From Methanolobus profundi (GTDB lineage: Archaea > Halobacteriota > Methanosarcinia > Methanosarcinales > Methanosarcinaceae): a stretch of 64,000 nt of DNA. Below the pieces are notes generated by a model, which was not told where the DNA came from, made no database searches, and saw only the letters and a program-made list of their open reading frames with translations. Shown piece after piece: positions 1 through 64,000 of this stretch; position 1 is the first letter of the stretch; each line of letters starts with the position of its first letter. A program made the position numbers and the translations under genes. The stretch covers positions 124,001 to 188,000 of the forward strand of contig NZ_FOUJ01000005.1 in assembly GCF_900114835.1 (NCBI RefSeq). Reading direction: 5' to 3'.

Positions 1-2
1 TT

Positions 3-140
3 GGTATCTCATTCGTGATCTTCAAGATCCTCGATGTAGTGATCGGACTCCGTGTCTCTGAAGAACATGAAATTGCAGGACTGGACATTGTAGAACATGG
101 AATCAGCGCATATCCAGAATTCATGATCCAGGAGGAGTGA
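3..140 (+). CDS. amt: Ammonium transporter Amt, C-terminal fragment
   Basis: Only the last 45 codons lie in the window; the frame is open from the left edge to the TGA at 138-140. The visible piece starts in a hydrophobic stretch (GISFVIFKILDVVIGLRV), the end of a last membrane helix, followed by a short acidic cytoplasmic tail with SEEHEIAGLDIVEHG. The ending EEHEIAGLD-x-x-EHG-x-x-AY is the well-known C-terminal signature of Amt/Rh-type ammonium channels, the part that contacts GlnK. The glnK gene follows 5 bases later, with its ribosome site overlapping this stop codon, which is the classic amt-glnK pair. The fragment is too short to say which Amt paralogue it is. Confidence 0.88.
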   Translation, partial: GISFVIFKILDVVIGLRVSEEHEIAGLDIVEHGISAYPEFMIQEE

Positions 141-145
141 TTTAA

Positions 146-506
<361 letters not shown>

Positions 507-830
507 GAACTTAATTGTATATTCACAGTGAGCCCCGGGAATTCAACATACCTATTACAATAGGATTCTGCAGTCCAGTTGTCACAATATAGCACTTCCA
601 TAGTTTTCCGGGGCTCTTCCCTAACTACTTACTGTTCTCATCTCTCATCTGCCACGGTGGGAATGTTATTTCAGTATCAATGCTTTTTATATGTGCTATT
701 TTCTCAAATGTTATTTGTTTTTTGATGATGCTTCTGTTATAATAGCTAAGTAAATACACATACGCTGGCTGTATATACAGGTCTGTAAAAATAGCAACAA
801 TAATATACTATTGTGATTTATATTTAACAA
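507..830. other. Gene-free region between glnK and the sensor kinase
   Basis: No convincing gene. It holds a 9-bp inverted repeat with a 69-base loop (530-616), a small inner hairpin CCTAT-TACA-ATAGG near 551-564, and an AT-rich stretch before the kinase with the inverted repeat CAATA-ATATAC-TATTG near 798-813. The last part probably carries the kinase promoter. Confidence 0.5.
530..616. repeat. Long-loop inverted repeat, possible structured RNA
   Basis: GAGCCCCGG at 530-538 is the exact reverse complement of CCGGGGCTC at 608-616. These are the most GC-rich bases in an otherwise AT-rich spacer. The pair would close a domain of about 87 nt containing a second small hairpin. It could be a small RNA, an mRNA leader or a decayed mobile-element end; nothing decides between these. 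Confidence 0.4.
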
Positions 831-2309
831 ATGACTGGTGATGGTAGACACAAGATATTGATAGTTGATGATGAGAAGATCAATGTAGCACTTCTAACTT
901 CTTATCTTTCAGAAAATTATGATGTCATTACGGCATCGAATGGTGAACGTGCGCTTCCGATCGTAAAAGAGGAGGAGCCAGATCTCATACTACTGGATGT
1001 AGTTATGCCTGGGATGGATGGGTTTGATGTCTGCCGGGTAATAAAGCATGAATACAAACTTGATTTCATACCAATAATAATGCTCACTGCACTTACGTCC
1101 AAAGATGATCATCAGAAAGGTATTGAGGTTGGTGCGGATGATTTTCTTAAAAAGCCTGCTGACAAGTTCGAACTTGAGAAGAAGATAACAGCTCTTCTCA
1201 GGATCAAAGAACAGCACGATTCACTTTTAATGGACCGTAACAAGGCATATGAATATCTTGATTATGTAGGTAATCTGGTAGCTGTTCTTGATCATGAGTA
1301 TAAGCTCATACATATCAATAAGAAAGGATCTGATATGCTTGGCTATACAAGGAAGAATATTCTCCATCGCGACTGGCTGGACCTGTTCGTTGCAGATAGT
1401 TATGCTGATCATGTAAAGAACAGATATGAAAAGCTATTGAAGGATGGTACAGGTGCATCGGACTACCATGAATATCCTGTCATGACCATTACCCGGAAAG
1501 AACGACTTTTCAGATGGTATGATTCCCTGCTCAAGGATGGTAATTGTGGTGCAAAGTGCATCCTGATATCCGGGGAAGATATAACTGATAAAAGGAAAGA
1601 TGAGATAAAGCTCATTGAATACTCAAAACAGTTGCAGCATTCTAATGAACTGAAAGATCTGTTCACAGATGTTCTGCGTCATGATCTGCTCAATCCTGCT
1701 GGACTTATCAAATCGTTCACCGAGCTCCTTGAAGATACGGAGATATCTGACAAGCAGGCGCATATCATTGGTAATATCAAAAGGTCGAATTCAAAACTTA
1801 TCGAACTCATTGAAGATGCTGCTCAACTTGCTAAACTTGAATCCATGGAGGAAATGGTCATAGTAAGGACTGATATCGGGCATTTGTTGCGGAGTATGCG
1901 TGAGAATTTCTCCCCTGTCATGGCTGGAAAGAACATTGAACTTGTCATGGATACTACCAGTTCTTATCCCTCTCTTGCCAATCCTATGATCGAGGCAGTT
2001 TTCTCAAATCTTATTTCCAATGCCATAAAATACAGCCCTGAGGATACCAGGATCACTATAGGTGTGGAGGATCAGGGCACCAAATGGAAGGTAACTGTCA
2101 CAGACCAGGGGGATGGCATACCTGACAAGGATAAAGAAGCCGTATTTGACCGTTTTAACAGGCTCCATAAGGAAAACATCAAGGGTAATGGGATAGGGCT
2201 TGCGATCGTCAAAAGGATCATAGAATTGCATGAAGAAAGAATTGGAATTAATGATAATCCTGAAGGAAAAGGAAGTATATTCTGGTTCACGGTAAAAAAA
2301 GCTCTGTGA
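831..2309 (+). CDS. Response regulator-PAS-histidine kinase
   Basis: A 492-residue soluble signalling protein with an unusual order: receiver domain first (about 7-125, acidic pair D13/D14, phospho-acceptor D56 in LLDVVMPG, conserved lysine in FLKKPAD), then one PAS domain (about 140-255), then a kinase core. The H-box carries H284 in RHDLLNPAG; the ATPase domain shows an N-box (NLISNAIKYSP), G1 (DQGDGIP) and G2 (GNGIGLAIVKRI). There are no membrane segments, so the sensing is cytoplasmic, probably by PAS. The HDLLNP H-box is shared with the kinase at 35.4 kb and is common in methanogen kinases. No ribosome site precedes the ATG, so translation may be leaderless. The target is unknown; the position between glnK and nif proves nothing about nitrogen control. 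Confidence 0.9.
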   Translation: MTGDGRHKILIVDDEKINVALLTSYLSENYDVITASNGERALPIVKEEEPDLILLDVVMPGMDGFDVCRVIKHEYKLDFIPIIMLTALTSKDDHQKGIEVGADDFLKKPADKFELEKKITALLRIKEQHDSLLMDRNKAYEYLDYVGNLVAVLDHEYKLIHINKKGSDMLGYTRKNILHRDWLDLFVADSYADHVKNRYEKLLKDGTGASDYHEYPVMTITRKERLFRWYDSLLKDGNCGAKCILISGEDITDKRKDEIKLIEYSKQLQHSNELKDLFTDVLRHDLLNPAGLIKSFTELLEDTEISDKQAHIIGNIKRSNSKLIELIEDAAQLAKLESMEEMVIVRTDIGHLLRSMRENFSPVMAGKNIELVMDTTSSYPSLANPMIEAVFSNLISNAIKYSPEDTRITIGVEDQGTKWKVTVTDQGDGIPDKDKEAVFDRFNRLHKENIKGNGIGLAIVKRIIELHEERIGINDNPEGKGSIFWFTVKKAL

Positions 2310-2338
2310 ACCTTTGAGCTTCTAAAGATAAGGTCCAA

Positions 2339-2530
2339 TCAAAGATGGTGCATTGTGTGGTGCATCATTGACATCACTTTTTTGTATTCTTTGCCGGCTA
2401 TGTCTTGCAGGTGCTGTATGTGATCTGTTCGAATGGATATTGAATATTTCTGTAGTTCCTTATGGTCTTGTCTTCTAAGGTAAATGGCCTCTAAAGGGAT
2501 CTCTGTCCTAGCTATGTTCTTCTTTGTCAA
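2339..2530 (-). CDS. Doubtful small ORF
   Basis: A 63-codon frame with a TTG start and no clear ribosome site. The protein is basic and helical in character (KYSISIRTDHIQHLQDIA, then a His/Met-rich end MMHHTMHHL) and vaguely recalls a ribbon-helix-helix or a fragment of a longer regulator that stops too early. The C-terminal HHTMHH comes from a repeated GGTGCAT in the DNA. It may be a decayed gene or chance; nothing nearby supports a role. Confidence 0.25.
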   Translation of the reverse strand: MTKKNIARTEIPLEAIYLRRQDHKELQKYSISIRTDHIQHLQDIAGKEYKKVMSMMHHTMHHL

Positions 2531-3222
2531 GTGATATGCCTGTAATTTGGATAAATGGCTGATAATTTGGATATTTCTAATAGGTTAACAGTTCTTTTTT
2601 CCATAATGTCCTTTTCTATGAAAAATGAAGCTATTTTTCCGGTATCACTCTATTTTAAAGTATCGTTTTTTAGAACTAAATATCCCAGAAACGATATTCA
2701 TCGAACTACTCTCTTTTTTTAGATAGCAATTGGCCGTTCTCATATAGTATAGGTGCAACTGATGCCTGTTATTCTTATTTATTGTGTTTTTATTTTTCAT
2801 TAACCGAATTATTTAAATAATATTAAGTGGTACAAAGGATGCCGACATCCCACATGGGTATAGGTACACATACATGGACTATCTTCTCATGGTCGATATG
2901 ATCTATGAACTGTGAAAAAAATCAGATGTGAGCTAAATATTTCGGGAAGAGTCCTTGACGAAACCTGATCTATATTTCATCTGAAAAATTGTATAAAAAT
3001 AGGATTTATTGCCTTAACTGAAAAGTGAAGTAAGATATTAAGAGTTCAGATCGTTCAGGTATATAAAGGTTTATCTGAATAATGCAGAAATTGCCAATTT
3101 TAGGCAAAATGGGATGGATGTCATCTACATTTCGCCTTTTTTTAGTAACTTTCTGTATAATGGCTCTTGATTTTGTTTACTTCTATAATCCTTATATTAT
3201 TCAATAAGTCACAAGGAATAGT

Positions 3223-3232
3223 CTTATATATG
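3223..3232 (+). promoter_or_regulatory. Predicted nifH TATA box
   Basis: CTTATATATG is the best TATA match before nifH. Archaeal transcription usually starts about 25 bases downstream, here around 3255-3258, giving a leader of roughly 95 nt. That start falls on the left arm of the inverted repeat 3254-3304. Confidence 0.55.
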
Positions 3233-3253
3233 GGAACATAGTACATAGGATTC

Positions 3254-3304
3254 CGTTGTACGATGCAATTTAATGCAGCTCCAATAACACACGATCGTAC
3301 AACG
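3254..3304. repeat. 11-bp inverted repeat at the predicted nif transcript start
   Basis: CGTTGTACGAT (3254-3264) and ATCGTACAACG (3294-3304) are exact reverse complements separated by 29 bases. The right arm also lies in the small palindrome ACGATCGT. It could be a repressor operator covering the start site, or a 5' hairpin on the nif mRNA. It is not the published NrpR half-site pattern known to me. Confidence 0.6.
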
Positions 3305-3332
3305 AATACAATAAAAAAAACACATCAATTAA

Positions 3333-4172
<840 letters not shown>

Positions 4173-4195
4173 ATTGGATAAGAGGTGAAAAAACA

Positions 4196-4513
4196 ATGCA
4201 GATGATTCGTGCGATAATCAGACCTGAGAAGGTAGTTGATGTTGTAGATGCACTCGAAAAGGAAGACTTTGTATCCCTCACCAAGACCGATGTATTCGGT
4301 AGAGGAAAGCAGAGAGGTATCCACACAGCAGATCTACAGTTCAACGAACTTCCAAAAACAATGCTTATGTTAGTAGTTGAGGATGCTGACAAGGACAAGG
4401 TCCTTGAGATCATCAAGTCTTCAGCTCACACAGGAAAGTACGGAGACGGTAAGGTTTTCGTAAACCCGGTCGAAAGCGCATACACGATCCGTACAGGCGC
4501 AAGCGGACTTTAA
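4196..4513 (+). CDS. nifI1: Nitrogenase-regulating PII protein NifI1
   Basis: A 105-residue PII-family protein ([35 protein letters not shown]) lying between nifH and nifD. Its T-loop ([12 protein letters not shown]) lacks the tyrosine found in GlnK. In methanogens NifI1 and NifI2 together bind the MoFe protein and switch nitrogenase activity off when ammonium appears; 2-oxoglutarate and ATP relieve this (established for Methanococcus maripaludis). Ribosome site GAGGTG just upstream of ATG 4196; nifI2 follows after 19 bases. Confidence 0.95.
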
Positions 4514-4532
4514 ATCCGTAGAGGGATGCCAA

Positions 4533-4910
4533 ATGAAGGAAATAACTGCGATTATCCGCATGAACAAGGTGCAGAAGACACTCGATGCCCTTGATGGATG
4601 CGGTTACCCCTCATTCACCGTAGAGAAGGTGATGGGTCGAGGTAAGCAAAAGGGATTGTGCTTTGAGTTCAATCCTCCACTTCCTGAACAGCCTGAGCCA
4701 GAGTTTACTCATGTACCTTTTGTCCCAAAGCGTATGTTCACGATCGTTGTGAACGACAAGGCAGCTGACAAGGTCATAAAGAAGATAATCGACATCAACC
4801 AAACTGGTCATGCTGGAGATGGAAAGATCTTTGTCACAGATATACCAGAAGTATACAGAGTAAGGACCGGAGAATCTGGAGAAGAGACTGTAGGGAGGAA
4901 TGTAGAATGA
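4533..4910 (+). CDS. nifI2: Nitrogenase-regulating PII protein NifI2
   Basis: A 125-residue PII relative with a longer, proline-rich T-loop insert ([12 protein letters not shown] at about 47-58) than GlnK or NifI1, as expected for the NifI2 branch. Conserved blocks are [18 protein letters not shown] and VRTGESGEE. It acts with NifI1 as the post-translational switch of nitrogenase. Its stop overlaps the nifD start in ATGA (4907-4910), so translation of the two is probably coupled. Confidence 0.95.
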
Positions 4911-6490
4911 GTTCTGAAGTCGAAAAGTCACAGCAAGTCATCGATGAGATGATGAAGATCTATCCAAAAAAGACTGAAAAGGATAGAAGGAAGCACTTTA
5001 CCGTAAAGGACTCCTGCGAAACCGAGCAGCACATCGAAGCCAACGCTAAGACAGTCCCTGGTATAATGACAAACCGTGGTTGTGCATATGCCGGTGGAAA
5101 GGGTGTGGTTATGGGACCTATCAAGGATATGGTTCACATCACACACGGACCAATTGGCTGTGGATACTACACCTGGGGAACCAGGAGAAACATGGCAAAG
5201 GCAGAAGATGGCGGCGACAACTACCTGCAATACTGTTTCTCAACAGACATGAAAGAAACAGACATTGTATTCGGTGGTGAAAAGAAGCTCAAGGAAGCAA
5301 TTGACGATGCAATGAGGATCTTCAAGCCAGGAGCTATCTCCATCAATGCAACATGTCCAGTAGGACTTATCGGTGACGATATTGAATCTGTAGCACGTAA
5401 TGCAGAAAAGGATTATCCTGGTTTAAAGGTACTGGCTCTTCGCTGTGAAGGATACAGAGGAGTAAGTCAGTCAGCAGGACACCACGTTGCAAGTAACGTG
5501 ATCATGGAACAGCTGATCGGTACTGAAGAACTTGAGAACCCAACACCATTTGACATCAACATCTTTGGTGAATACAACATTGGTGGTGACCTCTGGGAGA
5601 TCAAGCCACTCTTTGAGAAGATCGGATACCGTATCGTTTCCAGCTTCACAGGAGACGGGTCCTATCACAATCTTTCAAAGGCACACCGTGCAAAGCTCAG
5701 TATCCTCCTCTGTCACAGGTCAGTTAACTACACTAACCGTATGATGGAAGAGAAGTACGGAGTTCCATGGTTAAAGGTCAATTACGTGGGTATCGAAGGA
5801 ACAAAGAAGTCACTCAGGAAGATGGCTGAATACTTCGATAATGAAGAACTCACAAAGAAGACCGAGGAAATAATTGAAGAAGAAGTAGCAAAGATCCAGC
5901 CTGAACTTGAGAAGTACAGGAACAAGCTCCAGGGCAAGACAGCATTTATCTATGCTGGCGGCTCCAGGTCACACCACTACCAGAACCTCTTTGAGGATCT
6001 CGGAATGAAGGTACTTGTTGCAGGATACCAGTTCGCTCACCGTGATGACTACGAAGGTAGACAGATCCTCGATGGTCTGAAGGAAAAGGCATCAAGTGGA
6101 ATCCTTGAAGATCTCCACTACGAAAGAGATCCTGACTTCACACCAGCCATCAGTCCAGAACGTATGGCAGAGCTCAAGGATAAGGTTGGTCTCATGAGCT
6201 ATGAAGGAATGCTTCCTGAAATGCATGATGGTGCTATCATGGTGGACGACCTTAACCACTACGAGACAGAATTCCTCATTAATGAACTCAAGCCAGACCT
6301 GTTCTGTTCAGGTATCAAGGACAAGTACTGGGCACAGAAGATGGGTGTCCCATCCAGACAGATACACTCATATGACTACAGTGGTCGTTACACCGGATTC
6401 AGTGGTGTACTGAACTTTGCAAGAGATGTAGACATGACAGTGAACAACCCAAGCTGGAAGCTCCAGAAGACCCCATGGAAGGGAGAATAA
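4907..6490 (+). CDS. nifD: Nitrogenase molybdenum-iron protein alpha chain NifD
   Basis: A 527-residue alpha subunit. P-cluster cysteines C59 (NRGCAYAGG) and C85 ([11 protein letters not shown]) plus the Cys in [13 protein letters not shown]; the [15 protein letters not shown] block with the FeMo-cofactor histidine; the cofactor ligands C269 (LLCHRSVNY) and H487 ([10 protein letters not shown]). The segment of about 50 residues before the C-terminal cofactor histidine (around [18 protein letters not shown]) is the insert seen in clostridial and Methanosarcina-type NifD and absent from the proteobacterial type. The Cys and His cofactor ligands argue for a working Mo-type enzyme rather than a NifD-like paralogue. 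Confidence 0.97.
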
Positions 6491-6504
6491 AGGAGGCCTG
6501 AAAA

Positions 6505-7875
6505 ATGTTAGATTATACACCAAAGGAAGAAGTGCAGAGAGATGCACTGGTCGTAAACCCTGCAAAGATCTGCCAGCCGATCGGTGCAACATATGCTGCA
6601 CTGGGTATACGCAACTGTATGCCACACAGCCATGGTTCACAGGGATGTCTTTCATACCTGAGAATGGCTCTTACAAGGCACTTCAGAGAACCAACCATCG
6701 GTACAACCAGCAGTTTCTATGAAGGTACTGCTGTATTCGGTGGTGCATCAAACCTCAAGAAGTCACTTGAGAACATTGAAGCTGTATACACCCCAGAGGT
6801 CATTGCAATACACACAACATGTCTTTCCGAGACTATTGGTGACGATGTAGGCTCAATGATCGAGGATGTAAAGGAAGAAGAACTCATCGACCCATCCATC
6901 AAGCTTTGTGCAGCATCAACCCCAAGTTATGTGGGTTCCCACGTGACAGGTTACGACAACATGGTAAAGTCATTTGTCACAACCTTTGCACAGAAGACAA
7001 AGCCAAACGGAAAGTTGAATATAATTCCTGGTTTCGTAGACCCAGGAGACATTCGTGAGATCAAGAGATTGCTCTCCATCATGAATATCCCTACGATCGT
7101 CTTCCCTGACCAGACAGATGTACTGGATACCGGAATCGGAATGGAAAGAGAACTGTTCGCAAATGGCGGAACACCTATCGGTGACGTAGAGGACAGTGCA
7201 AACTCCATGGGTACCATCGCACTCTGTGGAATGGCAGGAGGCGCAGCAGCAAATGTATTCAAGAACAAGTTCAAGATGCCAGTACAGATAGGACCTGCAC
7301 CAATAGGCGTACGCTTTACAGACAGGTTTGTCATGAAGGCAGCTGAACTTGCAAATGTTGCAATTCCACCAGAACTTGAACAGGAAAGAGCAAGGGTCGT
7401 TGACATGATGACAGATGCTCACCAACACTTCTATGGTAAGAAGGTAGCCATATTCGGTGACCCTGACATAATAGAAGGTCTCACAAGCCTTGTGCTTGAA
7501 ATGGGAATGGAGCCTGTTGTGGTTCTCTCAGGTTCAGTTAGCAAGGCTTTCGTAGAAAGAGTATCTGAAATGGTACACCCACTGTACCCTAACGCACAGA
7601 TCCTTGCAGAAGCTGACCTTTTCACACTCCACCAGATCATAAAGAACGAGCCAGTAGACATGCTGATCGGTAACACCTATGGTAAGCACATCGCTCTTGC
7701 CGAGGATATCCCACTGATCAGGGTAGGGTTCCCTATCATGGACAGGGCGAACCTGCACCACTTCCCTGTCATGGGATACGCAGGAGCAGCTCGCATGATC
7801 GAGTGGATAGGAAACACGTTCTTGGACATCAAGGACAAGACCGTTCCTGAAGAAGAAATAGAGATCGTCCAGTAA
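6505..7875 (+). CDS. nifK: Nitrogenase molybdenum-iron protein beta chain NifK
   Basis: A 456-residue beta subunit, the short form typical of archaea and clostridia that lacks the long N-terminal extension of Azotobacter NifK. Cysteine motifs for the P-cluster are visible in AKICQPIGA, GSQGCLSYLRM and THTTCLSETIGDD. It follows nifD by 14 bases with ribosome site GGAGG. Together with NifD it makes the alpha2beta2 dinitrogenase. A strong hairpin lies between its stop and nifE. Confidence 0.97.
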   Translation: MLDYTPKEEVQRDALVVNPAKICQPIGATYAALGIRNCMPHSHGSQGCLSYLRMALTRHFREPTIGTTSSFYEGTAVFGGASNLKKSLENIEAVYTPEVIAIHTTCLSETIGDDVGSMIEDVKEEELIDPSIKLCAASTPSYVGSHVTGYDNMVKSFVTTFAQKTKPNGKLNIIPGFVDPGDIREIKRLLSIMNIPTIVFPDQTDVLDTGIGMERELFANGGTPIGDVEDSANSMGTIALCGMAGGAAANVFKNKFKMPVQIGPAPIGVRFTDRFVMKAAELANVAIPPELEQERARVVDMMTDAHQHFYGKKVAIFGDPDIIEGLTSLVLEMGMEPVVVLSGSVSKAFVERVSEMVHPLYPNAQILAEADLFTLHQIIKNEPVDMLIGNTYGKHIALAEDIPLIRVGFPIMDRANLHHFPVMGYAGAARMIEWIGNTFLDIKDKTVPEEEIEIVQ

Positions 7876-7897
7876 AGATCTCAATATATAAGAACTC

Positions 7898-7932
7898 GAG
7901 GTCGTTCAGTAACGACCTCACATATATTTTTT
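7898..7932 (+). terminator. Intra-operon hairpin between nifK and nifE
   Basis: GAGGTCGTT (7898-7906), loop CAGT and AACGACCTC (7911-7919) make a perfect 9-bp stem with a 4-base loop, followed by ACATATA and six T (7927-7932). It sits in the only sizeable gap of the operon (68 bases). It could end part of the transcripts so that the structural genes exceed nifEN, or protect a processed 3' end. Confidence 0.6.
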
Positions 7933-7943
7933 GGAGTGAGAAC

Positions 7944-9440
7944 ATGCCAGACATTACAAGCGTGGTAGATACGCTGGATGAAAGAAAGCCATACATAGAA
8001 CTGAAGCAGGCAAACAAGTCAGGAGAACTTGCATGCGATAATACATCAATTGCCGGTTCCATGAGCCAGAGGGCCTGTGTATATTCAGGAGCACGTGTGG
8101 CACTTAATCCCGTAACCGATGCAATTCACCTCGTACACGGTCCCATTGGATGTGCAAGTTACACATGGGATATCAGAGGTAGCCTATCAAGTGATAAGGA
8201 GACGTTCCGTACCAGTTTTTCAACTGATATGAAGGAACTAGATGTTGTATTCGGTGGCGAGAAAAAACTCTCAAAGAGCATTGACGAACTGGTCGAGTTG
8301 TATAACCCACCTGCCATCTTTGTCTATTCAACCTGTATTGTCGGAATAATCGGCGATGATCTCGAAGCCATTTGTAAGGAAGCGACCGAAAGGGTAGGAA
8401 TACCCGTATTACCTGTAAAGTCAGAAGGATTCAAGGGAACAAAGTCCGATGGATATAAGGCAGCATGTAATGCGCTTATGGAACTTGTCGGAACAAAGGA
8501 ACCGGAGTTCACATCTGAATACAGGATAAATATACTCGGTGACTACAATGTGGCTGGAGATGTCTGGCTGGTAAAGCCCCTCTTTGAGAAGATGGGAATA
8601 CAGGTAATTACTTCAATGACAGGAGATTCAACTGTCGACAGTATCTCAAAGTCACATGGAGCACAATTGAACCTTGTACAATGTTCAGGTTCCATGACAT
8701 ATCTCGCAAAGTGGATGAAGAAGGAGTTTGGAATTCCTTTCACAAAGGTCAGCTACTTTGGAATAGAAGATCTTTCAATTGCATTGAGAACAACTGCTGA
8801 ATTCTTCGGTTCAGAAGAAATGATGAACATTGCAGAAGAAATAATCGAGCAGGAAACTAACAGGATCATGCCTGAGATAAAGGCAATAAGAAGCAGGCTT
8901 GAAGGAAAGACGGCAGCAATTTACATGGGCGGGGCAGCCAAGGCACTTACATTGATAAAGGGCTTCCGAGAACTCGGTATGGAAGTTGTTATAATTGGAA
9001 CACAAACAGGAAAGCGTGATGACTACAAGCAGATAAGTTATCAGGTAAAGGACGGAACGGTCATTGTTGATGACGCAAATCCTCTGGAACTTGCCGACCT
9101 TCTTAGAAATCAGAAGGCAGATCTCATGGTGGCAGGTGTCAAGGAAAGGTTCCTGGCTTACAAGCTTGGTGTTTCATTCTGTGATTTTAACCATGACAGA
9201 ACAATTGAATTCGAAGGTTACGATGGTTTCCTGAACTTTGCAAGGGAACTTGATACTTCGGTCAACAGTCCTGTATGGAAGTATGTTGGTAGTAAGATAG
9301 AGGACTCATATCCAGGAAGCAGCGGGGCAAACAAGGGCTGTGGAACTGAGGAAAGTCAAAAGATGTCCAACAGGATAACAGGGGAAAGGAATATGCAAAA
9401 TATCGATCCCATTACATTACAAGAGGAGTCAGTAGCATGA
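7944..9440 (+). CDS. nifE: Nitrogenase cofactor scaffold NifE
   Basis: A 498-residue NifD relative that forms the NifEN scaffold on which the precursor from NifB matures to FeMo-cofactor. Cluster-type cysteines appear in SQRACVYSGAR, GPIGCASYTWD and YSTCIVGIIGDD, but the NifD cofactor-ligand block HRSVNY is replaced by SGSMTY, and [10 protein letters not shown] by FCDFNHDRTIEF, as expected for NifE. The C-terminus carries about 50 extra low-complexity residues (GSSGANKGCGTEESQ and on). The start follows TTTTTTGGAGTGAG. It ends in a 4-base overlap with nifN. Confidence 0.94.
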   Translation: MPDITSVVDTLDERKPYIELKQANKSGELACDNTSIAGSMSQRACVYSGARVALNPVTDAIHLVHGPIGCASYTWDIRGSLSSDKETFRTSFSTDMKELDVVFGGEKKLSKSIDELVELYNPPAIFVYSTCIVGIIGDDLEAICKEATERVGIPVLPVKSEGFKGTKSDGYKAACNALMELVGTKEPEFTSEYRINILGDYNVAGDVWLVKPLFEKMGIQVITSMTGDSTVDSISKSHGAQLNLVQCSGSMTYLAKWMKKEFGIPFTKVSYFGIEDLSIALRTTAEFFGSEEMMNIAEEIIEQETNRIMPEIKAIRSRLEGKTAAIYMGGAAKALTLIKGFRELGMEVVIIGTQTGKRDDYKQISYQVKDGTVIVDDANPLELADLLRNQKADLMVAGVKERFLAYKLGVSFCDFNHDRTIEFEGYDGFLNFARELDTSVNSPVWKYVGSKIEDSYPGSSGANKGCGTEESQKMSNRITGERNMQNIDPITLQEESVA

Positions 9441-10852
9441 GCGAACGCAATTATACTACTGTCAACCCCTGTATAATGTGCCAGCCAATTGGCAGTGTAA
9501 TGGCTTTCAAGGGAATAGAAGATTCAATGGTCCTTTTACATGGTTCTCAGGGCTGCAGTACCTACATGAGACTGCACCTTGCACATCATTTCAGAGAACC
9601 TGTGGATATCGGCTCAAGCTCACTCAGTGAGAAGGGAGCAGTTTACGGTGGAAGCGAGAACCTCAAGAAGGCACTCAAGAATCTAATATCACGTTATGAT
9701 CCAAAGGTCATCGGTGTTGCAACAACATGTCTCGCAGAGACCATTGGAGACGACATCAATCGTATCATTTCTGAGTTCAGAGACGAAGAAGGTGTTGGTG
9801 ACGAGAGAATAATCATTCCTGTACCAACTCCAAGTTATGAGGAAAGTCACAACAGTGGATATATAAAGGCTGTTGAGGCTATCGTTAAGACCTTTACATT
9901 GGATAATTCAAAGAAGGATATATTCAACAATAAGTTGAATGTCATTCTTTCAGAGAACATCTCACCTGAGGACACAAGGGAGCTCAAGCATATATTCAAC
10001 AGTATTGTAGGACACAATTCTTCCATACTGCTGCCTGATATATCTGAGACCTTTGATGCACCTATGACAGGTGACCTCCACAAGATACCACCTGGGGGGA
10101 CTACACACGCTGATATTGCAGACATGAAGAACAGTGCTGCATCTATTGGATTAGGTATTACCAATGACAACAAAGCGGTCAACTATCTTGAGCAGACGTT
10201 TGATATCCCTTCACAAAACCTGCCCCTCCCGATCGGACTTGAATACACTGACAAGGTACTGGCCGCATTATCCAATATATCCGGAGTAGAGATCCCGGAT
10301 GAATTCCAGAAGGAAAGAGGAAGGCTTATCGATGCCATGGTGGACTCTCACAAGTATGTGTATGGAACAAAGGTCGCTATCTATGGTGATCCCAACAATG
10401 TACTTGGAATGCTTTCACTGGTACTTGAGAACGGCATGCATCCTATACTTGTGGTTGCTTCAAGCAAGTCACCAAGATTTGCAGAGCACGCCATGGAGAG
10501 GGTCAAGCAGGTCAAGCCTGACTGTGATGTGACCATCCTTGAGGATGTTGACTTTGACACATTCAACGATGCTGTCCAGAAGGCAAAGCCTCAGATGCTC
10601 ATTGGAAACTCCAATGGAAAGTACATCGCAAAGGAAATGAATATACCATTGATCAGATTCGGGTTCCCGATACACGATCGTGTAGGTGCCCAGAGGCTTC
10701 TGACAATTGGTTACAAGGGAGCAATGCGCATGCTTGACAGGATAACCAACACTATCTTGGAAGTTGAGGATACTGAATTAGCTGCGAAATGGTCTGAACC
10801 GGAAAGCTATGTTCCGCTCGGCGAGAATAGCTTTCACTCCGCAGAAGCGTGA
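9437..10852 (+). CDS. nifN: Nitrogenase cofactor scaffold NifN
   Basis: A 471-residue NifK relative, the partner of NifE. It has NPCIMCQPIGSV, GSQGCSTYMRL and ATTCLAETIGDD. Translation is coupled to nifE through the ATGA overlap at 9437-9440. Last gene of the nif operon here: where Methanosarcina operons commonly continue with nifX, this one ends in a terminator and convergent genes. nifB and nifV are also not in the window and must be elsewhere. Confidence 0.94.
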   Translation: MSERNYTTVNPCIMCQPIGSVMAFKGIEDSMVLLHGSQGCSTYMRLHLAHHFREPVDIGSSSLSEKGAVYGGSENLKKALKNLISRYDPKVIGVATTCLAETIGDDINRIISEFRDEEGVGDERIIIPVPTPSYEESHNSGYIKAVEAIVKTFTLDNSKKDIFNNKLNVILSENISPEDTRELKHIFNSIVGHNSSILLPDISETFDAPMTGDLHKIPPGGTTHADIADMKNSAASIGLGITNDNKAVNYLEQTFDIPSQNLPLPIGLEYTDKVLAALSNISGVEIPDEFQKERGRLIDAMVDSHKYVYGTKVAIYGDPNNVLGMLSLVLENGMHPILVVASSKSPRFAEHAMERVKQVKPDCDVTILEDVDFDTFNDAVQKAKPQMLIGNSNGKYIAKEMNIPLIRFGFPIHDRVGAQRLLTIGYKGAMRMLDRITNTILEVEDTELAAKWSEPESYVPLGENSFHSAEA

Positions 10853-10881
10853 GGACGACGCAAAAAATATCTAAGTCATTG

Positions 10882-10940
10882 AAGCAGGATAGAAAAACGA
10901 ATACCATATCCTGCTTTGATTTCATCATTTTTTATTTCTA
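10882..10940. terminator. nif operon terminator, probably bidirectional
   Basis: AAGCAGGATA (10882-10891) pairs perfectly with TATCCTGCTT (10907-10916) around a 15-base loop, followed on the plus strand by T-rich sequence with a T6 run. On the minus strand the same stem is followed by ATATTTTTTGC, so it can also end the convergent surface-protein transcript. Confidence 0.65.
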
Positions 10941-10981
10941 TTCTTGATCCCTTACTGGTAAGTATCTTCTCTGATCAATGA

Positions 10982-11710
10982 TTATGCCTGAAGAGGAGAT
11001 TCAACATCGATCTCCTGGTCATAGTCGTAAATATTGACAGTGTTGTGTATTATGACAGGTGAGTTCATCCCCTGAACTTTCATCTGTATATCGATGTAAG
11101 TTTCAATGGAGACTATATAATAAGTATCTTCATCAATGAGATATCTCACGTAATAATCACGCAGTTGCTCCGTTCCCTGAAGATCAAGACCTACCTTGTC
11201 AGCTTCCTGCATCAGTGCTGTTTTATCGGGAATTGCTGTGAGCACTATGCCTCTGTCGGTCCTTTCCATACTGAGGTTGGTGGAATCTTCAATAAGGAAG
11301 TCATTCCGGGATAACTGGTCATTGCTTTCCCAGGTATCATCATCCAGTTTTCTGGATTCCCATGTACCATTGTCCTCTCTCATGTATGCTTTCTCATCAA
11401 CTACTATCATATTGATGGATTTTTCAGGTGAGAAAAAACTGATGTCCATCTCTTTGTCAGCATAACCAACGTAACCACTTCCGTTCAAAGGAGAAATTGT
11501 TTCCCCGAGAATTGTGATCTCATTGCTTATGTTGAACTTATATGATCCGATATCCTCTGATACATGTGTAATTCTTCCTGCAAGATCATATGGATCATTT
11601 ATCTCCCGGTACTCTGCATAATAATGAACACTGGACAATATCAAAATAGAAATAATAACAAGACCAGCATAAAGCTGCTTGTTACTACTTCCTTTTTCTT
11701 CTGCTGACAA
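10982..11710 (-). CDS. Membrane-anchored exported protein, partner of the giant surface protein
   Basis: A 242-residue protein with a short cytoplasmic start, one hydrophobic helix (about 13-30, LYAGLVIISILILSSV) and an outer domain rich in beta-type sequence. The repeated theme of testing a bound state (DISFFSPEKSINMIVVDEKAYM) and the conserved YYIVSIETYIDIQM end resemble lipoprotein-carrier (LolA/LppX-like) folds, but I cannot place it in a named family. The start is TTG at 11710, chosen because AAGGTGATC lies just upstream. It follows the giant gene by 37 bases on the same strand, so the two are likely one operon and may work together at the cell surface. Confidence 0.75.
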   Translation of the reverse strand: MSAEEKGSSNKQLYAGLVIISILILSSVHYYAEYREINDPYDLAGRITHVSEDIGSYKFNISNEITILGETISPLNGSGYVGYADKEMDISFFSPEKSINMIVVDEKAYMREDNGTWESRKLDDDTWESNDQLSRNDFLIEDSTNLSMERTDRGIVLTAIPDKTALMQEADKVGLDLQGTEQLRDYYVRYLIDEDTYYIVSIETYIDIQMKVQGMNSPVIIHNTVNIYDYDQEIDVESPLQA

Positions 11711-11747
11711 TCAGATCACCTTTGTGTACATAGATCAGATATTCCTA

Positions 11748-14700
11748 TTATTTGTTTTTCCGCAGAACTACAATACCAGCCAGCAGTGCTACTATACTAA
11801 TAGTAGGTATCCAGAATGAGGCAGATGAACCTGATGTATCTGATCTTCCCTCATCCGCAGGAACACTTCTTTCTTCATCATCTGATAACATCGGCGTATC
11901 TGTCTGAGTATCCACTGCTTCTTCGCTTGATACTTCTGATCCAAGGGGTGTATCGTCTTTCGAGTCAATAATGCCATCATTATCAGTGTCTGCGTTGAAA
12001 GGATCAGTGCCCATTCTTCTCTCTACGAAATCGAACAGGCCATCACGATCAGAATCAAGCGGGCTGTCATCATCGTTGCTGCCGTCTTCTGATACAGCGG
12101 ACTCAACTCTTACTTCTCCGGAAAGTCCGTAAGTACTGAAGTGAGATATGTTGGCCCACATGTAACCTTCGTATTCATTGCCATCAATGATATCGTTCTC
12201 GGTGTTTATTCCAAGTTCATAGACCCAGTCCATGTCAGTGCTCATCTTTTCCCACTGGCCGCTGGTCTCGTTGTACCAGACCATTGAAAGTGTGGATTCA
12301 TCAACGTCACCAGCATCGTTGCCATCAAGGTCTCCTGTTCTGTCAAGATCACGACCTGTATAATATATAACGATCAATGCACGCTGGATATTGTTGACAG
12401 TTCCGTTCATTACATTCTCACTGACATTGATATCGAGATACTTGACACCAAGATCCTCAGTGGATAATCCAAAGCTCAGGTTATGAGGAAGTTCATCCTC
12501 ATAATACCGGTTAATTTCCATTGAAGGTCTGACCGGTTCCTTGAGCTCGACCATCACATAAAGTCCCAGGTCGCTGATAGAATCTGCCTTGAACTGACTT
12601 ACCGTTGTCAGGTACTCCAGATCGGAACCTGTCTTGAACAGTTCAAGTACCTTGTAATGGTCATTTGCATATGGATGTGAGAGCATAACCACGGTCTGGT
12701 TATCTGACCAGACATCATATTCTACTGCAAATCTGTCATAGACCGACCTCTGCATTTCTGAAAGCTTATCCGGAGCTACAGAAGCAAGTATGTTCATGGT
12801 GATATTACCTGCTGTTGTATTGTCCGTTCCTGGCCTTCCAACGAACAGGATATTCTCTTTATCAGAATAATTACTGATATTCTCCGGATCGAAGACGGTT
12901 ACATTGGTGTACTTCTCAAGATCCTCTATAAGCTTAAGGGTATCTTCGTCTTCATCATAGCTTGCCCATATCCTTTCAACATTTGATACAAATGTATATG
13001 GATCCTCAGAATCATTCAAACCATTTCCATCCGTATCGCCATTATTAGGATCAGTACCGTTCATGATCTCGAACAGATCAGAAAGACCGTCACCATCAGT
13101 ATCGTTACTCCTTGGATCTGTCATGTTATCTATTTCCTGACCATCGAGAATACCGTCTCCGTCGGTATCGTTGAGGTACATGCTGGTATTATAGAAGATC
13201 TCGTAGCCATCAAGCAGTCCATCACCATCAATATCAGGATTGCATGCATGATCATTATCCCAACTAAATTCCTCACCATCTGGTATTAGGTCATCATCAG
13301 AATCTGCATCCGTCATACTTGTACAGCTTTCGAATTCCTCACCATCAGGAAGGCCGTCACCATCGGTATCGGCGCTGAGTGGATTTGTACCATAACGTAT
13401 TTCTTCCCAATCCATTAAGCCATCATCATCTGTATTACCATTCCATGGATCACAACCAAAGAGGATCTCGGCGCTATCGCTCAAATGGTCACGATCACTA
13501 TCATAGTTCAGAGGGTTTGTACCCAGACTTAGTTCCACAAGGTCGCTCAGACCGTCATCATCTGAATCAGTGTCCCTTGGATCGGTTGAATTACTGTACT
13601 CTGCCAGGTCACTCAAACCGTCATAGTCTGTGTCTTCATTTAGAGGTTCACTATCAACACGAACTGTGTAAGTACCCGACTCATTGGTAAAGGTCACATC
13701 CCATCCGGCAGTTTCAATCACATCCATCAGTCCCTCTCCATCAGTATCGGTACTGTTGGTAGGTGACATCGGGTTAAGGTTGTTCAGATATTCCGCCTCA
13801 TCTCCAAGGCCATCTCTGTCGCTATCGGGTGAGAGGGGATCAGAGTAGACCGTCATATTAAAAGTACTGCCTTCATAGTTGAAACTGATCTGCCATCCAC
13901 TGATCTCCAGATAATCTGACATGTTATCGTTGTCAGTATCGTAGGCTGACATGTTAGTGCCGTAGATAAGTTCCATCCTGTCATTCAGGCCATCTCCATC
14001 CTTATCGGACTTTGCAGGATCAGAGTCTATGGAATTCAGCTCAAAAGCATCGCTCAAACCATCTCCGTCTGCATCCCATGACCAGGGGTATGGGTCATCA
14101 CCGTTGGCAAGACCATCATGGTCATGATCCAGTGCATCTAGCTCGCTCCATCTTACAAAGCCATCTAAACTATTAGGAAGTACATCAAAGTAGATAGGGT
14201 CCATTACAGTGTAAGTTGATCCTGTTTCTTCCACTGTAGTATACTTGTAACCATTCCAGAAGTCCCATTCTATCTTACGGTCAGTGTATATTATTTTATA
14301 CTCTGCTGTGAAGTATAGTCTTAGAGGGAAATTAATGTAGGCAGTATCCGGTTCGATCCATGCAACAGTCTCATAGGTAGTGTTCTGCTGGTCAGGATAT
14401 ACATTTTGTACTGATACAGTATTGGTGTAGTCACCTTTGTCTGCCTGCCAGTAAGCAAATGGTGTCTGTGCGTTCCCCCAGTTACTGTTCTTGTAGTGAG
14501 GAACTATATAGCTATCCTGGACATTCTGCCAGGTACCATCTGATGTCCTCGTGATCGTTCCGTTAATATAACTCCTGAAAATGATCTGGTCTCCCAGGTC
14601 CAATCCGTTACTTTCGTTATCCCTGAGATCAAGTGATGTATTTATCATGCCTAATGAGCACTCAGTGTTCGGATAAGTCTGATGGAACTTACCAACAAGC

Positions 14701-16865
14701 CATGACACAAAGTCAGAGAAGCCTATTCCGAAGATTCCAAGGATAAAATCGGTCAGACCTATAAGTCCCATAATGACACCTCCAACAAGAGCAATTATCC
14801 ATCCTACTGTCGGTATTGCTGCACATGCCAGGAGAAGCACACCTATAGCAAGCATTGCAGAAGCATATAATATCATTATCGTAGCATAAACAGCACCCTG
14901 GAAAGTACCGGTATTTGACCAGCCCTCGCTCATGGCTATATTAAAGAAGCCCCACAATGCAAAGCCAACATCAAAGACAAATCCTGCTACCATGGTGATT
15001 ATACCTATCACCCCAAGTACCTCTCCCAGACCATTCAGTCCTTTGGCAATGCTACCGATCACACCAATGGTCTTGTTCAGTGACTGGCTGGTGGTCAGCA
15101 GTATTCCTAAGAACCCTTTTACTGTTTCAAGTACATATTTGGTGGCAAAGAAGGCCCGATAAGCTATTTCTGTTGTATTTGCAACAAGGTCCATGAATGC
15201 AAAACTGACAAAGATGATATTTCCTGCCCATGACTGGATGTCGTTGAGAATATCCATTGCCACTGGATATTCAAAGGACATAAGCGTTCCACCTATCTTT
15301 GTGACCTTTGATTCACCCACAGACCATACGAGTGACAAAGCCATGACGGATTGAAGGGAGTCTGCATCTATACTCACTTCATTACCCCAGTCCTCAAGTT
15401 CACCAAACATAGATTCTGAACCTACGCGGGAATTATCCGTGGTATTGTACCAGTTTGTCTGCAGTGTCTTTAAAGAAATAACGGGTTCATTGCTCATATC
15501 TACGAAAATATCATTGCCAACAATGTATGAACCTGATCCCATATCAGAAAGGTCAGATATTGTGAAATTATTCTGGATCGCAGATATCACAGGGAGTATG
15601 CGGTCATCAGGAAGTGAATCCAGGGCATCAGGTGTCATTTCAGTAGTAAGTGCCTGCAATCCGAGGTCCTGATGTTCAAAACTATCAATATCAGAGGATA
15701 TAGTAATATTATGGTCAGCGAGTTCCAGTGGCATATCCTGCACAGTTGACCGGTTATCTCTTAAGAATGAGTAGGCCATCATGAAATTGGTACCAATGCT
15801 CTGATTCAGGTTATCTGTATAGAAGATCCCAACATCGGTTCCATAGCTCTCTTCTACACTTAGACCTGTAAGAGTGAAATCTTCCCTGTATGTTATAAGG
15901 GTCGTGGATTCTGTACTAATTGTGTTATTAGTTTCATCCAGACTATCTGTTTTTGCCTGAACGAGCCACAAAAGACTTGCATTGATATTGACGTCAGTAG
16001 TACTTGACTCCGGATAGAACATCTTTCCTGCAAGTGCAGTTTCTCCACCGATGCCGTTTACCTGGAACAGTGGAACATATACTCTGTCACCGGAAACACC
16101 AAGACCATAATCATCAACATCTGACTGGTCCGGGATCTGGTCCATTGTGAGTTCAAGAAGAGGTACTATCGTCAGGTCCTCTGTAGAATCATCAAGGTCC
16201 TGCATGGTACTTTTATTATCAAAAGGCCAGTCCAGTTCCTGATAGGCAAGTCGGACATGACTGGAAGCTTGTGGAACAAGCTGGAAATCAATGTAAACAG
16301 GGTTCCCATTGGTAGTAATATCAAAATTAAAATGATCTAAACTGGTTGAACGTGCAAAAGGTGATGGGTCAACGTTGTCCTCTACGCCGTCATCATCGTT
16401 GTCAAAATCCCAGATGTTAGATATACCATCTGAGTCGATGTCAAGAGATAGGACATCTGTAACTTCAAAATTATCAGAAAGGCCATCATAGTTAGAATCC
16501 ATCTCAAGTGGATCAGAAAGGTAAACTACGGATTCATTATAATCATCGAGCTGGTCATGATCAGAATCTGTGTTACTAATATTTGTTCCAAGTATCGATT
16601 CAACGGCATCAGGTAATCCATCGCCGTCCGTATCAGTTGGATCGGTTGTTACATTTATAAGTTCAAGAACATCCAGGCCATTAGATGCAGGAGTTTGCAT
16701 TTTTATCTGGGAGACCATTGAAAGCGCTGCGATGGTATCCTGAGGAATATAAGTCTCATTTTCATTATTGAACAGATCTTCATTGCTGGCTGCAACAGCA
16801 GGATAGAATTGAGCTCCTAATAGAACTATAGCTACAAGTACTTGGAATAATATGTTTCTCTTAAT
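11748..16865 (-). CDS. Giant surface protein with thrombospondin-3-like Ca-binding repeats
   Basis: From the first in-frame ATG (16718) the protein is 1656 residues. The frame continues upstream without a stop and there encodes a clear signal peptide (KRNILFQVLVAIVLLGAQF, then YPAVAAS). No ATG, GTG or TTG lies ahead of it; ATT at 16865 follows GGTG by 5 bases and is the best start, giving about 1705 residues. In ATG-based numbering: DxDxDG-type repeats at about 25-130, a unique extracellular part, a hydrophobic Gly/Ala-rich stretch of several helices at about 490-680, a long array of about 15 repeats at about 855-1245, a folded part, two more repeats near 1556-1590, and a C-terminal membrane anchor (FWIPTISIVALLAGIVVL) with a KNK tail. 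The repeats are expected to bind calcium. The internal hydrophobic domain is odd for a surface protein. Function unknown. Confidence 0.85.
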   Translation of the reverse strand: MKRNILFQVLVAIVLLGAQFYPAVAASNEDLFNNENETYIPQDTIAALSMVSQIKMQTPASNGLDVLELINVTTDPTDTDGDGLPDAVESILGTNISNTDSDHDQLDDYNESVVYLSDPLEMDSNYDGLSDNFEVTDVLSLDIDSDGISNIWDFDNDDDGVEDNVDPSPFARSTSLDHFNFDITTNGNPVYIDFQLVPQASSHVRLAYQELDWPFDNKSTMQDLDDSTEDLTIVPLLELTMDQIPDQSDVDDYGLGVSGDRVYVPLFQVNGIGGETALAGKMFYPESSTTDVNINASLLWLVQAKTDSLDETNNTISTESTTLITYREDFTLTGLSVEESYGTDVGIFYTDNLNQSIGTNFMMAYSFLRDNRSTVQDMPLELADHNITISSDIDSFEHQDLGLQALTTEMTPDALDSLPDDRILPVISAIQNNFTISDLSDMGSGSYIVGNDIFVDMSNEPVISLKTLQTNWYNTTDNSRVGSESMFGELEDWGNEVSIDADSLQSVMALSLVWSVGESKVTKIGGTLMSFEYPVAMDILNDIQSWAGNIIFVSFAFMDLVANTTEIAYRAFFATKYVLETVKGFLGILLTTSQSLNKTIGVIGSIAKGLNGLGEVLGVIGIITMVAGFVFDVGFALWGFFNIAMSEGWSNTGTFQGAVYATIMILYASAMLAIGVLLLACAAIPTVGWIIALVGGVIMGLIGLTDFILGIFGIGFSDFVSWLVGKFHQTYPNTECSLGMINTSLDLRDNESNGLDLGDQIIFRSYINGTITRTSDGTWQNVQDSYIVPHYKNSNWGNAQTPFAYWQADKGDYTNTVSVQNVYPDQQNTTYETVAWIEPDTAYINFPLRLYFTAEYKIIYTDRKIEWDFWNGYKYTTVEETGSTYTVMDPIYFDVLPNSLDGFVRWSELDALDHDHDGLANGDDPYPWSWDADGDGLSDAFELNSIDSDPAKSDKDGDGLNDRMELIYGTNMSAYDTDNDNMSDYLEISGWQISFNYEGSTFNMTVYSDPLSPDSDRDGLGDEAEYLNNLNPMSPTNSTDTDGEGLMDVIETAGWDVTFTNESGTYTVRVDSEPLNEDTDYDGLSDLAEYSNSTDPRDTDSDDDGLSDLVELSLGTNPLNYDSDRDHLSDSAEILFGCDPWNGNTDDDGLMDWEEIRYGTNPLSADTDGDGLPDGEEFESCTSMTDADSDDDLIPDGEEFSWDNDHACNPDIDGDGLLDGYEIFYNTSMYLNDTDGDGILDGQEIDNMTDPRSNDTDGDGLSDLFEIMNGTDPNNGDTDGNGLNDSEDPYTFVSNVERIWASYDEDEDTLKLIEDLEKYTNVTVFDPENISNYSDKENILFVGRPGTDNTTAGNITMNILASVAPDKLSEMQRSVYDRFAVEYDVWSDNQTVVMLSHPYANDHYKVLELFKTGSDLEYLTTVSQFKADSISDLGLYVMVELKEPVRPSMEINRYYEDELPHNLSFGLSTEDLGVKYLDINVSENVMNGTVNNIQRALIVIYYTGRDLDRTGDLDGNDAGDVDESTLSMVWYNETSGQWEKMSTDMDWVYELGINTENDIIDGNEYEGYMWANISHFSTYGLSGEVRVESAVSEDGSNDDDSPLDSDRDGLFDFVERRMGTDPFNADTDNDGIIDSKDDTPLGSEVSSEEAVDTQTDTPMLSDDEERSVPADEGRSDTSGSSASFWIPTISIVALLAGIVVLRKNK

Positions 16866-16925
16866 TGCGACACCTTCTGAATATTAGAAGGAAGTCTACT
16901 ATATATGTGTTTTTATTTGAATTTA

Positions 16926-16945
16926 AAATAAAAAAGAGTGCCTGG
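16926..16945 (-). terminator. T-run after the nitroreductase gene
   Basis: Just after the minus-strand stop codon of the nitroreductase the transcript-sense strand reads CACTCTTTTTTATTTTA. A U-rich tract like this is sufficient for termination in archaea. No strong hairpin is visible. Confidence 0.4.
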
Positions 16946-16955
16946 TAAATGGTGG

Positions 16956-17537
16956 TTAATACACCCAGACCACCTCAGGTTCCTTTTTATCGGTCTCCCC
17001 AGGTTCCGTTACCGGATAGCCCATAACGATCGGTGCAACCACTCTGTAATCAGGAGTTATTCCAAGTTCTTCCAGTAACTCGGGATTATCCTGAATGAAA
17101 CAGGCTGTACCGATCCAGCAACTACCTATTCCCATGGAATGGGCTGCAAGCATCATATTCTCAGCACACAATGAACAATCAATGTCTGCAGTTACGCTTG
17201 CATTGTTACCAAGGACTATTATGAGGACCGGTGCATCGTAAAATATATGGAAGTCATCAGTTGAAAGTTTCTTCTTGAATTCGACCGCTGCATCATTGGT
17301 GGCCTCCTCAAGCATTGTAAGAAGACGTGGTTTACAATGATCTGACATCCTTTTCATCATTTCACGATTTTTTACCACAACAAAGAACCATGGCTGAATG
17401 TCAAAACCGGAAGGTGCGTGGATACCTGCATCAATAATTGTCTTGATGTCTTCGTCACTTACTTCCTTGTCAATATATTCCATGACACTTCTTCGTGTCT
17501 TTATATTTTCAATTACACTATTTTTTTCCACTCCCAT
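16956..17537 (-). CDS. Nitroreductase-family flavoprotein
   Basis: A 193-residue FMN-dependent nitroreductase-fold protein. The N-terminal IKTRRSVMEY matches the FMN-binding RRSxRxY motif, followed by IIDAGIHAPSGFDIQPWFFVVV (A-x-x-APSG-x-x-QPW), and GIGSCWIGTA near 125-135. These enzymes pass electrons from NAD(P)H or F420H2 to quinones, nitro compounds or thiol partners; the substrate cannot be told from sequence. Last gene of the redox operon, 11 bases after the FTR-like gene, with ribosome site GGGAGTGATT. Its place after Rieske, glutaredoxin and FTR-like genes suggests a role in the same electron chain. Confidence 0.88.
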   Translation of the reverse strand: MGVEKNSVIENIKTRRSVMEYIDKEVSDEDIKTIIDAGIHAPSGFDIQPWFFVVVKNREMMKRMSDHCKPRLLTMLEEATNDAAVEFKKKLSTDDFHIFYDAPVLIIVLGNNASVTADIDCSLCAENMMLAAHSMGIGSCWIGTACFIQDNPELLEELGITPDYRVVAPIVMGYPVTEPGETDKKEPEVVWVY

Positions 17538-17548
17538 GGAATCACTCC

Positions 17549-17890
17549 CTATTTCTTTGATTCGAGGAACTCTTGTAAAGATATCTGCATCAGGCTGTCA
17601 GGGTCATCAACATCCTTATGCACATACATGCCACACCAGCAACGCTTCATGGCATCATAGTGCTCTCTGTGGAAAGGGATACAGGGGCAGACAAGTTTCA
17701 TATCGTGTTCCCTTTCTCCTGTAAGACCCTGGCATGGACAGAATGGATTACCCTTTTCCTTTTCGATGTTAACTTCCTGTTCAAGAAGAAAATCAACCAG
17801 TTCTGTGTCAGGGCTGAACTTGTATCCCATAGGCTCGATGACCTTTGAGAACATAGTCCTGAGCTTCTCCTTTCTCTTTTCCATATCCAT
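17549..17890 (-). CDS. Ferredoxin:thioredoxin reductase catalytic-subunit-like protein
   Basis: A 113-residue protein with the full cysteine signature of the FTR catalytic (beta) chain: C51-P-C53, C68-P-C70 and C84-W-C86 (FCPCQGL, VCPCIPF, CWCGMY). In plants and cyanobacteria this chain holds a [4Fe-4S] cluster beside a disulfide and reduces thioredoxins in two one-electron steps; archaeal versions act without the variable alpha chain. The usual CHC of the third motif is CWC here, as in several archaeal members. The gene lies 6 bases after a glutaredoxin gene, its most likely protein partner in this operon. Confidence 0.9.
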   Translation of the reverse strand: MDMEKRKEKLRTMFSKVIEPMGYKFSPDTELVDFLLEQEVNIEKEKGNPFCPCQGLTGEREHDMKLVCPCIPFHREHYDAMKRCWCGMYVHKDVDDPDSLMQISLQEFLESKK

Positions 17891-17896
17891 TTTATA

Positions 17897-18145
17897 TCAC
17901 AGTCCTAGTAATTTTGCATACTTGTCCGGGTTGTACCCAACAACCACATCATCATTGACCTTCACGAACGGGAACGACATCTCAGAACCATGGGCAAGGC
18001 AATCTTCCCTAATGGCCTTTTTAGTGTCTCCGTCTGCTTTGTCATAATCAATATATTCGAATGGAATATCATGTTCCCTGAAGAACTTCTTAGCCCTCAT
18101 ACACCAGGGGCAGGTACTGAGGGTATACATAACTACTTTCTTCAT
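17897..18145 (-). CDS. Glutaredoxin / NrdH-like redoxin
   Basis: An 82-residue thioredoxin-fold redoxin with active site C12-P-W-C15 (LSTCPWCMRAKKF), a cis-proline region (MSFPFVKVNDDVVVGYN) and a C-terminal GYNPDKYAKLLGL helix. The start ATG overlaps the stop of the preceding Rieske gene (ATGA), and GGAGGTG precedes it. Methanogen redoxins of this kind are reduced by FTR-like or flavin reductases rather than by glutathione; the FTR-like gene directly downstream fits that. Confidence 0.92.
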   Translation of the reverse strand: MKKVVMYTLSTCPWCMRAKKFFREHDIPFEYIDYDKADGDTKKAIREDCLAHGSEMSFPFVKVNDDVVVGYNPDKYAKLLGL

Positions 18146-18495
18146 TCTCCGGCACCTCCCATATTTACAAACACATTTCCATCCTCGACCTTTGTCTGGT
18201 AGACAGGCACCTTTATCTCCTTTGCATTAAGGAACTCGCCATTTCGAATATCAAATTTCCAGTCATGGCATGGACATACTATCAAGTATTGTTCCAGGGT
18301 GCCTTTAGACAACGGACATTCCATATGAGGACACTTGTTGGACATCGCAAAAAAGACACCTTCCTTCTTAAGGAGCAAAACCTTGTTACCTTCCAGTAAC
18401 AATGCTGTCTTCTCACCCTCAGGAAGTTCATCTTCCTTAATTGCCATGATCCATTTGCTTTCTTGATCCATAAACACATTCCTGTTGTATATCAT
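18142..18495 (-). CDS. Rieske [2Fe-2S] protein (second of three)
   Basis: A small soluble Rieske ferredoxin. Cluster ligands are CPH and CPCH, 16 residues apart (KCPHMECPLSKG, VCPCHDWKF), with the extra cysteine pair HMEC and CPC that forms a disulfide in bc1/b6f-type Rieske proteins. The frame from ATG 18495 overlaps the previous stop (ATGA), giving 117 residues. Comparison with its two neighbours favours the downstream ATG at 18471 (MDQESKWIMAIKEDELPEG lines up with their starts), giving 109 residues. No signal peptide and no oxygenase partner nearby. Confidence 0.93.
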   Translation of the reverse strand: MIYNRNVFMDQESKWIMAIKEDELPEGEKTALLLEGNKVLLLKKEGVFFAMSNKCPHMECPLSKGTLEQYLIVCPCHDWKFDIRNGEFLNAKEIKVPVYQTKVEDGNVFVNMGGAGE

Positions 18496-18797
18496 GTAAG
18501 AATGGAGATCTTTCCATCCTTCACCTGTGTTTCATATACGTTCACCCGGATCTTATCGGATGCTATATACGCCCCGGTCCGAACATCAAAGGTCCAGCTA
18601 TGACATGGACATTTGATAGAATATTCCTGCAGAGTTCCGCCCTGAAGCTGACAGTTCATATGGGGGCAGCGGTTCTCAAGGGCAAATACCTCCCCGTTGA
18701 TACGGAGAAGGATCATCTGCTGATCTCCGATACTCACAGGTACTATTTTACCTTCTTTGACTTCATTGTCATCTGCAGCGATAGCCCACGAGGACAT
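18492..18797 (-). CDS. Rieske [2Fe-2S] protein (first of three by position, middle in operon)
   Basis: A 101-residue soluble Rieske ferredoxin with ligand motifs RCPHMNCQLQGG and KCPCHSWTF, again carrying the HMxC plus CPC disulfide cysteines. Ribosome site GGGAGATC just before ATG 18797. It overlaps the next Rieske gene by 4 bases. Clearly a paralogue of its neighbours, yet diverged enough that the duplication is old. In archaea stand-alone Rieske ferredoxins usually serve as electron carriers; the partner is unknown. Confidence 0.93.
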   Translation of the reverse strand: MSSWAIAADDNEVKEGKIVPVSIGDQQMILLRINGEVFALENRCPHMNCQLQGGTLQEYSIKCPCHSWTFDVRTGAYIASDKIRVNVYETQVKDGKISILT

Positions 18798-18822
18798 TTT
18801 GATCTCCCTTCAATATCACTGT

Positions 18823-19137
18823 TCATAAAAGGACAAGTATCTCGCCGTCTTCCACCTTGTTCTCGTACATATCAAGGACCTCATCCTCATCTCCCTGATA
18901 TTTTCCGGACCTGATATCATATTCCCATCCGTGGCACGGGCATTTCAGTATGAACTCATCACTGAATGTCCCTTTTGAAAGGCGACAACCCATATGTTTA
19001 CACTTACCAAAAAGAGAATAGATAGTTCCGTTCTTTCTGATCAGAAGCACAGGTGTTCCCTTCACTCTGGCAAACTCCATACTTCCTTCTTTCAGGTCAC
19101 TGTCCTTTAATGCGTAGAACCAGGATCTTTCTGACAT
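18823..19137 (-). CDS. Rieske [2Fe-2S] protein (promoter-proximal)
   Basis: A 104-residue Rieske ferredoxin with KCKHMGCRLSKG and KCPCHGWEYD; the spacing between motifs is one residue longer (17) than in its two paralogues. Start ATG 19137 is chosen because GGGAGGT lies 4 bases upstream; a longer open frame reaching 19260 would overlap the MATE gene and adds a non-homologous leader. First gene of the six-gene redox operon, with a TATA box at about 19170-19180 on this strand. Confidence 0.92.
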   Translation of the reverse strand: MSERSWFYALKDSDLKEGSMEFARVKGTPVLLIRKNGTIYSLFGKCKHMGCRLSKGTFSDEFILKCPCHGWEYDIRSGKYQGDEDEVLDMYENKVEDGEILVLL

Positions 19138-19169
19138 TCGTACCTCCCATGAATAATCACTGATCCAAA

Positions 19170-19180
19170 AATATAAATAG
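19170..19180 (-). promoter_or_regulatory. Predicted TATA box of the Rieske operon
   Basis: Reading the minus strand, CTATTTATATT lies about 35-43 bases ahead of the first Rieske ATG. A start about 25 bases downstream would give a short leader containing GGGAGGT. Confidence 0.5.
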
Positions 19181-19210
19181 TTGTCGTGGAATAAAAATAT
19201 GGTAGCAAGC

Positions 19211-20572
19211 TTATGAATTGCTACTTCTGTGCTGGAAGAACTTGTATTCTCTCCAGACAAGGAACATACTTATGATCGCTGCCATGAGGTCTGATATTGG
19301 AAATGCCATCCATACTCCGGAGAGATCGAAGTAATATGGGAGCAGGATCACCAGAGGTATCAGGAACAATATCTGACGGCACATTGACAGGAAGAAGGAT
19401 GGCCTGGCTTTGCCAAGCGACTGGAACAGTGTCGTTCCAATTACGTTCATACCTATCAATGGACTTGCCAGGACCATTATCCTCAGGGCAGATGCTCCGT
19501 TACTGATCAGATCTGCATCAGTGCTGAACATGCTGAAGAATGTCCCAGGGAATATTGAAAGCAATGTCACGCCAACAAGTCCGAAGAGAGTTGTGATGAT
19601 AAGCGATGTTCTGACAGATTCATTCACTCTTGCATAGTTCTCAGCTCCATAGTTATAGCCAACAATGGGTTGGAGACCATGTGATATCCCTATTATAGGC
19701 ATGAGTATAAGCATTATCAATTTTATCGAAACACCAAATACAGCTATTGAGAGGTCTCCTCCATAGACGGCAAGTACGTTGTTCAGTACAAGCATCATGA
19801 AACTGTTCGATGCTCCCATTACAAAGGAACCAAAGCCAATAACGGTTATTTCTTTGATCAGATCGAACTTTGGAGTGAGATTTGCCAGTTTCAGTTTGAG
19901 AGGACTTTTTCCTGTAATGTAATAGTATAACAGATAGATAGTACCTGCCAGTTGTGCGAGTACGGTTGCAAGAGCTGCACCCTTTACTCCCATGCCAAAT
20001 CCGAACATCAGGATGGCATCAAGGAATATATTCAAAACTCCTGAGAACACCATGTTGTTCATGGCGATCTTGGAATTGCCTTCGGCCCTGACGAGATTGT
20101 TCAATACGAATCCGAATGTGAAAGCAAGTGTACCCTGCAATATAACTACAGCATATTCTTTTGCGTAGATCTGATTATCAACTGTGGCACCGAACAGGTT
20201 CAATATTGTGTCCACATTGAAGAAGAACAGTATCTGGAAAAGGATACTAATTATTATTGTATAGGAAAAGACGTTCCCAAGAGTCCTCTCTGCTTTTTCT
20301 ACATCTTTGGAACCAAGCATTCTTGAAATTACCGACGAACCTCCGACACCTATTCCAATAGATATTGCTATCATAAGCATCTGCAAAGGAAAAGCAACAG
20401 CTACTCCTGCAATTCCCAGGACACTCTGGTCACCCAGTGCTCTTCCGACAAAGAAAGTGTCCACCAGATTGTAGAATGCCTGTACGAGAAGTCCTATTAT
20501 GGCAGGTGTGGCCAGTTTCCATAATAGCTTGTTGATACTTTCAGTACCCAAGAATTCACTTTTGTTGTTCAT
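19211..20572 (-). CDS. MATE-family multidrug/sodium antiporter
   Basis: A 453-residue integral membrane protein with about 12 helices in two related halves, typical MATE length. The start SINKLLWKLATPAIIGLLVQ and FFVGRALG match the N-terminal MATE signature; the second half repeats it around AVFGVSIKLIMLILMPIIG and GLQPIVGYNYGA. MATE proteins export organic cations or other small molecules in exchange for H+ or Na+. It lies 33 bases behind a marR gene on the same strand, the common regulator-pump pair, so it is probably induced when the pump substrate binds the regulator. Confidence 0.93.
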   Translation of the reverse strand: MNNKSEFLGTESINKLLWKLATPAIIGLLVQAFYNLVDTFFVGRALGDQSVLGIAGVAVAFPLQMLMIAISIGIGVGGSSVISRMLGSKDVEKAERTLGNVFSYTIIISILFQILFFFNVDTILNLFGATVDNQIYAKEYAVVILQGTLAFTFGFVLNNLVRAEGNSKIAMNNMVFSGVLNIFLDAILMFGFGMGVKGAALATVLAQLAGTIYLLYYYITGKSPLKLKLANLTPKFDLIKEITVIGFGSFVMGASNSFMMLVLNNVLAVYGGDLSIAVFGVSIKLIMLILMPIIGISHGLQPIVGYNYGAENYARVNESVRTSLIITTLFGLVGVTLLSIFPGTFFSMFSTDADLISNGASALRIMVLASPLIGMNVIGTTLFQSLGKARPSFFLSMCRQILFLIPLVILLPYYFDLSGVWMAFPISDLMAAIISMFLVWREYKFFQHRSSNS

Positions 20573-20605
20573 GACGTTATCCTTATCTCAAACATAGTTC
20601 GTTTT

Positions 20606-21049
20606 TTAATTCTCTGAGCCCCTGTCGAATTCTATGAGGGTATCTTTGGCCTTGTCCAGAAGCTTCCTGAAGATGGCTTCTTCTTCTTCCGAGAACTCAG
20701 AGAGGAGTATCTGGTTCCACTCATGGAGCGTTCTGTTGATCAGAGGGATGACTTCCCTGCCTTTATCAGAGATGAAGACCCGGTATATACGTCTGTCATC
20801 ATCATCCTTTTCCCGATATGCATAACCTTCTTTTTCAAGGGCAACAATGGCTCTTGTTGCAGTAGCTTTGCTCAGGTTCAGATAACGCGCCAGACCTTCC
20901 TGGGAACAACCGTCCTTGTGGGACAGTGTCAGCAGGAACGCGAACATAGGTCCTTTCAGGTTATAGGACTCAAGGGCATTTTCAATGTAAAAATGGTTAT
21001 GTGAAAATATATAACCAATTTTTGCGCCGATCCTCTCTGATTGCTTCAT
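20606..21049 (-). CDS. MarR-family transcriptional regulator
   Basis: A 147-residue winged-helix protein. The HTH part GLARYLNLSKATATRAIVAL is followed by the wing KEGYAYREKDDDDRRIYRVF, where DxR in the wing is the MarR hallmark. It heads the operon with the MATE exporter. Two 20-bp near-identical palindromic boxes lie 25-65 bases upstream of its start, overlapping the likely promoter, so autorepression plus control of the exporter is the natural reading. Confidence 0.92.
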   Translation of the reverse strand: MKQSERIGAKIGYIFSHNHFYIENALESYNLKGPMFAFLLTLSHKDGCSQEGLARYLNLSKATATRAIVALEKEGYAYREKDDDDRRIYRVFISDKGREVIPLINRTLHEWNQILLSEFSEEEEAIFRKLLDKAKDTLIEFDRGSEN

Positions 21050-21073
21050 GGATACTCCTTAATATATGCAAGA

Positions 21074-21113
21074 TAGTTTCATGTGAAACCAATTAGTTTA
21101 ATGTGAAACTAAT
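21074..21113. promoter_or_regulatory. Tandem palindromic operators upstream of marR
   Basis: Two adjacent 20-bp units that differ at two positions: TAGTTTCATGTGAAACCAAT (21074-21093) and TAGTTTAATGTGAAACTAAT (21094-21113). Each is a palindrome, the first perfect over GTTTCA-TG-TGAAAC. The spacing of 20 bp puts them two helical turns apart on the same DNA face. The minus-strand TATA (TTTATATATTA) abuts the second unit. Confidence 0.75.
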
Positions 21114-21176
21114 ATATAAATGAAATGGATGTCACTATCTGACATAGAAAAAATAAAAAGATAAGGTTATTTGAAT

Positions 21177-22337
21177 TCAGACCTTCTGCCTGCGGTTAAG
21201 AGAATACATCTGGATCTTCTTCATCTTGGCAAGATTAAGAGCACCTTTCATCTCTTTTTGCTCAAGCAGACGGGCATCAACATAACCTGCATCAACTGCC
21301 TCGTTGAAGATGTCGTAACCAATTCTGGAACGTGCAAGAACGGTGGTCCAGCCCTGAGGTGTGCCTACGCCACCAAACGAAATATCTGCATTCTCAGCTG
21401 CCATGTCTGTACAGTATTTGCATGAACTGCTTCTATACTGGTCTAATTCATCAAGCGGGAAAACCCTGAGCTCATCAGGTGTCTGGAACTCGAACTTACC
21501 TTTCCGGATCTTCATGGACTCGATATCGGCAAGTTTCATATCCCTGCTCTCTACAAATTCTCTGATACCTTCATAATAGAAAGTGTCCATACAGAACAGT
21601 CCCATTTTAAGAATATTTGCTCTCATGAACAAATGCAGGAATCCCTGTGGACTTTTCTGCATCTTCGTAACTGCATCGATATTACAGCTCGGTCCAACAA
21701 AAGCAATACTCCTCATGCCTTCCTTCACAGCATCCATCAAAGCCCTGAGGGTCATACTGTGGCTGTAAATACTTCCTGAGCCTTCAAGGATATCCTCGTA
21801 GGTCTTTGCAACAATAGGCACAGGTTTCCATGGCTCTTCATCTGATCTGGTCGTAACGATGGCACAGTCAATGAGCCCTGCATCCAGAGCATAGCCGAGC
21901 ATGGCAGTCACAACGCCACCATCCTGTCCTTTTAGTCCCGGTAGAGCTGACTTTGCAGAATAGGCGTTGCGAAGTTTTCCTACCAGTCCGTCCTCTGTTG
22001 TAATTGTCCTTGGGCACTGGTTATAGCAAACTCCACATGCAGTACATTTGTCTACAAGTGTAGGCTCTTCATTTTTGAAAATAATAGACTCACATGATGC
22101 GGTACATGCTCCGCAAAGGGTGCATATTCCAGGCTTGATAATATCCTTCCTGAGCTTTCCAAAAGATATCTTCTCCTGCTCAGCAATGGACCTCTTAAGG
22201 CGTACAACTCTCTTTTCCAGAGGATCTGACTTATTATTACCTTCATAAGAGCAGAATCGATACTTTTCCCCGGCATTATCCATAGAACGAGAAGTATCTT
22301 TCTGCATGTTGTTTTTACAGATAAGATCGCTAGACAT
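21177..22337 (-). CDS. F420-hydrogenase/dehydrogenase beta-subunit-like protein (FrhB family)
   Basis: A 386-residue protein with two [4Fe-4S] motifs (GICTLCGACTASC and DKCTACGVCYNQC at about 72-110), then the FrhB domain: GQDGGVVTAMLGYALDAG, AFVGPSCNIDAV and the cysteine-rich SSSCKYCTDMAAENADISFG. FrhB-family proteins bind FAD and iron-sulfur clusters and exchange a hydride with coenzyme F420. The first 60 residues are variable and polar. The gene is divergent from a small siroheme reductase gene, 250 bases apart; in F420-dependent sulfite reductase (Fsr) these two modules are fused, so the pair may be a split form (inference). Confidence 0.88.
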   Translation of the reverse strand: MSSDLICKNNMQKDTSRSMDNAGEKYRFCSYEGNNKSDPLEKRVVRLKRSIAEQEKISFGKLRKDIIKPGICTLCGACTASCESIIFKNEEPTLVDKCTACGVCYNQCPRTITTEDGLVGKLRNAYSAKSALPGLKGQDGGVVTAMLGYALDAGLIDCAIVTTRSDEEPWKPVPIVAKTYEDILEGSGSIYSHSMTLRALMDAVKEGMRSIAFVGPSCNIDAVTKMQKSPQGFLHLFMRANILKMGLFCMDTFYYEGIREFVESRDMKLADIESMKIRKGKFEFQTPDELRVFPLDELDQYRSSSCKYCTDMAAENADISFGGVGTPQGWTTVLARSRIGYDIFNEAVDAGYVDARLLEQKEMKGALNLAKMKKIQMYSLNRRQKV

Positions 22338-22589
22338 TTTATTTCTCCCAGGATCGCGGATGTCCTTTCAGGATTGATAATATCGTTCTTATAGTATAAA
22401 ACAACATTTGAATTTAATAATCGTGATGGTTCGCTGCATAATGATTATTAGTTATAATTATTAATTATGAGAATATGTGGGGCATAATGTTTTTACAATA
22501 TAGCCTATATCAAATTTACTTGTTCTTAATTATTATAGATGTGTAATTTCAGTAAAATAACTACCAACTGGAAACAGAAAGTGACCAAA

Positions 22590-23444
22590 ATGGCAAAGAA
22601 AGACACAGATAAAGACCTGCTCAAGGAGAAAGGTTTTCTTTCCCAGAGGCAGGATGACCATTTCGCTATGCGTCTACATGCAGCAGGTGGTAACGTAACA
22701 TCTGACTATCTCCGGGCTGTGGCTGATGCTGCAGACAAATACGGCAAAGGCTATGTGCACATAACCTCCCGACAGGGAGTGGAGATACCCTTTGTTCACC
22801 TTGATGATACCGAAGCCGCCAGTGAGACCATGCTGTCAGCAGGTATCGGTCCGGGAGCATCCGGGAAAAAGATAAGGGCAGTTGTGGCATGCCAGGGGGA
22901 TCGTGTCTGTAAACGTGGTCTCATCGACTGCCAGGAAATGTGCGAGAAGATAGATGAACTATACTTTGCTGCTCCGGTTCCCTACAAGTTCAAGATCGCA
23001 GTGACTGGATGTCCCGCATCATGCCTGAAAGTTCAGGAGAATGACTTTGGTATCATGGGATTTGAAGAACCGGTCTTCGTTGAAGAGAACTGTGTCATGT
23101 GCAGGCAATGTGAGAAAGCCTGCGAGGTTTCTGCCATCAAAATAGAGGATGGAAGTCTCTATCTGGATATGCATAAATGCGTGGCCTGCGGCCGCTGCAT
23201 CGGAGCCTGCAAAAAGGATGCTATGCGGACAAAGGATAAGGGTTTCACAATATTCGTGGGTGGCAAGGTAGGTAAAAGGCCACGCATGGGTAACATGTTG
23301 CTCAGGACATGTGACAGCGATGAGGTGTTCGATATCCTTGAGAGGACCATAAACTATTATCGTGAGAATGCCCTTGAAGGTGAGCGTCTGGGTGATGTCA
23401 TAGACCGTTGCGGTCTGGATAGTTTCGGGGAAACCGTTAAATGA
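22590..23444 (+). CDS. Small dissimilatory-sulfite-reductase-like siroheme protein
   Basis: 284 residues from ATG 22590, chosen because the N-terminus then begins as in the family and GTGACC stands just ahead; an upstream ATG at 22539 would add 17 unconserved residues. The siroheme-[4Fe-4S] cysteines are C101-x5-C107 (ACQGDRVCKRG) and C141-x3-C145 (TGCPASCLK). Two ferredoxin-type [4Fe-4S] motifs follow (CVMCRQCEKAC and CVACGRCIGAC). This is the single-chain Dsr-like type widespread in methanogens, related to the C-terminal half of Fsr. Substrate not known: sulfite, nitrite or a sulfur-transfer step are all possible. Confidence 0.9.
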   Translation: MAKKDTDKDLLKEKGFLSQRQDDHFAMRLHAAGGNVTSDYLRAVADAADKYGKGYVHITSRQGVEIPFVHLDDTEAASETMLSAGIGPGASGKKIRAVVACQGDRVCKRGLIDCQEMCEKIDELYFAAPVPYKFKIAVTGCPASCLKVQENDFGIMGFEEPVFVEENCVMCRQCEKACEVSAIKIEDGSLYLDMHKCVACGRCIGACKKDAMRTKDKGFTIFVGGKVGKRPRMGNMLLRTCDSDEVFDILERTINYYRENALEGERLGDVIDRCGLDSFGETVK

Positions 23445-23511
23445 TCCCGGCAAAAATAACCTGTATAGATACATTACTAAAAATGCCCATCTTTTTGGTA
23501 TTGGAGAATCC

Positions 23512-24495
23512 ATGAAACCAGAAACCAAAGCACAACTCATCTCAGTAGGGTCCGTGAATATGGATCCTGCTCTTATCCATTGGTTAACTATTCCTACAGC
23601 AGGTCCTGGAGCCGGGAATATAGCTTTCTTCTTTAATTCCGGTGGTCACCGTGTGCGTCTTGCTGTCAAAAAAGAATCCCCTCTGGAAGCTAAGATGGAG
23701 GACGGAGAACTTGTCATCAGAAGAGATGGCGTAGAGATAGCAAGAGGAAGCATCGAAGAAGAACTCATCCACTGTCCTGATCAGGCTTTTATCACGATGT
23801 GTGAGAAGTGTGTCTTCGACTGCAAGTTCTGTCCGGTCCCAAAACTTGGCGGTAAGGTCAAGAGCATGGACCAGATGCTGACGATGATAGCAGATGCCAA
23901 TGAAACAGGCAGTATGAAAGCCATTTCCATTACTTCCGGTGTTGAAACATCTGCAGAGAAAGAGGTTGAGAGGGCTGAGGAACTTGTCCGCAGGCTCAAG
24001 GAAAAGTATGATGTGCCTATAGGTGTCTCGGTCTATCCTACAGAAGATTCCACCCTCCGGCTCAAAGCAGCAGGTGCTGACGAGCTAAAATACAATGTTG
24101 AGACCATGGACCGTAAACTCCATGCTGAACTGTGTCCTGACCAGGACCTTGAGTTCCTTCTTGATGCACTCAGGGAAGGTGTAAAGGTATTCGGAAAGAA
24201 CAAGGTCTGCTCTAATTTCATAATCGGTCTTGGAGAAACAGATGAGTCCGCAGAGAAAGGTATAGAGGAACTTGTATCCATTGGTGTGGTGCCGATCCTC
24301 AGGGCAGCTGCACAGCATCCGTTACGTAAGGGTGAGGTAACAGTGGAAAGGCCAACTGCTGAAAGGCTGATGCATCTGAACCTCTTCCTGAAGGAAAAAC
24401 TGGACGAGTATGGTCTGCGCGCCGATACGTTCGATACTATGTGTCTGCCATGTACTGGCTGTGACATCAATCCTCATCTGGATATCGAGGATTGA
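23512..24495 (+). CDS. Radical SAM protein with extra C-terminal cysteines
   Basis: A 327-residue radical SAM enzyme. The SAM cluster motif is C100-x3-C104-x2-C107 (KCVFDCKFCPV), placed unusually late: about 95 residues of N-terminal domain come first. The barrel continues with SITSGVET and NFIIGLGETDE. The C-terminus has CLPCTGCDINPH, three more cysteines that could bind a second cluster, as in BioB-like enzymes. It lies 67 bases behind the siroheme gene on the same strand, so cotranscription and a sulfur-related role are plausible, but no named family was recognised. Confidence 0.85.
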   Translation: MKPETKAQLISVGSVNMDPALIHWLTIPTAGPGAGNIAFFFNSGGHRVRLAVKKESPLEAKMEDGELVIRRDGVEIARGSIEEELIHCPDQAFITMCEKCVFDCKFCPVPKLGGKVKSMDQMLTMIADANETGSMKAISITSGVETSAEKEVERAEELVRRLKEKYDVPIGVSVYPTEDSTLRLKAAGADELKYNVETMDRKLHAELCPDQDLEFLLDALREGVKVFGKNKVCSNFIIGLGETDESAEKGIEELVSIGVVPILRAAAQHPLRKGEVTVERPTAERLMHLNLFLKEKLDEYGLRADTFDTMCLPCTGCDINPHLDIED

Positions 24496-24516
24496 ATCTA
24501 AAAACAGGATCCGAAT

Positions 24517-25056
24517 TCATAACTCATCTTTGAGAATGGCGTAGATGCAGTCATCCTGAACAACGCCATTTTTGATCACGTTGTTCTTCAGGGTACCTTC
24601 AAGCCTGAATCCTGCTTTTTCAAGAGCTCTCCTTGATCCTGTGTTATTGGCAAATGGTTGTGCATAAACCCTGATGAGGTCAAAATTCTCGAACAGGTAT
24701 TTAGCCATAGACCTTAACACTTTTGTCATTATTCCCTTTCCCCAGTACTCTTCAGCAAGGTAATAACCAAGTTCTGCAGTTTTACGATGCACGTTGTCCT
24801 CTATGAACGCACCAATACTACCACTGGCCTCGCCATTGATCTCGATAGCAAATACTTTTGAACTGGTGTAATTCTGGCTTGCAAGGGTGATGAACTGTCT
24901 TGCATCATCAATAGAATAGGGATGGGGGATACCGTCTCTTAAATTATCTACTATTTTCCTGTTGTTAGCAATAACTGCAAGTCTTTTGGCATCTTCTTCT
25001 TTCCATGGCCTCAGTATGAACTCATCAGTTTCGATCTTAATATCATTATCTTCCAT
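24517..25056 (-). CDS. GNAT acetyltransferase, RimJ/RimL type
   Basis: A 179-residue GCN5-type N-acetyltransferase. The early FILRPWKEEDA, the acetyl-CoA loop ELGYYLAEEYWGKGIMTKVL (Q/RxxGxG/A variant) and the late NTGSRRALEKAGFRLEGTLKN are the standard blocks of the ribosomal-protein/spermidine acetyltransferase group. The acceptor is unknown. It sits 17 bases after the small membrane gene at the end of the copper operon and may simply be carried on that transcript. Confidence 0.92.
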   Translation of the reverse strand: MEDNDIKIETDEFILRPWKEEDAKRLAVIANNRKIVDNLRDGIPHPYSIDDARQFITLASQNYTSSKVFAIEINGEASGSIGAFIEDNVHRKTAELGYYLAEEYWGKGIMTKVLRSMAKYLFENFDLIRVYAQPFANNTGSRRALEKAGFRLEGTLKNNVIKNGVVQDDCIYAILKDEL

Positions 25057-25073
25057 GCGTAAACACCCTCATG

Positions 25074-25304
25074 TCAGTGCATGATCTTCTCAATTATCCC
25101 CGGCCACACCGAAGCTGCCACTATCATACTCAGGATGAACACAAAGACCATTCCTGCAATGATATCGACCTGGCTGTATAATGGCACCGTTCTGGAACTG
25201 TTGACTTCAAAGGAGAGTATTGCAAAGACAACAACAAGTACAAGCGAGGAGAGCACGCTTGCAACAAGTGCATATTTCCCTTTATTTGCTGATGTAATGT
25301 CCAT
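25074..25304 (-). CDS. Small two-helix membrane protein
   Basis: 76 residues with two hydrophobic helices (about 10-32 and 48-68) and short polar ends. Ribosome site AAAGGAGATA precedes ATG 25304. It lies 13 bases after copA on the same strand and so probably belongs to the copper operon. No metal-binding Cys or Met cluster is visible and no family was recognised. Confidence 0.75.
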   Translation of the reverse strand: MDITSANKGKYALVASVLSSLVLVVVFAILSFEVNSSRTVPLYSQVDIIAGMVFVFILSMIVAASVWPGIIEKIMH

Positions 25305-25317
25305 GTTAGTATCTCCT

Positions 25318-28083
25318 TTATTTAATCCTGCTTCTTTTCATTAGCAGTGAATTCGTCGTGACAGATATAGAGCTCATTGCCATGAAAGCTGCCGCCAGTT
25401 CCGGACTTATCACTATCTTTGTGATGAAAGGGTAAAGTATCCCTGCTGCCAGTGGGATTCCCAGACTGTTATATCCAAAGGCCCAGAACAGGTTCTGCTT
25501 GATCTTGTTCATTGTCATACGGCTCAGTCTTATGGATGCCAGTACATCCCTGAGGTCGTTCTTTATCAGTACGATCTGTGCGGATTCCATTGCAACATCC
25601 GTACCTGCTCCCATGGCAATTCCAATGTCGGATTGTGTGAGTGCGGGAGCATCATTGATACCATCACCGACCATTGCAACTATCCTTCCTTCTTCCTGAA
25701 GCTTCTTTATCTCGGAAGCCTTGTCTCCTGGAAGGACCTGTGACAACACTCTTTTGATGCCAAGCTGTGAGGCAATAGCATCAGCAGTTCTGCGGTTGTC
25801 TCCGGTTATCATCACAACTTCGATATCCATGTTATGAAGCTTCTCCACAGCTTCTTTGGAGTTCTCCTTGAGTGTGTCCGCAACAGCTACCAGTCCGATG
25901 GTCTGTCCATTCATTGTGACTATCATGGCAGTTTTGCCTTCATACTCAAGTCTTTCCATATCAGCATTGATGGAAGATATATCGACATCATTGTCTTCCA
26001 TTAGCTTACGGGTCCCAAGAAGTATCCTGTTGTCATCAAGTGTGGCTTCAACACCATGTCCTGCTATGGAATTGAAATGCTCTACACTTTTTATATCAAG
26101 TTCCTTCTCTTCGGCAGCTTTAACGATGGCTTCACCAAGCGGATGTTCGGATCCTTTCTCTGCACTGGCAGCAATGGCCAGCACTTCATCTTCGCTGTGT
26201 CCGGAAGTGATCATGATATCTGTAAGTTCAGGTTTTCCTTTTGTGAGAGTACCTGTCTTGTCGAACACGATAGTATCTATCTTCAGTGTCCTCTCAAGGG
26301 CCTCACCGCCTTTGATAAGAATGCCGTTCTCAGCACCTTTGCCTGTACCGACCATGATAGCGGCAGGGGTTGCAAGTCCCACCGCACATGGGCATGATAT
26401 CACAAGCACTGTGATGGATATGAGCAGTGAGAACAGGAATGGGCTTGCTATTCCTGAATTTATCCCAACGTCAAATCTTTCGTATCCGATGAAGTACCAG
26501 AAGAAGAAAGCAGCAAGTGCAAGCACGTGTACTACAAGGATGAAGTGACCTGCTACGACATCAGCTATTCTCTGTATGGGTGCTTTTGAGTTCTGGGCAT
26601 TCTCCACAAGTTCAATTATCCTTGCAAGGGCTGTATCTACTCCTACATTGGTAGCCCTGAACTTCAGTGCTCCACTCTTGTTGAGCGTGGAACCGATGAC
26701 CATATCGTCAACGTTCTTTTCAACAGGTATGCTCTCACCTGTTATCATGGACTCGTCCATTGCAGAGGAGCCTTCGATGACAACACCATCAACAGGAACC
26801 TTTTCTCCTGGTCTTACAAAGACGATATCGTCGACCTGTACATCTTCAACGGGAATTTCTTTCTCTTCCCCGCCAACGATGATACGTGCTGTCTTTGCCT
26901 GAAGTCCGATGAGCTTCTTAATGGATTCAGATGTCCTTCCCTTTGCCCTTGCTTCCAGGTATCTTCCAAGGGTTATGAATGTGATAAGCATCACTGCAGT
27001 ATCATAATACAGATGCTCGTAGCCAGGTCCCAGGTCAAGATAGCTTGCAGCTATACTGATGACATAGGCTGCACCTGTTCCGGTGGCAATGAGCAGGTTC
27101 ATATCGGTGACGCCGTGTTTCAGACCACGGTATGTACCAACAAAGAACTGTCTTCCCGGGAAGAGCATCACTATGGTTGTGAGGAGGAACAGTACGTTCC
27201 TGTCCGAGAAGATGTCAGGCGTAAAACCGAGTACTCCGGGGAACATCCCTTTCATATTCCCGAGCATTATCGGGATCAACAGTGCTACAGATATCAGCAG
27301 GTTGTTTCTCTGCTGTCTGATCTCCTGTTCTCTTTCCTTTCGTTCCCTGTCCTCTGTTTCCTGTCTGTCAGCAGGGAGAGATGCAGAATATCCGATGCCT
27401 TCGATGGCCTTTCTCATCTCGTCCACTGAGGTTTGCGAGGAATTGTACTCCACCTGTGCTCTTCCGGTGGTGATATTTACGTTCGCAGAGCTAACTCCAT
27501 TGATCCTGTTGAGCACCTTTTCAACGTTCTGAGAACAGGCTGCACATTTCATTCCGCCTACTTCGAGTACCACTCTGTCCTTAACAACATGATAACCGAT
27601 AGCATCAATTGCCTTTTCCATATCCTCAGGTTTGATCAGGGCCGGATCATAGCTGACGGCAGCTCTTTCCGTTGGCAGGTTTACAGAAGCGGATATCACT
27701 CCTTCCTGTTTCTTCAGTGTCCGTTCGACATTCTGTGAGCATGCAGAACAATGCATCCCGGATACCTTGAACGCTATCTCAGCAACAGAACCCGGTTCCG
27801 GCTTTGCTTCTTCCTGCATCAGGCCATCGATCACAATAGGACATGCAGCGTTTCCTTCATCTGGTACAGGACAGATATCCTCACCAACTTCGTATCCTGC
27901 ATCGGTGACCGACCTCTTTATGTCCTCTATACTTACTATATCAGCATCGAATTCCACAGATGCTTTCTCATCTTCAAGGCTGACCTCTACAGAGCTCACA
28001 CCTTCAAGGGCTGATATGGTATCAGTGACACGTTTGTGACAATGCATACATGTCATGCCATAGACTTTGATATCTGCTTTCAT
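25318..28083 (-). CDS. copA: Cu+-exporting P1B-type ATPase CopA
   Basis: A 921-residue copper pump, longer than usual because it has three N-terminal heavy-metal domains: GMTCMHC (about 9-15), SGMHCSAC (near 108) and GGMKCAAC (near 177). Then come the membrane helices with the metal-site CPC ([13 protein letters not shown] near 566), the phosphorylation motif DKTGTLTKG near 608, the nucleotide-domain HP (SEHPLGEAI) and the hinge [13 protein letters not shown] plus the C-terminal N and MxxxS helix signals ([24 protein letters not shown]) point to Cu+/Ag+. The first domain has a His-rich CMHCHKR and is separated by a linker of about 40 residues with two cysteines. It is preceded by copZ. Confidence 0.96.
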
Positions 28084-28127
28084 GTTGCCGGGAAAAAGAA
28101 AAAGAGAGTAGTTCTGTTCACTATACT

Positions 28128-28337
28128 TCAGGCTACTACAGTGTAACCTGCTTCTGTTACTGCTGCTTTGATCGTATCAAGGTCTGCAGCGGAAGGGTCG
28201 AATGTGACAGTTGCCTGTTTTGCTTCAAGGTCAACCTTTACTTCACTGACACCTGTAATTGCGGCAATGGACTTCTCCACGTTTGCCTGACAATGTCCGC
28301 ACATCATGCCTTCTATTTTGATTATTTCTGTGATCAT
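28128..28337 (-). CDS. copZ: Copper chaperone CopZ-like protein
   Basis: A 69-residue single heavy-metal-associated domain with the metal site [10 protein letters not shown] (GMxCxxC) and the ferredoxin-like beta-alpha-beta pattern. It would hand Cu+ to the CopA domains encoded 44 bases downstream. The MCGHC form is close to that of bacterial and archaeal chaperones. A TATA-like TATATAAT lies upstream on this strand at about 28374-28381. Confidence 0.92.
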
Positions 28338-28382
28338 AGTTTTTGGAACTCCTACATTTCATAAGGTATGCTAATTATATAG

Positions 28383-28400
28383 ACTTCACGCTTGTGAAGT
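28383..28400. promoter_or_regulatory. Inverted repeat ahead of the copper operon
   Basis: ACTTCAC-GCTT-GTGAAGT is a perfect 7-bp inverted repeat with a 4-base spacer. It touches the predicted copZ TATA box on its upstream side and lies 12 bases after the stop of the next gene. An operator for a copper sensor is the better guess, since no T-run follows it on either strand. Confidence 0.5.
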
Positions 28401-28412
28401 TAAGTCGCAAGT

Positions 28413-29435
28413 TTAAAAGCTTCTCACGCATTCTCCGATTAGATCCTTCCATTTTACAGGGTCATCAACATCCACGGGGTGCTTTGTCACAACACCTGAA
28501 TCTTCCAGAACATGTAACTGGTCCTTTTTGAGGAAACCACCGGTTACTTCCGCACCAACGATCTTCTTATTTTGGATCTCCATGAGCATCCCTTCAGAGA
28601 TGTCTGTGATTACAAGGCGCTTACTGGTGAGTATCGTAAGTCTGTCCCCGTTCCTTGAAGAAAGGATCAGGTGTTCTCCTCTGAGATATTCGGGTTGTAG
28701 GGTGTCAAATATTCCAATAAGCTCAGGGAGCTTTCTGGAACTCAGCGGATAAAGTTTGAGCTTCTTGTTCCCTGTGATGAGTATCGCTTTGTTAGGTTCG
28801 GTATGAAGGCCGATCATCTCTTTGACCTCTATTCTTTCCTCTATCCGTGAGCTCTTTGAGAAGAGGCCGGAACTTTCCTTTTTCAGGAATATGTTCCTGT
28901 TCGTGATCGTGATCGCAAACTTCTCGTTCCCAATGAGCACCACTTCACTGGTGATGATCTCTTCTCCGTTCTTCAGGATAGCTCCGCTCCCTATCTCTTC
29001 AGATGAACGTTCTCCTCGTTTACCATCATGTTTTGAAAGCTCCGTCTGTCCATCCGGTAGGTAGTGGTTGAGCATTCCAGTGAGCAGATTACCATCTATG
29101 AGCTTGACATTGTGTTCTGCTGCTTCCTGCATGGCTTCCCTTGTGAAGGTGGAGGTTGTGACAATGATGACACCATCCACACGGTCCCTGTATCTCAGGC
29201 TGCTGTATTCTCTAACCTCTTTAACGCCAACTGAACCTGTGTAACGTTTTGCCTGGACCAGCCATGTATGTGAGAGTCCGAAGTTCTCGATGCTGATAAC
29301 GATGTCAACTCCTCTGTCCCGTGAGTATTGCGTGGGTTCTGTCCGGTATCCCATACTCTTAAAAAGTCCGGAGAGAAGTATCTCAAAGTCCTGGGGGTCG
29401 GTTATCAGCAGTTCTTCAAGTGTCCATTTTGCCAT
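28413..29435 (-). CDS. Mrr-like restriction endonuclease domain fused to PH-like domains
   Basis: A 340-residue protein. The first 130 residues form an Mrr/restriction-endonuclease-fold domain (DPQDFEILLSGLFKSMGY, RGVDIVIS with catalytic Asp, LVQAKRYTG giving the QxK signature, then VTTSTFTREAMQEA). The remainder (about 160-335) contains two repeated beta-rich units of PH-like type (GEEIITSEVVLIG ... ITNRNIFLKK; RGEHLILSSRNGDRLTILTSKRLVI). Mrr domains cut modified or foreign DNA; the PH-like part may localise or oligomerise it. No methyltransferase lies nearby, so it would be a type IV-like or housekeeping nuclease. Ribosome site AGGGAT precedes the ATG. Confidence 0.82.
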   Translation of the reverse strand: MAKWTLEELLITDPQDFEILLSGLFKSMGYRTEPTQYSRDRGVDIVISIENFGLSHTWLVQAKRYTGSVGVKEVREYSSLRYRDRVDGVIIVTTSTFTREAMQEAAEHNVKLIDGNLLTGMLNHYLPDGQTELSKHDGKRGERSSEEIGSGAILKNGEEIITSEVVLIGNEKFAITITNRNIFLKKESSGLFSKSSRIEERIEVKEMIGLHTEPNKAILITGNKKLKLYPLSSRKLPELIGIFDTLQPEYLRGEHLILSSRNGDRLTILTSKRLVITDISEGMLMEIQNKKIVGAEVTGGFLKKDQLHVLEDSGVVTKHPVDVDDPVKWKDLIGECVRSF

Positions 29436-29631
29436 TTTATCCCTGTTTATCTAGTATCTGTCAGCTTATCATTTTTTCCCAGATGTAGGTGGTAATGCAC
29501 AGTATGCGCATAACCGTACAAACAGTTAAATGCGTTGGGACCAGATAGTAAGAAAATATCTGATACACATCTCAGATAATGTTCACAGTTAAATATCTTT
29601 AAACATAATATTATTCAAAAGGGTGAATTCT

Positions 29632-30024
29632 ATGGATGAATTAGAGTCTATCAGGCAAAAAAGAATGCAGGAACTTCAGCATTCCCTTGAGCAGAAACAG
29701 TATCCATCAAGCACGGTAACGATCTCCGATGCTTTGTTCGATGAGTTCGTATCAAAATACCCTCTTGTCCTTGTGGACTGCTGGGCACCCTGGTGCGGTC
29801 CTTGCCGTATGCTCTCTCCAATTCTTGATGAACTGGCAACAGAGATGCAGGGAAAAGTTGTCTTTGGCAAGCTGAACGTGGACGACGAAAAGATGACAGC
29901 GGTCAAATTCGGAATTACCAGTATCCCTGCAATGCTTATCTTCAAGGACGGGAAATTCGTAGACCAGTTGATAGGTGCCGTCCCGAAACAGAATATCATC
30001 CAGAAACTTCAATCTTACATGTGA
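29632..30024 (+). CDS. Thioredoxin
   Basis: 130 residues from ATG 29632; the GTG at 29623 belongs to the ribosome site GGGTGA. A charged N-terminal helix of about 35 residues precedes a standard thioredoxin domain with CWAPWCGPCRM active site, the buried Asp equivalent in VLVDCW and the cis-proline in TSIPAMLIF. It is a general disulfide reductase. The N-terminal extension rich in Gln and Glu is longer than in E. coli thioredoxin. It is followed after 9 bases by the marker-14 gene, a probable operon. Confidence 0.95.
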   Translation: MDELESIRQKRMQELQHSLEQKQYPSSTVTISDALFDEFVSKYPLVLVDCWAPWCGPCRMLSPILDELATEMQGKVVFGKLNVDDEKMTAVKFGITSIPAMLIFKDGKFVDQLIGAVPKQNIIQKLQSYM

Positions 30025-30033
30025 GGGAAAGAA

Positions 30034-31470
30034 ATGTCGCATAAACCAAGAATTGCAGAAAGTCCTTCTGTACGTTTACTTGACCTGAAGGATAAATCAA
30101 AATCATATTTTATCGTAGCATCTGTGGAAGTGGGCAATACCACTACTAAATGTATCCTTACTGCAACCAATCTGGAGGATGGTAAGACCAGGCTCGTTAA
30201 GAAAACGGTCAGTATGACAAGGGATGTACGCCCTCCAAAACCGGGTGAAGAGGTGTTTGGAAGAACACTGAACGGTGTGGAGCTTACAAGGGAATCTGTT
30301 GGTGAACTTGTTAAGAACACTCTTCTTGGTGTGGTAAAAGAGGCAAACCTCGATATCAAGACAGATGTACATTTCGTAGTTCGTTCAACGGGTGTTGTTG
30401 CAGGTTTTGACTCCCCTGATGAAGTAGGTGAGTTCATCAAGGCCCTTGCAGATGGCTGTCTTCTGGCAGGTGTGCCACCGAACAGAATGACCCCGCCAAT
30501 GTCCATTTCGAACATCCCTGACAGGTTCCAGAAATATTCAAAGCTTGAGAAGGTCATATTCGATGGTGCTGTGGCAAGTGTCACCCCTCCTGTAGGTGCA
30601 ACCGGTGTTGAGATCGTTGCTAATGAGATGGAAGGAGAACTTGCAACAGCCGGTATCAAAGAGGGTGCAAAATGGGTTGATGTGGATTTCCGTAACCCAT
30701 GTATCTCAATGGACTTCGGTACAACCCTTGATGGAAGGATAATCAGTCCTGACCTTCCTTATGCAAAGACCATCGGTAACTTCTGTGGTTATGCCGGTGC
30801 TATTCCTGATACGATCATCAAAGGGACAGGTACTGTGGATTCCAAGAAAGGTACAGCACTTGATATCTTCGACGGTAAGTCACTGGATGGAATTGCCCTG
30901 AAGCTCAAGAGCAAGGTCATAAACGAATATGCTGAGAAGATATTGAACTACATCATCATTGAAAAGGTGCCAAAAGGCCGTAGCAGATATGGTAGTGTGC
31001 CTGTGAATTCCGAGGCTGCTGATGCTATTAATGTAGTGCTCATCGGATGTGATATAGGTAACAATGGTTCTGACATGGATAAACTTGCACAGCTTGGTGC
31101 TGAGATCTATGAGAAACAGAATGTAAAGGTACTCTTCGCTGTTATCGATGAGGTAATGGCACGTGTGGTACAGCGCCTGATAAAAGTTGCAAAGGATGAA
31201 GGTCTTGTCTTCGAGGACAGTGCTATAGGTATCACCGGAAGGGCAGGAATTACCGGAAACAAGCCAAAGCTCATTCTGAAATACCTGCATGAGCTAGGTA
31301 TCAATGGAAATGTAGATGAGAGTGTGGTTTTCGTTGATGATGGTCTTGCACGTGGTGCTGCTGTAATGGCAAGATGTATGAATTCCCTTGGTACGACATT
31401 CAACCCGCTGGGTGGTCACAGGGGAGGGAACTGCATACTTGGTCAGCGTGTAAAACTGCAGAACAAGTAA
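30034..31470 (+). CDS. Methanogenesis marker protein 14 family
   Basis: A 478-residue protein of the family known as putative methanogenesis marker 14, present mainly in methanogens and of unproven function. It has an actin-like (ASKHA) ATPase look: an early phosphate-1 type loop SVEVGNTTTKCILTA, a second SMDFGTTLDGRI and a late VVFVDDGLARGAAVMAR. Related proteins activate corrinoid enzymes (RACo/RamA group), which suggests a reactivating or maturation role linked to methanogenesis (inference). The marker number is from memory of the family pattern, so the family call is firmer than the name. Confidence 0.75.
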   Translation: MSHKPRIAESPSVRLLDLKDKSKSYFIVASVEVGNTTTKCILTATNLEDGKTRLVKKTVSMTRDVRPPKPGEEVFGRTLNGVELTRESVGELVKNTLLGVVKEANLDIKTDVHFVVRSTGVVAGFDSPDEVGEFIKALADGCLLAGVPPNRMTPPMSISNIPDRFQKYSKLEKVIFDGAVASVTPPVGATGVEIVANEMEGELATAGIKEGAKWVDVDFRNPCISMDFGTTLDGRIISPDLPYAKTIGNFCGYAGAIPDTIIKGTGTVDSKKGTALDIFDGKSLDGIALKLKSKVINEYAEKILNYIIIEKVPKGRSRYGSVPVNSEAADAINVVLIGCDIGNNGSDMDKLAQLGAEIYEKQNVKVLFAVIDEVMARVVQRLIKVAKDEGLVFEDSAIGITGRAGITGNKPKLILKYLHELGINGNVDESVVFVDDGLARGAAVMARCMNSLGTTFNPLGGHRGGNCILGQRVKLQNK

Positions 31471-31497
31471 TAATAGAAATAATTTAAGAATATGAAC

Positions 31498-31525
31498 TGG
31501 CAGGTATTTTCCTGCCACTTTGATA
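31498..31525 (+). terminator. Terminator after the marker-14 gene
   Basis: TGGCAGG (31498-31504), loop TATTTT and CCTGCCA (31511-31517) form a perfect 7-bp stem, followed by a short T-rich stretch. It lies 28 bases after the stop. Confidence 0.6.
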
Positions 31526-31557
31526 ATTTGAATATTATGGTCTGAAAAAGGCTATGA

Positions 31558-31656
31558 TCAAACTCTTCTTTTTTGCTGCCTTCTCATCTCTTTCTGGAAC
31601 TCGATCTCATGTTTTTTTACAGATCTTTCATGCCTGTTGGTTTTTGTACCTTTCAA
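31558..31656 (-). CDS. Tiny strongly basic protein (32 residues)
   Basis: An ORF shorter than usual cut-offs but with a textbook ribosome site: GAGGTG, 5 bases, then TTG at 31656. The product (KGTKTNRHERSVKKHEIEF then QKEMRRQQKRRV) is very rich in Lys, Arg and Gln and should form one basic helix, suited to binding RNA, DNA or the ribosome. It is the only coding candidate in the 31.5-31.9 kb gap. Function unknown. Confidence 0.5.
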   Translation of the reverse strand: MKGTKTNRHERSVKKHEIEFQKEMRRQQKRRV

Positions 31657-31917
31657 AATTGCACCTCAAAATGTGTTGAGTAATGCGTTCAACTACCGGC
31701 GAAGCATAAAGCAACTAAAAATAGTATATTGTCTTTCAATCTTTGAGAGATCCTACCTCTGTTATGTTGTTCAGAAAAATGATTTGCAGGACAGGAATTT
31801 ATAACTTTTGCTTTTGATCGGCATGGAAAAAAGAATGAGGAAATATTTATTTTTAAATTAATATGTTTGTGCAATATTTGTACCAATAGCATCGGTTTTG
31901 TGATTTGAGCTATTGTG
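31657..31917. other. Gene-free spacer between the tiny ORF and polX
   Basis: AT-rich, no convincing gene. It probably holds the promoter of the tiny basic ORF on the minus strand (AT-rich block near 31840-31870 is too far; no single clear TATA was chosen) and the 3' end of the polX transcript. Confidence 0.4.
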
Positions 31918-33645
31918 TCAGTCCTTTGGGATACCAAGTCTTGAACACAATTGTTTCAGGTTCATTGTATTGAGCACATCATCTGCTTCAAGCCATGCTC
32001 TTCTTGCAACATCTATTCCAAAGGTGATATTATCAAGATGGTCAAGGGTATGAGTGTCGGTATTTATAGCTATCATGACACCATGCTCCTTTGCTTTCCT
32101 TGCGTTGATGTCGTTAAGGTCCAGTCTCCAGGGTGAAGAATTGATCTCCAGGGCTTTTTTGTTCTCAGCTGCAACTGTGATGACCTTCTCCATATCAACG
32201 TCATATGCAGGACGTTTACCTAATTTCCGTCCGGTAGGGTGGGCGATTATATCTACGTGCTCATTCTCAAGGGCAGCAACTATTCTTTTTGTCATCTTGT
32301 TCCTGTCCTGTTCAAGTCCTGCATGGACCGCTACGATCACAATATCAAGTTGCTCAAGCAGGTCGTTACTGTAATCCAGTTTCCCATCTGTTCTGATGTC
32401 ACACTCGGTTCCTGAAAGTATCTTTATTTCATCGAACTTCTCATTGAGGCGGTCTATCTCATCAATATGTTCCTGCAATCTCCTGTCAGAAAGACCATTA
32501 GCTATTCCAGTCGAATGTGAATGGTCCGTGATCGCGATATATTCATATCCTCTCTGGATAGCAGCCTCTGCAAGTTCTTCCATGGTGTTAGCACCGTCAC
32601 TCCAGTTAGAATGGACATGAAGGTCACCTTTGATATCCTTTCTTTCGATAAGTCTGGGAAGATTCCCTGTGAGACTGGCCTCGATCTCTCCCCTGTCCTC
32701 TCTTATTTCAGGTGGCAGGTGATCCAGTCCAAGGAACTCATAGATGTCTTCCTCTCCGGTGCACGATGTAATATTGCCACTTTCATTGGTGAGGCCGTAT
32801 TCGTTCAGGCTGTAACCCTTTGTAAGTGCCAGTTTTCTCAGGTGGATGTTGTGTTCCTTTGAACCTGTAAAGTGCTGGAGCATGGATCCGTAGTGCTCTT
32901 TATCCACAACCCTTAGGTCCACATGGTAATTTCCGGGATATATCACTGAACCTTTGGATGTGCCGGAGTTCAGTATCTCTTCGACCTTTTCCATATTGAC
33001 AAAAAATTCGATCGCTCTCTCAGGTTCACTGGATATAGCTATGAGATCGATATCCCCAACAGTGTCCTTTTTCCTGCGCAGGCTTCCGGCGATCGTGACC
33101 TTCTCTATATGTGGACAGGAGCACAGTTCATTCCTTATCTCCTTTGCGATCTCCATGGCAAGTGCCATTGGATGTCTGCCATGGTCCTTATCTCCCTGAA
33201 GTCGTACTATGGACCTGAGGATCTTCTCCTCCTGCTTCTCTCCCATGCGCGGCAGGCGGCGTATCCTGTGTTCTCTGGCAGCCCTGCTCAGTTCGTCAAC
33301 TGATGTCACTCCAAGTTTTTCGTAGAACAGTCTTGCCATTTTAGGACCGATCCCGGGAATATCCATGATATCTATGATGCCCTGTGGTATTTCGCTCATA
33401 GTCTTCTCATAGGCATCGAATGTACCGGTCTCAAGCATCTCTGTGATCTTGCTTTTGAGAGCTTCGCCTACTCCTGATATGCTGTCGAGATCTCCTTCTT
33501 TGTACAGCACTTTCAGTTCTTCATCAAGCCCTTTGATACTTCTTGCAGCATTGGTATATGCCCTGGTCTTGAACTGATTCTCCCCTTTGAACTCCAGAAG
33601 TTTTGCCATCCGGTTGAACATCTCAGCTATCTGAATATTGTCCAT
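31918..33645 (-). CDS. polX: Family X DNA polymerase with PHP domain
   Basis: A 575-residue PolX of the bacterial/archaeal type. Helix-hairpin-helix modules lie at about 50-70 and 90-130 (ISGVGEALKSKI, DIPGIGPKMARLFYEKLG), the nucleotidyltransferase core near 190-205 with AGSLRRKKDTVGDIDL (GS and DxD metal ligands), and a C-terminal PHP domain from about 340 (DLHVHSNWSDG, ITDHS, GTECDI, AHPTGR). It fills short gaps in base-excision repair; the PHP domain usually gives 3'-5' exonuclease or phosphatase activity. Ribosome site GGGGA ahead of ATG 33645. Confidence 0.96.
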   Translation of the reverse strand: MDNIQIAEMFNRMAKLLEFKGENQFKTRAYTNAARSIKGLDEELKVLYKEGDLDSISGVGEALKSKITEMLETGTFDAYEKTMSEIPQGIIDIMDIPGIGPKMARLFYEKLGVTSVDELSRAAREHRIRRLPRMGEKQEEKILRSIVRLQGDKDHGRHPMALAMEIAKEIRNELCSCPHIEKVTIAGSLRRKKDTVGDIDLIAISSEPERAIEFFVNMEKVEEILNSGTSKGSVIYPGNYHVDLRVVDKEHYGSMLQHFTGSKEHNIHLRKLALTKGYSLNEYGLTNESGNITSCTGEEDIYEFLGLDHLPPEIREDRGEIEASLTGNLPRLIERKDIKGDLHVHSNWSDGANTMEELAEAAIQRGYEYIAITDHSHSTGIANGLSDRRLQEHIDEIDRLNEKFDEIKILSGTECDIRTDGKLDYSNDLLEQLDIVIVAVHAGLEQDRNKMTKRIVAALENEHVDIIAHPTGRKLGKRPAYDVDMEKVITVAAENKKALEINSSPWRLDLNDINARKAKEHGVMIAINTDTHTLDHLDNITFGIDVARRAWLEADDVLNTMNLKQLCSRLGIPKD

Positions 33646-33696
33646 GTTTCCCCGTTCATCCCTATGTTCTTACCATGTACTTTAAAATTGTCAGCT

Positions 33697-34359
33697 TTAT
33701 TCTTTCTTTTTGAGGGCTTCTTCAACAGCTTTTTTGTGGATATCACCGGATTCGTGTATCCCGCCTGCATTTCCCCTGACGGCTCTGCATGGGTATTGTT
33801 GAATGAGCAGTCCGGCTCTTGCAGGTGCATCCTCTACCTTTGTTCCTACGAGTTCTCTTGCCATGTGCCATGTACTTCCACATGGTGCTCCGCACAGTAC
33901 CTCTACGGACTCGATCACTCCTTTGTCCGTGGCTATATCAAGGACCGGTATTGAGAGGTATGAGCAAAGTTCTTCAGTTTCGGGCTTTGCTTCAAGGGTA
34001 CAGCAGATGTCCTCTACCTCGATGAGCATGTCATATTGCTTTGCAATACCCTGAAGCTCGAACACAGGTGCTTTTGAAGGTCCGCCTGGTACGATGAGTG
34101 CCTTAACACCGGCTTTCCCTGCCATGTGCGCTATTGCTACGGTCAGGTCTGGATGAAGCGAGTAAGTTATGATGATATCCGAATCAAAAACAGAGTTGTC
34201 AATATCGATCCCTTCCAGGAATTCCTCCGGCTCATCGATGAAGTCCGGCAGGTGTTCAGGTACTGAGGTACGGACAACCTTGAGACCTGTCCTGGATATG
34301 ATGGTCTCTATAAGGCGGTTTCCGTATTTTCCTCTGGTGATAACACCGATAGTTGTCAT
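33697..34359 (-). CDS. DUF166 family protein
   Basis: A 220-residue archaeal protein recognised as DUF166 from GVITRGKYGNRLIETI, ALIVPGGPSKAP and the cysteine pairs EDICCTLE and VLCGAPCGSTWHMA. Once suggested to be a thymidylate-synthase-like protein, its activity is unproven. The CGAPCGSTW and PCRAVRGNAGGIHESG blocks look like a ligand or cluster site. It is divergent from a zinc-ribbon gene and a thymidylate kinase gene, a context that at least fits the old suggestion. Ribosome site AAGGAGATAA precedes ATG. Confidence 0.82.
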   Translation of the reverse strand: MTTIGVITRGKYGNRLIETIISRTGLKVVRTSVPEHLPDFIDEPEEFLEGIDIDNSVFDSDIIITYSLHPDLTVAIAHMAGKAGVKALIVPGGPSKAPVFELQGIAKQYDMLIEVEDICCTLEAKPETEELCSYLSIPVLDIATDKGVIESVEVLCGAPCGSTWHMARELVGTKVEDAPARAGLLIQQYPCRAVRGNAGGIHESGDIHKKAVEEALKKKE

Positions 34360-34501
34360 TTTTTATCTCCTTCAGGGTTATTTTCCTTTGCATATATGCT
34401 TTGCCGGATGTATCGAGGTGATATTAAGGCGGTTTCCAATATATTTATCAACCGATTAGTATATTAATTAGTATTCATCTTAATTGTTTAGAGGAATGAC
34501 A

Positions 34502-34630
34502 ATGGACGATTACGACCCTAATAAAGTATATTTCAGATGCAATACCTGCGACTTCCTTTTTATGGAAGACCCGGAACGTTTCCCTGTTATGTGCCCACAG
34601 TGCGGCAGTGAGAATGTTTCACGGTCATGA
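34502..34630 (+). CDS. Small zinc-ribbon protein (42 residues)
   Basis: A short ORF with ribosome site GAGGA 6 bases before ATG 34502. The product has two CxxC pairs, RCNTCDF and MCPQCGSENV, 22 residues apart: a rubredoxin-like zinc ribbon. Such tiny ribbons are common in archaea and act in RNA or DNA complexes or as subunits, mostly uncharacterised. It lies 62 bases ahead of tmk on the same strand. Confidence 0.82.
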   Translation: MDDYDPNKVYFRCNTCDFLFMEDPERFPVMCPQCGSENVSRS

Positions 34631-34692
34631 GCAAGGAAATATTTTGTAACTGGAACAAATAACTAAATACTATTCCTTTACTTTCTTTCCTG

Positions 34693-35301
34693 ATGTCAAT
34701 GAAAGGTAAGCTCATTACTCTGGAAGGTATAGACGGTTCTGGTAAGTCGACTATCACAGCCCGGCTGAACTCTAATCCGGAATTCTCCGACTTTGTTTTC
34801 ACAAGGGAACCAACCACCGGCTGGATCGGTGAGGCAGTTAACCGTGCGATACATTCCGATACAGATGAACTTGCAGAGCTGTTGCTTTTCACCGCAGACC
34901 ATGCGGAACATATCTCCAAATTGATACTTCCTGCGCTTGAGAGCGGGAAGAATGTTATCTCCGATCGCTATTCAGGAAGCCGTTTTGCATATCAGGCAGT
35001 TACTCTGAAGGACAGGTTCCCTGATCCTATGCAATGGATACAGGACATCCACAAGGGCTGGACAGTGGTTCCTGACCTGACCATACTTTTTGATATCGAT
35101 CCTAAGATCGCTGTGGAGAGGTGCGGTAATCGTGGAGATAAGACCAAGTTCGAGAAGATAGGCTTCCTTGAGGAAGTAAGGGAGAATTACCTGCGTCTTG
35201 CCAGACAAGATCCGGAAAGATTTGCGGTGATATATACTGACAAGAATATCGATGATATCGAGGCTGATGTTCTGGACATGATCACCTCTTTTTTGCGATA
35301 G
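34693..35301 (+). CDS. tmk: Thymidylate kinase
   Basis: A 202-residue dTMP kinase. P-loop EGIDGSGKST (12-20), the DR(Y/H) motif VISDRYSGSRFAYQ that grips dTMP, FTREPT, and the lid region RCGNRGDKTKFEK. It makes dTDP from dTMP, the last dedicated step before dTTP. Two in-frame ATGs (34693, 34699); the first is taken here though neither has a strong ribosome site. Confidence 0.95.
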   Translation: MSMKGKLITLEGIDGSGKSTITARLNSNPEFSDFVFTREPTTGWIGEAVNRAIHSDTDELAELLLFTADHAEHISKLILPALESGKNVISDRYSGSRFAYQAVTLKDRFPDPMQWIQDIHKGWTVVPDLTILFDIDPKIAVERCGNRGDKTKFEKIGFLEEVRENYLRLARQDPERFAVIYTDKNIDDIEADVLDMITSFLR

Positions 35302-35446
35302 ATGATTATCTGACCTTTGTACCTTGTTTGCATAAAATATATGTATTTTTACAGGCCATATCCGGTAAGTGGGTATGTTCTCTCTATTTTTATATAGCTG
35401 GCTGACATACATATTGAATATGTAGGATCTACCTTCACAACATTCT

Positions 35447-37327
35447 GTGAGAACAGCTTCCAGTCAGGCAACATTCGATTCGGTAGTCGTTCAGAATGCA
35501 CCGATCGGTATATGCATTTTTGACAGGAACGATAACCTGACACTATTGAACAGATCCATGGCAGCCATTCTGGGTGTGGCTGAAAAGGATATGGTAGGAA
35601 AGGATCCCTTCCGTGATATTCCTGCCTTCATGCGTGAGGATGATCAGGGTCTGGGACAATTATATGTTGATACTAAAAAATCTCTGAGATCATCTTTTAA
35701 GTCGCGTATGTCTGTGACCACACCGGCAGGTAAACATATTTTCATTTCTGTTCATATGGTACCTATTTTCAGTGAGGATGGGGACCATGAAGGGATAATT
35801 GCCTATGTCGAAGAAGTGAGCGAGCACTACTATAAAGAAAAGGTCCTGATCGATGAGATCTATAAGTTCAGGGATCTTGAATCAATTTACAGGAATATAC
35901 CCTTTATTGCTTTTAGGTGGTCAGGTCAGGAAGGGTGGCCTGTTCAATATGTTTCCGACAATATCTCCCAGCTTGGCTATAATAAAGATGATTTCTTATC
36001 GGGAGACTTGAGATATATAGACATAGTTCATCCCGATGATGTTGGAAAACTGGTGTCTGAGGTGGATGCTTTCGAAAGAACGGACCAGATATATTTTTCC
36101 GATGATTATCGTCTGGTAAGCAAGGAAGGAGATGTCATCTGGGTGAATGAGATATCCCTGCTCACAGAGGATGGAGAAGAAGCCCCTTTCCGTTATGATG
36201 GTATAATCTTTGATATCACTGACAGGAAAATGAAGGAAAAGGAGCTTGAACGAAGTAAGGCGCATATCGAGAGCATATTCAGGGCAACGCCTGTAGGTAT
36301 CGGTGTTGCTTCAAACAGGATATTCGTGGAGGTAAATGACAAGCTTTGTGAGATGCTTGGTTATTCCAGAGGAGAGCTCATCGGTCAGAGTTCCAGGATG
36401 ATATATCCCGATGACCGATCTTATGAATATGTAGGTGCGGAGAAATATTCTCTGATCAATGAGACGGGGATCGGGGTTGTAGAGACAAGAATGGTCTGTA
36501 AGGGCGGGGAGGTTATCGATGTTATTCTGAGTTCGACACCGATAGATTCCGAATCCCTGTCAGAGGGTGTCACTTTTGCGGTACTTGATATTACTCATTT
36601 GAAAGATACAGAACGGGAATTGCAAAAACGTACTGAGGAACTCGAGCAGTTGAACAGTCTCAAGGACCTTTTCTCCGATATAATAAGACACGACCTGCTC
36701 AACCCTGCAAGTGCTATTGATGCCTATGCACAGCTTCTTGAGGAGATGGAAACAGATGAGAGGAAGCTCTACTTCCTGAACAAGATCACCGGGAGCAATG
36801 CTGACCTTATGAGCCTTCTTGAAAGTGCTTCCAGATATGAGAAGCTTAATTCTATTGAGGAGGTCGATTTTGAGAAAATGGACCTTGCTTCACTTTTTAA
36901 GATTGCGATCACTGGTCTTTCTAGGGAGATGGAATGTAAGGGAGTTACGGTGGATCTCTCTTCTGAGGGCCCATGTTACTCATACGTGAATCCTTTTGTA
37001 ACTGAGGTATTTGTCAATCTCTTATCCAATGCTATAAAGTACGGGCCAGAGAATGGTGTTATTAGTGCTGATATCATTGATGAAGGGACTGTCTGGAAGG
37101 TTGCGGTCACTGACCAGGGAAGTGGGATCGATGATACGGATAAGCCATTTTTGTTCGAGCGGTTCAGACGTGCTGATAAGAAAGGTATCAAGGGCACAGG
37201 TCTGGGACTTGCTATTGTAAAACGAATAATGGAGCTACATAGTGGTGACTACGGGGTAGCTGACGATCCTGAAGGAAAAGGTAGTGTTTTCTGGGTGACC
37301 TTCAATAAGGTCGATGTAAAAGAGTAG
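35447..37327 (+). CDS. PAS-domain sensor histidine kinase
   Basis: A 626-residue soluble kinase: three PAS-type sensor domains (about 10-115, 140-260 and 270-395), a coiled linker (ELQKRTEELEQLNSLKD) and a kinase core with H415 in IRHDLLNPASA, N-box NLLSNAIKYGP, G1 DQGSGID and G2 GTGLGLAIVKRIME. The start is GTG 35447, because TAG lies 8 codons upstream and no ATG intervenes. A TATA-like TTTATATA at about 35390 suits a short leader. The core is a paralogue of the kinase at 0.8 kb. No membrane segment and no response regulator next door. Confidence 0.9.
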   Translation: MRTASSQATFDSVVVQNAPIGICIFDRNDNLTLLNRSMAAILGVAEKDMVGKDPFRDIPAFMREDDQGLGQLYVDTKKSLRSSFKSRMSVTTPAGKHIFISVHMVPIFSEDGDHEGIIAYVEEVSEHYYKEKVLIDEIYKFRDLESIYRNIPFIAFRWSGQEGWPVQYVSDNISQLGYNKDDFLSGDLRYIDIVHPDDVGKLVSEVDAFERTDQIYFSDDYRLVSKEGDVIWVNEISLLTEDGEEAPFRYDGIIFDITDRKMKEKELERSKAHIESIFRATPVGIGVASNRIFVEVNDKLCEMLGYSRGELIGQSSRMIYPDDRSYEYVGAEKYSLINETGIGVVETRMVCKGGEVIDVILSSTPIDSESLSEGVTFAVLDITHLKDTERELQKRTEELEQLNSLKDLFSDIIRHDLLNPASAIDAYAQLLEEMETDERKLYFLNKITGSNADLMSLLESASRYEKLNSIEEVDFEKMDLASLFKIAITGLSREMECKGVTVDLSSEGPCYSYVNPFVTEVFVNLLSNAIKYGPENGVISADIIDEGTVWKVAVTDQGSGIDDTDKPFLFERFRRADKKGIKGTGLGLAIVKRIMELHSGDYGVADDPEGKGSVFWVTFNKVDVKE

Positions 37328-37345
37328 TGAGGTAACCGTTGCCGG

Positions 37346-37582
37346 TTACTCAAGTTTGTTCTCATCTGCGAATTTGATGAGAGCTTCTCCAAGTGTACGG
37401 GTGTACTTTGGATTAAGGTTGAAGCGTGCCTTTTTCTGTCCGCCTCTCTCTTTTGCGATCTCGATGTATTCGTTCTCGTATCTTTCACTTGATGCGAGTG
37501 TGATGGTCAGGAACCAGCCTGCTCCCATCTTTATTTCTCCGTAGTTCTCGCCAATTTCTACATTATCTTCATTGTCTGCCAT
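37346..37582 (-). CDS. Small conserved-looking acidic protein
   Basis: 78 residues, acidic at the start and basic in the middle (KERGGQKKARFNLNPKYTRT) with a closing helix GEALIKFADENKLE. The frame is well formed and stands alone between two genes, and codon use is ordinary, so I take it as real. No family recognised. The Lys/Arg patch could bind nucleic acid. Confidence 0.65.
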   Translation of the reverse strand: MADNEDNVEIGENYGEIKMGAGWFLTITLASSERYENEYIEIAKERGGQKKARFNLNPKYTRTLGEALIKFADENKLE

Positions 37583-37638
37583 GATTACACCAAATAAATG
37601 TCAAATATATTATTAGTTCATATAAGATAAAAACTGGA

Positions 37639-38349
37639 TCATTGCTGAACCATTTGGAGTGGGATCGAGCCGTTATGCAATGCTGTTGCGACAAGTGCTC
37701 CCTTTATCCCTATATCTTTTAATACCTCAATGTCTTCCACGTTACTGACTCCGCCACCGAGGAGCACATTATGCTTCGAGATAGAAACGATCTTACTTAA
37801 GAATTGTGAATCCACGCCGCTTGATGTGCCTACTCTGTCAAGGTCAAGTATGATTATGTCGTTGAGGTCACACTCGTTGAGCAGTTCTACTATCCTGAAT
37901 GGGTCATCGGGCATTTCGGGGTCGTTACTGAGGATCTTTCCGTTCTTTTTGTCAATACTGACGTTGACCCTGCCCGGGTATAGTGCACTTGCCTTCCTGA
38001 TTATATCAAGGGATGCTGTTTCAGTTCCGAGTACTACGGACTGTACGATCTCCATGACGTCCTCTGTCTCGGAGATGGATGTGATCCCTGGGTCGAGCAT
38101 GACCGTTGTCTTCTCAGAGACTGCCTGTATAACATCGAAGTTCTTTTCCCTTTTACCGATACCCTGGAGAAGGTTGAGGTCTGCGATGTATACTTCTGCT
38201 GGTTTTACGGCTTCTGTTATCTTTACGGCATCGGAGCTATTGCATATATGACTTGAGAAGTGTATAGGCTTGTATTCACTGCGAGTACCGCCTTGCGCAT
38301 GGACTACTGTCCGGTTGAATATATCAAGTACGAAGATGATACGAAACAT
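37639..38349 (-). CDS. HisA-related TIM-barrel protein
   Basis: A TIM-barrel protein of the archaeal group related to HisA/HisF (uncharacterised HisA relatives). Start ATG 38349 gives 236 residues beginning MFRIIFVLDIFNRTVVHAQG, matching the family; upstream ATG 38364 adds 5 residues. Conserved half-barrel phosphate sites are seen in VSIDKKNGKIL, IILDLDRVGTSSGVD and LLGGGVSNVEDIEVL. It is probably not the true HisA. The promoter layout suggests a leaderless mRNA. It is divergent, 46 bases apart, from mfnB, so a link to methanofuran or other furan metabolism is possible. Confidence 0.82.
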   Translation of the reverse strand: MFRIIFVLDIFNRTVVHAQGGTRSEYKPIHFSSHICNSSDAVKITEAVKPAEVYIADLNLLQGIGKREKNFDVIQAVSEKTTVMLDPGITSISETEDVMEIVQSVVLGTETASLDIIRKASALYPGRVNVSIDKKNGKILSNDPEMPDDPFRIVELLNECDLNDIIILDLDRVGTSSGVDSQFLSKIVSISKHNVLLGGGVSNVEDIEVLKDIGIKGALVATALHNGSIPLQMVQQ

Positions 38350-38388
38350 ATATAATTGATACATCTGTCATGCTATAAAAAAAGAGGT
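38349..38388. promoter_or_regulatory. Overlapping divergent promoters between the HisA-like gene and mfnB
   Basis: On the plus strand TATATAATT (38349-38357) precedes mfnB, with AGAGGT at 38383-38388 as ribosome site. On the minus strand TTTTTTATAG (about 38374-38383) places the start near 38350, at the ATG of the HisA-like gene. Each promoter lies inside the other gene's leader, so the two transcripts would compete. Confidence 0.5.
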
Positions 38389-38395
38389 TAAAAAG

Positions 38396-39094
38396 ATGAA
38401 ATTACTCATTAGTCCTATCAACCCAGAAGAGGCAATTGCAGCATATGAAGGTGGTGCTGATATTGTTGATGTGAAGAATCCTAAAGAAGGTTCACTTGGT
38501 GCAAACTTCCCGTGGATCATTAGCTCTGTGAAGGAATCCATTAATGCTGGAAAACCAATAAGCGCGACTATAGGTGATTTCAATTTCAAGCCGGGCACTG
38601 CATCACTTGCGGCACTTGGCGCAGCAGTTGCAGGTGCAGATTACATTAAGGTCGGTCTCTATGATGTCCAGACCGAAGAACAGGCTCTTGAGATGCTCAC
38701 CAACATCACAAAGTCAGTAAAGAACTACGATCCTACAAAGAAGGTTGTAGCATCAGGTTATTCCGATTACGAGCGCATCAACTCCATAAACCCACAGCTT
38801 CTTCCTGCCATCGGCGCAAAGGCTGGCGTGGATGTAGTTATGGTTGACACAGGTATCAAGGACGGCCGCTCAACATTCGAGTTCATGGATGAGGAAGAGC
38901 TCACAAAGTTCACATCAGCTATCCGTGCTGTAGGTCTTCAGTCCGCACTTGCCGGAACCCTCAAGTTCGAGGACCTTCCAGTGCTCAAGCGCATCCAGCC
39001 AGATATCATCGGCGTGCGCGGCATGGTCTGCGGCGGCGACAGGACATCCTGCATCAAGGCAGAACTTGTCGACAAGCTGAAGAACGAGATGTGA
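38396..39094 (+). CDS. mfnB: (5-formylfuran-3-yl)methyl phosphate synthase MfnB
   Basis: A 232-residue TIM-barrel enzyme. It condenses two glyceraldehyde-3-phosphates to the furan phosphate that starts methanofuran synthesis. Recognised from VDVKNPKEGSLGANFPWII with the catalytic lysine of DVKNPKEG (about residue 27), TIGDFNFKPGTASLAALGAA, and VDTGIKDGRSTF with the second lysine near 155, ending in RGMVCGGDRTSCIKAELV. AGAGGT precedes ATG. The last 135 bases and about 100 bases of downstream DNA are repeated 1.1 kb away. Confidence 0.95.
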   Translation: MKLLISPINPEEAIAAYEGGADIVDVKNPKEGSLGANFPWIISSVKESINAGKPISATIGDFNFKPGTASLAALGAAVAGADYIKVGLYDVQTEEQALEMLTNITKSVKNYDPTKKVVASGYSDYERINSINPQLLPAIGAKAGVDVVMVDTGIKDGRSTFEFMDEEELTKFTSAIRAVGLQSALAGTLKFEDLPVLKRIQPDIIGVRGMVCGGDRTSCIKAELVDKLKNEM

Positions 39095-39192
39095 ATTCAT
39101 TTCACTTCTCATATTTTACTCTATTTTTTATCTCTGGTTTTGACAGTCTTTTTTGCACCAGCTTTGCTTTTGTTGTGGTATGGGCTTCTGGG
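38960..39192 (+). repeat. Repeat copy A: mfnB 3' end plus downstream DNA
   Basis: The last 45 codons of mfnB and about 98 bases after its stop are repeated at 40084-40317 in the same direction, about 92 percent identical over the coding part (about 11 differences in 135). The non-coding tail, including TTTTGACAGTC and GCTTTGCTTTTGTTGTGGT, is conserved equally well. Confidence 0.85.
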
Positions 39193-39344
39193 TTGCAATT
39201 ACAGGAATGTAATTTATGCCGAAGCAGAACAGGGATATTTTACAAATGCTCGAGTAGATCCTTTCGATCAGTAATGTAATAGAAAATTATCTTACTTTAT
39301 TAAGGAGTTTATGAATATCTGAATTTTTCTCTTAACATTCATCT

Positions 39345-39827
39345 TCAATTAAGTCCACTGATGAAGATCATGAACCATATGCACGATAAAATGATGACAG
39401 GTATAAGATACATTTTCTTTCTTTTTGCTCCAAAGTACCCTCCCATTCCGCCAATGATCGCCAGGGTTCCAAAATAAAGAATAGCGATTCCGATCCGCGA
39501 TGTATCTTGATCATGTGTTCCTGTCAAAACCAAGATGCCAGATAATAAAAACCCTAATACTGGAACTACTCCAACTATGATGGATCCGATCTTATCCCTT
39601 GAAAACCAGCCATAGATAATGGGCACCACAGTATATGCAAAAAAGACAATTTCGGAAACAAAAACCAAGAGAAATAGTATTACTGATAACCCTAGCGAAT
39701 AAAACAATTGTTCAGATGTTATAGATGACATTATAATTCGAAGAAATTTCCGTTCAACCATTTTGTTTCCCATCTTTTCATATATTGTTTTCAACAGAAC
39801 GATGCTAATTATTTTTTCGAATTGCAA
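39345..39827 (-). CDS. Small membrane protein
   Basis: Up to 160 residues with four hydrophobic helices (LFYSLGLSVILFLLVFV onward, VGVVPVLGFLLSGILVL, IGIAILYFGTLAIIGGMGG, MYLIPVIILSCIWFMIFI). The start is uncertain: TTG 39827 has no ribosome site; ATG 39761 is preceded by GGGAA. AT-rich, different in base use from mfnB. It lies between the two copies of the mfnB 3'-end repeat. No family recognised. Confidence 0.65.
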   Translation of the reverse strand: MQFEKIISIVLLKTIYEKMGNKMVERKFLRIIMSSITSEQLFYSLGLSVILFLLVFVSEIVFFAYTVVPIIYGWFSRDKIGSIIVGVVPVLGFLLSGILVLTGTHDQDTSRIGIAILYFGTLAIIGGMGGYFGAKRKKMYLIPVIILSCIWFMIFISGLN

Positions 39828-40083
39828 TGTACAACATTTAAAACCAAATTTATAATTAACCCTCTTCTTAATAAAGTTGTGCTATATAGTTAAATATTTT
39901 ATATTCGTCTCACTTCCATCATTGAGGGTTATAGTTGGGGATATATCCTGTTTTTAGTAAACTACTGATTTTCTTCGATTCAGTACATTTCAGTAATTTT
40001 CTGATAATTTGATTTGTTTCAATCCCTCGGCAATCTCTTCTATGTATGCTGGAACTGATCAGTGAGAAATTTGAATATCACAT
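39828..40083. other. AT-rich spacer before repeat copy B
   Basis: No gene seen. It probably holds the minus-strand promoter of the small membrane gene (AATTATAAAT near 39848-39857 on that strand). The junction with the mfnB-like copy at 40084 is abrupt. Confidence 0.45.
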
Positions 40084-40218
40084 CTCAAGGTCAAGGATTT
40101 CCCAGTGCTCAAGTGCATTCAGCCAGATATCATCGGTGTGCGCGGCATGGTCTACGGCGGCGACAGGACATCCTGTATCAAGGCAGAACTTGTCGACAAG
40201 CTTAAGAACGAGATGTGA
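40084..40218 (+). pseudogene. Displaced 3' fragment of mfnB (copy B)
   Basis: 135 bases matching the last 45 codons of mfnB with the same length and stop, but no start and no upstream homology. It has changed codons at conserved residues (for example Arg to Cys and Cys to Tyr), so it is not under the same constraint. The homology runs on to about 40317 in non-coding DNA. It cannot make a barrel. Confidence 0.85.
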
Positions 40219-40317
40219 ATTTCTTTCACTTCTCATATTTTACTCTATTTTCGATCTCTGTTTTTGACAGTCTCTTTTTGGTCTAGCTTTGCTTTTGTTG
40301 TGGTATGGGCGGCTAGG
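40219..40317 (+). repeat. Repeat copy B: downstream part
   Basis: Non-coding DNA repeating 39095-39192, with the same order of landmarks (TTTCACTTCTCATATTTTAC, GACAGTCT, GCTTTGCTTTTGTTGTGGT). Homology stops at GGGC, after which the two copies differ. Confidence 0.8.
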
Positions 40318-40338
40318 AGTTTTCCTTTGATTGAGAGC

Positions 40339-40614
40339 TTAGGCAAATTCAATAAAAAGCATCATTATAATAAACAGTGCAATTGCCATCCCAAGTACAA
40401 GATACAGTCGAAGATTGGCGTTTTTATAATCCGACTCCAAAGATTCTATGAAAGACTCTTGATCATCATCTACATTATGTGATCTCTTGGTATCAATAAT
40501 CATATATTTCAATGTCACCGATTCGCTACCAAGAATACCCATAATTGTACCTATAACAATACCGCCAAAAAAAAGGAGTCCTGTACCTGCATCAATTACA
40601 ATTTCCATAATCAC
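40339..40614 (-). CDS. Small two-helix membrane protein
   Basis: 91 residues (from GTG 40614; ATG 40608 is equally possible). It has an N-terminal helix (GLLFFGGIVIGTIMGILG), a charged middle (KRSHNVDDDQESFIESLESD) and a C-terminal helix (LYLVLGMAIALFIIMMLFI). It lies just beyond repeat copy B and points toward it, as the other membrane gene points toward copy A. No family recognised. Confidence 0.6.
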   Translation of the reverse strand: MIMEIVIDAGTGLLFFGGIVIGTIMGILGSESVTLKYMIIDTKRSHNVDDDQESFIESLESDYKNANLRLYLVLGMAIALFIIMMLFIEFA

Positions 40615-40661
40615 AACTATGAAACGTTACAATGTTAAGTCTTCCTTTTATCGGCGTTAAA

Positions 40662-40700
40662 GTCAAAACCAAATAATGATGTTTATGTTCTGGTTTTGAC
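40662..40700. repeat. 10-bp inverted repeat TGGTTTTGAC
   Basis: GTCAAAACCA (40662-40671) and TGGTTTTGAC (40691-40700) are exact reverse complements around 19 bases. The same 10-mer recurs at 39135-39144 (plus) just after mfnB and at 39523-39532 (minus) inside the membrane gene. That is four copies within 1.6 kb. Confidence 0.55.
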
Positions 40701-40888
40701 CCCTTCTACACCTTTTCTTTTATAATCATAGCAATTAGGAGCACAGCACAGACAATAGCAGTGGGATAATATTCAACATATACCGAAAGTACTCAAACCC
40801 CAGAAACGTTAAATCTAACCTCTGCTGAATATATTATTAATGACGACCATCGATACCGTATTCAAGAACAGTTCTCTGGTGATGCAGC

Positions 40889-43129
40889 TTGACAGATGAG
40901 ATCACAGTCAGCGTTGGTCAGGCGTATCCCCGTGATGCAGGCAGGGGAATTGCCAGGCTCGATAAGACCCTCATGCAGCAGATAGGCGCTATTAGTGGCG
41001 ATATCCTTGAGATAAAGGGTAAGGAGAAATGCTACGCCATAGTCTGGCCGGGGTATGTGGAGGACTCGGGCAAGGAACTTGTAAGGATCGATGGTAACCT
41101 CAGGAACAACGCCAAAGTGGGTATCGATGAGAAAGTGACCATGAAAAAGGTCCATGTGGAAGAGGCTGAATCACTGAGCCTTGCTCCCACAAGGGAGACA
41201 CATCTTGTAGGCGGAGCACGTTTCATCCTGAGAATTCTGGAGGGTCGTCCGGTTGTCAAGGGACAGAACATCCGTGTGGAGACCGTTAACAATCCTATTT
41301 CCTTTGTCGTACTTTCCAGCAAACCTTCAGGTCCTGTGGTCGTAACAAGGAACACGAGGATACAGCTCAGGGAGAAGGCAGCCATTGCCGAGACCACAGC
41401 CGGACAGGTCACCTATGAGGACATAGGAGGTCTTCAGAGGGAACTGGGACTGGTGCGTGAGATGATCGAACTTCCACTCAAACATCCCGAACTCTTCAAT
41501 AAACTCGGTATCGACCCTCCCAAGGGTGTGCTCTTGTTCGGTCCGCCAGGAACAGGTAAGACACTTATCGCAAGAGCCGTTGCAAGTGAGACCGATGCAA
41601 ATTTCGTTTCGGTTAGCGGACCGGAGATAGTTTCCAAATACTATGGTGAGAGCGAACAGAAGCTCCGTGAGATCTTCGAGGAAGCTCAGCGTAACGCTCC
41701 AACCATCATCTTCGTTGATGAGATAGATTCCATAGCTCCAAAACGTGACGAGGTCGTAGGGGAAATGGAGCGCAGGGTCGTTGCCCAGTTGCTCTCTCTC
41801 ATGGACGGTCTGGCATCAAGGGGCAAGGTCATAGTCATAGCCGCCACCAACCGCCCGAACTCTATCGATGAGGCTCTCCGACGTGGTGGCAGGTTCGACA
41901 GGGAGATCGAGGTTGGTATCCCTGACTCAGATGGCAGATTGCAGGTCCTTTACGTACACACAAGGGGCATGCCTCTTGAAGAAGGACTTGAGCTCAAGGA
42001 AATAGCAGCAGTTACTCACGGTTTTGTAGGTGCTGACCTGTCTTCCCTGTGTAAAGAAGCTGCAATGCATGCCCTGCGGCGTATGCTGCCTGAACTCAAG
42101 ATCGATGATGTAGAGGATGAGATCCCGGCAGAGTTCATGGAAAAGCTTGAGGTCACCAGAAAGGACTTCGATGAGGCATTGAAGAACATCGAACCATCAG
42201 CCATGAGGGAGGTCTTCGTGGAAGTTCCCTATGTGGGCTGGGAGGATATCGGTGGTCTTGAAGCCGCCAAGCAGGAGCTTGTGGAGGCTGTTGAATGGCC
42301 TCTGAAATATCCGGGTCTTTTCGATGCTGTCAAGACAAAGCCACCAAGAGGTATCATGCTCTTTGGTCCGCCGGGGACCGGTAAGACCATGCTCGCAAAG
42401 GCCGTTGCTACGGAAAGCGAGGCTAATTTCATAAGTATCAAAGGTCCTGAACTTCTCAGTCGCTACGTCGGTGAATCCGAACGTGCCGTCCGTGAGACAT
42501 TCAGAAAAGCAAAGCAAGCCGCTCCAACCATCGTATTCTTCGATGAGATCGATTCCATGGCATCAGAACGTGGTTCCAGTGTGGATGCACACACCACCGA
42601 GCGTGTGGTGAGCCAGATCCTCACTGAGATCGATGGTGTCGAGGAACTCAAGGATGTAGTGATAATCGCTGCCACCAATCGTCCTGATATAGTAGACCCT
42701 GCCCTGCTGCGTCCGGGAAGGTTCGACCGTCTCATCTATGTCCGTCCACCTGACAGGGAGAGCCGTGAGAAGATATTTGGGATCCATCTTGAGGACAAAC
42801 CACTTGCTGACGATGTGAGCATCAAAGAACTTGCCGACATCACCGAAGGCTATGTGGGTGCTGACATCGAGTCGATCTGTCGTGAAGCCTCAATGCTTGC
42901 ACTGCGTGAAGTGATAACTCCTGGCATGGATCCGGAAGAAGCTATGGAGAAAGCTGCTGGTATCAAGGTCACAGCCGAACACTTCCTTAAAGCCAAAAAG
43001 CGTGTAAGGCCGACCACTTCCAGAAGTGCTATGAGTTTCTACGAGCAATCTGCTGAATCCTTTGCAAGGTATGCAGCCAACGAGGAAGAGAAGGAAGTTG
43101 ATGAGGATGATGAAAGGGCGTATCAGTGA
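40889..43129 (+). CDS. cdc48: Cdc48/VAT-type AAA+ ATPase
   Basis: A 746-residue double-ring unfoldase. The N-domain (about 1-175, double-psi barrel start [19 protein letters not shown]) is followed by two AAA modules, each with Walker A GPPGTGKT (about 217 and 492), Walker B ([10 protein letters not shown] and [10 protein letters not shown]) and arginine-finger blocks ([17 protein letters not shown]). The C-terminal AYQ fits the hydrophobic-Tyr-X motif with which such rings dock on the 20S proteasome. Start TTG 40889 is used, since GGTGATG lies 5 bases upstream and no ATG fits. It feeds unfolded proteins to the proteasome. Confidence 0.96.
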
Positions 43130-43169
43130 TATCTCAAGTAACCATTCATCTCATTTTAATCTAAAATAA

Positions 43170-43199
43170 AAAGGAAAAAGGGACGATCAAAGTCCCTTT
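43170..43199 (-). terminator. Terminator of the chemoreceptor gene
   Basis: AAAGGGAC (43177-43184), loop of 7 and GTCCCTTT (43192-43199). On the minus strand the stem is followed by TTCCTTTTTATTTT. The stem spans the stop codon of the minus-strand chemoreceptor gene. Confidence 0.7.
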
Positions 43200-45331
43200 C
43201 CATTGTTCTCTAATTTCGGTGCGTTCTCATGCATCACAGTATCCTCATTAGTTAGCACGAATTTGCTTACCATTTCCTGCATTGCAACAGCCATTCCTGC
43301 AAGTTCATGTGAGCTCTGTGCAAGTTCATGCATAGATGCATCCTGCTGTTCCACAGATGCTGATGTTTCCTCTGTTCCTGCGGCTGCTTCCTGTGATATT
43401 GAAGTGACCTCTTCCACAGCGGCAGTGATCTCCTCGATAGAAGCTGACTGTTCCTCAGCAGCAGCAGCAATATCCTGTACCATTTCAGCAACTCTCATGG
43501 AGCCTTCAACTATCTCTCGCATGGATGCGACCGTCTCATCAAGTGCCTGTACTCCACTGGAAACTGTCGTATTGCCTCTCTCAACAGAATCTACAACAAC
43601 AGTGGTTTCCATCTGGATCTCATTGATCAGATCTGATATCTCTTTAGCAGCTCCGCCAGATTCTTCTGCAAGTTTTCTCACTTCATCCGCAACAACAGCA
43701 AATCCCTTTCCGTGTTCTCCTGCACGGGCTGCCTCAATAGCTGCATTCAGTGCAAGGAGGTTTGTCTGGTCTGCAATATTTGTGATAAGACTGACGATCT
43801 CTCCGATCTGCTTGGATTTTGCTTCAAGTTCCTTTATCGCGTTTACTGACTCAATGGATGCCTTCTCGATATCTTCCATCTGTCTCATCAGTTCCTCTGA
43901 CCTGTCACCGACAGACCGGGTCTTCTCACTTGAATCCGTGGCTATCTCAGCTGATCTCTGGGCATTGACCGCGATATCCTGTACGTTGGCAGACATATCG
44001 TTCATTGCTCTGGAGATATCCTCCGCTTTTGAGGACTGTTCATGTGCACCTCTTGCGATATCGCCAATGGTCTTTGAGACCTGTTCAGATGTGGTTGCGA
44101 TCTCGCCGATGGATGCAGACATCTGCTCTGATGTACTTGCTATCACGTTGGAGTTATTGGTGATATCGGTAATGATGTTGTTCAATGTCTGCATTATATC
44201 ATTGAGCCCTCTGGGTATTGCCTCGAAATCTACTCCGATATCTGTCTCTGCCCTTCTGTCAAGTTTACCTTCAAGGGCATCGCTTGATATGTGTTTGAAA
44301 TCCTCCACGATATCCTCTATGGGTTTGGTTATGGAACGTGCTATCATGTAGGCTATTCCTGCCATGGCAATGATCGCAATGATGGATATGATGATAAGCT
44401 GGTTCCTGAGTTCCATGGCACCTTCAAGGATCTCTTCCTGAGGGATGGTCAGGACAAATGAGAAATCCGTGGTTTCCATTGGGTAATATACCATGGTAAC
44501 TTCTTTTCCGGTGGTGGGGTCGACAACCTCGATGTGCCCTCCTATTCCCTTCTCGATATCCACTGCCATCTTATCTATCTCAGGGTCGTTCAGGTCTGTA
44601 AGGTATTTAGTTCCTATCCAGTCCTTTTCAACAGGATGTGACATGAACATGCCTGTATTGCTCACCATGAAAGCATACCCTGTATCAAAGACCGTGACCT
44701 GTGATACCTCGTCATCAATATAGTCAAGTGAGACATCTGCTCCTGCAATTCCTGCAAATTCCCCATCTTTCATTATTGGGGATACGTAGCTGATCATCAT
44801 GACACCGTCATACATGAAAGGTTCAAGAATTACGCTTTCTTCCAGTGTTTTTGGCAACTGGTAATAATCATCGGTCTCATATCCTGCAAGAGGATCAAGT
44901 GAAACAGAACCACCGATCCTGCTCCAGTATGGGACGAACCTTCCTGTAGAGTCATGTCCATCTGCATCTGTGAACTCTGCATCATTCCCATCGAATGCAT
45001 TTGCTTCATAGGCCACATATGTTCCAAGCAGTCCCTGGTCATCTTCCAGAAGCTCCTTCAGGATAGCATTGACCTCGTTCCTGTTGCCTGTATCATAGTT
45101 TTCCATTGTGTTCGCAAGGGTCTTAGCAAGCAGTTGGTTGGATTGCATATCACTGTCGTACTGGTAAGCATATCCTCTGGAAACACTCTCCGCTTCCGAG
45201 TATGCCATGTCTATCTCCTGCTCAGTGACCTTGTCAACGATCACGTAAGTGCTTATGGTCATAAGGATCGTGACGCTTATGACGATATATAGGATCAATC
45301 TGGTGTTGATATTCATTTTGTTGAAATTCAT
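43187..45331 (-). CDS. Methyl-accepting chemotaxis protein
   Basis: A 714-residue chemoreceptor: membrane helix 1 (about 11-33), an extracellular dCache-type sensor (about 35-300, with [17 protein letters not shown] and [20 protein letters not shown]), helix 2 (about 308-330), HAMP (about 330-385) and a long coiled signalling domain with the hairpin tip [18 protein letters not shown]. It senses a small ligand outside the cell and controls CheA. No che genes are in the window. The C-terminus (about 40 residues after the coiled coil) has no adaptation pentapeptide that I can identify. Confidence 0.95.
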
Positions 45332-45842
45332 ATTTCTCGTCCATTTTTATTATCTACTTCAGAATAAGTGCAACACCGTCACACAAAATATAAATACTGA
45401 TTTATAATATTTAAATCAAACTATATTATGTATGTTTATAATCTCTTACTGGTGATGGATGTGCTTTTTTTGAGTATTGTAATGGAATTCAAGGAGAAAT
45501 ATATTTATATTACTTGTTTTGGGAAAAGCGCAAATTTGCTGACACAAGTACTATTAAAAATTATTGGTTGTCTGCCTTATTATTGGTCATTCAGCAAATT
45601 CTCCGTTCAGATATGATCTTGGTATTTTCCTTCCTGCGTAGTGAAAATGACCGGAATTGTTTCAGTTGATGCTATTAAGTCAACTGCTAAGAAGAGCAAC
45701 AGTTATTATTGCTGATCCTTCCGATGAGCATCAGCGTTGATACATGATACTATAATGATCACAGGTTGCCTATGATAATAGAGATCAAAAAAGAAAGTGA
45801 CAGGAAATTAACTTCAGGTTCCTGTGGACCTGTAATTTCAAA
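45332..45842. other. Gene-free region between chemoreceptor and hybrid kinase
   Basis: About 500 bases, AT-rich. No credible gene; a 62-codon plus-strand frame (45428-45616) has no ribosome site and poor composition. It holds the chemoreceptor promoter region (ATTTATAATATTT around 45392-45415) and, at the far end, a weak hairpin CAGGT/ACCTG (45815-45832) with T-rich minus-strand sequence that may end the kinase transcript. Confidence 0.45.
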
Positions 45843-48839
45843 TTATTGGGTTCTATTATAGAGCTCCCTGATGTATGAGACCAGTTTCTCTTTACTGAAC
45901 TCTCCCTTTTGCATTACTCCGAGCACGCGGCCATCAAGTGCCTCTTCATCTTCTTTATCAAGATATTTGGCTGTGCAGATCACTATGGATATATCTGATG
46001 TTGTAGGCTGGCTTCGGAGTGCATTGACCACATCAAATCCACTGACCTCCGGCATCATAAGATCAAGTATCACAAGATCTGGATTTTCCCTGAGTGCAAT
46101 GTCAATAGCTTCCTGTCCGCCATAGGCTGTCATAATCTCAAGGTCCATTCCCGATACCATTTCAGATATGACTTCCACAGCAGCCTTTTCATCATCGGCT
46201 ATAAGGACCTTCAGGGTATGCTTCTTTGTTTCTTCCTTTATCCTGTCGATAGCCGAGATAAGCTTGTCCTTTTGAACCGGTTTCAGGAAATGTTCCACAG
46301 CACCCCAGACGATACCTGTATGTCCCTCATCCATCATTGATATCATGATCACAGGTATGTCCTTTGTATCCTTGTCTGCTTTCAAGTGGCTCAACACTTC
46401 CCATCCATCCATTCCGGGCATCATCACATCAAGGGTGATCACGAATGGTTTTAGTTCTCTTGCAATATCCAATGCTTCTTTTCCGTTGTTGACGGATACG
46501 ACCTTGTAACCCTCCGTACTCAGAGTGGCTTCAAGTAATTCCCTGGAATTGTCGTCATCCTCTACCACAAGTATGAGCTTATCATCGCCCTCAAGGTTTT
46601 GTTCTTTTGTATTCTCGTATGAAGTTTCTGTTATTTCATTAACAGGCTTATTTTCAACTTGTGAGGGCTGTGTTTCTACAGTATTGTTATCTTCTGAGCC
46701 CGGTATTTCGAAGACGAAGGTAGTTCCTTTGCCTTCTTCACTTTCAACCCAGATACTTCCGTTATGTAATGCTATGAACTTCTTAACAAGAGAAAGTCCA
46801 AGCCCGGTTCCTTCATACTGGCGATTGGCCGCAGAGTCAAGTTGTGTGAACGGGATGAACAATTTTTGCATATTCTCCTCTGAGATACCGATACCAGTAT
46901 CCTTCACATATATCCTGTCCATTCCATCTCTTCTCTCGATAATTACCTCGATCTTTCCACCCTTGGGTGTGAACTTGATGGCGTTACTAATAAGATTATA
47001 GAGTATTTGCTTGAACCTGATCTTGTCAGCATAGATGTTGACTATGCTCTCATCTATAGTGTAGGACATGATCACGCCTTTCTTATTGGCAAGGGGTGCT
47101 ACCAACTGGCTGACCTCAGTGAATACCTCTTCCACAGGGAATGTTTCTATATGGAGGTCAAGCTTTCCTGCCTCTATTTTGGAAAGGTCAAGTACATTAT
47201 TGATAAGTGATAGCAGATGTTTACCGCTTGCAGATATATTGCTGAGATACCTTTCCTGCTGAGTGGTCATTTCTCCTGCATTACCTTCGATTATCAGGTC
47301 TGAGAACCCTATTATGGAATTGAGTGGAGTACGGAGCTCGTGACTCATGGTGGCAAGGAAATCACTTTTAGCGCGGTTGGCAGATTCTGCTTCTATCTTT
47401 GCCTGTATAAGGTCATTTTCTGCTTCCTTGATCTTTGTCATATCTACAAAGCTCTCGATCAGATACTTATTTTCTCCAATTGTCACAGTTACGACCGATT
47501 TCAGGATGGGTATGTTCTCTCCCTTTGCATTGATGAGGATACGCTCTGAGCGGTTCACTATATCTCCAAGATCACTAATAGGGCACTTTCCCTTTTCTGC
47601 CGGACACACGAACTCATGGCATAACTTTCCAATGATATCCTTTTTAGGAAGTCCTATTATCTCTTCTGCAACAGGGTTGACATCGGTGATCAGGTGTGTG
47701 TGTTCATCAATGACTATTACTCCACTAATGATGTTCTCTACAATGGACTCCATTCTCTTCTTGCTTATGAGCTCAGCCTCTTGGATCTGCTTCTCGTTAT
47801 CTTCCAGGGTCTCAAGCATATAATTTATGTTCTCAGAGAGGTCGTATAGTTCATCGCTGCCGGTTATATCTACTCGTGAGGACAGGGTTCCGCTTTTTGT
47901 TATCTCTTTGAGGTTCTTACTTATCAGAGATATGCGGGATAGCACATATTTCTCAAGGGAAATAATAAGCACCAGTCCATAGATGAATCCAAGGAGCAGA
48001 ATAGCATATAGAAGATAGGCAATGGCAGACTGTCCCTGTTGATATATGTCCCTGGTCATCTCGATCTCAAGAGTGAACATGGGGTCGCCATTTATGTCAT
48101 TCAGGATGTCTGTTCCTCTGACCGTGTTGCCATTGAGATATTCGATATCAATGCTATTTCCATTCTGTGATATCAGGGTTTGATCAGTCATGTGATCAGG
48201 ACCTTCTGTCCCGATCGGCTGGATATCCAGATACAATTTTGTTTTATGCTCCAGTTCCTCAATAATTCTCTGATCGATATACTTGCCTACTATCAAGGTA
48301 CCTGCGATCGGTTCATATTCAGTACTTCTGGTAACGGGGTTAGAGGATACTAGCATCGGTCCTTCGGGTGTGTTTATTATACCCTGCACGTATGACGGCT
48401 CAGAAGAGCTGGAGAACAGGATATCATTGGAGCCTATCTCTTCAAGTACTTCTTCAGAGACCTCTTCCTCAACATGGGAATCAAGATCAGCTCCGATAGC
48501 ACTGTAAAGCTGCCTGTTATCATCATAAAAGAGCATCATGTCTATTTGCAGATTCTCCATGGAGTAGGTATCAAGATTGTTCTCTACGTAGAACTCATCT
48601 TCTCCAAGTAGATAGTAATAGGAATCATCCCAGTGTCCCCAGTCGTTAGAGAGTATGACCAGATTCTCGGTACGTGATTCGATCGCAGCATTAACACGAT
48701 CTATATTCTTTGATACTTCTTTTTCTTCAAGCTCTTTGAAACTCTCTTCTGTTATTTGTCCGACAGTTAATGTCAGTAATAATATCAAACAGAAAAATGT
48801 GGTTCCAAGAATTACCAGTGTCTTACTGCGTATTTTCAT
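45843..48839 (-). CDS. Membrane hybrid histidine kinase with two receiver domains
   Basis: 998 residues from ATG 48839, chosen because GAGGGGTAGG, which would encode the first residues of a longer TTG form, is the ribosome site. Layout: helix 1 (about 8-28), an outer CHASE4-like sensor (about 50-265, with NDWGHWDDSYYYLLGEDEFY), helix 2 (about 275-297), HAMP, PAS (about 360-480, CHEFVCPAEKGKCPIS with cysteines), HisKA with H500 (ATMSHELRTPL), HATPase (LISNAIKFTP, GTGLGLSLVKKF), then two receivers (VVEDDDNSRE, TLDVMMPG; IADDEKAAVE, ILDLMMPE). The double receiver suggests phosphorelay without a DNA-binding output. The H-box is of the common type, unlike the HDLLNP kinases. Confidence 0.94.
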   Translation of the reverse strand: MKIRSKTLVILGTTFFCLILLLTLTVGQITEESFKELEEKEVSKNIDRVNAAIESRTENLVILSNDWGHWDDSYYYLLGEDEFYVENNLDTYSMENLQIDMMLFYDDNRQLYSAIGADLDSHVEEEVSEEVLEEIGSNDILFSSSSEPSYVQGIINTPEGPMLVSSNPVTRSTEYEPIAGTLIVGKYIDQRIIEELEHKTKLYLDIQPIGTEGPDHMTDQTLISQNGNSIDIEYLNGNTVRGTDILNDINGDPMFTLEIEMTRDIYQQGQSAIAYLLYAILLLGFIYGLVLIISLEKYVLSRISLISKNLKEITKSGTLSSRVDITGSDELYDLSENINYMLETLEDNEKQIQEAELISKKRMESIVENIISGVIVIDEHTHLITDVNPVAEEIIGLPKKDIIGKLCHEFVCPAEKGKCPISDLGDIVNRSERILINAKGENIPILKSVVTVTIGENKYLIESFVDMTKIKEAENDLIQAKIEAESANRAKSDFLATMSHELRTPLNSIIGFSDLIIEGNAGEMTTQQERYLSNISASGKHLLSLINNVLDLSKIEAGKLDLHIETFPVEEVFTEVSQLVAPLANKKGVIMSYTIDESIVNIYADKIRFKQILYNLISNAIKFTPKGGKIEVIIERRDGMDRIYVKDTGIGISEENMQKLFIPFTQLDSAANRQYEGTGLGLSLVKKFIALHNGSIWVESEEGKGTTFVFEIPGSEDNNTVETQPSQVENKPVNEITETSYENTKEQNLEGDDKLILVVEDDDNSRELLEATLSTEGYKVVSVNNGKEALDIARELKPFVITLDVMMPGMDGWEVLSHLKADKDTKDIPVIMISMMDEGHTGIVWGAVEHFLKPVQKDKLISAIDRIKEETKKHTLKVLIADDEKAAVEVISEMVSGMDLEIMTAYGGQEAIDIALRENPDLVILDLMMPEVSGFDVVNALRSQPTTSDISIVICTAKYLDKEDEEALDGRVLGVMQKGEFSKEKLVSYIRELYNRTQ

Positions 48840-49113
48840 CCTACCCCTCAATGAATATTTTTTATTTCTTCAAGAATGCCGTGAAGATGTCTATATATAA
48901 GATCTTGACCATGGTTGTGGCTTGAGCAGGAAACCTCAATTATTATATACAGTTCAATTGTGCTTTAATAACATAGGATATATAATTTTATATTTAATCT
49001 TGTTGAATCTCAGAGTAGTATGTATCAACTGGACTACCAAAAATACTTTAAACCTACTCTGCTCTTTTATATATAGGGTAAATATCTCATGATGCCCGGG
49101 TGAATGTGATCAA

Positions 49114-49818
49114 ATGCTAAGACAGCGTTTTGTTCTGGATACGACTGCACTGACCGACCTGCAAGTCAGGGAGAAACTTGGTAAAGACACTATATGTGAT
49201 GGAATGAGAGAGGTACTGGACCTTATAGCAAGTTCCAGACTGAATCTTGACATAAGTTGTTATGTTCCCTTTCCTTCTGTGTATAAAGAGTTGCATGAGT
49301 TCGCCAAGAACAATACTTGTGACAGCGATGTTATTGCAAAGATCGATACATGGCTTGTTAAGAAAGCTCCTGATCGGTACAATGTGCAGATCCCTTCCAA
49401 GGTATTCCATGAGTATGTCTCTCACATGAGGGAACGTATCAACAAGGGCATGGTGATAGCCGAGGAGACAATATGGGATGCCTCTACAGAATGCCTTCTC
49501 ATAAATACCAAGGCCGAGACAAAGAAGGATATAAGCTTCGATCTGGAAAAAAGAGTTATCGGAGGGCATATCGGTAAGTTCAGGAACAAGTATCGTTCTG
49601 CACTTCGTTACGGCATCCTTGACAGTGCTCCTGATATAGATGTGCTCATACTTGCAAAGGAACTGGATGCTGCTGTGGTGGCAAGTGATTTCGGGATCCA
49701 GAAGTGGGCAGAGGAGCTTGGTGTGAGATTTGTTCCTGCGCATACATTCCCAATGATATTACAGGAATACCTGAAGCATGCGGAGTCATCCGGTTCATTA
49801 TTGTCATCAGATGAATAG
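49114..49818 (+). CDS. HARP-type RNA-free RNase P (PIN-domain, RNA ligase partner family)
   Basis: A 234-residue PIN-fold protein of the family first called RNA ligase partner / UPF0278 and later shown in bacteria and archaea to be a protein-only RNase P (HARP) that trims the 5' end of pre-tRNA. PIN acids are seen in [19 protein letters not shown] and [33 protein letters not shown]; the helical arm insert is about 70-160. Archaea that have HARP normally also have the RNA-based enzyme, so this is a second system. Ribosome site GGTGAATGTGATC precedes ATG. Confidence 0.88.
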
Positions 49819-49897
49819 TTATTAATCCGATACAGGTGTACTTTATATCACGTATCATAACTTCCAATAGTGGGTAATTAATTTGGGAGGGGTTCAA

Positions 49898-51112
49898 TTG
49901 CGAAATATCACAGTAGAGAAATTCAGGTCTGTAAGTGCTCCTGAGCAACATCTTGAGATCGTTGAAAGAAAAGGGCTGGGTCATCCTGACAGCATATGTG
50001 ATGCCATCATGGATAGGATCTCCGTGGACCTTTGTACCGAATATCTTGAAAAGTTCGATGCTATCCTGCATCATAATATCGATAAATGTCTGCTTGTTGC
50101 AGGTGAGACCGCAGGGATATTCGGTGGGGGTGTCATGGTCGATCCTATGCTTCTTGTGATAGGTGACCGTGCAACGTACAAGGCTGATGATATTGAGGTT
50201 GATGTTGCCAACATAGCAGTTGACACGGCAAAAAGATGGTTCGATGAGAATCTCCGTTTTGTAAAGCCGGATTTTGTGGAATATCAGGTCGAACTAAAGC
50301 CCGGTTCTGCAGAACTCACCGATATCTTCAGGAGACAGAAAGGCATCCTTGGTTCAAATGACACTTCGGCTGCAGTGGGCTATGCTCCTCTATCTTTCAC
50401 AGAGCAGGCGATACTGGACATGGAAAGACATCTCAACTCAACTGATTTCAAGGACGAATACCCGGAATCCGGCGAGGATGTCAAGGTCATGGGGATAAGG
50501 CGCGGGAATAAGTTCGATGTAACAGTTGCAATGCCACTTATCGATTCCTTTGTTGACTCGGAACAGCATTATTTCAACATGAAGGAAAGTATTTTCATAA
50601 AAATGAATGCGTTCCTTACAGATTACATGGAAGAAAAAGGGGTACAGATGAATGCCTGTATCTCATTCAATAATCTTGACATCCAGGGGCGTGGCATGGA
50701 AGGTATCTATACCAGTGTTACGGGAACATCGGCTGAAGATGCTGATTGCGGACAGGTGGGAAGAGGCAATCGTGTGAATGGTATAATCCCTCTTAACCGT
50801 CCGGTGAGCAGTGAGGCAGCAGCAGGGAAGAATCCGGTGAGCCATGTAGGGAAGATATACAATGTGCTTTCGCATCATATAGCTGCCAGGATCGTGGAGA
50901 AGGTACCCGATGTCAAAGAGGCATATGTGTGGCTTCTTAGTGATATTGGTGTTTCCATTGATCATCCAAAGGTTGCAGCAGCTCAGATCGTCATGAAAAA
51001 AGGCTCAGTTGATTCCGTGGCAAAAGAGGTGGAAGAGGTCATCGACTTCGAGCTTGAGCATATACAGGACTTCTGTATGCAGCTTGCCAGGGGAATGATC
51101 CCTGTGTGCTAA
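49898..51112 (+). CDS. mat: S-adenosylmethionine synthetase, archaeal type
   Basis: 404 residues from TTG 49898, selected because GGGAGGGG sits 6 bases upstream; a longer frame from 49883 would place the ribosome site inside the gene. The archaeal family, unlike bacterial MetK, is recognised from VERKGLGHPDSICDAIMDRIS, GIFGGGVMVDP, GSNDTSAAVGYAPLS and GRGNRVNGIIPLNRP. It makes SAM from methionine and ATP for the radical SAM and methyltransferase enzymes. It ends one base before the convergent ubiA-family gene. Confidence 0.96.
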   Translation: MRNITVEKFRSVSAPEQHLEIVERKGLGHPDSICDAIMDRISVDLCTEYLEKFDAILHHNIDKCLLVAGETAGIFGGGVMVDPMLLVIGDRATYKADDIEVDVANIAVDTAKRWFDENLRFVKPDFVEYQVELKPGSAELTDIFRRQKGILGSNDTSAAVGYAPLSFTEQAILDMERHLNSTDFKDEYPESGEDVKVMGIRRGNKFDVTVAMPLIDSFVDSEQHYFNMKESIFIKMNAFLTDYMEEKGVQMNACISFNNLDIQGRGMEGIYTSVTGTSAEDADCGQVGRGNRVNGIIPLNRPVSSEAAAGKNPVSHVGKIYNVLSHHIAARIVEKVPDVKEAYVWLLSDIGVSIDHPKVAAAQIVMKKGSVDSVAKEVEEVIDFELEHIQDFCMQLARGMIPVC

Positions 51113-51113
51113 G

Positions 51114-51977
51114 TCAGGCTCCTGCAATGAAGGAAATGAGTGCAAAGGCCATAGCCATCTTGAACATCTTTGATGATCTTGCAGGATCATCCTTTCCAAG
51201 TATCTCGTAGACAGCTACTGCAAAGAGTATGTCTGCTATGGCAACGATCATGAGGTATCGTACGCTCATGAGCGATTGCAGGTATGGAAGCGGGCTTGCG
51301 AGTACGGCAATAAGGCCTATGAGCGATGCCAGGTATGCTGCTTTCTTAGCTCCTATCATTATTGGCAGTGTATGAGCTCCATCTTCTCTGTCACCTTCAA
51401 TGTCCTCTATGTCCTTGACTATCTCTCTGGCAATAGTTGCAAGTGTTGCCAGCAGGAAGAGTACGAACACTCCGTTGATACCTCCATTATCAAAGAACAC
51501 TGCACCTCCGAAAAGGAATGTAGAGCCAGTGAGGTATCCAACTGCAATGTTCCCGAGCAGTGCTGTACGTTTCAGGGTACTTGCATAATATATCAGAAGC
51601 AATGAGTTCACAAGAGCAATAGCACCGCATATCAGGTTTATTGATGCTGCAAGTATCGTGCCGATGCCAAAAAGTGCAAGTGAGAAATATAATGCTGTCC
51701 TGAGACCTATCTTTCCCGAAGGAATAGGTCTTTCAGGTTTGTTTATCCTGTCAATATCAATATCGAAATAATCATTTATGGCATTCCCTGCGCCTGTCAC
51801 AAAGAACACTACCATGAATACTTTCAACGCATCTAATGCCGGGAATACTATAAGGTCTGAACTGAGAAGGGATGTATTGGACGCAACGATGTTGTATGCT
51901 ATGAACACTCCCACGACAGCGGCAATTCCTGCCATAAGGCAGTTGCCTGAACGCATCAGTTTCAGATATGTCTGCAT
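51114..51977 (-). CDS. Archaeal lipid UbiA prenyltransferase (DGGGP synthase)
   Basis: A 287-residue UbiA-family membrane enzyme with about nine helices and the two Asp-rich motifs [18 protein letters not shown] (near 68-85) and [13 protein letters not shown] (near 185-197). The family in archaea attaches the second geranylgeranyl chain to glycerol phosphate (digeranylgeranylglyceryl phosphate synthase). Other UbiA enzymes exist in archaea (methanophenazine synthesis), so the specificity is likely but not certain. It starts 7 bases after nadA and is probably on the same transcript. Confidence 0.88.
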
Positions 51978-51984
51978 GATATGC

Positions 51985-52902
51985 TTACCTGCTTCGTTTC
52001 ACTTCAAGCATCCTGTCAAGTGCTACCCTTGCCTTGTTCCTTATTTCCTCAGGAACTGTTATCACATGCTGCATGTTCTCAAGTGAGAGCAACAGTGATC
52101 CAAGGTCGATGGCCTTCATTTCAGGACATACCGTGTATTCGGAAACGTCATAGAATCTCTTTTGAGGATTGTCCTTTCTTAATTTGTGAAGGATACCTCT
52201 CTCAGTAGCAATTATGAACTCATCTCCGGCGGTCTTCACGTACTCGACCATGCCGGTGGTGCTGAATACCTTGTCCGCAAGATCGATGACATCTCTGCGG
52301 CATTCGGGATGTGCCAGTACCTCTGCATCAGGGTGCTCTTCTTTGGCCCTGATGACATCTGTTGTAAGTATCTGGTTATGTGTAGGACAGTATCCTTCCC
52401 ATGGGATGATCTTCTTTGTTGTGTATCTTGAGACATAGTCAGCAAGGTTCTTGTCAGGCACAAAAAGGATCTCATCCTCTTCGAGTGAATTTACGACCTC
52501 AACAGCATTTGCTGATGTGCAGCATATATCACATTCTGCTTTCACATCTGCTGTTGAGTTAACATAACAGACCACAGCAGCATCAGGATATTTCTTCTTC
52601 TCTGCACGTAATGCATCTGCTGTTACCATGGAAGCCATAGGACAGCCTGCATATAGCTCCGGTAAAAGGACGGTCTTCTCAGGACTGAGGATGGCTGCAC
52701 TCTCTGCCATGAAATGTACTCCGCAAAATACTATTACATCGGCTTCCTGTTCCATTGCCTGTTTGCTCAGGCCCAGTGAGTCACCTGTGAAATCAGCAAT
52801 GTCCTGTATCTCCCCACGCTCATAGTTGTGTGCAAGGATCACAGCATTACGTTCTTTTTTCAACTCCAGTATCCTTTCAATTATATCTTGAGTATTCTGC
52901 AT
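51985..52902 (-). CDS. nadA: Quinolinate synthase NadA
   Basis: A 305-residue NadA of the short archaeal type. It joins iminoaspartate and dihydroxyacetone phosphate to quinolinate, using one oxygen-sensitive [4Fe-4S] cluster held by three cysteines ([29 protein letters not shown]). Other marks: [31 protein letters not shown]. Lies between nadX upstream (77 bases) and the UbiA-family gene downstream. Confidence 0.96.
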
Positions 52903-52979
52903 GGGATCATAACCTTTGTGAAATGTTTTTCCTGAAATTCCATGTAATGGGGTTTAGCATGGGTCAGGGAGCTACTCGC

Positions 52980-53795
52980 TCATGTGCCTACCTGAAAAGG
53001 ATCAGTTATCTTTTTCAGGGTCGCTATGGCAGAAAGGGATGCAAGGTAGCTGCTCTTTGGATTAGAAGGAGATGGCACGTTCTCGACCCTGGTTGTGAAC
53101 TCTCCGAATGCACCTTCAACTGTGATCTCATGTATATTACGTGTCAGCGCCGGATTTGCCACAATCTTGACCTTTGTCTTTTCAAAACCTATGCCTGCGA
53201 TGCTCAGGGTTGCAGCAACGTTGACATTTGCCGGGAATGCCTTGACCGCTTCACTTGCCGGTCCTTCGAAAAGGATGGTCTTGCCATTGATCTTGTCAAG
53301 GTCTATATTGTTCCTTATGATGTAAGGTGCACCAGCAAGTCCTCTCGGTGGTTTCTGTGTTGTGAGTGTTACGGAATATATCTCTTCGGATGAGGCAGAT
53401 CTGAGTCCGTCAAGCCCTACGATCGCTCCTGAGGGGAGGTATACCTTACAATTGTTGTCCTTTGCAAGCCCACGTATCATTTTGTGGAACTTCTCATCTG
53501 CAAAGGCGCCGACACTCATTATCATTGCATCACAATGTGCGTGGAGTGCTGCTGGTATTACCTCATAGACCGCTTTCTGTGAAGCGCATTCAACAAGCAG
53601 GTCTATCTCTTTTATCATTGTGGCAGTTTCCATGAACTCTGGTCTGGAATTCTCCAGTGTTGCAAGGAGCTTGTCCACATCTTCCTGATTCCTGTCGTAA
53701 ATGGCAAAAAGCTCTGCTTCGATCGTGCCATTATCAATGGCCTGGCATATGCTGGTACCTATGGTGCCGCAGCCGATTATTCCTATCTTGAGCAT
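52980..53795 (-). CDS. nadX: L-aspartate dehydrogenase NadX
   Basis: A 271-residue NAD(P)-dependent aspartate dehydrogenase. N-terminal Rossmann GIIGCGTIGTSICQ (5-18), then LVECASQKAVYEV, the middle SGAIVGLDGLRSAS and FPANVNVAATLSIAG. In archaea it replaces aspartate oxidase (NadB) and makes iminoaspartate for NadA without oxygen, as fits an anaerobe. First gene of the nadX-nadA-ubiA transcript; divergent from nadC. Confidence 0.95.
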   Translation of the reverse strand: MLKIGIIGCGTIGTSICQAIDNGTIEAELFAIYDRNQEDVDKLLATLENSRPEFMETATMIKEIDLLVECASQKAVYEVIPAALHAHCDAMIMSVGAFADEKFHKMIRGLAKDNNCKVYLPSGAIVGLDGLRSASSEEIYSVTLTTQKPPRGLAGAPYIIRNNIDLDKINGKTILFEGPASEAVKAFPANVNVAATLSIAGIGFEKTKVKIVANPALTRNIHEITVEGAFGEFTTRVENVPSPSNPKSSYLASLSAIATLKKITDPFQVGT

Positions 53796-53922
53796 TATCT
53801 ATCCCTGAAAAGTAAGCTGATCGATTAGATTTGTTGATTACTGCTTATATTGATCGGTTAAGTAGATTTTGCTTATAATGCTGAAAGCTTATAAATGTCT
53901 TTATCGTAAATATCCAGATATT

Positions 53923-54750
53923 ATGATATTCACACATGAGATCGAGAGCTTCCTGGAAGAGGACCTGGGATATAATGATGTCTCCTGCAAACTGGTCCCT
54001 GAAAGGAATGTAGAGGCTACTATATTCGCTAAAGAGGATTGTACGCTTGCTGGTCTGGACATTGCAGCAGCTATTTTCGAGTATTTCGGGATAAACTATA
54101 GTACCGAACATGAAGATGGTGAAATGCTCTCTCAGGGAGGCATCATATTCTCTCTGAGTGGCAGCTCTCTCTCGATACTACGGGCCGAGCGACTGACCCT
54201 TAACTTCCTGGGTCATCTCTGTGGTATTGCAACGAACACAAGAAAGTGTGTGGATATTGCCCGGAAGCATTCGGATGTAAGGATAGCATGCACCAGGAAA
54301 ACCACTCCTGGTATTCGCAGATACGAGAAGATGGCGGTAATAGCTGGTGGTGGTGATCCTCACAGGTTCAACCTCACAGATACTATTATGATCAAGGATA
54401 ATCATGTGAAGCTAATGGGTGTCGAAGGTGCTATTATGTCTGCAAAGCAGAAAGCAGGTTTTACCCAGAAAATAGAGGTAGAGGTAGAATCCACTGCAGA
54501 TGCCATCCACGCTGCAAGGTCAGGTGCAGATATCATCATGCTCGATAACATGGAGCCTTCAGAGGTTACAGATACAATAGACCGTTTAAGGGAAGAGAAT
54601 ATCCCGGAGCACGTTATTATTGAGGTATCCGGTGGTATCAACATGGAGAACCTTAATGATTATGCAAAGACCGGTGCAGATGTGATATCTATGGGTTCCC
54701 TCATACATCGTTCCAGATGGATAGATATCAGCCTTGAAATAACAGAATAA
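53923..54750 (+). CDS. nadC: Nicotinate-nucleotide pyrophosphorylase NadC
   Basis: 275 residues from ATG 53923, taken because the family starts at FTHEIESFLEEDLGYNDVS; the open frame extends to 53869 but those codons overlap the TATA box CTTATAAAT (about 53888-53896) that would give a leaderless or near-leaderless mRNA. Quinolinate PRTase marks: ARKHSDVRIACTRKTTPG, GGGDPHRFNLTDTIMIKDNH and the phosphate loop EVSGGINMENLNDYAKTGAD. It turns quinolinate and PRPP into NaMN, completing the local NAD set nadX, nadA, nadC. Confidence 0.95.
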   Translation: MIFTHEIESFLEEDLGYNDVSCKLVPERNVEATIFAKEDCTLAGLDIAAAIFEYFGINYSTEHEDGEMLSQGGIIFSLSGSSLSILRAERLTLNFLGHLCGIATNTRKCVDIARKHSDVRIACTRKTTPGIRRYEKMAVIAGGGDPHRFNLTDTIMIKDNHVKLMGVEGAIMSAKQKAGFTQKIEVEVESTADAIHAARSGADIIMLDNMEPSEVTDTIDRLREENIPEHVIIEVSGGINMENLNDYAKTGADVISMGSLIHRSRWIDISLEITE

Positions 54751-54887
54751 TTTCTGACAGGCTATGAATGTCGAAATACAGCTGCCACAACACAAAATTT
54801 TAATAATGATCATAATCATAACATTTATATCAAAAACTGCGTATTTTACTGAAAAACAAAATCAAATTTTGATTCCTTGAGGGAAAT

Positions 54888-56150
54888 ATGGTCCGTACCA
54901 CTCGTTTGTTAACATTTACTCTGTGTATGATATTTTTCTGCATCGCAATGGCTGGTAATGCCTCTGCAGCAGTTGAATTGTATAATGGTTCTATCACCAC
55001 AGGTGATGGATATCAGGTAAATAATTTTGTCATCGAACTCACAGATGCTTTTCCGAGTGCTGAGTCTGCTTCTTTCTATGTGTACAATAATGGAAATGAA
55101 GTAGATGATTTCCTTGTTAATGAGGATGATTCATATGAGTTCGATTTTGAGGACGATGCAACGATAGAGGTGACTTTGCTATCTGTGAGCAGTGGTACGC
55201 TTCCAGTGGCAAGGGTCTCTATTGTGCTCAATAACTACCTTCTCAATGATGTCTTTGAGAGCGGTGTTGTCGACGGTGGCTACAAGTATGCAGTCTATTC
55301 AGGTACCCCTGAACTCAAGATAACCAAGACCATCGATAAGTCCGATATCAGTGCAGGTGACCTTGTGCGTGTTACCGTTACTGTGGAGAATGTTGGTGAT
55401 GACAAAGCAACTGATGTAATATTCCAGGAACCACAGCAGGCTAAATTCCTCTTGTACGAGTCATTTGTAAGTCAGACCGGTGAGACCACTGTTGAGGTTG
55501 GCGAGTCCAAGACCATATTTGTGTATCAATTAAAGGCAACTGAAGAAGGTACTTATACACTTTCACCTACTACAGCTACATTCTCTAATAATGCAGGGGC
55601 AGATTTCCCGCAGGCATCCTCTAATTCTCCGGTGATAACAGTGGAGAAGGGCGAGGATCTTGTCAATGCGGACATAGAATTCACAACAACTCTTGATAAA
55701 TATACTGTCAGCAGAAACGAGGATATTCAGGGTACGATAAAGATAAAGAACACAGGTGATACTTCAGCTACAGGTGTAACTGTAAATATACAGGTTCCTG
55801 AAGGTCTTGAGTTCACAGGTGGTTCTGGTGTCGAGACAATATCAGGTGTTCCAACAATATACCTTGAGTCATTTGGCGTCCAGCAGGAAAAGGAATTCAC
55901 TTTCACATTGAAGGCTGCAGAAGTAGGTACTTATACTATTTCCACTGAGAACAGTTATCTCTATGATAATGGTATTGATGCCCAGTTGCAAAAGGTCACA
56001 TCCGACCAGGTTACCAACAGCATCTATGTTACCAAAGGGAAATATGATCATCTTCTGGAACAGCCTATATACATCTATGTGGTGCCTTTGGTGATAATTG
56101 GAGCTATAGCTGGTTGGATCTATTACAGGCACAAACAATATAAGTTCTGA
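54888..56150 (+). CDS. Secreted surface protein with CARDB/DUF11-like domains and C-terminal anchor
   Basis: 420 residues: a signal peptide (LLTFTLCMIFFCIAMAGNA), an N-terminal beta domain to about 140, two Ig-like adhesin domains of CARDB/DUF11 type (about 145-260, ELKITKTIDKSDISAGDLV; and about 265-375, DKYTVSRNEDIQGTI), and a final membrane helix (IYVVPLVIIGAIAGWIYY) with a basic tail. The ribosome site GAGGGAAAT precedes ATG. It is typical of archaeal cell-surface proteins. It stands upstream of a tubulin-like GTPase gene, with 76 bases between. Confidence 0.82.
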   Translation: MVRTTRLLTFTLCMIFFCIAMAGNASAAVELYNGSITTGDGYQVNNFVIELTDAFPSAESASFYVYNNGNEVDDFLVNEDDSYEFDFEDDATIEVTLLSVSSGTLPVARVSIVLNNYLLNDVFESGVVDGGYKYAVYSGTPELKITKTIDKSDISAGDLVRVTVTVENVGDDKATDVIFQEPQQAKFLLYESFVSQTGETTVEVGESKTIFVYQLKATEEGTYTLSPTTATFSNNAGADFPQASSNSPVITVEKGEDLVNADIEFTTTLDKYTVSRNEDIQGTIKIKNTGDTSATGVTVNIQVPEGLEFTGGSGVETISGVPTIYLESFGVQQEKEFTFTLKAAEVGTYTISTENSYLYDNGIDAQLQKVTSDQVTNSIYVTKGKYDHLLEQPIYIYVVPLVIIGAIAGWIYYRHKQYKF

Positions 56151-56226
56151 TATGAGATGTAGAACTAAGGTTTATTAATCACAAGATTTATTATAATATA
56201 ATTATATTATCATCCGGAGGAATTAA

Positions 56227-57333
56227 TTGCTCAACATACTCATCGTTGGGAATGGTCAGTGCGGAAATCGTATACTGGATGCCATTAATAGAGAGGCTTT
56301 TGGTAAAAAGAGTCGCTTCGGCAAGTACCTGTCCCAACAAAAATACAAAAGCAATGTGGAAACTATTGCTATCAATACTGCAGTGAACGACCTTAAAGAA
56401 ATGAAGTTCACAAAGGCCAAGGACAGGATACACATTCCTCACTTGCATGGCGTTGGAGCCAACCGAAATGTAGGTAAACACGTCTTTGAGGACAATAAGA
56501 CCCATATTATGAGGCAGATCGAGGAGAGAGGTAACTTCGATGTATGTTTTGTAATTACATCCGCATCAGGTGGAACAGGTTCTTCTTTCACACCGATGCT
56601 TGTCAAAGAGCTCAAGGAAAAGCATGATTTTCCTGTCTATTCTGTAGTTGTCCTGCCTTTCAGGGAAGAGGGGACACTCTATCTCCAGAATGCTGCTTTC
56701 TGTCTGAGGGATATTCGTGAGAGTGGTGCTGATGGTATCATCCTTGCTGATAATCAGTACCTCAAGCAGATGGGCGGTAATGTGGAATCAGCTTACAACG
56801 GCATCAATGATATGATCGCCAAGCGTATACTGTTCCTTCTCGATGCACTTGACAGTGAAATGATGATGGTCACTGACCTTGGTGACTTCAAGACCGTTAT
56901 GAGTGGTGGTGCAGGACTTGCAACCATTGGTTTCTATGAGGCCAAAGAGGATATGCCTGTCAGAACTGCGATACAGAAAGCCCTTTCACCATCCGGTCTG
57001 TTATTCTCGACCGATGTCTATGATGAGGCAAGCAGGGCAATGGTCATCATAAGGGGTGACAGGGAACGTCTGAGCATTGATGAGATATCTACTGAGGTGG
57101 AGAAATTGTCGAGTGCAGTAGGTCACGTTTTCAAAGGTATAATAGTCAGGGACGGGGAACTTCCTCAGGTACTGGCTGTACTTACACTGGAATCTGCCTC
57201 TGAGCTTGAGAACCTCTACGCCATAGCTGTCGATGCGATCAAGTACGAACGTGATAAGAAAGAGCGTGTTTCCAACGTTAAGGAAGTTGACCGCGCATTC
57301 TCTCAGATAGATGGAATGGACCCGTCCTATTGA
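56227..57333 (+). CDS. Tubulin/FtsZ-superfamily GTPase, CetZ-like, with altered signature motifs
   Basis: A 368-residue tubulin-fold protein starting at TTG 56227 after CCGGAGGAA. The first loop GNGQCGNRILDAINREAFG resembles tubulin/CetZ, and SASGGTGSSFTPML is the tubulin signature but with Ser in place of the last Gly of GGTGSG. The catalytic T7 region reads VTDLGDFKTVMSGGAG: aspartates are kept while the usual leading Asn of NxDxxD is missing. CetZ proteins govern cell shape in haloarchaea. This may be a divergent paralogue that binds but cycles GTP differently, beside a canonical FtsZ elsewhere in the genome (inference). Confidence 0.85.
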   Translation: MLNILIVGNGQCGNRILDAINREAFGKKSRFGKYLSQQKYKSNVETIAINTAVNDLKEMKFTKAKDRIHIPHLHGVGANRNVGKHVFEDNKTHIMRQIEERGNFDVCFVITSASGGTGSSFTPMLVKELKEKHDFPVYSVVVLPFREEGTLYLQNAAFCLRDIRESGADGIILADNQYLKQMGGNVESAYNGINDMIAKRILFLLDALDSEMMMVTDLGDFKTVMSGGAGLATIGFYEAKEDMPVRTAIQKALSPSGLLFSTDVYDEASRAMVIIRGDRERLSIDEISTEVEKLSSAVGHVFKGIIVRDGELPQVLAVLTLESASELENLYAIAVDAIKYERDKKERVSNVKEVDRAFSQIDGMDPSY

Positions 57334-57362
57334 GGTCTGTTCTTCATTCTTTATTTTTATTC

Positions 57363-57405
57363 TTTGAACTATTTCGTTTCTCTCTTTTTTCTTTGATAGT
57401 TCAAA
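57363..57405. repeat. 9-bp inverted repeat before the ABC ATPase gene
   Basis: TTTGAACTA (57363-57371) is the exact reverse complement of TAGTTCAAA (57397-57405). The 25-base loop is almost all pyrimidine on the plus strand. It could end the CetZ-like transcript or regulate the ABC gene that starts 48 bases later. Confidence 0.45.
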
Positions 57406-57452
57406 TACATTGAAATAGTCTAAGCTCGAATAAAGCTATCAGAGGTTTTATT

Positions 57453-58157
57453 TTGGCTGATGACAAAGGGTCCGATATCATACAGGCTAGGGGACTTTCT
57501 AAGATATATTCTAATGGTGTAGAGGTACGTGCTCTTGATGACGTGGACCTTGATATCAAAAGAGGTGAGTTCCTTTCTATAATCGGTCCGTCCGGTTCCG
57601 GGAAAAGCACTCTTCTTCATATGATAGGTATTCTTGATACTCCTACTTCCGGTAGCATAACCATAGATGATAAGGTTGTGACAGAGATGTCTGACAAGGA
57701 GCGGTCCAAAGTACGCAATGAGGTTCTTGGATTTATATTCCAGTACCATCATCTTATGCCTGACTTCAATGCTCTTGAAAATGTGATGATGCCTCTTCTG
57801 GTAGGGGGCATGAAGAACAAGGATGCAAAGAAGAAAGCCGCTGTTCTGCTTGAGGAGGTAGGGCTTGGTGACCGTATGGACCATCGTCCCAATCAGTTAT
57901 CAGGTGGTCAGGCTCAGAGAGTTGCTATTGCCAGGGCACTTGCCAATGACCCGGGGATAGTCATAGGCGATGAACCTACCGGGAATCTTGATACAAAGGC
58001 CAGTGACATGATATATGATCTGCTTCGCAAGCTCAATCGTGACAGGGGACAGACCTTTATTCTTGTTACTCATGATGAGGAAATGGCTAAAAAGACAGAC
58101 CGTATAATCCGGATAGTCGATGGTCGCATATCAATGGATTCACAGACTACCAACTAA
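57453..58157 (+). CDS. ABC transporter ATP-binding protein, LolD/MacB type
   Basis: A 234-residue ATPase: Walker A IGPSGSGKSTLLHMIG, Q-loop FIFQYHHLMPDFNALENV, signature LSGGQAQRVAIARAL, Walker B VIGDEPTGNLD and the switch histidine VTHDEEMA. The sequence pattern (LDTPTSGSI, FQ-x-HHLMPDFNALENVMMPLL) is that of the LolD/MacB/FtsE-like group, which drives MacB-type permeases. Start TTG 57453 follows AGAGGTT. No permease gene lies on either side, so its membrane partner must be elsewhere. Confidence 0.93.
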   Translation: MADDKGSDIIQARGLSKIYSNGVEVRALDDVDLDIKRGEFLSIIGPSGSGKSTLLHMIGILDTPTSGSITIDDKVVTEMSDKERSKVRNEVLGFIFQYHHLMPDFNALENVMMPLLVGGMKNKDAKKKAAVLLEEVGLGDRMDHRPNQLSGGQAQRVAIARALANDPGIVIGDEPTGNLDTKASDMIYDLLRKLNRDRGQTFILVTHDEEMAKKTDRIIRIVDGRISMDSQTTN

Positions 58158-58170
58158 AAAAGGTGAATTA

Positions 58171-58608
58171 ATGGAATATTCAACAGGTAATATCGGAAGG
58201 GTATTTACAGTTCGACTTGACCAGGGTGATGATATTCTTTCAGAACTTGAAGGTCTGGCGGTTTCAGAGAATATAGGTTCTGCGATGTTCATGATGCTTG
58301 GAGCAGTCAAAGAAGCAAGTCTTGTTGTAGGTCCAAAGACCAATGACGTCCCTCCTGATCCACAATGGGCAAAGTTCAATGATGCACATGAGCTCATTGG
58401 TATTGGTAACATCTTTTGGGAGGAAGGTAAACCAAAGATCCACCTTCATTCAGCTGCCGGAAGAGGTGACTCCGTTAAAACAGGTTGTTTGCGTGGAGAA
58501 AGCGAGGTTTTCATGGTAGTAGAAGTGTTCATCATGGAAATTACCGGTATATCCGCTGACAGGATATTCGATCCTTCAAGGGGATTTGCTCCGATAACGT
58601 TCAAGTGA
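58171..58608 (+). CDS. PPC/DUF296-domain protein
   Basis: 145 residues from ATG 58171 (AAAGGTGAA just upstream; an earlier in-frame ATG overlaps the ABC gene). The single domain is the PPC (plants and prokaryotes conserved) fold: VRLDQGDDILSELE, GSAMFMMLGAVKEASL and the metal-site-like HLHSAAGRGDSVKTGCLRG. In plants it joins AT-hook proteins; in prokaryotes it stands alone and forms trimers of unknown role. It may be cotranscribed with the ABC gene (13 bases). Confidence 0.9.
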   Translation: MEYSTGNIGRVFTVRLDQGDDILSELEGLAVSENIGSAMFMMLGAVKEASLVVGPKTNDVPPDPQWAKFNDAHELIGIGNIFWEEGKPKIHLHSAAGRGDSVKTGCLRGESEVFMVVEVFIMEITGISADRIFDPSRGFAPITFK

Positions 58609-58615
58609 TATTTCT

Positions 58616-58999
58616 TTAATGGTTCCCACTTAGCTCTTTGAGCTGTTCAAGTGCTTCGACCATTTCCATATTCTTTTTGAGTGCTTTTGATTCGAAGGTC
58701 TTGACGATCTCTTCGAAAGGGACAATGAGCTTGTAGTATTTTACAGGTCTTCCTTTGTCAGTGTTCTTCTTCTCGTTCCTTTCTTCGATCCATCCTCTTT
58801 CTCTAAGAGGACGCATAGCGATGCTGACCTCTGGTTGTCTCAGACCTGATGCCTGCTCTATGTTCTGGGAGGTAAGCTCCTCTCCGCATACCAGACAGGC
58901 AATGGATATGGCTTCGGTCCTGGGTACGTCCAGTCCCTGCAAAAGTTCGATTATCTCATATCCTTTTCCACTTAAAAGATCGGTATCTCCGCTTTTCAT
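58616..58999 (-). CDS. Winged-helix transcriptional regulator (TrmB/ArsR-like)
   Basis: 127 residues. The wHTH is in the middle (SIACLVCGEELTSQNIEQAS then LRQPEVSIAMRPLRERGWIE, about 38-80), with a wing KKNTDKGRPVKYYKL and a C-terminal coiled helix. This is a common archaeal regulator type, close to TrmB, but lacks the sugar-binding domain. It is divergent from enolase with 155 bases between, so it may control itself or enolase. Its ligand is unknown. Confidence 0.8.
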   Translation of the reverse strand: MKSGDTDLLSGKGYEIIELLQGLDVPRTEAISIACLVCGEELTSQNIEQASGLRQPEVSIAMRPLRERGWIEERNEKKNTDKGRPVKYYKLIVPFEEIVKTFESKALKKNMEMVEALEQLKELSGNH

Positions 59000-59154
59000 T
59001 TGGTTACTATAATACTTTTAAGTTTATATAATTTATGTTATTATAATTTAGTTGATCCTATTATATGGTATCGCAGAAGATATGACAAAGTGAACGGTAA
59101 CAATATATACGGTAATTGCAAAGTAGGTGTTAAGTAAGCCATAGGTGGAATAGG

Positions 59155-60429
59155 ATGCCGTACATTGATGATGACAATAATTACAAGATAAAAAAGATCC
59201 ACGCACGTGAGATACTTGACTCAAGAGGAAACCCTACAGTTGAGGTAGACGTCTATACTTCTACCGGCTTTGGCAGGGCAAGTGTACCTTCCGGTGCATC
59301 TACAGGTACTCACGAAGCAATTGAGTTGCGCGATAAAGAGGACCGTTACGGAGGAAAAGGTGTTCTTGACGCAGTGGACAATGTAAATACAGCTATTGAA
59401 GCTGAACTTCTTGGTGTGGATGTCAGGAAGCAGCGTGAGATCGATGGTCTTATGCTCGCTCTGGACGGTACCGAGAACAAGATGGAACTGGGTGCTAATG
59501 CTATCCTTGGTGTTTCCATGGCTGTTGCAAGGGCTGCAGCAGATTCTTTGAACATTCCATTGTACCGCTATCTTGGTGGTATCAATGCATACACTCTTCC
59601 TGTTCCTACAATGAATGTCCTTAATGGTGGAAAGCATGCAGGGAATGACCTTTCCATACAGGAGTTCATGATCCAGCCAAAGGGTGCCAGTTCATATACA
59701 GAGGCAGTCCGCATGGGTGCAGAGACATACCATGCACTTGGTAAGATACTCGAATCCAAATATGGCGGCGCAGCGACCAATGTAGGTTATGAGGGTGGAT
59801 ATGCACCAGCCCTTGAAATGACCGCAGATGCACTCGATGCACTTGTAAGTGCAATTGAGGAAGCAGGCTATTCTGAAAATGAGATCAGCATTGGTCTTGA
59901 TGCAGCAGCATCAGAGTTCTTTGACGGCAACAACTATTCCATTGACGGAAAAATGTTGAAACCTGCTGAACTTGTGGACTACTACCTTGAGCTTATTGAG
60001 ACCTATCCTATCCTCCTTATCGAAGACCCATTCCAGGAGGAAGCTTTTGATGACTTCGTGACCCTCACCAACGAGGCATGGGACACTATCATTGTCGGTG
60101 ACGATCTTTTCGTTACTAATGTGGACCGTCTTGTAAAGGGTGTGGAAATGGGCGCTGCAAACTCACTTTTGCTGAAGGTCAACCAGATCGGTTCCCTTTC
60201 AGAGGCATTCGATGCAGCTAACATGGCAAACCGCAACGGATACAGTGTTGTAGTGAGCCACCGTTCCGCTGAGACCGAGGATACTACTATCTCAGATATC
60301 TCAGTTGCTATCGGTGCAGACCTCATCAAGACAGGAGCACCAGCAAGAAGTGACCGTACTGCAAAATACAACCAGCTCCTCAGGATTGAAGAGGAACTTG
60401 GTGAAGCAGCACGTTACATGCAAATTTGA
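59155..60429 (+). CDS. eno: Enolase
   Basis: A 424-residue phosphopyruvate hydratase, full family length. Marks: AREILDSRGNPTVEVDV, SVPSGASTG (here RASVPSGASTG), GANAILGVSMAVARAAA, VPTMNVLNGGKHAGNDLSIQ, LLIEDPFQEE, GDDLFVTN, LLLKVNQIGSLSEA with the catalytic Lys, and VSHRSAETEDTTISD. It converts 2-phosphoglycerate to PEP, used in gluconeogenesis in methanogens. AGGTGGAATAGG precedes ATG. A strong terminator overlaps the stop. Confidence 0.98.
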   Translation: MPYIDDDNNYKIKKIHAREILDSRGNPTVEVDVYTSTGFGRASVPSGASTGTHEAIELRDKEDRYGGKGVLDAVDNVNTAIEAELLGVDVRKQREIDGLMLALDGTENKMELGANAILGVSMAVARAAADSLNIPLYRYLGGINAYTLPVPTMNVLNGGKHAGNDLSIQEFMIQPKGASSYTEAVRMGAETYHALGKILESKYGGAATNVGYEGGYAPALEMTADALDALVSAIEEAGYSENEISIGLDAAASEFFDGNNYSIDGKMLKPAELVDYYLELIETYPILLIEDPFQEEAFDDFVTLTNEAWDTIIVGDDLFVTNVDRLVKGVEMGAANSLLLKVNQIGSLSEAFDAANMANRNGYSVVVSHRSAETEDTTISDISVAIGADLIKTGAPARSDRTAKYNQLLRIEEELGEAARYMQI

Positions 60430-60472
60430 ACTGATCACCAGTTCAAACTTGCTTTACTCTTTTTTGCTTTTT
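60425..60472 (+). terminator. Enolase terminator
   Basis: TTTGAACTG (60425-60433), loop ATCAC and CAGTTCAAA (60439-60447): a perfect 9-bp stem including the stop codon, followed by CTTGCTTTACTCTTTTTTGC and a further T6. Confidence 0.8.
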
Positions 60473-61036
60473 TAATCTAGTATCAATATTTTTGAAGTAT
60501 CCAGTGTTTGCCTGATCATCTGGGTTGTTTTAGTAATTCGTGACTTGCGATAAGCAAAGATAGTTGTTCCTGATCAGTGTTTCCGATAGTTCAGGAATAA
60601 ATACTGAAATACAAACACCGACACGACCATCCGCCGCAGGCGGCGAGTTCCTTCATTACCATCCTGAAGAATATTGGGATCCGCAGCTTTGTAGGAATCC
60701 CAATGCGATCCAGAAGGATCTTTCATAATTGTAGACTATTAATTTATAGGCACCATCACGTTTTTTAATTACCGGCGTCCAGAAAAAAATGAAGTTAGCA
60801 GATATTCCACTTTTTCGGATTGTGCCGGCTTCGCCGGATCCTCCGGGATGTTTTTAGTAATTCATAAGTTCGATCTGCAAAAATTGTTGACAGGCAAAGA
60901 ACAATGCAGCCAGTAGTCACAGGTAGCATGTTCTTTTGCTGTCGTTTCGAAGACTATTGAATTAATGTGACGATTGAATATTGCTGTGTTCAAAGTTGCA
61001 ATTAGCAGTATCTCACATAACCATTCTTTCTTTTCT
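60473..61036. other. Gene-free region with repeats and GC-rich palindromes
   Basis: No gene. It contains two imperfect direct repeats of about 50 bases (near 60520-60570 and 60845-60895), both with TTTTAGTAATTC followed by similar AT-rich sequence. Between them lie two GC-rich palindromes quite unlike the surroundings (CCGCC-GCA-GGCGG near 60633 and CCGGC-TTC-GCCGG near 60826). This layout looks like a decayed non-autonomous mobile element or a repeat family of the genome. Confidence 0.5.
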
Positions 61037-62287
61037 TTACTCGAGCAGCGGGACGGTCAGGCTTCCCTGTGGCAATATCACAGCATAGGGTTCCTTACCT
61101 TGCTCTTTTATCTTTGCGATCGCCCTGTCAAAGGTTTCCTGAATGTCCATACATGGTTCCAGCTTTGCCATTCTTATCGTGTCGTGGTGCAGGTCAGATA
61201 TTGCCCACATCTCTGCGTAGACGCCTATCTGTGCCATCTTGGCTGCCTTGTGATATCCAAGTTTGTATCCTTCATCTATCTTGCACATCACATCTTCACA
61301 TGTGTTTGCAGAACAGAGCAGGTTAAGGAATGTATCATCTCCAACACCGTCCCTGCATTTTGATACAAGGATGATGATCCCGTCATCTTCAAGTGCGAGC
61401 TTTCCGTTCTCAAGAGCTTTCTGGGACTGGTAAAGGTCGATGTCCATAGGGTATGGTGCAGCGGTTAGCACGATGTTCCCTTTGCGGGTACATTTTGAGC
61501 AGAATACTTCATTAGCTCTCTCTATCGCAATATCGAAGGATTCGAAAAGGTCACCGGATACCATGGCATAGAGTCCGTGGTCTGCTGTGAGCACCGTCTG
61601 TATCGAGAACACGTTCAGGTCTTTGAGTACTTTCATTGCATCTTCCATGTCCTCTGCAACAGGGTTACCTTTGATCGCAAGGGGCTGCGCAGCATCGGAT
61701 AGCGCATGTTTATGGTTCATCTCGATCGTCTTATATGATGCAACACCTGGCAGGAATGCTTTTCTTCCACCGGTATAGCCTGCGAAATAGTGAGGTTCCA
61801 CACTTCCTATGACGATGATGTTCTTACATTCGTTCACCATCTTATTGAGGTACATCTCAGTCCCATTGCTGGACACTCCGAGATATTCCATGTCCTCATC
61901 CTTACGTGCATCGTGGACGAATATCCTGTCCTTGAACTCTTCATAGATCTCACCGAAAATGTATCTATATTCATCTTCTGTTGGTCCTCTGTGAGCACCT
62001 GTTGCGACCATGAACCTGACATCCTCATGTTCTCTCAGGATATCCGCCATCTCAGCAAGTACCTTTGATGTTGGTGTTGGTCTGGTGGCATCATTCACAA
62101 GTATCAATATTTTATCGCTGTTCTGTATGAACTCATCAAGTGATCCGGTACCAACCGGGTTGTTCAATGAGTCTGTGATGATCTGGGATTCGTCTCCAAC
62201 CTTGACCTGATTGGGTGCAATGACCTCATGGGGTATCTGCACATCAAGGTCTACGAATTCTTTTCCATATGGGATCGGTATTTTAAT
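61037..62287 (-). CDS. LarA-family protein (DUF2088), lactate-racemase-like
   Basis: The clear family start KIPIPYGKEFVDLDVQ is encoded upstream of the first GTG (62242), and the only start codon fitting it is ATT 62287, 7 bases after GGAGG; this gives 416 residues. Family marks: VNDATRPTPTSKVL, VATGAHRGPTEDE (catalytic His region), VEPHYFAGYTGGRKAFLPG with the lysine that carries the nickel-pincer cofactor in LarA, and a C-terminal domain to LPQGSLTVPLLE. LarA racemises lactate with a Ni-pincer nucleotide made by LarB/C/E; none of these is nearby. Many archaeal relatives have other, unknown 2-hydroxyacid substrates. Confidence 0.85.
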   Translation of the reverse strand: MKIPIPYGKEFVDLDVQIPHEVIAPNQVKVGDESQIITDSLNNPVGTGSLDEFIQNSDKILILVNDATRPTPTSKVLAEMADILREHEDVRFMVATGAHRGPTEDEYRYIFGEIYEEFKDRIFVHDARKDEDMEYLGVSSNGTEMYLNKMVNECKNIIVIGSVEPHYFAGYTGGRKAFLPGVASYKTIEMNHKHALSDAAQPLAIKGNPVAEDMEDAMKVLKDLNVFSIQTVLTADHGLYAMVSGDLFESFDIAIERANEVFCSKCTRKGNIVLTAAPYPMDIDLYQSQKALENGKLALEDDGIIILVSKCRDGVGDDTFLNLLCSANTCEDVMCKIDEGYKLGYHKAAKMAQIGVYAEMWAISDLHHDTIRMAKLEPCMDIQETFDRAIAKIKEQGKEPYAVILPQGSLTVPLLE

Positions 62288-62578
62288 AGAAATTCCTCCA
62301 AATTGGGTGAGAAGTTGATCTGAAATGATCGTTCGGTAATATCATGTTGTAATTTGTAGTCTTTAATATGGGACTTCGATTATAGTATTTTTGTTCTTGG
62401 AGATCTATTATTACGATCTTTTAAAAGGGTGGGTCTGTTATTCATTAATTAATACTGTCTGACATGACGGTGAAATCATTGATTTTATATATTACTTATT
62501 ATATTTTATGGGTTATTCGGATGTGGTTACCGTGTTTGCTCAATTGAATTAAGCAAAATAAAGTCGGGATCTGATAAC

Positions 62579-64000
62579 ATGAATCAAAATATTGTATTTA
62601 AACTGAACAAATGTATTTTTCCTTTGTTATTCGTATTGATAGTGTTCTCATTGACACTGAATGCATCTGCTGCCTCTCTTACTCCTGTGGTAACGGAATA
62701 TGGTAAGATAAGTATCTCCGTGGATGGTCTTGGGACTGCAGGATCCGATATCATCCAGGTAGAAAAACCAGCAGGAGCTACTGTAAGAAGTGCTTACATG
62801 ACAGCAGCAAGTAACTGGGGAGGGACCCAGATCCCAAACGGTTCGATAACAATTGATGGAACTGGTGTTAACTGGGAACTGGAAGTGAACTCAAATGGAT
62901 GGAATAATTGGGCCGATGTCACTTCTATAGTAGAGTCTAAGATAAACAGTGCTCCTAGTGGGAGGATAGATTTCACGATAACCGAGTTAAGTCCTGCTGC
63001 AGTGGAGGGGGAAGTCCTGATCGTTATCTTCGATGATCCTTCCCAGACACAAGACAATACGGCTATATTGCTTTTTGGAGGCCAGGCGACTACAGGTGAT
63101 TCTTTCGAGATCGGTTTGTCAGAACCTATAGACAAAACAACCCCGAATCTTCTGATAAATATGGGTCTTGCTATTAGTTTTGGCTATCAGCCAGGTAGTC
63201 AGGTAAGTTATGTGGATGTGAACGACGAGCGCCTGACGTCATCTGCGGGAGGTCAGGATGATGGATATAGCGGCAACGGTGGACTTATAACCGTTGGTGG
63301 TCTGGATGATAGTAATTCCAATCCTGCTGATCCATATGGGGCAGCTACCAGTATAACATATGATGATGAATTGTATGACATCATTCCTTTTGTTTCAAAT
63401 GGAGATAGCAACATCACTGTCTTTACTCAAAATCCTTCTAATGATGATAACATATTCTTTGCTTATTTCTTCATGCAGGCAACAACTGCAGTGGTTGGAG
63501 AAGGTGCTATCCTGTCCCCTTCCGACAGTTCATGTGATCTGAATACTGAACAGACCTTAACTGCAAAGTTACAGGACGACGATGGAAATGCTGTGGCAGG
63601 AAGGGAAGTTACCTTTGAAGTGGTTTCGGGTCCTCATTCCGGCACGTCAGGTAGTGACACGACCGATGCTAATGGTGAGGCTACATTCACGTACACTGGT
63701 ACATCTGCCGGTACAGATACAGTAGAAGCAAGCTTTGTTGGAAGCAGTAGCGAAACAATAACTTCCAATCAGGCAACTGTGGAATGGACCGTTGCTGCGT
63801 TTTCACCTTCCTATGTCCGATCTCCAGATGATAGCAATCAAATTACTAAATATGGTGATGAGGTAAATTTCAGTATTCAGAGCAGCATCTTTTCAAGTTA
63901 TAACTGGTCTATAGATGGTAGTCCGGTCAATGGTACCGGTGTAACACTGTATAATAATACGGATGATTCATCCAAACTATCCTATTGTCTAATTAATAGC
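62579..64000 (+). CDS. Secreted Ig-like surface protein, N-terminal part (runs off the window)
   Basis: The frame is open for 474 codons from ATG 62579 to the right edge. A signal peptide is clear (LFVLIVFSLTLNASAAS, cut after ASA). About 40-300 is a beta-rich domain (SISVDGLGTAGSDIIQ, GGLDDSNSNPADPYGA). About 310-400 is a bacterial-Ig/invasin type domain (LQDDDGNAVAGREVTFEVVS, TTDANGEATFTYTG). The last part (NFSIQSSIFSSYNWSIDG) starts another Ig-like unit common in methanogen surface proteins. It probably ends in a membrane anchor beyond the window. AT-rich promoter DNA precedes it. Confidence 0.85.
   Translation, partial: MNQNIVFKLNKCIFPLLFVLIVFSLTLNASAASLTPVVTEYGKISISVDGLGTAGSDIIQVEKPAGATVRSAYMTAASNWGGTQIPNGSITIDGTGVNWELEVNSNGWNNWADVTSIVESKINSAPSGRIDFTITELSPAAVEGEVLIVIFDDPSQTQDNTAILLFGGQATTGDSFEIGLSEPIDKTTPNLLINMGLAISFGYQPGSQVSYVDVNDERLTSSAGGQDDGYSGNGGLITVGGLDDSNSNPADPYGAATSITYDDELYDIIPFVSNGDSNITVFTQNPSNDDNIFFAYFFMQATTAVVGEGAILSPSDSSCDLNTEQTLTAKLQDDDGNAVAGREVTFEVVSGPHSGTSGSDTTDANGEATFTYTGTSAGTDTVEASFVGSSSETITSNQATVEWTVAAFSPSYVRSPDDSNQITKYGDEVNFSIQSSIFSSYNWSIDGSPVNGTGVTLYNNTDDSSKLSYCLINS

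What the first reader, a model, noticed from the sequence alone, without database searches (positions are those of the whole stretch)
16956..19137. Three bc1-type Rieske proteins in one operon with glutaredoxin, FTR-like protein and nitroreductase
Seen: six minus-strand genes from 19137 to 16956, with two 4-base overlaps and short gaps. Three encode different small Rieske ferredoxins, and all three keep the extra cysteine pair (HMxC and CPC) that forms the disulfide in high-potential bc1/b6f Rieske proteins. A CPWC glutaredoxin, an FTR-catalytic-type [4Fe-4S]/disulfide protein and an FMN nitroreductase follow. Known: Rieske proteins usually serve bc complexes or oxygenases, neither of which fits a strict anaerobe with no such partner here. 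Inference: a dedicated electron relay from Rieske carriers to thiol targets, perhaps for oxidative or nitrosative stress, or to reduce a specific substrate. I know of no described system with this make-up.
Basis: partly seen in the sequence, partly recalled or inferred. Interest (0 to 1): 0.75.

Follow-up and report, generated by a model that had tools for sequence, protein, structure and literature searches.

The report
Rieske-linked disulfide reductase gene module
A methanogen operon pairs Rieske iron-sulfur proteins with a glutaredoxin and an iron-sulfur disulfide reductase, and the same gene set recurs in bacteria and archaea of about 16 phyla, so it looks like a widespread, undescribed way of feeding electrons to protein thiols.

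Summary
In detail: six tightly packed minus-strand genes encode three small Rieske proteins, a CPWC glutaredoxin, an FTR-type [4Fe-4S] disulfide reductase and an FMN nitroreductase. It is R1-Grx-FTR, usually with a second Rieske (R2) after FTR, and it occurs in about 16 phyla of bacteria and archaea. R1 keeps the extra cysteine pair in 134 of 135 copies; R2 never does (0 of 50). R1 is not bc1-type beyond that pair: by sequence, fold and an invariant Trp where bc1 has Ser, it resembles oxygenase/NirD ferredoxins. The module FTR is a separate clade (support 99/97) from the archaeal FTR-rubredoxin enzymes (FDR) that also sit beside a Grx. Best reading: an FDR-like disulfide reductase system in which Rieske ferredoxins take the place of rubredoxin, probably for thiol repair under oxidative or electrophile stress. 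Electron flow and stress role are inferred. In Methanolobus the module has its own conserved promoter and lies behind marR-MATE; in Actinomycetota it sits beside nitroreductase and superoxide dismutase. No description was found in the open-access library. I rate it a new variant of a known kind.

The parts
18823..19137 (-). RieA: R1-type Rieske [2Fe-2S] protein, CKHMGC...CPCHGWEY, start ATG at 19137 with a GGAGGT site just upstream
   Evidence: PF00355 3.4e-19; sequence
18492..18797 (-). RieB: R1-type Rieske protein, CPHMNC...CPCHSWTF
   Evidence: PF00355 2.4e-21
18142..18495 (-). RieC: R1-type Rieske protein, CPHMEC...CPCHDWKF; the copy adjacent to Grx and the one kept in single-Rieske modules
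   Evidence: PF00355 1.7e-20; AlphaFold pLDDT 91.8; fold matches oxygenase ferredoxins
17897..18145 (-). Dithiol glutaredoxin (CPWC), homologous to methanoredoxin and A. fulgidus Grx-1
   Evidence: PF00462 4.7e-12; PDB hits 3ic4, 3nzn, 5cax
17549..17890 (-). FTR-type [4Fe-4S] disulfide reductase catalytic chain; all six Cys (CPC..CPC..CWC) present
   Evidence: PF02943 2.7e-26; Cys invariant 95/95; fold hits 7pwe and 4tpu
16956..17537 (-). FMN nitroreductase-family flavoprotein, accessory; conserved in the genus and in g11
   Evidence: PF00881 1.7e-31
19172..19188 (-). Conserved promoter element CACGACAACTATTTATA (TATA-type box preceded by CACGACAA), upstream of RieA
   Evidence: Conserved in nearly all Methanolobus and g11 loci; only exact match in the genome
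19211..20572 (-). MATE-family efflux transporter, co-directional upstream gene in most genus members
   Evidence: PF01554 1e-48
20606..21049 (-). MarR-family regulator with Cys48 invariant in 18/18 homologues
   Evidence: PF01047 6.9e-14
21076..21112 (-). Two palindromic operator-like repeats (TTAGTTTCACATTAAACTAA and GTTTCACATGAAAC) just downstream of a TATA-like box, upstream of marR; conserved in the genus

Best explanation
The operon encodes a disulfide reductase system of the FTR/FDR kind in which small cytosolic Rieske ferredoxins are the built-in one-electron carriers. Proposed flow: a cellular donor (possibly the FMN nitroreductase, or ferredoxin/F420H2) reduces the Rieske [2Fe-2S] proteins; these pass single electrons to the [4Fe-4S]/disulfide centre of the FTR protein; FTR reduces the CPWC glutaredoxin, which reduces disulfides on target proteins, probably when cells meet oxidants or electrophiles. 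Shown here: the genes, the pan-phylum conservation of R1-Grx-FTR(-R2), intact catalytic cysteines, clade status of the FTR, a conserved dedicated promoter, and the parallel with FTR-rubredoxin (FDR) beside Grx. Inferred: direction of electron flow, the donor, the targets, and the stress role.
For: R1-Grx-FTR order in loci from ~16 phyla and in four genomes outside the class, each with the full R1-Grx-FTR-R2 set and overlapping or closely spaced genes. FTR cysteines 95/95, Grx Cys pair 92/92. FTR domains in relatives are fused to rubredoxin with a Grx gene upstream (L209-L211), to a thioredoxin-like domain (L207) and to Grx (PDB 7pwe, D. psychrophila). Literature: M. [quoted passage not shown] Pairwise distances of the four families are correlated (rho 0.29-0.59, p=0.005). 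Flanks: nitroreductase in 6 loci, Fe/Mn SOD in 8, MarR-MATE in Methanolobus.
Against: No redox potential, interaction or phenotype was measured. Rieske clusters are usually too positive to drive disulfide reduction strongly (own knowledge), so the flow could be unfavourable or reversed. R1-type Rieske genes also occur alone in genomes without the module. The R2 gene, present in 50 of 57 distant loci, is absent here and unexplained. The nitroreductase and SOD links are lineage-restricted. Many distant loci are metagenome bins.
Confidence: 0.52

Rival explanations
1. The Rieske proteins are clients, not donors: their conserved Cys pair beside the cluster is a reversible thiol/disulfide switch that FTR and Grx keep reduced, tuning the Rieske potential; the Rieske proteins then serve some other enzyme.
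For: The Cys pair is kept in 134/135 R1 and 0/50 R2. These are proteins of about 100-117 aa with the Rieske domain starting near the N-terminus, so no room for an export signal, and a structural disulfide in an anaerobe's cytosol is unusual (own knowledge). R1 overlaps the Grx gene by 4 bases.
Against: No other Rieske-using enzyme was found in the genome. R1-type Rieske genes with the Cys pair also occur without the module. The pair could be a constitutive disulfide as in bc1.
Confidence: 0.22
2. Housekeeping thiol reduction, for example of ribonucleotide reductase, a peroxiredoxin or methionine sulfoxide reductase, with no dedicated stress role.
For: Grx/FTR pairs are general disulfide reductants; NrdH-like Grx variants (CYHC, CFHC) occur in some modules.
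Against: Patchy distribution: 34 of 393 genomes of the phylum, so it is not essential; co-location with MarR-MATE, nitroreductase and SOD.
Confidence: 0.13
3. Reverse direction: thiols are oxidised and the Rieske proteins act as electron acceptors, or the system senses redox state.
For: R1 may be more positive than thiol couples (own knowledge of Rieske potentials).
Against: Characterised FTR and FDR enzymes work reductively (own knowledge; PMC7278568; PMC6491703).
Confidence: 0.08
4. Rieske subunits of an oxygenase, bc complex or nitrite reductase that merely lie next to thiol genes.
For: Top profile hits are NirD and dioxygenase ferredoxins.
Against: All curated NCBIfam cut-offs are missed; no such partner in the genome or next to the genes inspected in relatives.
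Confidence: 0.02

Closest known systems
Ferredoxin:disulfide reductase (FDR, PDB 4tpu) with methanoredoxin, Methanosarcina acetivorans
   Same: FTR-type catalytic domain with CPC/CPC/CxC; Grx gene directly upstream of FTR-rubredoxin in L209-L211; small iron carrier linked to FTR
   Different: Carrier is a fused rubredoxin, not separate Rieske proteins; FTR sequences form distinct clades; methanoredoxin active site is CVWC, here CPWC
Ferredoxin:thioredoxin reductase (chloroplast/cyanobacterial FTR)
   Same: Six conserved catalytic cysteines, PF02943
   Different: No variable subunit and no thioredoxin gene in the module; Rieske instead of plant-type ferredoxin; about 21% identity in the fold alignment
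Glutaredoxin/FDR natural fusion, Desulfotalea psychrophila (PDB 7pwe)
   Same: Grx and FTR on one chain; best fold hit of the module FTR
   Different: No Rieske part in that chain
Rieske ferredoxins of ring-hydroxylating dioxygenases and NirD
   Same: Fold and sequence neighbours of R1 (TM up to 0.90) and, by profile, of R2
   Different: The two aligned lack the Cys pair; they serve oxygenases, and none is here
Rieske protein of cytochrome bc1/b6f
   Same: Extra Cys pair next to the cluster ligands
   Different: Not membrane-anchored; Ser after CPCHG replaced by Trp in 135/135; weak profile hits below cut-offs

Membership tests
FTR/FDR disulfide reductases | PF02943 domain with four cluster Cys and two redox Cys (CPC..CPC..CxC) | tested here: met
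   Pfam above cut-off; all six Cys 95/95 in module FTRs
FTR/FDR disulfide reductases | Disulfide reductase activity with a one-electron iron-sulfur donor | not testable with these tools
   Needs biochemistry
FDR sensu stricto (M. acetivorans type) | C-terminal rubredoxin domain fused to FTR | tested here: not met
   Window FTR is 113 aa with no rubredoxin; FDRs form a separate clade
Classical FTR | Partner variable subunit and thioredoxin target encoded with it | tested here: not met
   Neither is in the operon; the partner gene is a Grx. Elsewhere in the genome this was not searched
bc1/b6f Rieske proteins | CxHxGC...CPCHGSxY with Ser and Tyr hydrogen bonds, and a cytochrome b partner | tested here: not met
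   Cys pair present, but Ser is Trp in 135/135 and position H+4 is Tyr in 37 and Phe in 98; no PF00033 in the genome
Rieske oxygenase ferredoxins / NirD | Scores above the curated family cut-off, with an oxygenase or nitrite reductase partner | tested here: not met
   NirD 61.4 bits against a cut-off of 74.65, AndAb 58.3 against 150; no oxygenase-sized Rieske protein in the genome
Dithiol glutaredoxins / methanoredoxin | Grx fold with CxxC active site | tested here: met
   PF00462; CPWC

The most novel reading that the evidence does not exclude
A pan-domain thiol redox system, distinct from the thioredoxin and glutathione systems, that uses two kinds of cytosolic Rieske protein: one (R1) whose cysteine pair is itself switched by the partner glutaredoxin, coupling one-electron [2Fe-2S] chemistry to two-electron thiol chemistry, and one (R2) without the pair that docks on the FTR protein as its electron donor.
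Probability: 0.2. Interest if true: 0.88.

Novelty: new variant of a known kind. Interest (0 to 1): 0.66.

Why it matters
Rieske proteins are known almost only from bc complexes, oxygenases and a few reductases. A conserved Rieske-glutaredoxin-FTR unit in about 16 phyla, including methanogen genera that can be cultured, would give many orphan Rieske ferredoxins a function. It would add a new electron entry point to protein thiol reduction in anaerobes, and make testable whether the 'bc1' cysteine pair can act as a thiol switch in a cytosolic protein.

Tried and rejected
Oxygenase, bc-complex or nitrite-reductase role: no partner in the genome or beside the related genes inspected. Mobile-element or viral origin: no match in plasmids, phages or viral contigs. 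A larger conserved neighbourhood: clustering and Pfam scans of flanking genes found only nitroreductase and SOD recurring above a few loci. A wider regulon through the RieA promoter motif: the only exact match in this genome is at the module; mismatched hits are at the level of the reversed-pattern control, apart from one single-mismatch site before a stand-alone Rieske in G042. Functional role of the neighbouring nif genes: treated as genus-level synteny, because the module occurs in organisms of many other kinds; nif presence was not surveyed. Ten literature searches gave no description of the module.

Full report
Observation. The six genes are as described. RieA starts at ATG 19137 behind a GGAGGT site. 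Gene spacing is 25, -4, -4, 6 and 11 bases. All three Rieske proteins carry CxHMxC and CPCH. The genome (3.1 Mb, 99.96% complete) has one further Rieske on another contig, no PF00033 cytochrome b, and three PF02943 proteins.

Conservation in the family. Among 112 genomes of the family, 76 have a Rieske match. In 25 other genomes of the genus (Methanolobus, by matching records) the cluster is Rieske(1-3)-Grx-FTR-nitroreductase, with MATE in 19 and MarR in 17 of the 25 loci; a few copies have decayed (L048 lacks FTR, L036 has a broken RieA and MATE). A second genus, g11, has the same set without MATE/MarR. Genera g2, g9, g10 and g12 have one Rieske-Grx-FTR only. Genera g5, g7 and g13 have Rieske genes without the module.

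Conservation beyond. A scan of 84,980 species genomes with the FTR alignment gave 109 loci, 80 kept. In 57 loci outside the family the order was R1-Grx-FTR-R2 in 46, R1-Grx-FTR in 7, R1-FTR-R2 in 2 (Grx a few kb upstream), Grx-FTR-R2 in 1 (contig end) and FTR-R2 in 1. Record titles cover about 16 NCBI phyla. Four more full modules were found in same-phylum genomes; one of these has a single contig of 2,957,635 bp, the size reported for Methanocella paludicola (PMC3146512, abstract and paper; the exact size is recalled from the published genome and not from a passage shown here). Most distant loci are metagenome bins, though several lie on contigs over 100 kb.

Two Rieske types. R1 has both extra cysteines in 134 of 135 readable copies (one loss, L046), Trp at H+2 in all 135, and Tyr or Phe at H+4. 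R2 has the pair in 0 of 50. These counts include close relatives and are not independent events. R1 invariants across 49 diverse rows are C55 H57 C60 C74 C76 H77 W79 G86 in RieC numbering. From general knowledge, the Ser and Tyr of the bc1 motif CPCHGSxY raise the potential of bc1 clusters; the Ser is absent in all copies, so a lower potential than bc1 is expected. Profiles rank NirD and dioxygenase ferredoxins first, all below curated cut-offs. The RieC model (pLDDT 91.8) matches naphthalene dioxygenase ferredoxin best (TM 0.80/0.90).

FTR and Grx. All six FTR cysteines are invariant in 95 of 95; the Grx Cys pair is invariant in 92 of 92, CPWC in 75. Module FTRs form one clade (99/97) apart from FTR-rubredoxin enzymes and short FTRs of the same archaea. 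Within it, the g12 copies (Methanosalsum, by record title) group with Methanoperedens, which indicates lateral transfer. The best fold hits are 7pwe, the Grx/FDR fusion of Desulfotalea psychrophila, and 4tpu, FDR of M. acetivorans. In L209-L211 the FTR domain is followed by a rubredoxin-like domain and preceded by a Grx gene; L207 is a thioredoxin-like/FTR fusion. A paper states that M. acetivorans methanoredoxin uses coenzyme M and FDR (PMC6491703). Hence the analogy: Grx + FTR + rubredoxin there, Grx + FTR + Rieske here. Distances of the families are correlated across loci; this does not separate co-evolution from shared descent.

Context. In Actinomycetota loci a nitroreductase lies upstream (6) and Fe/Mn SOD downstream; SOD was found in 8 scanned loci, and the clustering lists one from Ignavibacteriota. 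The recurrence of a flavin reductase and of antioxidant genes supports a stress role but is lineage-limited. In Methanolobus, marR has two palindromic operator-like repeats just after its TATA-like box, and MarR Cys48 is invariant in 18 of 18. RieA has its own promoter-like element: CACGACAAYTATTTATA is conserved across the two genera, is the only exact match in the genome, and recurs with one mismatch before the stand-alone Rieske of G042 and before a second module copy in L132. The module is therefore probably transcribed separately from marR-MATE, under an unknown regulator.

Mechanism. The best account is an FDR-like system with Rieske donors (0.52). The main rival makes R1 a thiol-switched client of Grx/FTR (0.22). 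Potentials, direction of flow, donor and targets are untested. Novelty was judged against the annotation libraries and the open-access papers held here; subscription papers, including the primary FDR paper (PMC6005431, not held) and any 7pwe paper, could not be read.

Noticed in passing
window 3351-10852: A nif-type gene cluster (NifH 3351-4172, then nitrogenase-like D/K/E/N genes) lies near the module; nif-like or glutamine synthetase-like genes flank it in several Methanolobus genomes (L036, L042, L046, L048). Named from the sequences, not from a family search.
   Followed up: partly
window 11748-16718: A 1656-aa predicted surface protein with many DxDxDG repeats follows the module on the same strand; a homologue follows it in several relatives.
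   Followed up: no
window 21076-21112: Two palindromic MarR-type operator-like repeats downstream of a TATA-like box before marR; GTTTCANNTGAAAC occurs at only three places in the genome.
   Followed up: partly
window 21177-24495: A divergent FrhB/FpoF-family protein faces a small dissimilatory-type sulfite reductase-like protein and what looks like a radical SAM protein.
   Followed up: no
L070:4177-5539: In a g7 relative a Rieske gene without the cysteine pair lies divergently beside genes that look like methionine sulfoxide reductases A and B.
   Followed up: no
L073:5269-7262, L071, L076: In g5 and g13 genomes a stand-alone R1-like Rieske lies beside a phytoene desaturase-like FAD protein and corrinoid-protein-like genes (named by eye).
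   Followed up: no
L207:575-1300: Natural fusion of a thioredoxin-like domain with an FTR domain.
   Followed up: partly
L156, L165, L180, L181, L187, L196: A variant of the module in Bacillota and one Lithacetigenota record lacks R2 and has lower-scoring glutaredoxins (CYHC and NrdH-like in L156).
   Followed up: partly
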